Positions 1 through 35,663 of a DNA stretch of 35,663 nucleotides are shown piece after piece. The stretch's first letter is position 1. Each line of letters starts with the position of its first letter. Source of the stretch: Deltaproteobacteria bacterium (GTDB lineage: Bacteria > Desulfobacterota > Desulfarculia > Adiutricales > Adiutricaceae); contig JAISMU010000093.1 of NCBI GenBank assembly GCA_031276635.1, positions 1-35,663 of the forward strand, given 5' to 3'. The notes under the pieces are model-generated. The model did not search any database and had not been told where the DNA came from. It saw only the letters and a program-made list of their open reading frames with translations. Made by a program: the position numbers and the translations under genes.

Positions 1-176
1 GATGGTCGCTCAGGTTACTGGCGGATAAAGTTGTTGAGCTTGGATACATAGATTCAGTCCATCACTCGACTTTAGGTCGAATTTTAAAAAAAAACGACCT
101 TAAACCGCATCTTTCTAAGCGCTGAAAAATTCCTCCTGCTCATTCGGCTCCGGTGGATAAAGATCAAATGGCCTTT
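1..176 (+). pseudogene. IS630-family transposase fragment, broken by an in-frame TGA
   Basis: Reading from base 3, an open frame encodes about 40 residues (WSLRLLADKVVELG... ending KPHLSKR) up to a TGA at 123-125. This is the typical second helix-turn-helix of IS630 transposases. In the family the next residues are usually a Trp followed by a short IPP motif. Here the TGA sits where the Trp codon is expected, and the frame resumes immediately as KIPPAHSAP and continues to about 176. The gene therefore looks like a nonsense-mutated relic rather than a true gene end. It is also cut by the left window edge, and its distal part runs into the 3' end of the convergent methyltransferase gene. The DDE catalytic domain is absent. 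Confidence 0.75.
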
Positions 177-1108
177 TGCCAATATTGTCTTTTAATTTTG
201 GTCTCCGCAATAAGAGCTTCCTTTAAAACTGCTTTAATTAAGTTTACAGGAACAGCATTACCGGCCTGTTTGCGAGTTTGGCTGTCATTACAGACTATAT
301 TATAATTATCAGGAAAACCCTGAAGTCTAAGCATTTCTCTTGGAGTTAAACGTCTCCGACCATTTACCAATAAATAATTATAAGAAGCCCCCGCCCGTAA
401 TGCGCATGAATAAGGATAACTGGATATATTGCCACTTTTATTTTCGTGCCATATACTTGGATAATATTTACTTATATGTTTCGCTTGACGTTTATTAACT
501 ATATTTTCACTAGCAAAATATTTAGGATCAACATTACTATCTTGTTCCAAAATATCTTCAAGTTTTATTGTTTCAGTTGATTTAGGAAATTGAAATGAAA
601 TAGTATGATTTAAAAATCCAACAATAATCGTTCTTTCTCTTTTTTGAGGTAATCCATAATTTAAAGCATTAAGAATATTCCAGTATACTTTATAACCTAA
701 ATCAGATAAAGATTGCAAAATTGTTTGTAAAGTATTTCCATTATTATGTCCTACAAGTTGTTTAACATTTTCTAATATAAAAAATCTAGGTTTGTTATTT
801 TTATACTTAAGTATTCGAGCAATTTCAAAGAACAATGTTCCTCGAATATCATCAAATCCTAAGCGATTGCCAATTATACTAAATGGTTGGCAAGGAAACC
901 CAGCAAATAAAACATCATGGTCTGGAATATCGTTGACTTCTATTTTTGTTATATCTCCATGAGGAATAAGACCAAAATTAGCTTCATAAGCTCTTTTAGC
1001 TTCCGAGTCTATTTCGCTGGCGAACACGCACTTGCCTCCAAGAGAGGCAGCGGCTAAATGAAATCCGCCTATCCCAGCGAACAGATCAATAAAAGTAAAA
1101 TTAAACAA
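164..1108 (-). CDS. C5-cytosine-specific DNA methyltransferase (Dcm/HpaII type)
   Basis: This 314-aa protein transfers a methyl group from S-adenosylmethionine to C5 of cytosine in a specific DNA site. Motif I is IDLFAGIGGFHLA (residues 7-19). Motif IV is PCQPFS with nucleophile Cys73. Motif VI is ENV (113-115) and motif VIII is QKRERT (155-160). The target-recognition part is short (about 165-250). Motif IX is RRLTPREMLRLQGFPD (252-267) and motif X is GNAVPVNL (283-290). All catalytic motifs are intact. The start is TTG at 1106-1108; a GAGGT Shine-Dalgarno lies just upstream with about 5 nt spacing, and motif I begins almost at once, so no longer N-terminus is needed. The gene is AT-rich, unlike the GC-rich genes to its right, which suggests horizontal acquisition. 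No restriction endonuclease is visible on either side, so it may be an orphan regulatory or protective methylase. The recognition site cannot be read from the sequence. Confidence 0.95.
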   Translation of the reverse strand: MFNFTFIDLFAGIGGFHLAAASLGGKCVFASEIDSEAKRAYEANFGLIPHGDITKIEVNDIPDHDVLFAGFPCQPFSIIGNRLGFDDIRGTLFFEIARILKYKNNKPRFFILENVKQLVGHNNGNTLQTILQSLSDLGYKVYWNILNALNYGLPQKRERTIIVGFLNHTISFQFPKSTETIKLEDILEQDSNVDPKYFASENIVNKRQAKHISKYYPSIWHENKSGNISSYPYSCALRAGASYNYLLVNGRRRLTPREMLRLQGFPDNYNIVCNDSQTRKQAGNAVPVNLIKAVLKEALIAETKIKRQYWQKAI

Positions 1109-1894
1109 AAGTACCTCAAATAGAAATAATAAGATAATAATAAATATTTTTAATACAATATTAGTTTATTTATTTAAAACAACAAATTTCCACTCTAAAT
1201 ATGGCAAAAAATCATATAAAGTAAATATTATTTTTTTGTGTTAATATTTTGTAAAATTATCAAATTTTATATTTTTATTATTTTAAAATTCAATTAATAT
1301 TAAATGATTAAATTTTTGCTATATAATTTTTGTATTATATTCTAAAAAGGATTATTTGAAAAAAAATAACTTTTTTGCTACCTCACAAAGCAAAAAATTC
1401 TTTAAGCCACTTAGATGGTCTGAGGCCCTCGCGAAAAGTCATTTTTTTCTGGAATAACAACTGGTAACATATTGAAATCACTAATTTTATTTAAGGCATG
1501 ATTTTTAAAAACAGGGTTTTCGCGAAGGCGTCATGGTCTTCATAACCACTGACCAAGGCCAACAAATTATACAACTGAAAACATCGAAATGACTATAATA
1601 CTCTTATTTCTTGATGTCTAGGATTTTTCAAACCACATTTTCTGGATGAACCGTAGTTCCAGCGCCAATTCTTCCTGGGAGCCTTGTCGGATTATACGAT
1701 TTTGGGCGCGGTTTTTCCCCTTCTAGGGGCCGGATCGTTTAAAGCCCCCTAGGCGACGTTTTAGTAATTTTTCGGGGATATTTTTATTATTTTACCTATT
1801 TTAGGCCTTAAACTGCAAATGCCTTTTTAAGGTCTATCATAAAATCATGATAGCGCATTTTTAAAAACTGTGTAGAGTTATTTTTACACGGGCC
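1109..1894. other. AT-rich intergenic island without an intact gene
   Basis: The stretch upstream of the methyltransferase is extremely A+T rich to about 1380 and then becomes mixed in composition. I find no intact gene in either strand. A short IS1380-like relic (1491-1586) is annotated separately. The rest shows only short stop-interrupted frames. A missing restriction gene would be expected here or beyond the left edge, but nothing recognisable remains. Confidence 0.6.
1491..1586 (-). pseudogene. Short IS1380-like transposase relic
   Basis: On the minus strand a 31-residue frame ending in TAA reads YNLLALVSGYEDHDAFA followed by KTLFLK. IS1380-family transposases carry a very similar segment, with a GYEDxNDHD core followed by a xLRxDPLxK segment. 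Frames upstream and downstream are broken. The match is short, so the family call is tentative. The idea of a decayed DDE transposase is supported by other relics on both sides. Confidence 0.45.
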
Positions 1895-2149
1895 CTAACT
1901 GATTTTATGACTAAAGACAGGCGTAATCACCTGTTTTATCAATTTATGCGCAACTTTTCCTTTTAACATCCTGAGTTTATCTCTTATTTTGTCAATAGTC
2001 GTGGCATTCTCGGGAATTTTCGAAGGCTCAGGCCTTAAAAGTTCAGATAATGATTGATGGTGAGGGACCCGGCCAGTGGCGATATACGGATAGATCCCTT
2101 TGTCGCTGTTCGGCCTAACGCGGGATTCAGAGTCGGTAAGATTGAGTCG
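1895..2149 (-). pseudogene. C-terminal relic of an IS1182-family transposase
   Basis: An 84-residue minus-strand frame runs from just after an in-frame TAA (2150-2152) to a TAG at 1895-1897. It begins NLTDSESRVRPNSDKGIYP, which resembles the IS1182 block NLTDPxSRIMxTxxKGFxQGYNAQ. It ends with a segment like the family's tail, in which a 'KIRDKLRMLKGKVAHKLIKQ' stretch is followed by ITPVF (family: RxKLxTxxGRxxYxxRKxxVEPVF). The GYNAQ part is degraded and the whole N-terminal and DDE portion is missing. It lies 35 bp beyond the stop of mobA. Confidence 0.7.
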
Positions 2150-2184
2150 TTAGGCCCTTCCTTGGAGGGCTAGGGCTTGATTTT

Positions 2185-2829
2185 CTAGAGGCGGGTTTTT
2201 ACCTCACAGACTTGGGGGAGTTTCGCGTCCAGAGAGTAGCCCATTTCTTGAGCTTCCTGGGGCGTGTTGAGGTTTTTAAACATGCCCGGCGGCAGGTCCT
2301 CAGGCGACAGATCCAGGTAGGCCACCTTCAGGGCGGGAAAACTTTCCCGGATGGCCCGCCGCCCTTGAGCCAGGCTGGCCGCGAAAACCGGGGCGCAACC
2401 GGGCCCGTAGAAGGCGTGCAAGGGCTCTATCCCTGTGGGGAGCCGGGGGAGGGCCAGGTCCGCCTGGCGGCGTTCCAGCCGCTCGCGCAGGCGCTGGAGT
2501 AATTCCAGGTCCAGGCTTGGCTGGTCGCCGGCCAGGGCGAAAAAGGTCTGGCCGGGCCGGGCCTGAAGAGCCGTCAGAATGGCCCCGACCGGCCCGGACC
2601 GGGGATAGCGGTCCCCCTCAATCGGGTAATTCAGCTCTGGCCAAGGAGTCAGTTTGGCGGGGCGGTCGGTGATAAGGCGGGTTTCCTCAAACCAGGCGCT
2701 CAGGGTTCGGGCCAGGGTGGCTAAAAGCAGCTGGCCCGCGCTGTCCCGGAGAAAGGCCTTGTCCCCGCCCATTCGTCGCGATAAGCCGCCGCAGAGGATG
2801 GCCGCGGAGTAGTTGGGGGGGAAGATCAT
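2185..2829 (-). CDS. mobA: Molybdenum cofactor guanylyltransferase MobA
   Basis: This 214-aa protein attaches GMP from GTP to molybdopterin to form the guanine-dinucleotide cofactor used by DMSO-reductase-family enzymes. The N-terminal nucleotide-binding signature AAILCGGLSRRMGGDKAFL (residues 9-27) matches the MobA LAGGxSxRMGxDK motif. A GDQPSLD block follows at mid-protein (metal/nucleotide site, family GDMPF). Near the C-terminus is the FKNLNTPQE motif typical of MobA. Length is normal. The start ATG overlaps the TGA of tatC (ATGA, 2826-2829), so the two are probably translationally coupled. Pairing with TatC is sensible: many bis-MGD enzymes are exported folded by the Tat system. It is the last gene of the minus-strand set. 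Confidence 0.9.
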   Translation of the reverse strand: MIFPPNYSAAILCGGLSRRMGGDKAFLRDSAGQLLLATLARTLSAWFEETRLITDRPAKLTPWPELNYPIEGDRYPRSGPVGAILTALQARPGQTFFALAGDQPSLDLELLQRLRERLERRQADLALPRLPTGIEPLHAFYGPGCAPVFAASLAQGRRAIRESFPALKVAYLDLSPEDLPPGMFKNLNTPQEAQEMGYSLDAKLPQVCEVKTRL

Positions 2830-3755
2830 GGGGCCGACCGCCCGACTCGGGGGCCGACCGATTCCGGTTGGGGCTCTCCCCCAGGCTCAGAGGCTGGCTC
2901 ATCTGTTGGCTCCCCTGTTGGCTCGGGGCTGGCTTTCTCGTCGGCCTTTTCCGCTTTGGCCCTCGCCTCTTTTTCGTCCTCTTCTATTTTTTCATTTTCT
3001 AATTCTTCGGGTTCTTCGGGCTGGGGCTTGGGAACTAGAAATACGCTCAGCTCATAAAGAAGGCACAGGGTCCCGGCCAGAAAGCACTGGCTCACCGCGT
3101 CGGGCGGGGTCAGGATGGCCCCGATGACAAAAAAGGCGATGATGGCGTAGGGCCGGTATTTTTTGAGGGTTTGGGAGGTGATGAGGCCAATTTTGCCCAG
3201 AAACATCAGAATCAGCGGTAGTTGGAAGGCCAGGGCGAACACCAGGGTCAGGCCCATGACCAGGGAGAGGTACTGATCACCCGCCAGGAGCGGGCGGATG
3301 GTCTCGGAGCTGAACCCCAGAAAGAAGCGAAACGTCAGGGGCCAGACCAGAAAGTAGGCGAAACTGACCCCGGCCAGAAATAGAAAAAGGGCCAGAAAGG
3401 CCAGTCGGGGAACTCGCTTTCGCTCCGAGGGGTTGAGGCCCGGGGCGCAGAAAGCCCACAGCTCGTATAGCGATAAAGGCGAGGAGATCAGCAGCCCCGC
3501 CCACAGGCTGATCTTGAGGTTGAGGGTGAAGGCGTCCTGCAGGCCGAAAAACCGCAGGCTCTCCCCAGACGGCAGAAAGGCCAGGACCGGGTCCATCAGA
3601 AAATTCAAGATGGTCCCGGCTGAGGGCCAGGCTCCCAGAGTGGCCAGCAGGAGGCCGCCCAGAGCCACGAAGAGCCGGGCGCGCAGTTCCCTTAAATGGC
3701 CCAGAAAGCTGTCCGCCCTGGGGGACGAGGGGCTGGCGGGGGGAGCGTCAGGCAT
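2826..3755 (-). CDS. tatC: Sec-independent protein translocase subunit TatC, with long acidic C-terminal tail
   Basis: This 309-aa polytopic inner-membrane protein is the receptor for twin-arginine signal peptides. It shows the TatC hallmarks HLRELRARLF (residues 20-29), the second-helix block YELWAFCAPGLNPSERK (97-113), and LTPPDAVSQ (215-223) before the last helices. Six hydrophobic segments fall at about 28-45, 80-100, 117-140, 163-185, 201-215 and 222-241. I start it at ATG 3753-3755, 5 bp after the upstream stop. Longer frames upstream would overlap that gene and lack TatC homology. Residues 245-309 form an unusual acidic, Pro/Glu-rich tail with repeated GEP/EP units, absent from standard TatC of about 250 aa. 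No tatA or tatB lies in the window. Confidence 0.93.
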   Translation of the reverse strand: MPDAPPASPSSPRADSFLGHLRELRARLFVALGGLLLATLGAWPSAGTILNFLMDPVLAFLPSGESLRFFGLQDAFTLNLKISLWAGLLISSPLSLYELWAFCAPGLNPSERKRVPRLAFLALFLFLAGVSFAYFLVWPLTFRFFLGFSSETIRPLLAGDQYLSLVMGLTLVFALAFQLPLILMFLGKIGLITSQTLKKYRPYAIIAFFVIGAILTPPDAVSQCFLAGTLCLLYELSVFLVPKPQPEEPEELENEKIEEDEKEARAKAEKADEKASPEPTGEPTDEPASEPGGEPQPESVGPRVGRSAP

Positions 3756-3760
3756 GGTGG

Positions 3761-4501
3761 TCAGGGCCGGCGACCCTGGGCGGCGGCCTCGACCAGGGCG
3801 GTGAATAGGGCCAGCTGACGGGGGTCGGTTTTCACCAGATGCTCCGGGTGCCACTGCACGGCCAGGGCGAAGCTCTCGCCCTGGAGCTCCACCGCCTCGA
3901 CCACCCCGTCGGCGGCTAGGGCGCTCACCATCAGAGTCGGCGGCAGTCGGTCGGCGGATTGGTGGTGGAGGCTATTGACCAGGAGGGAGCTTTCGCCCAG
4001 GATGGCCCGCAGCCGACCAGGATTGAGGGTCACCTGGTGGGAGGGCCACTGGGCGGCCAGATTCTGGAAGTGGCGGATCTGTTTGGTTTTGGTGGCCCCC
4101 GAGAGGGAGACGTCCTGCCAGAGGGTCCCGCCTAAGGCCACCACTAAAAGCTGCAGGCCCCGACACAGCCCCAGAATGGGGACCCCCCGCTCCAGAGCCA
4201 GCTTGGTCAGCTGGATCTCAAAGCGGTCCCGTTTGGGACTCATGGGCCAAGTCTCGGTCAGGCCGCCCCAAGGCTCCTGGCGGTAGAGGCTGGGCAGGAT
4301 GTCCTGACCCCCGGAGAGCAGCAGGCCGTCAATGAGGCTCAGGTACTCCTCGTAGTGAGGGTAGGCGTCGTCGGCTGGCAGAAAAACCGGCAGTCCCCCG
4401 GCCCGCTCCACGGCGTCCGGGTAAGCCCGCCAGATTTCGTGCTGGCCGCGGGCCTCCTCTAAAGTGGTGGTAATGCCTACGCGCGGTCGAGTTCGAGTCA
4501 T
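3761..4501 (-). CDS. Class I glutamine amidotransferase-like hydrolase (peptidase C26 / PuuD family)
   Basis: This 246-aa cytosolic protein belongs to the gamma-glutamyl hydrolase / gamma-Glu-GABA hydrolase (PuuD-like) family. The N-terminus RVGITTT and the LLSGGQDILPSLY block (residues 61-73) are typical. The nucleophile is Cys113 in ILGLCRGLQLL, and the rest of the triad is His218/Glu220 in AVQWHPE. The SLHHQS motif (177-182) is also characteristic of the family. The substrate cannot be fixed from sequence; gamma-glutamyl conjugates are likely. A Shine-Dalgarno AAGG sits 6 nt before the ATG. The gene is 111 bp downstream of the UDG-like gene and 5 bp upstream of tatC, in the same direction. 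Confidence 0.88.
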   Translation of the reverse strand: MTRTRPRVGITTTLEEARGQHEIWRAYPDAVERAGGLPVFLPADDAYPHYEEYLSLIDGLLLSGGQDILPSLYRQEPWGGLTETWPMSPKRDRFEIQLTKLALERGVPILGLCRGLQLLVVALGGTLWQDVSLSGATKTKQIRHFQNLAAQWPSHQVTLNPGRLRAILGESSLLVNSLHHQSADRLPPTLMVSALAADGVVEAVELQGESFALAVQWHPEHLVKTDPRQLALFTALVEAAAQGRRP

Positions 4502-4612
4502 GATGAACCTTGGAAAAAAAGATAGAAAGCCAAGATAGCCGAGTCCTGAGAGATGAGCGCTCCCCGTGGGCCAGCGGGAGCTTTATTTTCCCCGCTCGCC
4601 GGTTAAGCCCGC

Positions 4613-5524
4613 CTAGGTCAGCCCGGCCAGGCGCATGGCCTTTTTGATGTCCCGCCAAGCCTCCGGCTTGAGCTCCGGCTCCTCCAGGATTGACCCCAGG
4701 CCCAGGGTGACCTGGAGGGGGATGGGTTGGAGGGGGGGAGGAAAATGTAAGAGAAAAGGGTTAGGCCTTAAAAAAAACATCTGCTTGTTGGTTTTCGTTA
4801 AAAGTTGGCCCGGGCCCACGCCCATAGCCAAAATGGCCCGAGGGTTGACCAGGGCGATCTCGCGCCAAATGATCTCCAGACAGGCGTTTTTGGCCTGACG
4901 CGGCCAGAACTCTAGATTCTGCAACGGGCATTTTAAGATGGTGGAGACGTAAGTCTTCTCCACCGCCAGCCCCAGGCCCAGGGTGATGATGTTGGTCAGA
5001 AGCTCCCCGGCGGGTCCGGCGGGCCAGTTTTCCTCGGTCAACGGCGGCTCCAGGACGATCATGAGGGGGGGATTGACCGCCCCCTGGCCAAAAGCCTTGC
5101 GGGGCCGGGCGAGGACGCAGGCCTGGCAACTCTGAGCGTAGGCTCGCAGCTCCTCCAGGTTGGTGACCCGGTCGAGATTGGGAACCGACTGGGCCCAGCC
5201 GTTGGAGGCTCGCGGCGGGGGCGGAGCGGCGGCGAGGGGTTGGGCCGGGGAGGGCGGGGGTGGGCTGGGCCCTTGACTGGTTGGCTGAGGGCTGGGCGGG
5301 GAGCCCGGTTCCAGGCGTCGAGCCGGGGCCGGCGGGGGCGAAGCCAGCCGCTCAAGTGACTCGGGGCGGGGCTGAGGGGTTGGAGTGGCGACTGACTCGG
5401 CCAGCTTAACCCCCAGATCGCCCAAGCCCAGCTCCTGGGCGTACTCCAGATAAGCTTGGGCCGCCTGAGCCAGCCAGAGAGGCTGGAGGAGGCGGTCAGG
5501 GTGGCTTGGCGGGGGCTCGGTCAT
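4613..5524 (-). CDS. Type-4-like uracil-DNA glycosylase superfamily protein with degenerate catalytic motifs
   Basis: This 303-aa protein has a proline-rich, low-complexity N-terminal third (about 45-110) and a C-terminal UDG-fold domain (about 118-302). Four cysteines have the spacing of the family-4/5 [4Fe-4S] site: Cys133-x2-Cys136 and Cys199-x15-Cys215 (ILKCPLQN, KNACLEI). The GPAGELLTNIITLGLGL segment (170-186) matches the family GRAGQLLxxxLxxxGL. However, the GEAPG-type catalytic motif reads VLEPPLTEE, and the HPS-type motif near the C-terminus is not present (about GLGSIL instead). It may bind DNA or an FeS cluster without base excision. Its ATG overlaps the stop of the PfaC-like gene (ATGA, 5521-5524), so it appears translationally coupled to the lipid synthase. 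GC-rich proline codons dominate the linker. Confidence 0.75.
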   Translation of the reverse strand: MTEPPPSHPDRLLQPLWLAQAAQAYLEYAQELGLGDLGVKLAESVATPTPQPRPESLERLASPPPAPARRLEPGSPPSPQPTSQGPSPPPPSPAQPLAAAPPPPRASNGWAQSVPNLDRVTNLEELRAYAQSCQACVLARPRKAFGQGAVNPPLMIVLEPPLTEENWPAGPAGELLTNIITLGLGLAVEKTYVSTILKCPLQNLEFWPRQAKNACLEIIWREIALVNPRAILAMGVGPGQLLTKTNKQMFFLRPNPFLLHFPPPLQPIPLQVTLGLGSILEEPELKPEAWRDIKKAMRLAGLT

Positions 5525-8500
5525 CGGAGGGCCACCGTGAAGTTGTCCACCTGATAGACCACCAGGTCATCGACCGACATCAGGCCGTTAAAGGTCAGGG
5601 CCCGGTTGTGGGGGTCAGTTTTGCTCACCAGCAGGCCCAGGCCCATCTTGAGGCTGGAAGGGGGGATCTGGCCTCGATAGAGCCAGCTGTGGGCTCGCCC
5701 CGGCGAGGGGGCGGCGAAGGAGCCGGCGTACTCTTCGGGCTGGCCGTTAAAATAGCGTTTGACGGCCAGGTATTTGGCGGCCTGGAAGAAGGCCTCCAGT
5801 CCCAGGGAGCCGGGCCAGACCGGATCCCCTGGAAAGTGGGCGGCGAAGAACCAGGCTTGCGGATTGATCCGGCTCTGGGCCCAGAGCCGGCGGGGGTCGG
5901 CCTCCTGGAGCTCCTCCAGCATGAGCCAGCGCCCCCGCGGCCAGGCCGGGCCCTGGGGGTAAGGCCGGGTCTGGGGGTGGGCTGGCGGTTTCAGGGCCCC
6001 TAAAAGGGCGCTGTCCGCCTGGAGGCCCCGTTGCCTCTGGAGGCTCTCAAGGCTAAAGAAACCGAAGTTGGTCTGGCCCTCATAGACCACCCGGGAGCCC
6101 AGGCTGGTGGCGAAGTCGTAGCGCTGGATGGCCATCTGACCTAGGGTGGAGGTTTTGGTCAGGGTCGCTCGGGTCACCAGCGGCTCTTGGGGGGCCCCAA
6201 TCTCCCGGGTGACCGTGGCCTCCCCGCCGAGGTTCCGAAAGTACATGGCCTCGTCAAACAACAGGGCCACCCCCATATAGGCTGACAGAAACCCGCAGGC
6301 CTGCAGGGCGATCTCGTTTAAGGCCGCGTAGGGCAGGCTCGGGCTCTGGCCCCCGGCCTGGCTCAACAGCCACTCCCGGCCCGGGGCCAGCGGGTTCCAG
6401 CTGGCCGTCACCGAGGTTTTCAGAGCCACCTGACCGACCTGGCCCTGGGTCACCTCGGCCTGGTCGAGGAAGTCGTAGGGGGCCCGCGGCAGCCGGGCCA
6501 CGTGGGCCCCCTCGTCAAATCGGCTGAAGAGGGGGCCGAGAGCGGCTGACATCCGCCCGGAGATGAGGGTGTTCAGGCGCTCCTTGTCAAAAAGCTGGCC
6601 CGTCTTGACCGGTCGCCGGGTTGAGGGCGGGGGGAGGCTAGCGGCGCGGGCGCTTGGGCGCGGGCCCGGTTTTTTGGCGGGACTGACCTGGGCCGGGCTT
6701 TTTTTCTGGTAATAGGCGCGCCACCGCTCGGCCAGTTCCTCGACCGGGACGCCGGCCAGGCGCAAACCGAGGTTGCGGACCTCAGCGATGGGGCGACCGT
6801 CAGCCCACATGATCGCCTCAGCTAGGGCGATGGGCTCCCGGTCCGGGCCCGGGCTGATCTGGAACTCTCGCGGGTGGATCTCGTAGGCCACCTGGCGGGT
6901 TCGCGGGGTGACCTGACCCCGGCACTTGAGGCTTTGGGCGGTCATCAGCGGGGGCTGCCAGACGGCCTGGGGGTTTGGGGTGACCCAGCCCAGGGTTAAA
7001 AGGTAGAGCCGCAGGGTCTGCAGGGCCGCGTCGTACATGAGGGTGCCAGGCATGACCTCGTCGCCGGGAAAGTGGGAGACCAGGCACCAGGAGTCGGGGT
7101 CGACCCGGGCCTCGGAGCGGATGAAGCCTCGGCCATAAATGCCCCCGGAGCGGGTGATCGCCGGAACCTCGTCAAACAGAGCCAGGCGCCCGGCGGGCAG
7201 AAGGGGCGAACGCGGCCGGAGCTCGGCGAAGCCCGGGCCCAGGGCGGCGTAGTCCCCCTCGCGCAGGGCCTGGGTCAGCTCGCGGGAGAAGGACTGGGGA
7301 CCGGGTCGGGCCCAACTCAGCTCCAACCCCGGGCTGGCCGCGGCCGGGCTGGGGGCGCCCGCCGGAAGACCTCGGCCGGACTCCAGGGCCGCCGGGGTGA
7401 AGAAGCCGGCTCGGCCCCCTCGCATGGTCAAAAGCGGCTCGCCGGCCACCGAGCCGTCAAAGTCGAAGCGGAACATCAGAGTCTCCCCGTGGTGGAAAAA
7501 ACGGGCGATTCGGATGTCATAGCGGGCCGTCTCTCCCACCCGGGGCAGATCCCTTAAAAAGACCACCTCGGCGTCCAGCAGCCGGTAGCGGGCCAGGCCC
7601 TTGGTGTTGAAGTCCGCCCCGAGATAAGCAGAGAGCAGTAAGTCGGCCTGGCCGGACTCAATGGCCAAGCCCGGGGAGATCCGGTTCGACTCCAGATACC
7701 AGTCCTCGGCCTGGATGTCCCGCTCGGTCACGATTCGGCCCGGGCCCAGGGATTTGGCCTGCCCCTCCAGAGCCAGGACCCTGTCCACCAGCATCAGGGG
7801 CTCGGCCGGCAAAAGGACCCGGGAGGGGTAGGAGTCGACTTCCCGGAACTCGGGGCCCAGAACCTTTTCAATGGAGCCGAGGGCGAACTCCAGGCAGTCG
7901 GCTCGGGAAAGAAGGACTTGGGTTTCCCCGGTGGGGGTTTTTTCCAGCGGGGCTGGCCCGACCGAGGGCTTGGCGGCGGGGGGCTTGGCGGTTCGGGCTG
8001 GTTCGGCCAGAGATGGCCCGGGCCGGATTGGGTCAGTCTGGGTTGGGTCAGGCCGGGATTGGTCGGTCCGTGAGGGGGCTGGTCGCGTTGGCTCCGGCTC
8101 GGTTTTCTGGGTCTGGCGGCCTAACCAGCCCAGGTAGTCGGCCTCGGGCTCCTCAGTTTTGCTGACCTCCGGCGGCTCCACCAGGGGAGTTGGCCAGTTG
8201 AGGGGAGGCGGGTCCAGGTTGATGGGGGCCAGAAATCGCGGGTCCGGCTCCGGCGAGGGTTGGGGTTGACCCCGCCAGGGATCCGGGATCTGGCCAAAGA
8301 GCCACAGTTCGGAGAGGAGGCGGGAAAGGCCGGCCCAGCCCTCGTCCACGGCGGTGGCGGCCAGACTCACGGCCAGGTGCGGTCGGTCGCCCAGGATGGC
8401 CCGGATGAGTCGGGTGGTCCCGCTGCCTGGCCCGATTTCGATAAAGTAGCGAACGCCGTCCAGGTAAGCCTGGTGGATGAGGTCGGGCCAGCGGTGGCCA

Positions 8501-11500
8501 GCGAGGGCCTGGTCGGTCAGGGACTGGGCCACCAGCTCTGGGGTGGGCTCGTAAGCTTTGGCCCAGGCCGCCGAATAGAGCCGGAGGCCGGGCCGGGGAA
8601 CCAAGGGGCGGAGGTGGAACTGGTAGTAGGCCTCCTTGACTGGGCCGACGGTGGGGGCGTGGACCGCCGCCACCTCCTCAATGGGAAAGAAGGGAGCCTC
8701 CAGAGCCTGAGCCAGGGCCGCCACCGCCTGCTCCTCCCCGCCCACGGTCACCTCCTCGCGGGTGTTGACGATCAGGATGTAGGCCCGGAAGCGCTGGGCC
8801 GGGGAAAGAGCCTCCAGGGCCTGACGGACAGTTTTTTCCGAGCGAGGGATGAGGCCGGCCACCCATTTCAAGGGTTTTTTGGCGGGCCAGTTCCAGTGGG
8901 TTCGGGGGGCGGCCAGCTCGCCAGCCAGATCCCGGGCGAAGAGCGGGGAGCTCATCAGATCTTGCAGCAGCTGGTCGCGGTCTGGCCAGAAACCCAGAGC
9001 CACCAGGCCGCTGGTTTCCCCCAGCGAGTAGCCCAGGGCGGCCTGAAAGGAGAGACCCAGGGATTCCAGGGCCCGGGTGGCCAGGAGCCCGAAGTTGACC
9101 TGGCCCAGGATAGCCTCCCGGCAGTTGGGTTTTTTGTGGGAGGGGGCCCAAAACAGCTCGCTCTGGAAGTGGGCCGCCGGATCCGCCACCTCGCTCTCCA
9201 GCTGGCTCATGACGTGGGGAAAAGCCAGGGCCAGACCTCGACCCAGGCCCTTGTAGGCCTGGCCGGAGCCGGGAAAGACCAGGGCCACCTCGCCCACCAG
9301 GGGCGTGGCGGGGGCCGGCAGGATCCGGGGTTTGAGGTCGCGGTCCTCTTCCCCGGCTAGGGCTTTCTTGAGGAGAGCGGCCAGCTCCCGACTGTCCCGG
9401 GCTTGCAGGGCCAGAGCCGGGGAGCCGGGCCGGCGCTGGTCCAGGGCCCAGAAGTCCCGGGTCAGAGCCCGGAGTTCCCGGTGGGGGCCGGCTTCCAGGA
9501 GGGCGCTCAACTGACTCAAACGCTCGGCCAAGGGCCACTCCGGGCTCTGGCGGCAGTAAAACCAAACATCGGGCCGGATGGGGTCCGGGGGCACGGTCAG
9601 GGTGTGGGGCTCGCGACCGGCCGCCTCGACCAGCTCATAGCCTGGCCCGGCCACCCGCCGCTCCTCCCCGGGGTTCTTTAGCCAATACACCAGGCCCCGC
9701 CCCCGCCCCAGGGGCCTTAAATGGTGGCGGAGGTAAAAGGCGTTGCGATTGAGGGTAAAGAGGCCGGACAATGGCCCCACCCGCGGCTCCGAGGCCCGGA
9801 TGGTCAGCGTCCCCAGGGGGGCGAGACGCTGGGCCGCCCGCGGGCCAGCCAGCACAATGATGGCCGCTCCCTCGACCCAGATGGTTCGGGGAGCCAGGTA
9901 GCCGGTCTTGGGGTCGCCAAAGGTGTCGACCACCCCGACCACGGCCAGGTCCAGATTGCCGGCCACCAGTTGCCGGGCCGCTTCCAACAGGGCCCGAAAT
10001 CCGCTGTCGCGCTCCTCGGAGAGGGTGAAGGCCGGCCCGCCGCTGCCCAGATAGCGGGCCAGGCGGCTGGCCACCAGCGACCCCAGGGCCCCCAGCACCC
10101 GACTGTGGGTCAGGGGAGCCGGGCCACCCGCCCGTAAACTCTCCACCAAAGCCGGAACCTCGACCGGGGTCAGGAGATTTTTGGCCACCAGAGCCTGGGC
10201 CGCCCGGAGCGGGGCGGTCCAGCGCAGGGCGTAGTCAGCCGCCCGGGGGTCAATTTCCACCCCCATGAAGACGCCCAGGCGGTCGCGGTCCAGAAAGTCC
10301 GGCCAGCTCTCGGGGGCGAGACCCGCCGCCTCCAGGGCGGCCACCCCGGCTTTGAGGGCCAGGGTCTGCTGGGGCAAAGCCTCAGCCAGCTCCTTGGGGG
10401 GCAGTTTTAAGGCGGCCACGTCCAGGGTTAGATCCTGGAAAAAAAAGCCCGTGGTCTTTAAAGCCCCCAGACGCCGGGTCTGAGCCATGGGCGGCTCCTC
10501 CGGGGTCAGCCAGAAGCGCGATAAGGTGTCATAGGAAGGCCAGGGGGCCAGCATGGTCCGGGCGGCGATGAGGGCCACCGAGAGGGGGGGCGACGGGGTC
10601 ACCCGCCGCCCGCGAGGCTTCTTTTTAGCCCAGAGATCGCTTTGATACTCCTCCAGCACGGCCTGGGCGTTGACTCCCCCGAAACCAAAGGCGTTCACCG
10701 CGGCCAGGCGGGCTAGGGGAGCCGGGTCGGGCCAGGGCTCGGCTTCGGTCAGCACCCGCAGGGCCGGCGGACTGGCCAGATCCTCGGCGCTCCTCTCAAA
10801 CCCGGCCGTGGGCGGGAGGATCTGTTTCTTGAGGGCCAGGGCGGTCTTGACCAGAGCCACCGCCCCGGCCGCTGAGAGCAGGTGCCCGACATTGCTTTTG
10901 ACCGAGCCCAGCACGGGGGCCCGGGTCAGCTTCTGGCCGCTCAGAAATTGCCGGATGGCCGCCACCTCGGCCCGGTCGCCCAGGATGGTCGAGGTCCCGT
11001 GGGCCTCAATGAGGCCCAGAGCCGTCGGGGAGCGGTTGGCCAGCTGGAAGGCCGTGGTCATGACTCGGGCCTGGCCCTCGGGGTCCGGGGCCAGAAGATT
11101 GCCGGTTCGGTCATTGCCCAGCCCCACCCCCAGCAGCAGGGCGTAGATCTCGTCCCCATCAGCCAGGGCCCGCTCCAGAGTTTTTAAGACGATGGCCGCC
11201 GCTCCAGAGCCGACCACCAGACCGTCAGCCCGGTGGTCGAAGGGCCGGCAGACCCCGGAGCGGGAAAGGGCCCGGAGCTGGCTGAAGCCCAGCTGGGTGA
11301 AAAGGGGATCGGCCTGAGCCAGACCGCCGGTGATGACGCAGGAGAGCTCGTCGTTGAAGAGTCGGTCCAAGGCCAGGCGGGCGGCGTAGAGGGAAGAGGC
11401 GCAGGCGGCGTCCACAGTGAAGGCTGGCCCGGTCAGCCCCAGGGCCCGGGACAGGAGCCGGGCCGAGTAACCCACCGCCCGAAAGGGGTTGGTCCGGGGC

Positions 11501-11985
11501 GGTTCGGGGAAAGGGTTAAGCGACCAGGCCCGGGTGGCCTCCCGGCCGTAGAGGGAGATGGCCGCCTCAGACTGGCCCCGGGTCGGGAGAATGACGTGGC
11601 CGGCGATGACCCCGACCCGGTCCGGCTCGTGGCCCGCCAGAACGCCGCCAGCCGTGGCCAGCCGCCCGGCTCGTAGCCAATAGAGTAAGGAGTCGTCGCT
11701 TTCCAGAGGATCAAAACTTGAGGGGAGTTTCAAGCCCGCCAGGGTCTCGGGCCCGGGCCGTTCCCCCAGCCAAGCCCCGGCCAGGCTATAGGCCTTGTCC
11801 AGGGCCGGGGGGTCAGCCGGGTCGTAAAAAAGCTCGGGGTCGGCCCCGAAGTCCCGGGGGGTGGCCGCCCGAAAGGCGGTTTGGCGGGCCAGGACCATTT
11901 CCCACAAAGCCTCCGGGCTGGCGGCCCCGGGGACCGCCAACCCCAGAGCCACCACGGCGGCGGCTTGGCGGGGGTCGCGTCTCAC
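5521..11985 (-). CDS. PfaC-like PUFA/lipid synthase subunit: KS-CLF-AT-DH-DH
   Basis: This 2154-aa iterative type I synthase is the second gene of the lipid operon. The KS domain (about 8-448) is intact: Cys195 in VDAACASSL, His329 in EAHGTST, His368 in KSNVGH. A chain-length-factor-like KS (about 500-720) has no Cys at the aligned position (FTLSEERDSG, Arg659 aligned). The acyltransferase (about 895-1230) is intact: FPGSGQ, Ser987 in GYSLGE, His1109 in VHAPT; it resembles PfaB-type AT. A Pro/Thr-rich linker (about 1236-1355) follows. Four hotdog units form two FabA-like dehydratases: 1385-1530 with 1590-1745 (His1638, HFPGDEVMPG), and 1830-1980 with 2015-2150 (His2050, HFPGDPVWPG). The start is GTG at 11983-11985, overlapping the upstream TGA (GTGA). 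Classic PfaC is KS-CLF-DH-DH, with AT in a separate PfaB; here the AT sits between CLF and DH. The product is unknown. Confidence 0.92.
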   Translation of the reverse strand: MRRDPRQAAAVVALGLAVPGAASPEALWEMVLARQTAFRAATPRDFGADPELFYDPADPPALDKAYSLAGAWLGERPGPETLAGLKLPSSFDPLESDDSLLYWLRAGRLATAGGVLAGHEPDRVGVIAGHVILPTRGQSEAAISLYGREATRAWSLNPFPEPPRTNPFRAVGYSARLLSRALGLTGPAFTVDAACASSLYAARLALDRLFNDELSCVITGGLAQADPLFTQLGFSQLRALSRSGVCRPFDHRADGLVVGSGAAAIVLKTLERALADGDEIYALLLGVGLGNDRTGNLLAPDPEGQARVMTTAFQLANRSPTALGLIEAHGTSTILGDRAEVAAIRQFLSGQKLTRAPVLGSVKSNVGHLLSAAGAVALVKTALALKKQILPPTAGFERSAEDLASPPALRVLTEAEPWPDPAPLARLAAVNAFGFGGVNAQAVLEEYQSDLWAKKKPRGRRVTPSPPLSVALIAARTMLAPWPSYDTLSRFWLTPEEPPMAQTRRLGALKTTGFFFQDLTLDVAALKLPPKELAEALPQQTLALKAGVAALEAAGLAPESWPDFLDRDRLGVFMGVEIDPRAADYALRWTAPLRAAQALVAKNLLTPVEVPALVESLRAGGPAPLTHSRVLGALGSLVASRLARYLGSGGPAFTLSEERDSGFRALLEAARQLVAGNLDLAVVGVVDTFGDPKTGYLAPRTIWVEGAAIIVLAGPRAAQRLAPLGTLTIRASEPRVGPLSGLFTLNRNAFYLRHHLRPLGRGRGLVYWLKNPGEERRVAGPGYELVEAAGREPHTLTVPPDPIRPDVWFYCRQSPEWPLAERLSQLSALLEAGPHRELRALTRDFWALDQRRPGSPALALQARDSRELAALLKKALAGEEDRDLKPRILPAPATPLVGEVALVFPGSGQAYKGLGRGLALAFPHVMSQLESEVADPAAHFQSELFWAPSHKKPNCREAILGQVNFGLLATRALESLGLSFQAALGYSLGETSGLVALGFWPDRDQLLQDLMSSPLFARDLAGELAAPRTHWNWPAKKPLKWVAGLIPRSEKTVRQALEALSPAQRFRAYILIVNTREEVTVGGEEQAVAALAQALEAPFFPIEEVAAVHAPTVGPVKEAYYQFHLRPLVPRPGLRLYSAAWAKAYEPTPELVAQSLTDQALAGHRWPDLIHQAYLDGVRYFIEIGPGSGTTRLIRAILGDRPHLAVSLAATAVDEGWAGLSRLLSELWLFGQIPDPWRGQPQPSPEPDPRFLAPINLDPPPLNWPTPLVEPPEVSKTEEPEADYLGWLGRQTQKTEPEPTRPAPSRTDQSRPDPTQTDPIRPGPSLAEPARTAKPPAAKPSVGPAPLEKTPTGETQVLLSRADCLEFALGSIEKVLGPEFREVDSYPSRVLLPAEPLMLVDRVLALEGQAKSLGPGRIVTERDIQAEDWYLESNRISPGLAIESGQADLLLSAYLGADFNTKGLARYRLLDAEVVFLRDLPRVGETARYDIRIARFFHHGETLMFRFDFDGSVAGEPLLTMRGGRAGFFTPAALESGRGLPAGAPSPAAASPGLELSWARPGPQSFSRELTQALREGDYAALGPGFAELRPRSPLLPAGRLALFDEVPAITRSGGIYGRGFIRSEARVDPDSWCLVSHFPGDEVMPGTLMYDAALQTLRLYLLTLGWVTPNPQAVWQPPLMTAQSLKCRGQVTPRTRQVAYEIHPREFQISPGPDREPIALAEAIMWADGRPIAEVRNLGLRLAGVPVEELAERWRAYYQKKSPAQVSPAKKPGPRPSARAASLPPPSTRRPVKTGQLFDKERLNTLISGRMSAALGPLFSRFDEGAHVARLPRAPYDFLDQAEVTQGQVGQVALKTSVTASWNPLAPGREWLLSQAGGQSPSLPYAALNEIALQACGFLSAYMGVALLFDEAMYFRNLGGEATVTREIGAPQEPLVTRATLTKTSTLGQMAIQRYDFATSLGSRVVYEGQTNFGFFSLESLQRQRGLQADSALLGALKPPAHPQTRPYPQGPAWPRGRWLMLEELQEADPRRLWAQSRINPQAWFFAAHFPGDPVWPGSLGLEAFFQAAKYLAVKRYFNGQPEEYAGSFAAPSPGRAHSWLYRGQIPPSSLKMGLGLLVSKTDPHNRALTFNGLMSVDDLVVYQVDNFTVALR

Positions 11986-14900
11986 TGGGTTGGGCCCCTC
12001 TGGTAGGCGGTTAGGGCCGCCAGGTTGGTGCCCTGACCCAGGACGACCACCTCAGCCGGATCCCCCACCGGGGAGCGAATGAGGCGGACAAAGGTCTCCA
12101 CCCCCTCCTCAAGGCCGATGAGGCCCACCCCCTCGCCCAGGAACTGCCCGGCCAAGGACTCGCTGACCATCCCGGCGGCCCAGGGTCCCCAGTTAACGGC
12201 CAGGACCCGGGCCTGCGGGTGCAGCGAGGTCAGCTCCCAGGCGGTCTTGTTTAAGACCTCATTGCCGGCGGCGTAGTCACTCTGGCCCTGCCGCCCGAAG
12301 CGGGCGGTGGAGGAGCTGAAGAAGACCACCAGCTTCAAAGGCTCGGGCTGAAAGGCCTCCAGGAGGTGGGCGGCGATCTGGGTCTTAGTGGCGTAAACCC
12401 GGGCGAAGTCCTCGTGGCTCTTGCCTAAAATAGGATGGTCAGCCAACACCCCGGCCCCGTGAATGAAGCCCCGGATGGGCCCGAAGCGGCTGCGGACGCG
12501 GCGGGCGGCGGTTTCGACCACCTGGGGTCGGGTAAAGTCGCCAGGCAGGTACTCCACCTGGGCCCCGGTGGCTTCCAGTTCCGCTAGATTGCGCCGGAGC
12601 TCCCGGGTGGAGAGGATCAGCCGGGCCCGCTCCCCCAGCTCCCGGGGGGTCAGTTGGGAGCCAGAGGCCTGGTGCAGGGCGGCCTTGATGTCCCGGTCCT
12701 CGGTCAGCTCGGCCAGCCAGGGCGGCTCGGGCGGCCCCAGAGGGGTCCGCCCCAGAATGACCAGGCGGGGCTGAAATAGCCGGCCCATCTCTTTCATGAC
12801 CGCCGCTGTCACCCCTCGACCGCCCCCAGTGACCACCACGGTGTCGCCCGGGCTCAGTAAGGGCTCCGGGCTCTCCCGGGGCCAGTAGGGTTTGAGAGTT
12901 AACTGGGTCGGTCGGTCAATGGCGGCCAGGCCCAGCTCCACCGGCCCGGGGGCGGCCGCGTTTTCCAGAATGGCCGCGATCCAGTTGGGGTGAGGCATCT
13001 CGTAGACGGCCAGTGGCAGATCCAGGGCTCGCGTGGAGACGCCGGGCCATTCCCTGGCGGCGCACTTCAAGAGACCCACCAGGGCCCCGGAGATGGAGTT
13101 ACCCTGGGTCACGCCCTCGGCCGGTCGCGGAAACCCGAAAGCCCCCCCCAGGAAACTGAGACCCACAATGGCCTTGAGACTGGGGCCGCAGATTTCCAGG
13201 GCTTTCAGGGCCTGGGTGATGATCTGGGGGCCCCGGTCCGGGCCGGGCCAGACCAAAAATAAGAGGTCCGCTGGCCGCTCGCGCCAGGCCTCAAAGTCGT
13301 CTCGCCAAGACCGGCGCTCTACCTCAAAGCCCCGGGCCCGCAGCTCCTTGGCCAGAGACTGGGTTAAGCTGTCCGAGCCGACCAGCCGGGCCAGGCCCTG
13401 GCTGGGCCAAGGACTGGGGCCGGTTTCCATGGGCACGAACTCCGGTTCCACGTGGAAGAGGCTGGGTCTCTCCCGGCGGTGGGCCAGAGCCTGATCCAGG
13501 AGGGCCCGACCATTGCCTTTGCCTTGCCCATTGCCGCCCGCCGGGCCGGTTTGGGGCGAGATAGGCTGGTTGGGGCTAGGTTGGTTAAGGCTAGGCTGGG
13601 AGGGGCTGGTCTGGGCCGGGTCAGTCTGGGTAGAGTCTGTTTGGGGTCGGCTCAAGACGCTTTCCTCCCCGAACAAAGCCAGCCAGTCCCCCAGAGTCTC
13701 GGCCGCGGCCAGGTTGGCCTGGCCGGTGGTCGAGAGCCTGGGAAGTTTTTCGGCCAAGGCGGAAAGGATTTCGACTCTTTTGATAGAATCCAGGCCCAGG
13801 TCAGCCTCCAGGCTCATGTCCGGGGTCAGGAGCTCCACCGGGTAACCGGTCTCTTGAGCCACCACGGCCAGAGCCACCGCCGGGCCATCAGGCTCGGACG
13901 CCGCGAGGGGGCGGGCGGAGTCAGCTTGGGCTCCCCGCCCCGCGGCTGGCGAGGAAGAGGTTGGGGCCGCTGGTTGAGGCAGGAGCTTGGCCAGTTCCCC
14001 AATGGTGGTCGCGCCCGAGAGAGCGGCGGGGTCGAGGCTGGGGAGGCACTCCGAGAGGGTTGAGAAGATCTCGACGCGTTTGATGGAGTCCAGGCCCAGG
14101 TCGCTTTCCAGGTCCATGTCCAGCTGGAGGCTCTCAGCCGGGTAGCCGGTCTCCTGGGCCAGAACCTCAATGAGGGTCTGGCCAGGGTCAGGGCTAGCCT
14201 GGACAGGGCTAGTCTGGGTGGGGCTGTTTTGACCGTCTCCCGCCGCCTGGGCTTTGAGCTGTTGGTTCCCACCCGATCGCGGTGGGCTGACCTGGCCCTG
14301 ACATAGTTGAGCCAGCTCCCCCAAGGTTCGGGCCTGACTTGGGCTTTGACTGGCGCTCAGGGCCGGGAAACGCTCGGTTAGGGCGGACAGGAGCTCAACG
14401 CGCTTGATGGAGTCCAGGCCCAGGTCCTCCTCCAGGCTCATGTCCCGGTGGAGGGAGTCCGCCGGGTAGCCGGTCTCGTGGGCCAGGATTTCGATCAGCT
14501 GGGGCCAGACCGCTGGCTCGGACTCGGGGGCGGTCGGGGCCAGGTGAGGGTGGGCTAAACCAGTTGGGGCCAAATTAGTTGAGGTCCGGCTCGACCGGGC
14601 AAGGTTGGCCTGGTTTGGCGAGGTGGTCGGGCTCAGGGCGGTTTGGTCTGATTCGGCCAGGGGAGCCAGCGGGACGGTCAGGGGGGAGCCAGCGGCCCGG
14701 GCCAGGCGTGTTTCCTGGGCCAACTCTTTGAGGGCGGCCAAGGATTGTTTTTGCAGATCCACCAGCTCGCGGAGAGTCTCCCCCGCCAGCGTCTCGCTCG
14801 CCCGGGCCGCGGGAGTCGCCGGGTTCGGGGAGCTGGCCAGGGTCTGGGAATCAGCTGGGGTATTGGGCTGGGCGGCGATTTCTTGGTTGCGCCGGGCGCG

Positions 14901-17528
14901 GTAAAGGTTGGAGCCGGTCAGGTAAACCAGGTGGCTCTGGGGGGTCGGGCTGGGCGTCAGGCTCGGTAAAGAATGGCGGGGCCACTGGCTCAGATCCAGC
15001 TGAAGGCCGCGTTTCATCAGCTCAGCCGCGATCTGGCCCAAGGCGGCCACAGACCAGGGGCCGCTCGCCAAGCCCAAGGCCTTGGACTTGGGGAGACCTT
15101 CGGGGTAGGAGCCGATGACCAGGTAAGTGGTCTTCGGCTCAGAGCCCGACTCGGTTGGCCAGTTCGGGGGAGGCGAGGCGGGGTTTTCCAGGATCTTGCT
15201 CAAGGCGGCCTGAAAAGTCTCCAGGCTGGTGATGGCCTGGCCCTCAAAGAACAGGGGCGCGCGGGGCTCAACCCAAGTCAGGCTCTGGAAAAATTGGAAG
15301 ACTTTTTCTAAAAGAGCCCTAGCCCGGGCGTCTGGTCGAGGCTTGGGGCTGGCGGGCAACGAATTTTGGCTGGCGTGGCGTTTCGACTGGCCCGCGGTCG
15401 ATTTGGCTGGTTTGGGCTTGGCCCGTTTGGCCTCGCCCAGCTCCCGGGGACAATCGTTGATGGCTAGAGCCAGACAGATCGCGTCTTCCAGGGTGAGACA
15501 CCCGGCCAGAAAAGCGGCGGTCAGAAAGCCCGTCCCAAAGCCGGTCACCGCCTCCCAGGGTTGGCCTAGGGAGTCCCATAAGGCCCCCTGGGCCAGGCTG
15601 AGGACAAGGCCTAGGCTGAGCGTGAGCTCCTGAGGGCATGACCTTGGATTGGCGGCCAGTTGGGGCGGAAAGAGAATCTGGCCGAGGGGCCAGGGGGAAA
15701 GGGCGCTGGCTAAGTCCAGAACTCCCTGAAAGGCCGGAAAAGCCAAGGTCAGTTCCCGACCCAGATTGGCCGAGAAAGCCGGAGGGCCGCAGATGAGCCG
15801 GGTGGGTTGAGGCTGATCATTGGGCCCGGCCCAGCGAGCGACGGTCGGCCAGGCTTGGCTGGCCGAGCTGGCCTGAAGCTGTTTTTCTACCTCAGGCCAG
15901 CTGGCTCGCAGTTCCGCGAAGGAGCCGGTCAGGGCCAGGCGATAGGGGGCAGTGGCCTGAAAAGGCTCCGCCCGGGCCAGCCGGTCCAGCTCCTGGGCGT
16001 CCTGAGCCAAAGCCAGGGCCGCCACTCGGGGGGCCAAGCTGGCGGGCTCCAGGCTGGATAGGGCGATCAGGTGACAGTCGGCCTCGTCCAGGGGTTTGGG
16101 CGTCGGGCTCTCTTCCAAGAGGCAATGAAAGTTGGAGCCGCCAAACCCGAACGAAGAGACCGCCCCCCGCCGGGGGTGGTCCCCTTGAGCCAGCCAAGGC
16201 CGGGCCTCCACGTTGAGGTACAGGGGCGAATCCTTCTCCCGCAGGGGGGGCAGGGGCAGGCTGGCTTTGATGGACGGCGGCAGGACCTTGTGATAGAGGG
16301 CCAGGATGACCTTGATTAAGCCCGCCGCCCCGGCCGCCGCCTTGGCGTGGCCGATCTGGGACTTGATGGAGCCCAGGGCGCACCAGGAGTCCGCCCGGTC
16401 GGCCGGCCGATGGGCGCCGAAGAGCTCGCTCAGGGCGGCCAGCTCCGAACCGTCCCCGGCCTGGGTTCCGGTGCCGTGGCCCTCGACCAGCTCCACCGTG
16501 GCCGGGGAGAAGCCAGCCTCCCGATAGGCGGCCTCCATGGCTCGCCGCTGCCCCTGGGGGCTGGGCGCGAAAATCGAGGAGCCGCGACCGTCACTGGAGC
16601 CGCCCAACCCCCGGATGACCGCGTAGATCCGGTCCTGGTCCCGGCGGGCGTCCGAGAGGCGCTTGAGGATGAGGACCCCCAGACCCTCGCCCAACAAAGT
16701 CCCGTCAGCCGCCTGGTCAAAGGGTCGGGCCTCCTCTGTGGGGGAGAGAGCCGGGGTCTTGCAGAAACAGGTGAACATGAAGGGGTCAGTGAAGGTGTCC
16801 ATGCCTCCGGCCACCACCAGGTCTGAGCGACCCGAGCGTAACTCCAGCATAGCCTGGCCCACGGCGGCTAAGGAACTGGCGCAGGCGGCGTCAACCACCA
16901 GGTTGGCCCCCCCCAGGTTCAGGCGATTGGCCAGGCGACCGGCCACCACATTGCCCAAAAGCCCGGGAAACGAGCTCTCGCGCCAGGGGGCGAACTCCTC
17001 GCCGAAACGCTCCAGAACCTCGGCGATGAGGTCCTCGTTGAGCCCACTTCGCGCCAAAGCCCGGCGGACCTGGGGATAGGCCTGACGCGAGCTCATGTGG
17101 CCCAGCATTTCCAGGCCCCCGGTCACGCCCATGATGACGGCGGTGCGGGAGTGGTCCGAGCGGTCAGCCGGGTAGCCCGCGTCGGTCAAGGCGGCGTCGG
17201 CCACCACCAGGCCCAGCAGCTGGGCGCTGTCAATGGTCTCCAGGTCGCGGGGGGCTACTCCGAACTTGAGGGGATCAAACGGGGTCGGGGACAAGAAAGC
17301 TCCCCGGCGGCAGTACATCCGGTCCCGGGCTTTGGGGTCGGTGTCGTAGTAGTCGCTGGGATTGAAGCGGTCCAAGGGTATATCGGTGATGGTGTCCAGG
17401 CCCCGCTTGATGGTGGACCAGAACCCGGCCAGCCCCGGCTGGCCGGGAAAAAGGGCGCCCAAACCGATGACGGCCACGGCCTTATTTTGGTCTGGAGAAT
17501 CCAATTTTGTCTCTAACTCGTAGGTCAT
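11982..17528 (-). CDS. PfaA-like PUFA/lipid synthase subunit: KS-(dead AT)-ACPx3-KR
   Basis: This 1848-aa megasynthase is the first gene of the lipid operon. The KS (about 17-475) closely follows the PfaA pattern, including DxYYDxD and MYCRRGAFL, with Cys216 (DAACASSL), His351 (GHGTGT) and His394 (SQIGHAKAAAG). An AT-like region (about 575-700) is short and reads GFGTG at 663-667 where GHSxG is expected, so the catalytic Ser is missing. Three ACPs carry identical LGLDSIKRVE phosphopantetheine motifs (Ser1040, Ser1148, Ser1248). The C-terminal ketoreductase (about 1370-1790) has TGGGRGVTAA for NADPH and a Ser-Tyr-Asn site with Tyr1752 in SDYAAGN. I start at ATG 17526-17528: AGGA precedes it by 5 nt, and the protein then begins like PfaA. 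An in-frame extension to 17741 lacks homology. The host PPTase and any enoyl reductase must be elsewhere. Confidence 0.92.
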   Translation of the reverse strand: MTYELETKLDSPDQNKAVAVIGLGALFPGQPGLAGFWSTIKRGLDTITDIPLDRFNPSDYYDTDPKARDRMYCRRGAFLSPTPFDPLKFGVAPRDLETIDSAQLLGLVVADAALTDAGYPADRSDHSRTAVIMGVTGGLEMLGHMSSRQAYPQVRRALARSGLNEDLIAEVLERFGEEFAPWRESSFPGLLGNVVAGRLANRLNLGGANLVVDAACASSLAAVGQAMLELRSGRSDLVVAGGMDTFTDPFMFTCFCKTPALSPTEEARPFDQAADGTLLGEGLGVLILKRLSDARRDQDRIYAVIRGLGGSSDGRGSSIFAPSPQGQRRAMEAAYREAGFSPATVELVEGHGTGTQAGDGSELAALSELFGAHRPADRADSWCALGSIKSQIGHAKAAAGAAGLIKVILALYHKVLPPSIKASLPLPPLREKDSPLYLNVEARPWLAQGDHPRRGAVSSFGFGGSNFHCLLEESPTPKPLDEADCHLIALSSLEPASLAPRVAALALAQDAQELDRLARAEPFQATAPYRLALTGSFAELRASWPEVEKQLQASSASQAWPTVARWAGPNDQPQPTRLICGPPAFSANLGRELTLAFPAFQGVLDLASALSPWPLGQILFPPQLAANPRSCPQELTLSLGLVLSLAQGALWDSLGQPWEAVTGFGTGFLTAAFLAGCLTLEDAICLALAINDCPRELGEAKRAKPKPAKSTAGQSKRHASQNSLPASPKPRPDARARALLEKVFQFFQSLTWVEPRAPLFFEGQAITSLETFQAALSKILENPASPPPNWPTESGSEPKTTYLVIGSYPEGLPKSKALGLASGPWSVAALGQIAAELMKRGLQLDLSQWPRHSLPSLTPSPTPQSHLVYLTGSNLYRARRNQEIAAQPNTPADSQTLASSPNPATPAARASETLAGETLRELVDLQKQSLAALKELAQETRLARAAGSPLTVPLAPLAESDQTALSPTTSPNQANLARSSRTSTNLAPTGLAHPHLAPTAPESEPAVWPQLIEILAHETGYPADSLHRDMSLEEDLGLDSIKRVELLSALTERFPALSASQSPSQARTLGELAQLCQGQVSPPRSGGNQQLKAQAAGDGQNSPTQTSPVQASPDPGQTLIEVLAQETGYPAESLQLDMDLESDLGLDSIKRVEIFSTLSECLPSLDPAALSGATTIGELAKLLPQPAAPTSSSPAAGRGAQADSARPLAASEPDGPAVALAVVAQETGYPVELLTPDMSLEADLGLDSIKRVEILSALAEKLPRLSTTGQANLAAAETLGDWLALFGEESVLSRPQTDSTQTDPAQTSPSQPSLNQPSPNQPISPQTGPAGGNGQGKGNGRALLDQALAHRRERPSLFHVEPEFVPMETGPSPWPSQGLARLVGSDSLTQSLAKELRARGFEVERRSWRDDFEAWRERPADLLFLVWPGPDRGPQIITQALKALEICGPSLKAIVGLSFLGGAFGFPRPAEGVTQGNSISGALVGLLKCAAREWPGVSTRALDLPLAVYEMPHPNWIAAILENAAAPGPVELGLAAIDRPTQLTLKPYWPRESPEPLLSPGDTVVVTGGGRGVTAAVMKEMGRLFQPRLVILGRTPLGPPEPPWLAELTEDRDIKAALHQASGSQLTPRELGERARLILSTRELRRNLAELEATGAQVEYLPGDFTRPQVVETAARRVRSRFGPIRGFIHGAGVLADHPILGKSHEDFARVYATKTQIAAHLLEAFQPEPLKLVVFFSSSTARFGRQGQSDYAAGNEVLNKTAWELTSLHPQARVLAVNWGPWAAGMVSESLAGQFLGEGVGLIGLEEGVETFVRLIRSPVGDPAEVVVLGQGTNLAALTAYQRGPTQ

Positions 17529-17791
17529 GCTGATCCTGGGTTTTGGAAAATGAGAGGCGTAAGGCGACCAGAGACCCTGACCACAGCCTCGCGTCAAGGG
17601 CGGCCAAACCATAAAAAACCGGCCCGGCCAGCCAGCCGAGGTTAATCTGGGTAACCTCCGGCGCGAGGTCGGCTCGGGCGCTTCCGCGGCCCCTGGAGGC
17701 CGGATCCTGGGTTGATCCAGGGGGGTAAAGCCCAGGATCAAGGAACTTTAAGACAATTAGCTATATTGGCACAAACGAGCTGATTTTTCAA
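17529..17791 (-). promoter_or_regulatory. Leader of the lipid-synthase operon: possible promoter and repeats complementary to the ribosome-binding site
   Basis: Read on the minus strand, a weak promoter candidate is TTGAAA (17791-17786), 17 nt, then CAATAT (17768-17763); the -10 match is poor. Downstream, the transcript would contain UGAUCCUGGG (17740-17731), then CCCAGGAUC (17711-17703), and finally CCCAGGAUCA (17540-17531), which includes the AGGA Shine-Dalgarno 5 nt before the pfaA-like ATG. The first element is a perfect 10-nt complement of the RBS copy and also pairs with the middle copy, so mutually exclusive helices are possible. The repeats are seen directly; regulation is inferred. 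Confidence 0.35.
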
Positions 17792-18219
17792 CGGCTCTTT
17801 GGGCGTTTTGGGGCAGGAACAAGGAGCGGGGCGACCGCGGGGCGGCTCAGTTCGAAAAAAGCCGGGTCAACGGACCCTAGGCGCGGCCAGGGCCCAGCGG
17901 CGGCGGCGATTAGCCACCTGGCCGGTTTGAAATCAGGCCAGGGGCCAGTTGACTGGCGGTTAGCCAAATATTCGCTCCAACGCGAACTACCGCGGAGGGA
18001 ACCCCCACTCGTCAGAGGTCTAAATTGGGCTGATGGTTGGGGGAGTGTCTTTGGGGGAACATGTCTTCTTTGGGGGAACAATCATTGGCCTTGGGTGAAA
18101 ATCATTATGAGAAAAACTTTATTAAAACAGAAAAATATGAAATATTTGAAAAAATCAATATCTTTTATTGGTAATAAGATGGTGAGTCTTAGCCCTGAAA
18201 TCAGCTCCTGAGCTCCTCC
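17792..18219. other. Intergenic region with a short direct repeat, no recognised gene
   Basis: The part to about 18000 is GC-rich and the rest AT-rich. Frames in either strand (for example 18081-17788 minus and 17927-18211 plus) show no recognisable domain. A 14-bp direct repeat, TCTTTGGGGGAACA, occurs at 18048-18061 and 18067-18080 (19-bp period). Confidence 0.4.
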
Positions 18220-18263
18220 GCGGCCGGGCCGCCGCTAATTTAAAGAAACAAGTTTGTTTCATT
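18220..18263 (+). repeat. Dispersed dyad repeat, copy A
   Basis: This is nearly the same as 20829-20876; a 24-bp core (18227-18250) is identical to 20841-20864, and the following TTTGTTTCAT is also shared. It contains a GC-rich palindrome (GCGGCC G GGCCGC, 18220-18232) and an operator-like dyad GAAACAA-GT-TTGTTTC (18245-18260). A third dyad, GTTTCAT-TAG-ATGAAAC (18256-18272), overlaps its right end. No gene follows this copy. Confidence 0.8.
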
Positions 18264-18716
18264 AGATGAAACCAGGTCAGATTTGGGAAATCCTGGGGTC
18301 AGGCCCGCGTCAACCGGCAAGAGGCGACGGCGGCGGAGGTTTGGGGGTCAGAGAAAATTGGTCTGTTTAACGTGAAACAAAAATTAAAATTTACAAGATC
18401 AAAAAGTGAATTTTTGGCCGACAAAAACATCAGATTCGCCAGTTGAGACCAAGGTCGTGAGAGTAACAAAAACCAGGCTTGTTCTCTTTGTCCACCTAAT
18501 TGGCTTCATTGCTATGTTTTGACAACTTTTTACCAAATTAGGTTATTAATTAATCGTGTTTCAATAGTATTTTAAATCTTATTTACCCACGTTTCATGTT
18601 TTATAAAAACAATTGGCTCAGATTTGACGAGGTCAGCGGAGATTAGGCTGGTCTTAGGAAGTTCGCGACGTCACGATAAATTTCCGGCGTAACTTGTTGA
18701 TGAAAAAATGATCGAT
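18264..18716. other. Mixed-composition intergenic region, no gene
   Basis: I see no coding region or RNA gene. The stretch becomes AT-rich after about 18360 and carries several GTTTCA/TGAAAC words (about 18268, 18372, 18559 and 18591) that recall the half-site of the adjacent repeat. It ends at the 3' limit of the IS701 relic. Confidence 0.5.
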
Positions 18717-19976
18717 TCACGTCATCAAGATGGGTCGCCGCCAAGCGGGCCAACTTCTCGCGTCACAACGTTTCATCCCAAGATAATCATCACCGTCTCT
18801 GAAACAGTCTTCCATCGACCAGCGGAGAAGAGAGAGTTTGCGCGGGTTATCAATTGGGGCCTCCATTGACTCGTTACCCAAGGCGTATTTTCTGGATTTG
18901 TCGTCCAACCCTCTCAGGCGCGACCAGACGTCTTGACCAGGGTCGCCATCTCGGCCCTCGACCCCAATAAGGCGTTTATCCCTCAAGATGACCGGACCTT
19001 AAGCGCCTTGGCCAAGGACAACAACATTCCAGGGAACCGCTTGTCATTGGCGAAGTCTTTTAACACTTCGATTCAGCGCGATGGCGACAGGATATTTCGG
19101 TTTTCTCCCTCGGCCACAATATTTTCAGGAAAGTAAATAGGTTCGGCTCTCAAACACTTGAGTGTTGAAAGGCGCGGCGGCCAAGAATACAAGCCCTTCA
19201 GGCAGGGAGACCAAAAATTTATAGTCTCAACCAACGGCTTCGTCCAGGCCGATATATTTGGCTTTAAGGTTTCCTGAGGCGATCGCTTTATGAATCATCT
19301 CCAAAAGAAGCTCGGTTGTCTTAATTTCCAGGTCCTCGGGCGCCTGGTTCTTTTCGAGTAATTTCTGATGACTGCTGTCAAGCCAATTGTCAGGCAGGTA
19401 AAGCTCATAGTCAAAAAGGCCATGACCCATTGGACTCGCGTAGCCAAGCCTGACGTAGGCCTGGCAATTTACGGTTTTCCCAAGCCTGAGACAGAATTGT
19501 CTGGCTATTCCAATGGAGCTTTGCCCACATTTGAGGAAATAGAGTTCGTCCCCGGTGATCCTTCCCTCAGGCTGAGAAAGGAAATCCCCCAAATTCTTCT
19601 GGTAGATCTTTAACGCGCCTTGGTCGTCTCACCCAGACCTGGTCAGGAAATTATGAAAATTCCGGATCTCTTTATTATCCGCGAAAGTTGAGCGGATTCT
19701 TCTGAGTGTTTTACTCTTAAGGTCACTCAATAAACCCTTGGCCATCGCGACAAAGTGAGGGAGAGTCTCTTTGCGGTTTAAAGACGACGTAAAAAACCGA
19801 AGGTGGTCCATAAGCTCAATTTTTAAGATCTCCTGGTTGGCGCTAAATTTGTCGCAATCATCCAATAAACCCTTGGGGAAGGTGGGAACGCTACCAATTA
19901 AGGTCAGAATCTCCCGCCGCTCATTTGGCGGGCGGCTGAGGTCTGGGCGAAATTGATAAGAAAAGCGACGATTCAC
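18717..19976 (-). pseudogene. Decayed IS701-family transposase (C-terminal portion of a DUF4338-transposase fusion)
   Basis: Three minus-strand segments align in order with an IS701/DDE_5-type transposase. Segment 19976-19629 is the N-terminal region, with LPHFVAMAKGLLSDLKSKT and FHNFL like the family's GLLSxLERKS..LQxFLS. Segment 19592-19227 contains SSIGIARQFCLRLGKTVNCQ, YELYLPDNWL and YIGLDEAVG, matching the family SVGVARQYCGRLGKxxNCQ, LYLPxxW and the second acidic catalytic region. Segment 18986-18717 has YALGNESMEAPID and RWSMEDCF...LGMKRCDARSWPAW, matching YxLSNAPxxTPL and RWxIExxFxxxKxxLGxxHYExRSWxGW. Stops and frame changes separate the segments, so it is dead. It continues upstream in frame into the DUF4338 relic. 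Confidence 0.85.
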
Positions 19977-19979
19977 GCC

Positions 19980-20735
19980 CTTGGCTAGATGTCCGTCAAC
20001 ATTGCCATGGTCGGCGCGGGTATTGCCTATTCGACCAAAGCCCTTAGTCTCGCCAGGATATATCAGATTGGCTGGCTTATAACAGGTACTGGCGTATTTT
20101 TCCCAGTCAACGAAAGTCTCAACCAGGCAAGGCTCAAAATTTGTAGAATTATTTCCAGTCCTCGCGAGCCTTTTTCAGACTCAAAGACAGTCTAGGCGCG
20201 GCCAGGTTAATCATCTTTACCCAGGGCAGGCTGAGGAAACGATTATTGTTAATCAAGTGGGGTAGCGACTTGAGCCTGATTGTCTCGTTCTAGCCAGTGA
20301 ATAAGTCTCTGGGCCCAAGCTTAAAGGTCGCTGAGCGGAAGCTGATAGCTCCGACAACCTTGGGGCCTAGGGTCACAAGGTATTTCAATTGACCACAGAT
20401 GACGTTTTCGTAACCAGGGTAAAGATGTTCTTTGATCAGTTTGTCCTCAGGAGAATCCCATTTGGTCTCAGCAACCTTGGGGCGGGCAACCGGGTCTGTA
20501 AAATCGCCGATATCTCCGTAGAGAGGGTTATTATTATCAATAGAGAATTACAGACAAATTGAGCGCCTGACCGATATGTAACCAAATAACGCCAATAATG
20601 GCCAGGTTCCCCGCCAGTTGTTAAGCCCCTGATGATTTCCAAAAATGTCCGGCGGAAGCCTTGAAAGAAGGCGTTTTGGGGATGGTTTTGATTGTCAAAA
20701 TATCTTTGAGAGACCTGATTTGACAATCTCCCCAA
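19980..20735 (-). pseudogene. DUF4338 (DruA-like) domain relic, N-terminal part of the same decayed gene
   Basis: Minus-strand translation gives KLIKEHLYPGYENVICGQ then LKYLVTLGPKVVGAISF, PRDLFTG, LINNNRFLSLPWVKMINLA, and then, after one frame change, LVETFVDWEKYASTCYKPAN and LIYPGETKGFGR. This is the collinear DUF4338 pattern (HYLGY..VGxQLRYLV, GxxxFxSAxWKxxxRDxxIGW, NNxRFLILPWVxVxNLA, LxETFVDxxxxxGTCYxAANWxxxGxTxGRG). A TAG replaces the Trp of the IGW motif. The second frame (from about 20150) stays open through the end of the domain into the IS701-like segment ending at 19629, so the two were one polypeptide. Residues from 20735 to about 20530 are less recognisable and may be the domain's N-terminal part. 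Confidence 0.7.
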
Positions 20736-20748
20736 AATAGGTTACAGG
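20720..20748 (+). promoter_or_regulatory. Candidate sigma70 promoter for the DUF1703 gene
   Basis: A perfect TTGACA (20720-20725) is followed by 17 nt and TACAGG (20743-20748), a poor -10. If used, the transcript would start near 20756 and its leader would contain the dyad repeat (20829-20876) before the ATG at 20893. Confidence 0.35.
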
Positions 20749-20828
20749 TAGATGTAAGTAGTTATTTTTTTCATCTAATCGGCGCCTCCCCTGAGATCTC
20801 TCAAAAGGTTGGCGATCTGCGCACCTCT

Positions 20829-20876
20829 GCGGCCGGGGACGGCCGCCGCTAATTTAAAGAAACAGATTTGTTTCAT
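20829..20876 (+). repeat. Dispersed dyad repeat, copy B, in the leader of the DUF1703 gene
   Basis: This is the second copy of the repeat at 18220-18263, in the same orientation. It has a 7-bp GC stem with a GGGA loop (GCGGCCG...CGGCCGC, 20829-20846) and a GAAACA-N4-TGTTTC dyad (20859-20874), ending 16 bp before the start codon at 20893. Compared with copy A the loops and dyad spacers differ, yet both inverted repeats are kept. Confidence 0.8.
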
Positions 20877-20892
20877 AGAAGAGACTTGGGTA

Positions 20893-22986
20893 ATGACTAT
20901 GCAAAGTTTCCCCCTTGACCAGCGGTCTTTCGCGAATATAATTGACCAAAATCTTTTATACGCGGATAAGACCAGATATATTTACAAGCTGACGAAGAAG
21001 TGGAGGAGCGACTATTTTCTAGCCCGACCTGGCCGATTTGGCAAAACTCTTTTGTTAGACACTCTGGCGGAGCTTTTTACCGGCAAACGCGAGCGTTTTC
21101 AAGGGCTTTGGCTTGACCGGTCCGATTACGCCTTTCCCAGGATTCCGGTCTTGCGACTGACTCTGTCTCTGGGATCTGAGAGCCCGGCAATCCTGGAGAG
21201 GAACCTTCTCGGCGAGCTCAAAAGAATTACGGCCCAGGTCAATCTTGCCCAGCCGGTCCCGGGGGAGACCGCCGCCCTGTATTTTGGCAACCTTATCCAG
21301 GCTTTCGGCCAGGAGTCTCGAGCCAAAATCGCGTTGCTCATTGACGATTACGACTCCCCGGTGACCAGCAACCTTAATAACCCGAACCTCGCCGCGGCCA
21401 ACGCGAAAATTCTGCGCGGCTTCCTTAGCGTTTCTCGAAAAAGGCCGGCGTCGCGCTGGGTCAGGTTCTCCTTTATCACCGGCGAGGCCAGATACGCCGC
21501 GCTCTCTTTTGACTCTGGTCTGGACTCGGGTCCCCAGCCGCCTCTTGATCTCTCTCTGGACCCAAGATACGCCGGCCTGACCGGTTTTTCCCAGGAAGAG
21601 TTTGATTCGCTTTTCGCCGACCGAATGGAATCGACTCTGACCAGTCTTAAAAAAATTGGGCAGATGAGCTCTTCCGCCACCCTGAGCGATTTGCGCGAGA
21701 TAATTTTTCTTTTTTCTGGTGGCCACAACTGGGGTGGCTCCACCAGAGCCCTCAATCCGTTTATAATCCTTGATTTTTTTGAGCGAAATAGATTTGAGAG
21801 CTTTTGGGGCCAAAGCGAATGGCCCACCCTAGCGCCCAGCCTGATGAGGAAAAGACCCTTGGATTTTCTCGAGGCTCTTCGGAAGTCTTGCCTGGCCAAG
21901 GATTTACGCCAAGCGGATCTGGCTGAGCCCGAGGTCGTCCCGGCCCTCTTTCACAGCGGGCTGCTGACTGTGGACTCGGTTAAAAAAGTTAAGACAGTTT
22001 CCCCGGTTGCCCAAGAGGTAACTCTGGAGGACCGATACTCTTTCCGCCTCCCCAATTTGATGGCCCTGTCCGCGTATTACCAGGACCGCGCGACTTGTCT
22101 GCGCGATGTTTTAGGCCTTTCCACCATTGATGAGCTTAAATTCAAAGGGACTAGCCTTCAACAGGCTTTTCTGGCCCGTGACGCCGTAAAAGTCAGCTCA
22201 ATTTTTGGCGAGATTTTTTCCGCTATATCCCTCTATCAGAAGCCGGCTGGCGAAATGACTGGGCAAGCCTTAATCCAGGCGTTCCTTCTGGCTCTGGGCA
22301 TCCAGGTTCGAGGTGGAATACCAGGGTCCCCAGGCCGGTGGGGTCTCAGCGTGGAGCTACCTGGTCAGAACATTTTGATCCTTGGGGTTAAATATAGGCC
22401 AATTCCCAGTAAAATCCGATCAGAGAAAGAAAACGCGGATTTGGCGTCCTTAGCCTGGGAGCTACTGACCCGGGAGGAGGCGCTGGAGGGCCTGTCCAGG
22501 CTGGTTTCTGGTAATTTTCAATTTGAAAAAGATAAAATAGTCCAAATATTACCTCATATCCATAAAAATAGTGTAACTATTTCTAATAGAAAAAGGTTAA
22601 TGGGCAAAGCCGTCCAGAAATCCTTCCCCCAGGCGGAAATCAATAAAGCGCTAGCCGAGCTGGTTTTCGAAAAATTTTCACGGGCTGAGCTTAATCAGGA
22701 GTTACTCTCCCGGGGCGTGGCGATGGACTTGTCTTCCGAGCCGGGAGACCTCGCCGATGAGGAAATTGAGCGGATATTAACTCAAGCCGCTCAGGAGGCC
22801 TTGCGGGACATTGTCAGTAAAGACTACCTCAAACACAGCTACCAGTTCTTTAATTTTGAGCGTAAAGATTTTTTTGAGCTGGCCATAGCCATCCATGAGC
22901 GCGATTTCAAGGTGAAGGCGGTATTTGGCCACGTTAGACCCACTTCCTTTTTTCAAGCTTTGGTTATGCGTTATAAGAAACTTTGA
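20893..22986 (+). CDS. AAA-ATPase-like / DUF1703 family protein with divergent PD-(D/E)XK region and C-terminal extension
   Basis: This 697-aa protein is of the AAA-ATPase-like plus PDDEXK family, which is expanded in several anaerobe genomes; its function is not established. Near the N-terminus are YADKT and the P-loop RPGRFGKTLLL (45-55; usual RPRRFGKS). The Walker B is ALLIDDYDSPV (147-157; usual LIDEYDKP). FITG (194-197), YAGLTGFSQEEF (226-237) and LNPFIILDFF (287-296) follow the family order. In the nuclease-like region (about 430-550) the expected acidic-x-Lys strand reads ILGVKY (496-501), and the preceding Asp is also missing, so cleavage activity is doubtful. Residues about 560-697 extend beyond the usual 520-570 aa and match nothing I know. 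The start ATG at 20893 is chosen because family homology begins at once (MQSFPLDQRSF); an in-frame ATG at 20809 would translate the upstream repeat. Confidence 0.8.
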   Translation: MTMQSFPLDQRSFANIIDQNLLYADKTRYIYKLTKKWRSDYFLARPGRFGKTLLLDTLAELFTGKRERFQGLWLDRSDYAFPRIPVLRLTLSLGSESPAILERNLLGELKRITAQVNLAQPVPGETAALYFGNLIQAFGQESRAKIALLIDDYDSPVTSNLNNPNLAAANAKILRGFLSVSRKRPASRWVRFSFITGEARYAALSFDSGLDSGPQPPLDLSLDPRYAGLTGFSQEEFDSLFADRMESTLTSLKKIGQMSSSATLSDLREIIFLFSGGHNWGGSTRALNPFIILDFFERNRFESFWGQSEWPTLAPSLMRKRPLDFLEALRKSCLAKDLRQADLAEPEVVPALFHSGLLTVDSVKKVKTVSPVAQEVTLEDRYSFRLPNLMALSAYYQDRATCLRDVLGLSTIDELKFKGTSLQQAFLARDAVKVSSIFGEIFSAISLYQKPAGEMTGQALIQAFLLALGIQVRGGIPGSPGRWGLSVELPGQNILILGVKYRPIPSKIRSEKENADLASLAWELLTREEALEGLSRLVSGNFQFEKDKIVQILPHIHKNSVTISNRKRLMGKAVQKSFPQAEINKALAELVFEKFSRAELNQELLSRGVAMDLSSEPGDLADEEIERILTQAAQEALRDIVSKDYLKHSYQFFNFERKDFFELAIAIHERDFKVKAVFGHVRPTSFFQALVMRYKKL

Positions 22987-23856
22987 CCACCTCAAACCTG
23001 ATTAAGTTTCCTGGGCTTGGTCAGAGGAGCCGGCCGGTCAAAGTCGCGTCTGGCTAGAGCTCTTGGGGCTCCCAGTCGTCGCCCGAGCCGAGCGCTGTCT
23101 TATTTTGTCCTGCCTCAGCCGTGGCCTGACGAGTCGGGGATTTAGGTCAGCGGGCGATCAGCCCAGGCCTTTGGCCTAAATGGCTCGGGTCATCATCAAG
23201 CAGGGAGACTTGAAGGGCGGTCTGGCCAGGAGTCGGGCCACCTTCCACATTAACGGCCTAGTCAGGCCTCAAGAGGTCAAGCTCTGCCTGTTTCCCGATG
23301 GGGTGGGCTGGTCTAACGGGTTGGCCCAGGTGTTAAGCCGGGGCCGGTCCAGCGACCGGATCAGGTTCTGGGTGGAGGGGATGACTCGAACCGCCAGACT
23401 CACCCTCTCGCCTTTTGATCACGGGATCTGAGGCGTCTGACCGGTACCCGCGGCGCGAAAACGCTGAGTTCTGGCAGGCTCGGGACGCTCTTGAGATCGG
23501 CCGGCTGACGCGGAAGAGGCTTGTGAGGTCACGGCTCTTGAGGCAAGAGATCAGCTTGGTGGTTTTTTTGGCTCATCTCACGGCTCAGGCCGACTGAGGT
23601 TCAGGGGAAGAGGCTAGGAACCCGCCTTTTTTCAAGATATCATGAGCCGCTATAAAGCCTGACTCCCGCCTCGGAACTCACTAGAGACCCGTTCTCGTTG
23701 ATAGGATCCGCGGCCAGGGACAAAGCTCCCTGAGCCAAGAGAGGCAGAGGTTTTGACCAGTCGCCAGCTGGGAGGCCCAGAACCTGGCGGGGGGTTCAGC
23801 TGACCTGTTGGTGACGGAACTCTATCCAGGCAGCTACAAATTTTTAGTAATTTAAT
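22987..23856. other. GC-rich region with short unrecognised frames, no confident gene
   Basis: Two overlapping plus-strand frames, 23180-23431 (83 aa, ATG) and 23415-23597 (60 aa, TTG), have plausible composition but no recognisable domain, no clear Shine-Dalgarno and no family match that I know. They could be halves of one frameshifted relic. The remainder shows no tRNA, terminator or longer frame. Confidence 0.4.
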
Positions 23857-24561
23857 AATATGGTTATAGACATGACGGGTATTCCGGTAAAACCAATACC
23901 CCCCGTATAGACAATACGGGAACTGAGCAAAAAAAAGAAAAAACGCCTGTGTAAAACAACTTTATGTTTATAATAAATAAATGGTCCAATTTTTGCTGAG
24001 AAAATTTGGCATTGTTTTTGCTTTATCTCAATCTACAGGATCAGAGCTTTAATGAATTTGTATATCGAACTATTAGGAAAGTTCAATTGTCCTTATGTTA
24101 AAAGGATTTTCAATGATTACTAAAAAATAAAGCAGATTGCAAATTTTAAGAGCGAAATAGCCGGGTGTGTTTTTATATCTTATCAAAAGTTATTGGACCT
24201 GTCAGAACAGCATTTACCATTAGGCGTTGAAATAAAAGTCCACTGTTTTCAGACTTTCTTCGGTTTAACCCAAAAGTAAATTCATCTATAAAAGATTCTA
24301 AATAATCATGATAATATAGTATATACTTAAAATATTATTAACTTACTTTATATTTTTATAATGATCATTTATAAAAATTTTTACACATAAAAAATAATAA
24401 TTAAAATTAGATTAGTCAAATCTGAGAATCAAGAAATTTCTACCAAATTCATTTTTTCACTCAAGTCTCTATTCAAAAACGAGCACAGCTTTTAGTACCC
24501 GTCATGTCTATACGGGGGTTGAGCGAACACCTCTAGTACCCGTCATGTCTATAACCATATT
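23857..24561. mobile_element. 705-bp element with perfect 25-bp terminal inverted repeats and nested inner copies
   Basis: The left end (23857-23881) is the exact reverse complement of the right end (24537-24561). Just inside, each end carries a second related copy of the motif (23902-23920 and 24498-24516; CCCGTATAGACAATACGGG and its counterpart), giving roughly 65-bp compound ends. No intact transposase is inside. A plus-strand frame 23983-24123 (GPIFAEKIW...) weakly recalls the N-terminal GPxxIFxxLW region of IS1634-type transposases, and another short frame ends at about 24280. It is best read as a deletion derivative or MITE-like remnant. Target-site duplications are not evident. Confidence 0.7.
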
Positions 24562-25041
24562 TATAATTAATACTATTAATAAATATAAAATTGCTTTATA
24601 TAGTATATTTATATAATTAAAACATTTAAATATTAAATGATATATTTAAAAGTAGAAAATAAAAAAACATTGTACATATTTTAGTTGTTAATTAATAATA
24701 TTTAAATATTGTTTATTATATATTGAAATTATAAGTAAAAATTAGAATAAATCTTAAATATTTTATATTCTTAATATATCAATAAAAAGTATTCTAAATG
24801 ATTTATTCATTTTAAATATTTACACATCTATTAAATTTTAATTCTAGCTATGATTGCTTTTAACTTTAAGCAGATTTTTTTTAAAAAATATAATAATTGG
24901 TCTTGCTAGCTCAGCTTTGTCTAGTCGCTATATCAATTTTAATTTTATTTTAAAATTTAAATAAATATAAATTTTTAAATTTAATTTTTTACTATAAAGT
25001 TCCATCAATTGGCCTTCGTATCTTTTCATGATGATCTTAGT
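24562..25041. other. Extremely AT-rich desert
   Basis: About 480 bp almost wholly of A and T, with no frame of note and many ATTTAAAT/AATATTTA-type words. It separates the inverted-repeat element from the promoter of the metG operon. No gene or RNA is recognised. Confidence 0.6.
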
Positions 25042-25070
25042 TTGACGAGAGGGGAGGTCTGGGGTAAAAT
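25042..25070 (+). promoter_or_regulatory. Sigma70-type promoter of the metG operon
   Basis: TTGACG (25042-25047), a 17-nt spacer, then TAAAAT (25065-25070): five of six matches to each consensus element with optimal spacing. Transcription would start near 25077, leaving a leader of about 127 nt before the metG ATG. Confidence 0.7.
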
Positions 25071-25112
25071 AATAAAGTTATTTTTAACGCCGGGGTCGAG
25101 GCTTGCTCAAGG

Positions 25113-25138
25113 AATTAGCCGCCCGGGCTAGTTTTTTT
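25113..25138 (+). terminator. Possible attenuator hairpin in the metG leader
   Basis: AATTAGCC-GCCCG-GGCTAGTT forms an 8-bp stem (one G-U pair) with a 5-nt loop, followed directly by a run of T, as in intrinsic terminators. It lies between the promoter and metG. GCCCGG (121-126 of 25xxx) can instead pair with CCGGGC at 25145-25150, which would break the terminator stem. No T-box or SAM-riboswitch consensus is seen. Confidence 0.45.
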
Positions 25139-25203
25139 CTTCTTCCGGGCCGCGACCTGGGCAAGTTGCCTTATTGGCCCATAGTTCGCGAAATCAGGCT
25201 CTT

Positions 25204-27174
25204 ATGAAACATTATATTACCACTCCTATTTTTTATGTTAACGCTCGTCCGCATTTGGGCCACGCCTATACTACCATAACAAACGATATCCTTAGCCGTT
25301 TCCACCGGTTAGCTGGCTATGAGACCCATTTTCTAACCGGGACCGATGAGCATGGCGACAAAATCGCTCAAGCCGCGGCCAAGGCTAACCAAAGCCCCCA
25401 GGCCTACGCTGACCAGATTAGCGCCCTCTTCAGAGAGGCTTGGCCCAACCTGTCAGTGGAGGTCAATGATTTTATCCGGACCACGGAACCCCGCCACAAG
25501 GATACCGTCGCCCGTTTTTTTGACCTGGTCAACAAAAGAGGGGAGATCTATTTCGGCGAGTACGGCGGGCATTATTGTTTTGGTTGTGAGCGGTTTTACA
25601 CCGAAAAAGAGTTGGTCAATGGCCTTTGCCCTGACCACCAGACCAAGCCCCAATTCATTTCGGAGAAAAACTATTTTTTCCGCATGGGCAATTACCAGCA
25701 ATGGCTTATTGACCACCTGAACAATAAATTTGATTTTATCCGTCCTGAGGGGTATCGCTCCGAGGTCTTGGGTTTTTTGCGAGAGCCACTGGAGGACCTG
25801 TGCGTTACCCGCCCAAAAAGTCGCCTGACTTGGGGCATTGACGTTCCTTTCGATAACAATTTTGTAACTTACGTCTGGTTTGACGCTCTTATTAACTATA
25901 TTTCAGCTTTAGATTGGCCTAATGGAGAAAAATTTCATAAATTCTGGCCGGTGGCTCAACACACCATCGCCAAGGACATTTTAAAGCCCCACGCCATTTT
26001 CTGGCCCACCATGCTCAAGGCCGCTGACCAACCTCTCTACCGCCATTTAAATGTTCATGGGTACTGGCGCATTGGCCAGTCCAAGATGTCCAAATCCGTA
26101 GGCAACGTGGTGGAGGCTCTGTCAATGGCCGAAAAATACGGCTCAGACGCCTTCCGCTACTTTCTGGCCAGAGAGATGACCTTTGGCCTGGACAGCGAGT
26201 TTTCCGAGGACCGTTTAGTTGATCGCTACAACGCTGACTTGGCCAATGACTTGGGCAACCTCTGTCAACGGGCTCTGGCCATGCTGAAAAAGTTTAGCTC
26301 TGGCCGCGTTCCCGTCCCGCTGCCGGCCGCGGACGATGATCAGTGGCTGACCCGCCTGGAAAGGCTCCGCTCCATTTATGAGAGCGCCTTTTTGTCCGTC
26401 AATCCCCGGAGCGCCTTGACCGCGGTCTGGGATCTGATTGGTTTTCTGAATAAGAGCATTGACTCTGAGGCTCCCTGGGCTTTAGCCAAAGACCCGGACA
26501 AAAAAGATCGCCTGGATACGGTTCTGGCTCGTTTGGCCGGAGGACTGGCCTATATTGGGGCCTTGATTTGGCCGGTTATGCCCAAGACAGCGGTGATGAT
26601 CTGGTCGCGCCTGGGCATGGACCCTTATCGGATGAGCTTGGATTATCGGGAGGTCTTCTCCCTGATTCCCAGAGATAAGACCATTGAGCCAGGCTTAGGC
26701 CTTTTCCCCAGGGTGGAGACGGAAACAGAGCTCAAGAAGGGCCCCAAGCCCGCCAAAATTGAGGGCGCGGAGGAACCTGTGAAGGTCGAATTACCGGAAA
26801 ATACCGCGCAATCCACGCAAACTGAACAGACAGAGCGACCGCTTCCCGAAGGCTTGGTGACCATCGGGGATTTTCAAAAAATTGAGCTGCGCGTGGCGGA
26901 GATCCTGGCCGCCGAAAAAGTTAAAGGCAGTAACAAGCTGATCAAGCTCAATATTTCTTTGGGAACCGAGGAGAGGGTCATCGCCGCGGGAATAGGCAAA
27001 CACTACGCGCCAGAGGATTTGGTCGGCCTCAAGGTTATAGTGGTGGTAAATCTGGTCCCGGCCAAGCTTATGGGCATCACCTCCCAAGGCATGCTCTTGG
27101 CCGCTTCCCTGGATGGGCAATTAGCCATTCTGACCCCCCATCGACCTGTTCCGGTGGGCTCCAAGGTTTCTTAG
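25204..27174 (+). CDS. metG: Methionyl-tRNA synthetase
   Basis: This 656-aa cytosolic enzyme charges tRNA-Met with methionine. Class I signatures are PHLGHAYT (the HIGH motif) near the N-terminus and KMSKS at residues 294-298. The zinc knuckle is CFGC (Cys125, Cys128) with Cys142 and His145 (CPDH). A linker rich in Glu/Pro/Thr (about 500-550) leads to a C-terminal EMAP/Trbp111-like tRNA-binding domain (551-656, ending PVPVGSKVS). The layout resembles the Thermus/Bacillus-type enzyme with an appended dimerising domain. I start at ATG 25204 (MKHYITTPIFYVN): AGG lies 6 nt upstream, and the ten residues added by ATG 25174 have no counterpart in the family. It is first in a nine-gene plus-strand run; trkA follows after 7 bp. 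Confidence 0.97.
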   Translation: MKHYITTPIFYVNARPHLGHAYTTITNDILSRFHRLAGYETHFLTGTDEHGDKIAQAAAKANQSPQAYADQISALFREAWPNLSVEVNDFIRTTEPRHKDTVARFFDLVNKRGEIYFGEYGGHYCFGCERFYTEKELVNGLCPDHQTKPQFISEKNYFFRMGNYQQWLIDHLNNKFDFIRPEGYRSEVLGFLREPLEDLCVTRPKSRLTWGIDVPFDNNFVTYVWFDALINYISALDWPNGEKFHKFWPVAQHTIAKDILKPHAIFWPTMLKAADQPLYRHLNVHGYWRIGQSKMSKSVGNVVEALSMAEKYGSDAFRYFLAREMTFGLDSEFSEDRLVDRYNADLANDLGNLCQRALAMLKKFSSGRVPVPLPAADDDQWLTRLERLRSIYESAFLSVNPRSALTAVWDLIGFLNKSIDSEAPWALAKDPDKKDRLDTVLARLAGGLAYIGALIWPVMPKTAVMIWSRLGMDPYRMSLDYREVFSLIPRDKTIEPGLGLFPRVETETELKKGPKPAKIEGAEEPVKVELPENTAQSTQTEQTERPLPEGLVTIGDFQKIELRVAEILAAEKVKGSNKLIKLNISLGTEERVIAAGIGKHYAPEDLVGLKVIVVVNLVPAKLMGITSQGMLLAASLDGQLAILTPHRPVPVGSKVS

Positions 27175-27181
27175 GGCTCCA

Positions 27182-28531
27182 ATGAAAATTATTGTCGCCG
27201 GGGCGGGGGAAGTGGGATTCTCTATCGCCGAAAAGCTCTCCCGGGAAAAAGAAGACGTTATAGTCATTGACCAAAGTCAGGAACGTTTAGACGCCATTAA
27301 CGACGCCATTGACGTCCAGACTATCGCGGGCTCAACGGCTCGGCCTCAGATTCTGGTTGACGCCGGGATCCAAGAGGCGGACCTGTTTGTGGCCGTCACC
27401 GGCAATGACGAAGTCAATATCCTGGCCTGCCGCTTAGCTCAGATCCTGGCCCCAGACGTTAGGCGAGCGGCCCGAGTTCGGGATTCGGGTTTTCTGAGCG
27501 AGCTGAGCTTAACTGGGGTTATAGAGGGGTTGGGCATTTCCCTGATTATTGACCCGACTACCCTGGTAGTCGATAATATCATGGATTTTTTAGACATTCC
27601 TGGGGCTGGGGACGTGGTGGACGTCTCCAGCGGGCGTCTGAAACTCATCGGGGTGCGTCTACCGCGGACTCATCATTGCGTGGGCCAAAGCCTGGCTCAG
27701 GCTCTTCCCCGGGAGGATGGCTACCACATTCTTATAGCGGCTATTTATCGCAATCATGAGCTGCTCATTCCCCAGGGAACCACGGTTATGCGGGGTGGGG
27801 ACCTGATGTACCTGGCGGCCACGCCTGAGCATCTGCCTCAGGTCAGCGAGTTTTTTGGCTTGGATTGGCGACCGGTTAAAACAGTCTTTATCCTCGGCGG
27901 CGGGGAAGTGGGGTTGGCCCTGGCCCGAAGGCTTGAGGAAAGGAATCTGACCATTAAGCTCTTTGAGAAGGATCCTGTTCGCTCGGAGTTTCTGAGCGAG
28001 ACTCTGGAAAAAACGATTGTTTTGCGAGGGGACGCCACCGACCAGAACCTTCTACTGGAAGAGGGGATCGCTGATTGTGACGTCTTTATCGCCGTGGCCA
28101 CTGACGATGAGAAAAACATGATCGCTTGCCTCATAGCTAAGCGTCAGGGGGTGCCCAGCACCATCACCCGGGTCAACCGCTATAGTTATGTGCCCCTGGT
28201 CTCAGCCATTGGCCTGGAGTCGCTGGTCTCGGCCAGGGTCGCCGCCGTGTCCGCTGTTTTGAAACACATCAGAAAAGGCCTGGTCATATCCGTGGCCACG
28301 CTGAAAAACGAGGACGCCGAAATAATAGAAATAGAGGTCCCCGAGGAGTCCCGTCTTGTTGGCCTGTCTTTCTTGGCGGCCAAGTTTCCCCAGGGGACCA
28401 TTGTGGCCGCTCTTCTGCGCGATACGGAGATTATAATCCCTCGAGGGCAGACCACCATCGCGGCCGGAGACATCCTGGTCGTAGTCACTAAATTTGAGTC
28501 CATCAGCCAACTGGCCAAAATTTTGGCCTAG
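27182..28531 (+). CDS. trkA: Trk potassium uptake system NAD-binding regulatory protein TrkA
   Basis: This 449-aa peripheral membrane protein gates the TrkH potassium channel. It has the duplicated TrkA layout: two RCK-N Rossmann domains, beginning IIVAGAGEVGFSIA at the N-terminus and FILGGGEVGLALA in the middle, each followed by an RCK-C (TrkA-C) domain. The acidic end of the second strand (VIVIDQS; LFEKDP) is present in both halves, as are the TGNDEVNILAC and ATDDEKNMIAC blocks. Length is normal. AGGG precedes the ATG by 5 nt. It lies directly between metG and its partner trkH. Confidence 0.97.
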   Translation: MKIIVAGAGEVGFSIAEKLSREKEDVIVIDQSQERLDAINDAIDVQTIAGSTARPQILVDAGIQEADLFVAVTGNDEVNILACRLAQILAPDVRRAARVRDSGFLSELSLTGVIEGLGISLIIDPTTLVVDNIMDFLDIPGAGDVVDVSSGRLKLIGVRLPRTHHCVGQSLAQALPREDGYHILIAAIYRNHELLIPQGTTVMRGGDLMYLAATPEHLPQVSEFFGLDWRPVKTVFILGGGEVGLALARRLEERNLTIKLFEKDPVRSEFLSETLEKTIVLRGDATDQNLLLEEGIADCDVFIAVATDDEKNMIACLIAKRQGVPSTITRVNRYSYVPLVSAIGLESLVSARVAAVSAVLKHIRKGLVISVATLKNEDAEIIEIEVPEESRLVGLSFLAAKFPQGTIVAALLRDTEIIIPRGQTTIAAGDILVVVTKFESISQLAKILA

Positions 28532-28555
28532 CGGCCTTTTCGCGAAAAATGGCCG
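28513..28555. repeat. Two adjacent palindromes at the trkA-trkH junction
   Basis: The first is a perfect 16-bp palindrome, GGCCAAAATTTTGGCC (28513-28528), within the last codons of trkA. The second, just past the TAG, is CGGCC-TTTTCGCGAAAA-AT-GGCCG (28532-28555). Both can fold in RNA. They lie 16 bp before the TTG start of trkH. No T-run follows, so they do not look like an ordinary terminator; mRNA processing, attenuation or protein binding are possible. Confidence 0.55.
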
Positions 28556-28570
28556 AAATGGGTATAAACC

Positions 28571-30016
28571 TTGATCAACGCCGCTTTCATCTGTGGGCTG
28601 ACCGGTTGGGTGGTGGCCATCTTTTCTGGGGCTTTCGTTGTTCCCCTGATCGTCTCCTTGGTCATGGGGGATGGCGCCACCCGGCCATTTGTGGCCTCTC
28701 TCCTGATCACCCTGAGTCTGGGGGCGTTGCTGATTTTCTTAGGCGGCCAGGAAGCTCGACAAGAGCCCCGCTATCGCGAGGGTCTGGCCGTGGTGGGGTT
28801 ATCGTGGTTGTCGATCAACCTTCTTGGGGCCTTGCCTTATTGGCTCAGTGGCCAACTTGGTTTCTGGGACGGTCTTTTTGAGTCTTTCGCGGGCCTCTCC
28901 AGCACTGGGGGCTCGGTTATTAAAGATCTGACTGTCGTTCCCCAAGGGATTCTATTCTGGCGAAGCCTATCTCAGTGGCTTGGGGGGATGGGCATCATCG
29001 TTTTAATGGTGGCTATCCTCCCTTTTTTGGGCGTGGGCGGCCAGATTATGTTAAAGAGCGAATCCTCTGGGGCCGCCATGGAAAAGTTCCGGCCCCGGGT
29101 AGCTCAAACCGCCAAGTGCTTGTGGCTGGTTTATCTGGGGTTGACGATTCTTTTGTTCGCGCTTTTGGTCCTGGGCGGCTTAAAGCCTTTTGACGCTCTC
29201 TGTCAGGGTCTCTCCGTCATCTCCACCGGGGGGTTTTCCAATTACAACGAGTCGGCGGCCCATCACCAAAGCGTTTATATTCATTGGGTCCTGATAATCT
29301 TCATGCTTTTGGGCAGCTTGAGCTTCGCCATGATTTACCAGGTTTTTCGAGGCCAATGGCGGGCCCTTTATAACCCCGAGGCCATCTTTTTCCTGTTGAT
29401 CATTTTGGGTTTCACGACCCTGGTGGCGGTTCCTCTCATATATGGCGGTTATTATTCCCCGGCGAGGTCTTTTTTCCACGCTGTTTTCCAGGTAGTCTCC
29501 GTCATCAGCACCACTGGGCTCAGCACAGCTGACTGGGGCGCCTGGCCAGAGATCAGCAAAGCTGGCCTTTTGGCCTTGTTTTTTGTTGGCGGTTGCTCGG
29601 GCTCAACCAGCGGGGGGTTGAAGTGCGTCCGATGGCTGATTCTTTTCAAAAGCCTGCACCGAGTTTTTCGACAATATATTCACCCCAGGGGCGTTTTTCC
29701 AGTCCGGTTAGGCGGAAAACCCCTCTCAGATCAGGTTTTGGAAAAAGTTTGGCTGTATTTCCTCCTGTACATGATCTCGGTGATCATCGGCTCGCTTCTG
29801 TTGTTGCTGATGGGCCTGGACTTAGGCACTTCCTTGACGGCGGTGGCCAGTTGTTTGGGCAATGTGGGGCCGGTCCTCGGCCAGTTAGGCCCGACTTCGG
29901 ACCTTTCTTTGCTCCCAGGCCCGGCCAAAGGAGTTTTGAGCCTATGCATGCTTCTTGGTCGATTGGAGTTTTACAGCGTTTTAATTTTGATTTTTCCAGA
30001 GTTCTGGAGTCGCTAG
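28571..30016 (+). CDS. trkH: Trk potassium uptake channel subunit TrkH
   Basis: This 481-aa polytopic inner-membrane protein forms the K+ translocating pore with TrkA. Four pore-loop selectivity segments are visible in order: LSSTGGSV, ISTGGFSN, ISTTGLST and CLGNVGPVLGQLGP. QWLGGMGIIVL after the first loop and GGCSGSTSGGLKC before the last are also family hallmarks. About ten hydrophobic helices are present. The start is TTG at 28571: an in-frame TAA lies two codons upstream, the first ATG (about 28664) would remove the first helix, and the resulting N-terminus resembles other TrkH proteins. The Shine-Dalgarno is weak, which may keep expression low relative to trkA. mpl starts 1 bp after the stop. 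Confidence 0.95.
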   Translation: MINAAFICGLTGWVVAIFSGAFVVPLIVSLVMGDGATRPFVASLLITLSLGALLIFLGGQEARQEPRYREGLAVVGLSWLSINLLGALPYWLSGQLGFWDGLFESFAGLSSTGGSVIKDLTVVPQGILFWRSLSQWLGGMGIIVLMVAILPFLGVGGQIMLKSESSGAAMEKFRPRVAQTAKCLWLVYLGLTILLFALLVLGGLKPFDALCQGLSVISTGGFSNYNESAAHHQSVYIHWVLIIFMLLGSLSFAMIYQVFRGQWRALYNPEAIFFLLIILGFTTLVAVPLIYGGYYSPARSFFHAVFQVVSVISTTGLSTADWGAWPEISKAGLLALFFVGGCSGSTSGGLKCVRWLILFKSLHRVFRQYIHPRGVFPVRLGGKPLSDQVLEKVWLYFLLYMISVIIGSLLLLLMGLDLGTSLTAVASCLGNVGPVLGQLGPTSDLSLLPGPAKGVLSLCMLLGRLEFYSVLILIFPEFWSR

Positions 30017-30017
30017 A

Positions 30018-31502
30018 ATGGAGTTAGATCCCCGGCTTAACGGTCGACCGGCCCCTACGGACCCGGCTTATGGCCGTTTTCATCTTTTGGGCGTGGGCGG
30101 CGTGGCCATGACCGCCCTAGCTGGCCTTTTGGCTGGTCAGGGCTATGTGGTCTCCGGCTCGGACGCGGGGATCTATCCGCCCATGAGCGACATCTTGCGG
30201 GATTTAAAAATCCAGGTGACTGAGGGCTATGACCAGGGAACGCTCCCCACAGAAACCACCGTGGTGGTGGGTAACGTGGTCACCCGAAAATTTCCAGTTC
30301 TGAAAGATCTCGTTGAGCGAGGCCAACCGTACCTCTCTCTCCCCCAGACCTTGGGGGAATTGTTTTTGGGCCAAAAAAAGAATATCGTGGTGGCCGGCTG
30401 TCATGGCAAAACCACTATAACCAATCTGTTGGCCCGCCTGCTGGAGTCAGCTGGTTTGCGGCCTGGTTACCTCATCGGCGGCCAGAGTCTGGATTTAGCC
30501 CAAAGTTACGCGGCTGGGGCAGGCGAGTGGTTTGTCATTGAGGGTGATGAGTATGACTCGGCTTTTTTTCAAAAAGTTCCGAAATTTATCTTTTACCAAC
30601 CCAATTTGGTCATCCTGACCGGGGTGGAATACGATCACGGGGATATCTACCCAGATTTGGCCAGTGTCATCGAGGCTTATGGCCAACTGATGTCTCTCTT
30701 GCCCGCTGAGGGCCTTCTGCTGGCCAATGGCGACGATCCTCTCTGTCGTCAATTGGCCAAGCGGGCCAGAAGCCCGGCCCAGTTTTATGGGTGGGGTGAA
30801 AATAATGACTGGCGCCTCACCGATTATCAGCCAGGCCCGGAATTTGCCTTTAAACTTGCCGGGCCAGGCGCAAATTTATCCTGCGCCTGGTCTCGGCCTG
30901 GAGCGCATAACGCTTTAAACGCCGCGGTCGCCCTGATCGCCGCTCTCCACGTCGGGGCGGATCCCGCGATCCTTTTAGCGACTTTGAAAACAATCCGAGG
31001 GGTTAAGCGCCGGCAAGAGCTTTTGGGTCAATGGGGCGGGATTCGGTTGATTGATGACTTCGCTCATCATCCCACCGCGGTGGCTAAAACTATCGCGGCC
31101 CTCAAAGACACTGCCCCGGGGCGACTTTTGGTGGCCTTTGAGCCCAGGAGCAACACTACCCGCCGGGCGGTCTTTCAAGACAGCTACGCCCAGGCTCTGG
31201 CCGGGGCGGAGGCGGTTTTTCTGGCCGCGGTCAATCAGCCGGACAAAGCCCCACCGGCTGATCGCCTGGATCCAGAGGCTTTGGTTAACTCCCTTCTGGC
31301 CCAAGGGGTTAAAGCTCAATACCTGCCCGATCCCCAGGAGCTTTTACTGGCCATCGCCCGGGAGACCAGGGCGGGGGACACAGTGGCTCTGATGTCCAAT
31401 GGGGATTTTGGGGGTCTGGCTGGTCAACTGGCTCGAAAACTCGCCGAAATGGCCAAGGAGCCTAACGATTTTTTCGCCCCAGAGCCAAATAAGAAACATT
31501 GA
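30018..31502 (+). CDS. mpl: UDP-N-acetylmuramate:L-alanyl-gamma-D-glutamyl-meso-diaminopimelate ligase
   Basis: This 494-aa cytosolic Mur-ligase-family enzyme joins recycled murein tripeptide to UDP-MurNAc. The N-terminal Rossmann motif is HLLGVGGVAM (22-31). The ATP P-loop is AGCHGKTT (126-133). EGDEYDSAFF (175-184), followed by a KF..Y segment, is diagnostic of Mpl as against MurC. VKRRQELLG and DDFAHHPTAV are the usual later blocks. The call is strengthened by downstream MurU-like and AmgK-like genes that would supply UDP-MurNAc. The ATG lies 1 bp after the trkH stop, with GGAG inside trkH about 9 nt upstream. MurC is the alternative but fits less well. Confidence 0.9.
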   Translation: MELDPRLNGRPAPTDPAYGRFHLLGVGGVAMTALAGLLAGQGYVVSGSDAGIYPPMSDILRDLKIQVTEGYDQGTLPTETTVVVGNVVTRKFPVLKDLVERGQPYLSLPQTLGELFLGQKKNIVVAGCHGKTTITNLLARLLESAGLRPGYLIGGQSLDLAQSYAAGAGEWFVIEGDEYDSAFFQKVPKFIFYQPNLVILTGVEYDHGDIYPDLASVIEAYGQLMSLLPAEGLLLANGDDPLCRQLAKRARSPAQFYGWGENNDWRLTDYQPGPEFAFKLAGPGANLSCAWSRPGAHNALNAAVALIAALHVGADPAILLATLKTIRGVKRRQELLGQWGGIRLIDDFAHHPTAVAKTIAALKDTAPGRLLVAFEPRSNTTRRAVFQDSYAQALAGAEAVFLAAVNQPDKAPPADRLDPEALVNSLLAQGVKAQYLPDPQELLLAIARETRAGDTVALMSNGDFGGLAGQLARKLAEMAKEPNDFFAPEPNKKH

Positions 31503-31510
31503 GGGGGCTG

Positions 31511-32233
31511 ATGAAGAAAAAAGAGCCTAAGTCTCCAGCCAAATCTAATTTGGAGAATAATATGGCTGAGCGACTCGAGCTCAAGCCTGAAAAACCCGCT
31601 CTGTTGAAATTAGCTTTGACGCACCGCTCTGGGGCGGTCAAGCCTGGGAAAGACAACCAACGTCTGGAGTTTTTGGGGGACGCGGTGCTAGGGCTTTATG
31701 TCAGCGAGTTATTTTACGCTCAAGAGCCGGAGCTATCCGAAGGGCGCATGTCCCGGCTGCGGGCGGCGGTGGTTAATGAGAAATCCTTGGCCAATCTGGC
31801 CAGGAAAATTGGTTTGGGCCAATTTTTAGTGATGGGAGCGGGCGAGGAGTCCAGTGGTGGTCGAGAAAAGGACTCTATTCTGGCGGACGCGTTGGAAGCC
31901 TTGATCGGGGCCTATTATTTAAGTAATGGAGCCCGGGCGGCCCGGGCTCTGGTCAGGCGATGGTGGCGACCATTAATCTCGAGCCTTGATCAACGCAACC
32001 CTCATTTTGATGATTATAAAACTCGTCTCCAGGAGCTGACTCAAAGTCGGGGCCTCGGAGTTCCGAAGTACGAGCTGGTCAAGGCGAGCGGGCCAGAAAA
32101 TGACCGGATTTTTACCATGGCCGTCTCCATTCCGGGGTCGCCAACTTTTCGGTCTAATGGCCGAACTAAGAAAGCGGCCAGCCAACTGGCCGCCAAGGCT
32201 TTGCTATCTGAGTTGATGAAGAAAAATGACTAA
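31511..32233 (+). CDS. rnc: Ribonuclease III
   Basis: This 240-aa endonuclease cleaves double-stranded RNA in rRNA and mRNA processing. The signature is RLEFLGDAVL with Glu53 and Asp57, and the second metal site is ADALEALIGAYY with Asp126 and Glu129. A double-stranded RNA-binding domain occupies about 165-238, ending with KKAASQLAAKALL. The residue before RLEF is Gln50, where most family members, including E. coli (Glu38), have Glu. I choose ATG 31511 because GAGGGGG is directly upstream; a TTG start at 31499 would overlap the mpl stop. The first 18 residues are Lys-rich and unusual. The end overlaps era by 8 bp. Confidence 0.95.
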   Translation: MKKKEPKSPAKSNLENNMAERLELKPEKPALLKLALTHRSGAVKPGKDNQRLEFLGDAVLGLYVSELFYAQEPELSEGRMSRLRAAVVNEKSLANLARKIGLGQFLVMGAGEESSGGREKDSILADALEALIGAYYLSNGARAARALVRRWWRPLISSLDQRNPHFDDYKTRLQELTQSRGLGVPKYELVKASGPENDRIFTMAVSIPGSPTFRSNGRTKKAASQLAAKALLSELMKKND

Positions 32234-33125
32234 TTCCAAGTGTGGATTTGTGGCCATAGTCGGAGCGCCCAGCGTGGGTAAATCGACTTTATTGAATCGC
32301 CTTCTGGGCGAGAAAGTGGCCATTACGGCCTCTAAACCCCAAACGACCAGGCATCGAATCTTAGGGGTCTTGACCGAGCCTCATGGCCAGCTGATCTTCT
32401 GGGACACTCCCGGTTTGCATCTGTCGGAAAGATTGTTGAATCAGGAGATGATCTCATTATCCAAGGCCGCCCTGGCGGACGCCGACGTGGTCTTGTGGGT
32501 GGTGGACGCGATCAAGCGGGGACTGGATCACCATCTGGCCCGAGACATGACCAAGGCGGTCAACAAACCCCTCATTGTGGCCATCAACAAAGTTGACAAA
32601 GTCCCTAAGGAGGGACAGGCTCTTCTGGACCAATTAACCAAATCCCTCAATCCTGGCTCGCGGGGATCCGTTTTCCAGGTCTCAGCTAAAAGTGGCCATG
32701 GCCTTTATGAGTTGAAAAATGAGCTTTATAAAAGCCTCCCGCCCCAGGAGCTGTTGTACCCCCCGGACACTCTCACTGACCAGCCCCTGCGGGTATTAGT
32801 CGGGGAAATGGTCAGGGAGGCCGTTTTTCGGCTGACCAGTCAGGAAATTCCTTACGCCACGGCGGTTACTGTCGAGGAGTTTAATGAGCCCTTTGACAAA
32901 AACCCCTTTTACTTCATCAGCGCCACCATCCACGTGGAAAAGGAAAACCAAAAAAAGATGGTCATTGGCCATACCGGCAAATCCTTAAAAGCCATTGGCC
33001 AGACGGCTCGCCTGAGCCTGGAAAAATTTTTGGATTGCCGGGTTTTTCTACGCCTGTTTGTCCGGGTCACCAAGGATTGGAGCAAGCACCCTCAAAAATT
33101 GCAAGAATTTGGTTATGCCGAGTAA
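32226..33125 (+). CDS. era: GTPase Era
   Basis: This 299-aa GTPase binds 16S rRNA and helps assemble the 30S subunit. G1 is GAPSVGKS (GRPNVGKS in many homologues), G3 is WDTPG, G4 is NKVD and G5 is SAKSG. The C-terminal KH domain contains the VIGHTGKSLKAIG loop, with LDCRVFLRLFVRV near the end. Length is normal. It overlaps the end of rnc by 8 bp, the common rnc-era arrangement, and its own end overlaps the next start by 11 bp. Confidence 0.97.
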   Translation: MTNSKCGFVAIVGAPSVGKSTLLNRLLGEKVAITASKPQTTRHRILGVLTEPHGQLIFWDTPGLHLSERLLNQEMISLSKAALADADVVLWVVDAIKRGLDHHLARDMTKAVNKPLIVAINKVDKVPKEGQALLDQLTKSLNPGSRGSVFQVSAKSGHGLYELKNELYKSLPPQELLYPPDTLTDQPLRVLVGEMVREAVFRLTSQEIPYATAVTVEEFNEPFDKNPFYFISATIHVEKENQKKMVIGHTGKSLKAIGQTARLSLEKFLDCRVFLRLFVRVTKDWSKHPQKLQEFGYAE

Positions 33126-34059
33126 CGGCCAGGCTACAGCCCCCTCACCCATAACCGAGGCCGTTCTTCTGGCCGCGGGTCTGGGCTCAAGATTGCGGCC
33201 CTTGACCAATCATCTGCCCAAAGCTCTTTTGCCGGTGTTGAATAAATCCATGCTCCTCAGATGGCTGGAAATATTCGCGGCTTTTGGCGTCAAGCGCGTG
33301 GTGGTCAACGCCCATCACCTGGCTGACCAAATAGCCCAAGCCTTGAGCGCGGCGAGTTTAAATTTACCAAATTTAGATATCGCCCTTAGTTTTGAGGAAA
33401 CTATTCTGGGCACTGGTGGGGGGGTCAAGAAAGCGGCCTTGGGTTTTTCCGGCCCTTTTTTCGTGATCAATTGCGATATTTTTGTGGATCTGGATCTTGG
33501 GGCCTTGGCCCGGCGACATCTGGAGAATATGGCTTTCGCCACCATCGCCACCGTCAATTGCCCCGCCAAAGCCACCGTTAGCGTGGATCCCGAGCTCCAG
33601 GTCACTGGGCTGAGGCTCGCGGCTGGCCAGAAAGCCCCTCGGGAGTCAGCCCGTTTGTGCGGCTTGGGAGCCCTGATCGTCAGTCCCGAGTTTTGGGAGG
33701 TTCTCCCCAGAAATTTTTCGGACCTTATCGCTGAGTTAGCTAAATACCTTTCGCGAAAAGTTTTAGCCTATCCATTTCCTGGCTCATTTTGGTCGGACAT
33801 GGGCACGGTGGCCAGTTATTGGGAGCTTAATCAGCGGTTGGCCCAGAATCGGGTCATTGTCGGGCCCGGGGCCAGGATAGAGGGCGAGACGGGGGGATTT
33901 GTCATTTTGGGAGCTGAGGCCGTGATTGAGCGCGGGGCTTTGGTGATTGACAGTGTTTTGTGGCCTGGGGCTCGGGTTGAGTCTGGGACCGTGGCCAAGG
34001 GAACCGTGGTGACTGGGCGAGAGCTGTCTGGAGGGGAGGCCGATGGAGTCTGGAATTGA
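33115..34059 (+). CDS. Sugar-1-phosphate nucleotidyltransferase, MurU-like
   Basis: This 314-aa cytosolic nucleotidyltransferase probably makes UDP-MurNAc from MurNAc-1-phosphate. The nucleotide loop is LLAAGLGSRLRPLTNHLPKALLPV (18-41, GxGxRLxPLT..PK), the central site is ETILGTGGGVKKA (95-107), and the metal ligand is Asp121 in VINCDI. WSDMGTVASYW (226-236) closes the catalytic domain. Residues about 243-300 add a short beta-helix-like segment (hexapeptide-like turns), absent from the roughly 220-aa Pseudomonas MurU. A mannose-1-phosphate or glucose-1-phosphate substrate is therefore possible. MurU is favoured because an AmgK-like kinase overlaps it by 17 bp and mpl is nearby. I start at ATG 33115, overlapping era by 11 bp. 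Confidence 0.75.
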   Translation: MPSNGQATAPSPITEAVLLAAGLGSRLRPLTNHLPKALLPVLNKSMLLRWLEIFAAFGVKRVVVNAHHLADQIAQALSAASLNLPNLDIALSFEETILGTGGGVKKAALGFSGPFFVINCDIFVDLDLGALARRHLENMAFATIATVNCPAKATVSVDPELQVTGLRLAAGQKAPRESARLCGLGALIVSPEFWEVLPRNFSDLIAELAKYLSRKVLAYPFPGSFWSDMGTVASYWELNQRLAQNRVIVGPGARIEGETGGFVILGAEAVIERGALVIDSVLWPGARVESGTVAKGTVVTGRELSGGEADGVWN

Positions 34060-35107
34060 TTCTCAGCTCCCCGCCGCCTTAGAATGGGCCCAGGTCATCG
34101 GGCTGGAGGAACCGGGCGAGTCGCCTCAAGTTTGCCCCTTGGCTGGCGAGGCTTCCGGGCGGCGATATTTTCGGTTAATCTGGTCAGATCCCTCCCAAGG
34201 TCTCAATTCGCCAATTTCCAAGGACTTATCGCTAAAATCTCAAGTTCTGATGATTGGCCCGGATCCGCGGGAAAATCGGATTTGGCGGGACTTTGGCGAC
34301 CGTCTGGGGCAAAAATTGCGTTTGCCCAAGATTATCGCGGCTGATGAGGATCGGGGTTTTTTCTTGATTGAGGATCTGGGCGAGGAACGACTCGATCGCC
34401 TGGTTAAAATTTCTTCCCCTGAAGAGCGAAGAGACTATTACCTTTTGGTGGCCAGGCTACTGGCGGACTGGCACGCGCAAGCCCTGGATCTGGTCCAAGG
34501 CTCTCCTTGTTTAAATTACAACTTAGACTATACCCCAGAATTTGCCTACCAAATGGAATGGGGTTACTTTTTACGAGGTTTAAATTTTCTCGACCTGACA
34601 TTTGACCCTAGTTCGCTGTCAGAGGAAGGATTACGACTTTCAAAAATTCCGTGTTTCCCCAGGATCTTTATTCATCGAGATTTTCAAAGCCGGAATCTTA
34701 TTAGATTTAAAGGGATTTTTTTCGCTCTTGATTGGCAAGGGGCCAGAATTGGGCCGGCGTCTTATGATCTAGCGAGCCTTCTCTGGGATCCTTACGTGGA
34801 CCTTGAGGATGAGGTCAAGACCCAATGCCTGGAAGCTTATCAAACCATTCGGCCGGAAAAACATCTGGCGGAAAGTCTGGCCATGATCGCTCCTTTGAGA
34901 CTGGCTCAGGCCACTGGAGCCTATTGTCATCTGGCTCAGCGAGGGTTACCTTATGGCCCTTGTCTTGTTCCAGCGTTAACTCGGTTGGCCAAGGTTTTGC
35001 GGGATTATCCCGCGAATTCAGGTTTTCCCAATTCGTTAGCCTTGATTGACCAAGCCCTGGAAAAAGCGCGCGAGCTTTACCCTTGGAGCCCAGAGGAGTT
35101 CTCATGA
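34043..35107 (+). CDS. Aminoglycoside-phosphotransferase-fold sugar kinase, AmgK-like
   Basis: This 354-aa APH-fold kinase likely phosphorylates the anomeric position of MurNAc/GlcNAc. An N-terminal ATP-binding lobe (GEASGRRYFRL, 35-45) leads to IEDLGEERLD (109-118). The catalytic loop is FIHRDFQSRN (209-218: Asp213, Asn218) and the metal-binding Asp230 is in ALDWQGARIGPASYDLASLL. This HRDFQSRN/DWQ form is typical of AmgK and related choline-kinase-like proteins. A strong GGAGGGGAGG lies before the ATG. It overlaps the nucleotidyltransferase gene by 17 bp and der by 4 bp. Substrate assignment rests mainly on the neighbouring MurU-like gene. Confidence 0.78.
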   Translation: MESGIDSQLPAALEWAQVIGLEEPGESPQVCPLAGEASGRRYFRLIWSDPSQGLNSPISKDLSLKSQVLMIGPDPRENRIWRDFGDRLGQKLRLPKIIAADEDRGFFLIEDLGEERLDRLVKISSPEERRDYYLLVARLLADWHAQALDLVQGSPCLNYNLDYTPEFAYQMEWGYFLRGLNFLDLTFDPSSLSEEGLRLSKIPCFPRIFIHRDFQSRNLIRFKGIFFALDWQGARIGPASYDLASLLWDPYVDLEDEVKTQCLEAYQTIRPEKHLAESLAMIAPLRLAQATGAYCHLAQRGLPYGPCLVPALTRLAKVLRDYPANSGFPNSLALIDQALEKARELYPWSPEEFS

Positions 35108-35663
35108 GTGTTATCGCCCTGGTGGGACGGCCCAATGTTGGCAAATCCTCTCTTTTCAACCGTTTGTTGCGCCGCTCCGCCGCTTTGGTGGACAATCGGC
35201 CTGGAGTGACCAGGGATCGCCATTATGGGCGTTTGACGGTGGAGGGCCGAGAAGGGTTATTGGTTGACACCGGCGGTTTTGAGTTGGGCTCTGAGCCTCT
35301 GGCCAGCCCCATCAACGAGCAGATTCGCCTGGCCTTGGAGGAGTGCGATCTGGCGGTTTTAGTGGTTGACGGTCTTTTGGGGATTCATCCCCGCGACGCC
35401 GAGTTGGCTGACCTCATCCGTCGCTCAGGCCGCCCGGCTGTGGTGGCGGTCAACAAACTTGACTCCCAGGAAAAAGAGAGCCTGGCCCTGGAATTTCACC
35501 AACTGGGCCTGGAAAACCTTTACCCCGTTTCGGCCGCGAATGGCCTGGGCGTCAGCTTGTTAAGCGAGGCAATTTTTCCTTACTTGACTGAGACCTCGGA
35601 TGAGGCGACCCAGGAGGCCCCCAGAATCGCGGTTATTGGTCGGCCCAACGCCGGCAAATCCTC
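35104..35663 (+). CDS. der: Ribosome-associated double GTPase Der (EngA), truncated by window end
   Basis: The first 186 residues are present. The first G domain starts at residue 1: G1 GRPNVGKS, RPGVTRD, G3 DTGG, G4 NKLD, and G5 region SAANG. Near residue 179 the second G domain begins with IAVIGRPNAGKS, which is diagnostic of the tandem-GTPase Der rather than Era or MnmE. Der is needed for 50S subunit maturation. GAGGAG lies 5 nt before the ATG, and the start overlaps the previous stop (ATGA). The second G domain and KH-like C-terminus lie beyond the window. Confidence 0.96.
   Translation, partial: MSVIALVGRPNVGKSSLFNRLLRRSAALVDNRPGVTRDRHYGRLTVEGREGLLVDTGGFELGSEPLASPINEQIRLALEECDLAVLVVDGLLGIHPRDAELADLIRRSGRPAVVAVNKLDSQEKESLALEFHQLGLENLYPVSAANGLGVSLLSEAIFPYLTETSDEATQEAPRIAVIGRPNAGKS

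Follow-up and report, generated by a model that had tools for sequence, protein, structure and literature searches.

Two adjacent minus-strand genes at positions 5521–17528 of the window (the whole stretch of DNA analysed, 35 663 nt, which is one contig in full, from an assembly of 3.48 Mb and 94% completeness) form, as judged from sequence, a real and well-conserved Pfa (PUFA-type) lipid synthase. This synthase comes from an uncultured deltaproteobacterium with relatives in termite guts. We think it probable that the complete system is a pfaD–pfaA–pfaBC synthase of the Pfa type, in which pfaD belongs to a piece of the genome missing from the assembly, the MAT domain of PfaA persists as a dead scaffold, and FabD and a PPTase act in trans.

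Isolate prefixes of two sister genomes, Kf353 (G005) and Gx485 (G002), match those of other bins described as derived from two lower termites, Kalotermes flavicollis and Glyptotermes (PMC11707648). Termites are already known to harbour Desulfobacterota of the Adiutricaceae (PMC9137090), the family in which the window may fall. The locus would place PUFA-type, oxygen-independent lipid synthesis in uncultured termite-gut bacteria; the part of the termite-gut literature that was covered contains no account of a PUFA-type synthase for these organisms.

Gene and domain structure of the locus

The pfaA-like gene (11982–17528, minus strand) encodes 1848 aa from ATG 17528 with the domain order KS-pseudoMAT-ACPx3-KR; Pfam profiles recover the KS, three PP-binding domains and the KR. 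The pfaBC-like gene (5521–11985, minus strand) encodes 2154 aa with the order KS-CLF-AT-DH-DH. Its GTG start overlaps the pfaA stop in the GTGA at 11982–11985, and an overlap of the same kind, ATGA at 5521–5524, links the pfaBC-like frame to the next gene. While the mechanical ORF of the pfaA-like gene reaches TTG 17741, ATG 17528 makes a more convincing start, with AGGATC in front of it. An earlier sequence-only reading of the window had given this architecture, with the same order, coordinates, strand and GTGA overlap, and all of these hold.

Both reading frames are intact, and the proteins share ~56–73% identity with those of other species of the genus. The length of the frames (1848 and 2154 aa) and their conservation across the genus argue that the locus is not a product of chance.

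In the first protein the KS (16110–17500, a Pfam match) has the active-site motif DAACASS at 16892. The three tandem ACPs (13750–14500) each carry LGLDSIKR, with serines at about 14411, 14087 and 13787, and the KR (11990–12850; Pfam KR, 7e-32) has TGGGRG at 12830 and YAAGN near 12275. In the second protein DAACASS is found at 11412 within the KS (10600–11970); the CLF (9600–10580), as aligned to PDB 6RIW, has no catalytic Cys and contains TLSEERDS near 10030, a motif that is near-invariant within the genus. Two FabA-like dehydratases complete the protein: DH1 (6750–7920; Pfam FabA) with HFPGDEVMPG...D at 7074 and DH2 (5530–6600; FabZ/FabA matches) with HFPGDPVWPG...E at 5838, both motifs being conserved. 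All these domains are encoded on the minus strand. With the exception of the MAT, all catalytic motifs of the two proteins are present.

The locus thus combines a PfaA-class KS, tandem ACPs and a KR with a PfaC-class KS-CLF and a FabA-like DH pair, the features of the Pfa class; the second protein, with KS-CLF-AT-DH2 on one polypeptide, has the make-up of the pfaBC-fusion subtype. The pfaA-like protein matches TIGR02813 (omega_3_PfaA) with an E-value of 2.8e-288 and 959.8 bits, just under the curated cut-off of 1010. Residues 9–691 of the pfaBC-like protein are covered, in a sequence match, by 6RIW (deposited as ORF10), which we take to be Moritella PfaC. The TIGR02813 match, the Pfam domains and the KS tree described below all agree with the previous description of the locus as a PUFA-synthase-like lipid megasynthase.

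The MAT domain of PfaA and the loading of the ACPs

The region of the KS-AT linker and the decayed MAT (14790–16109, minus strand) has no Pfam Acyl_transf_1 match. GFGTG at 15542 replaces GHSxG, in keeping with the degenerate AT proposed earlier, and the domain lacks its downstream half together with the catalytic His. The sequence-only reading marked this domain by an asterisk alone; the dead MAT is the real peculiarity of the locus. None of the 13 PfaA proteins of the termite-gut clade that extend over this position retains the MAT serine, the catalytic His is likewise missing wherever it could be checked in the clade, and the GHSxG position is occupied in relatives by GFGSG, GDLLG, CLGSG, GFGQG, GFGAG and others. 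The motif is intact (GHSYG or GHSFG) in PfaA of Riflebacteria, Azospirillum and Persicobacter. Identity to sister species is 29–45% in the MAT versus 75–84% in the KS.

The predicted fold of the MAT region is still AT-like and matches KS-AT didomains. By this resemblance of the model the pseudo-MAT was ruled out as unrelated filler. The PfaA MAT looks like a catalytically dead domain kept as a scaffold, as far as the predicted structure can tell.

The usual view of PUFA synthases is that each extender unit depends on the PfaA MAT, and an active MAT is typical of the characterised members, although the class is not defined by it. A clade that retains a PUFA synthase with a dead PfaA MAT poses a sharper question than the absence of an enoyl reductase, and it is this clade-wide inactivation that deserves to be pursued.

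The search for Acyl_transf_1 proteins recovered a single one in the genome: FabD, intact, carrying GHSLGE, Arg and GAFHS. Since the MAT is dead, the PfaB-type AT of the second protein has no malonyl-binding Arg and FabD is the sole malonyl transferase found, malonyl would be loaded in trans, and FabD is the most likely candidate for placing it on the ACPs. For the termite-gut lineage as a whole, we give about an even chance to the idea that, in the anoxic gut, the MAT serves as a non-catalytic scaffold and the ACPs are loaded in trans by the housekeeping FabD. Trans-AT polyketide synthases likewise have a core with no working extender AT and a separate transferase that loads it, a likeness of idea only; unlike them, the enzyme here is of PUFA type and its candidate transferase would be the housekeeping FabD.

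The AT of the second protein (8221–9339, minus strand; GYSLGE at 9033, VHAP at 8664) had been called PfaB-type, and both profile and structure uphold this. It matches TIGR02816 (pfaB_fam) with 67.5 bits, under the cut-off of 144, and its AlphaFold model (pLDDT 88.6) has the Shewanella PfaB crystal structure 9RY8 as its best PDB match (TM 0.82). The residue before the Ser is Tyr (His in one relative). As no other AT of the two proteins is intact, this domain could have taken over malonyl loading beside its PfaB-like role, in which case no FabD in trans would be needed. We consider this unlikely: the domain has GYSLG and not GHSxG, PGSG and not PGQxQ, and no conserved Arg at Ser+25. Such AT motifs are likewise reported for PfaB, its best structural match, and S. 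baltica PfaB shows no detectable malonyl-CoA transfer (PMC12895367).

Under the favoured reading, loading by FabD, the steps of synthesis would follow the roles assigned in characterised Pfa systems (PMC12895367, PMC6731297). An Sfp-like PPTase would activate the three ACPs, and FabD would then malonylate them. The KS, the KR and the two DHs would build the acyl chain on the tandem ACPs, with the KS-CLF of PfaBC extending the chain and governing its length. PfaD, acting in trans, would reduce selected enoyl intermediates, and the DH pair could leave and shift double bonds. Finally, the PfaB-type AT of PfaBC may function as a terminal long-chain acyltransferase that off-loads the chain. By analogy, the default expectation for the product is an unsaturated (polyunsaturated or otherwise) long-chain acyl lipid. 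A putative Sfp/HetI-like PPTase, a candidate for the PfaE role, is encoded by a 240-aa ORF on another contig of the same genome.

The enoyl reductase gene and its neighbourhood

The sequence-only reading had suggested searching the genome for two genes, of which the Sfp-like PPTase was located, elsewhere in the genome, and PfaD was not: the TIGR02814 profile search gave no candidate in the whole assembly. As that reading had stated, the window has no pfaD either; tblastn with PfaD of five relatives had a best E-value of ~1, which also rules out a pfaD remnant in the window.

As a trait of the system, though, the lack of an enoyl reductase did not stand, since each of the six other genomes in the genus has pfaD (above the TIGR02814 cut-off in five; in the sixth the gene is truncated where a contig stops). 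In G001, G002, G003, G004 and G006 it lies upstream of pfaA on the same contig, ~0.6 to 6 kb away, with inserted genes in the wider intervals. In G005 pfaD is on a different contig, ~1 kb short of its end, and points the way it should if that contig adjoins the one with pfaA. Beyond the genus, where distribution was assessed by one scan of genome contigs and on plasmids, pfaD is upstream and co-oriented at four loci (L038, L041, L045 and L046) and in Riflebacteria (L047); the ~4 kb that could be read upstream at L037 and at L040 did not show it.

In two sister genomes pfaD is divergent from hrcA-grpE-dnaK, at a distance of ~0.4 kb in G002 and ~1.1 kb in G001. These neighbours are missing from the window's assembly as well. 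A controlled genus-wide search found hrcA in six of six sister genomes versus none here, and the assembly has no ortholog of dnaK, a gene present in all six sisters, whose orthologs share 92–94% identity with the query from G002. Because loss of dnaK is implausible, the whole hrcA-grpE-dnaK-pfaD block was probably left unassembled or unbinned. An assembly or bin gap is, on this sequence evidence, the likeliest cause of the absence of pfaD, and we infer that the gene lies in the unassembled part of the genome. The argument from linked absence uses synteny in two genomes and contig-end evidence in the others. The absence of an enoyl reductase is thus not supported as biology.

In the window's contig, metG-trkA-trkH follows pfaA across a 7-kb stretch rich in mobile elements (17742–25100), whereas the metG cluster is located elsewhere in G001, G002 and G005, which makes the pfaA-metG junction specific to the present contig. 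Either pfaA and pfaD were separated here by a rearrangement, or the contig was misjoined at repeats or mobile elements.

The same stretch offers an argument for a true loss of pfaD. The position that pfaD has in relatives is taken up by remnants of IS701, a gene similar to AAA-ATPases and an element with inverted repeats, after which comes metG, and the assembly-wide TIGR02814 search was empty. Insertions would then have replaced pfaD, and the remnant synthase would make a polyene or hydroxylated lipid or use the enoyl reductase of FAS-II. We regard this as distinctly unlikely, given that hrcA and dnaK, the neighbours of pfaD in sister genomes, are missing too and that pfaA and pfaBC are still intact.

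Several features of the mobile-element-rich stretch can be described separately. Broken minus-strand fragments similar to IS701 transposases lie at 18717–19976, with related broken fragments at L018:1033–3108; they relate to a 691-aa protein made of a Druantia DruA-like N-terminal domain and an IS701 transposase, of which G005 carries an intact copy. The AAA-ATPase-like ORF (PF09820) upstream of pfaA occupies 20809–22986, and a distant relative of it is situated between pfaA and pfaD in G002. The inverted-repeat element at 23852–24566 is MITE-like (~715 bp, with 30-nt terminal inverted repeats that are 93% complementary). GC content falls to ~20–36% at this element and to 17% in an adjoining AT-rich stretch, the contig being otherwise near 45–70%. 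Genes similar to cytosine-5 methyltransferases are found between pfaA and pfaD in G001 (L015:3128–4054) and, away from this stretch, near the edge of the window at 164–1108; the two are only 28% identical.

On the other side of the locus, after pfaBC, the region 2185–5524 of the window carries genes for a uracil-DNA glycosylase and a glutamine amidotransferase, then tatC and mobA, with some overlapping starts. The order of the glycosylase gene, tatC and mobA is kept in five sister species, and the amidotransferase gene was seen in two. These genes may be co-transcribed.

Relation to known synthases

In a KS tree of 48 rows, which was taken without Shewanella, Geobacter and Desulfatibacillum sequences, the first KS falls in a clade (100/100) with PfaA of Persicobacter, Azospirillum and Riflebacteria, and the second in a clade (100/99) with 6RIW and the second-protein KS of the same three groups. 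In each of the two KS groups a separate clade with a long stem unites the termite-gut sequences. Two findings had been named beforehand as speaking against an undescribed system, a pfaD gene just outside the operon and a placement of the KS domains with Pfa; both are largely what the relatives show.

The sequence-only reading had considered the system rearranged and undescribed, with an AT inserted into a PfaC-like protein. This placement of the AT is already known as the pfaBC fusion (PMC3098273, PMC6731297). A 2011 catalogue lists fusions of the form KS-CLF-AT-DH2 for Types C and D and also records pfaBC fusions in Types H and I; Type D pfaBC synthases have characterised EPA/AA products (PMC3098273). 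Myxobacterial Pfa3, with the order KS2-CLF-AT2-DH2-DH3, yields DHA or arachidonic acid in yeast (PMC6731297). The fusion was also observed in plasmid-borne clusters of Azospirillum and Persicobacter.

Deltaproteobacterial hosts and a pfaBC fusion are shared by Type C (Desulfatibacillum alkenivorans) and Type I (Geobacter and others) (PMC3098273). Type C has in common with the termite-gut relatives both the KS-CLF-AT-DH2 fusion and a separate pfaD (PMC3098273); by the published description, its pfaD is at the 3′ end, whereas in the relatives pfaD is 5′ of pfaA. Type D (EPA/AA) and the Persicobacter cluster (L139) resemble the present system in having KS-CLF-AT-DH-DH in one protein, KS-MAT-ACPn-KR and PfaD. 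In Type D, however, pfaA is split in two, and the Persicobacter cluster differs by an intact MAT (GHSYG), five ACPs and a 3′ pfaD. Myxobacterial Pfa1-3 (Aetherobacter, Minicystis) share an AT2 in Pfa3 and an ER on a separate protein (PMC6731297), but their Pfa3 contains an AGPAT and their Pfa2 a DH1, neither of which was seen in the locus. The plasmid cluster of Azospirillum lipoferum 4B (L138) has the same domain order and the same gene order, pfaD-pfaA-pfaBC; its MAT is intact (GHSFG), and its second protein is only about 33% identical.

HglC, too, is a KS-CLF-AT fusion (PMC3098273), so the locus could be read as a heterocyst-glycolipid or other PKS-type enzyme and not one of PUFA type. We find this improbable. 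Type F, the heterocyst-glycolipid class, has KS-CLF-AT without DH/I domains (PMC3098273), and the enzyme here has two FabA-like DHs; the tandem ACPs, the TIGR02813 match, the grouping of the second KS with that of 6RIW and the presence of pfaD in relatives speak against it as well. Decay into a non-functional PUFA synthase, for which one could cite the dead and diverging MAT and the flanking mobile elements, is very improbable, as neither frame is broken and every other catalytic motif is in place, the KS and KR are 75–84% identical to those of sisters, and the MAT loss is common to the whole clade, which implies that the enzyme persisted long after it.

A modular-type PKS unrelated to the Pfa locus was observed in G003 (contig C19, L016:6505–16364), with an AT-KS-DH-KR-ACP protein and a second KS protein.
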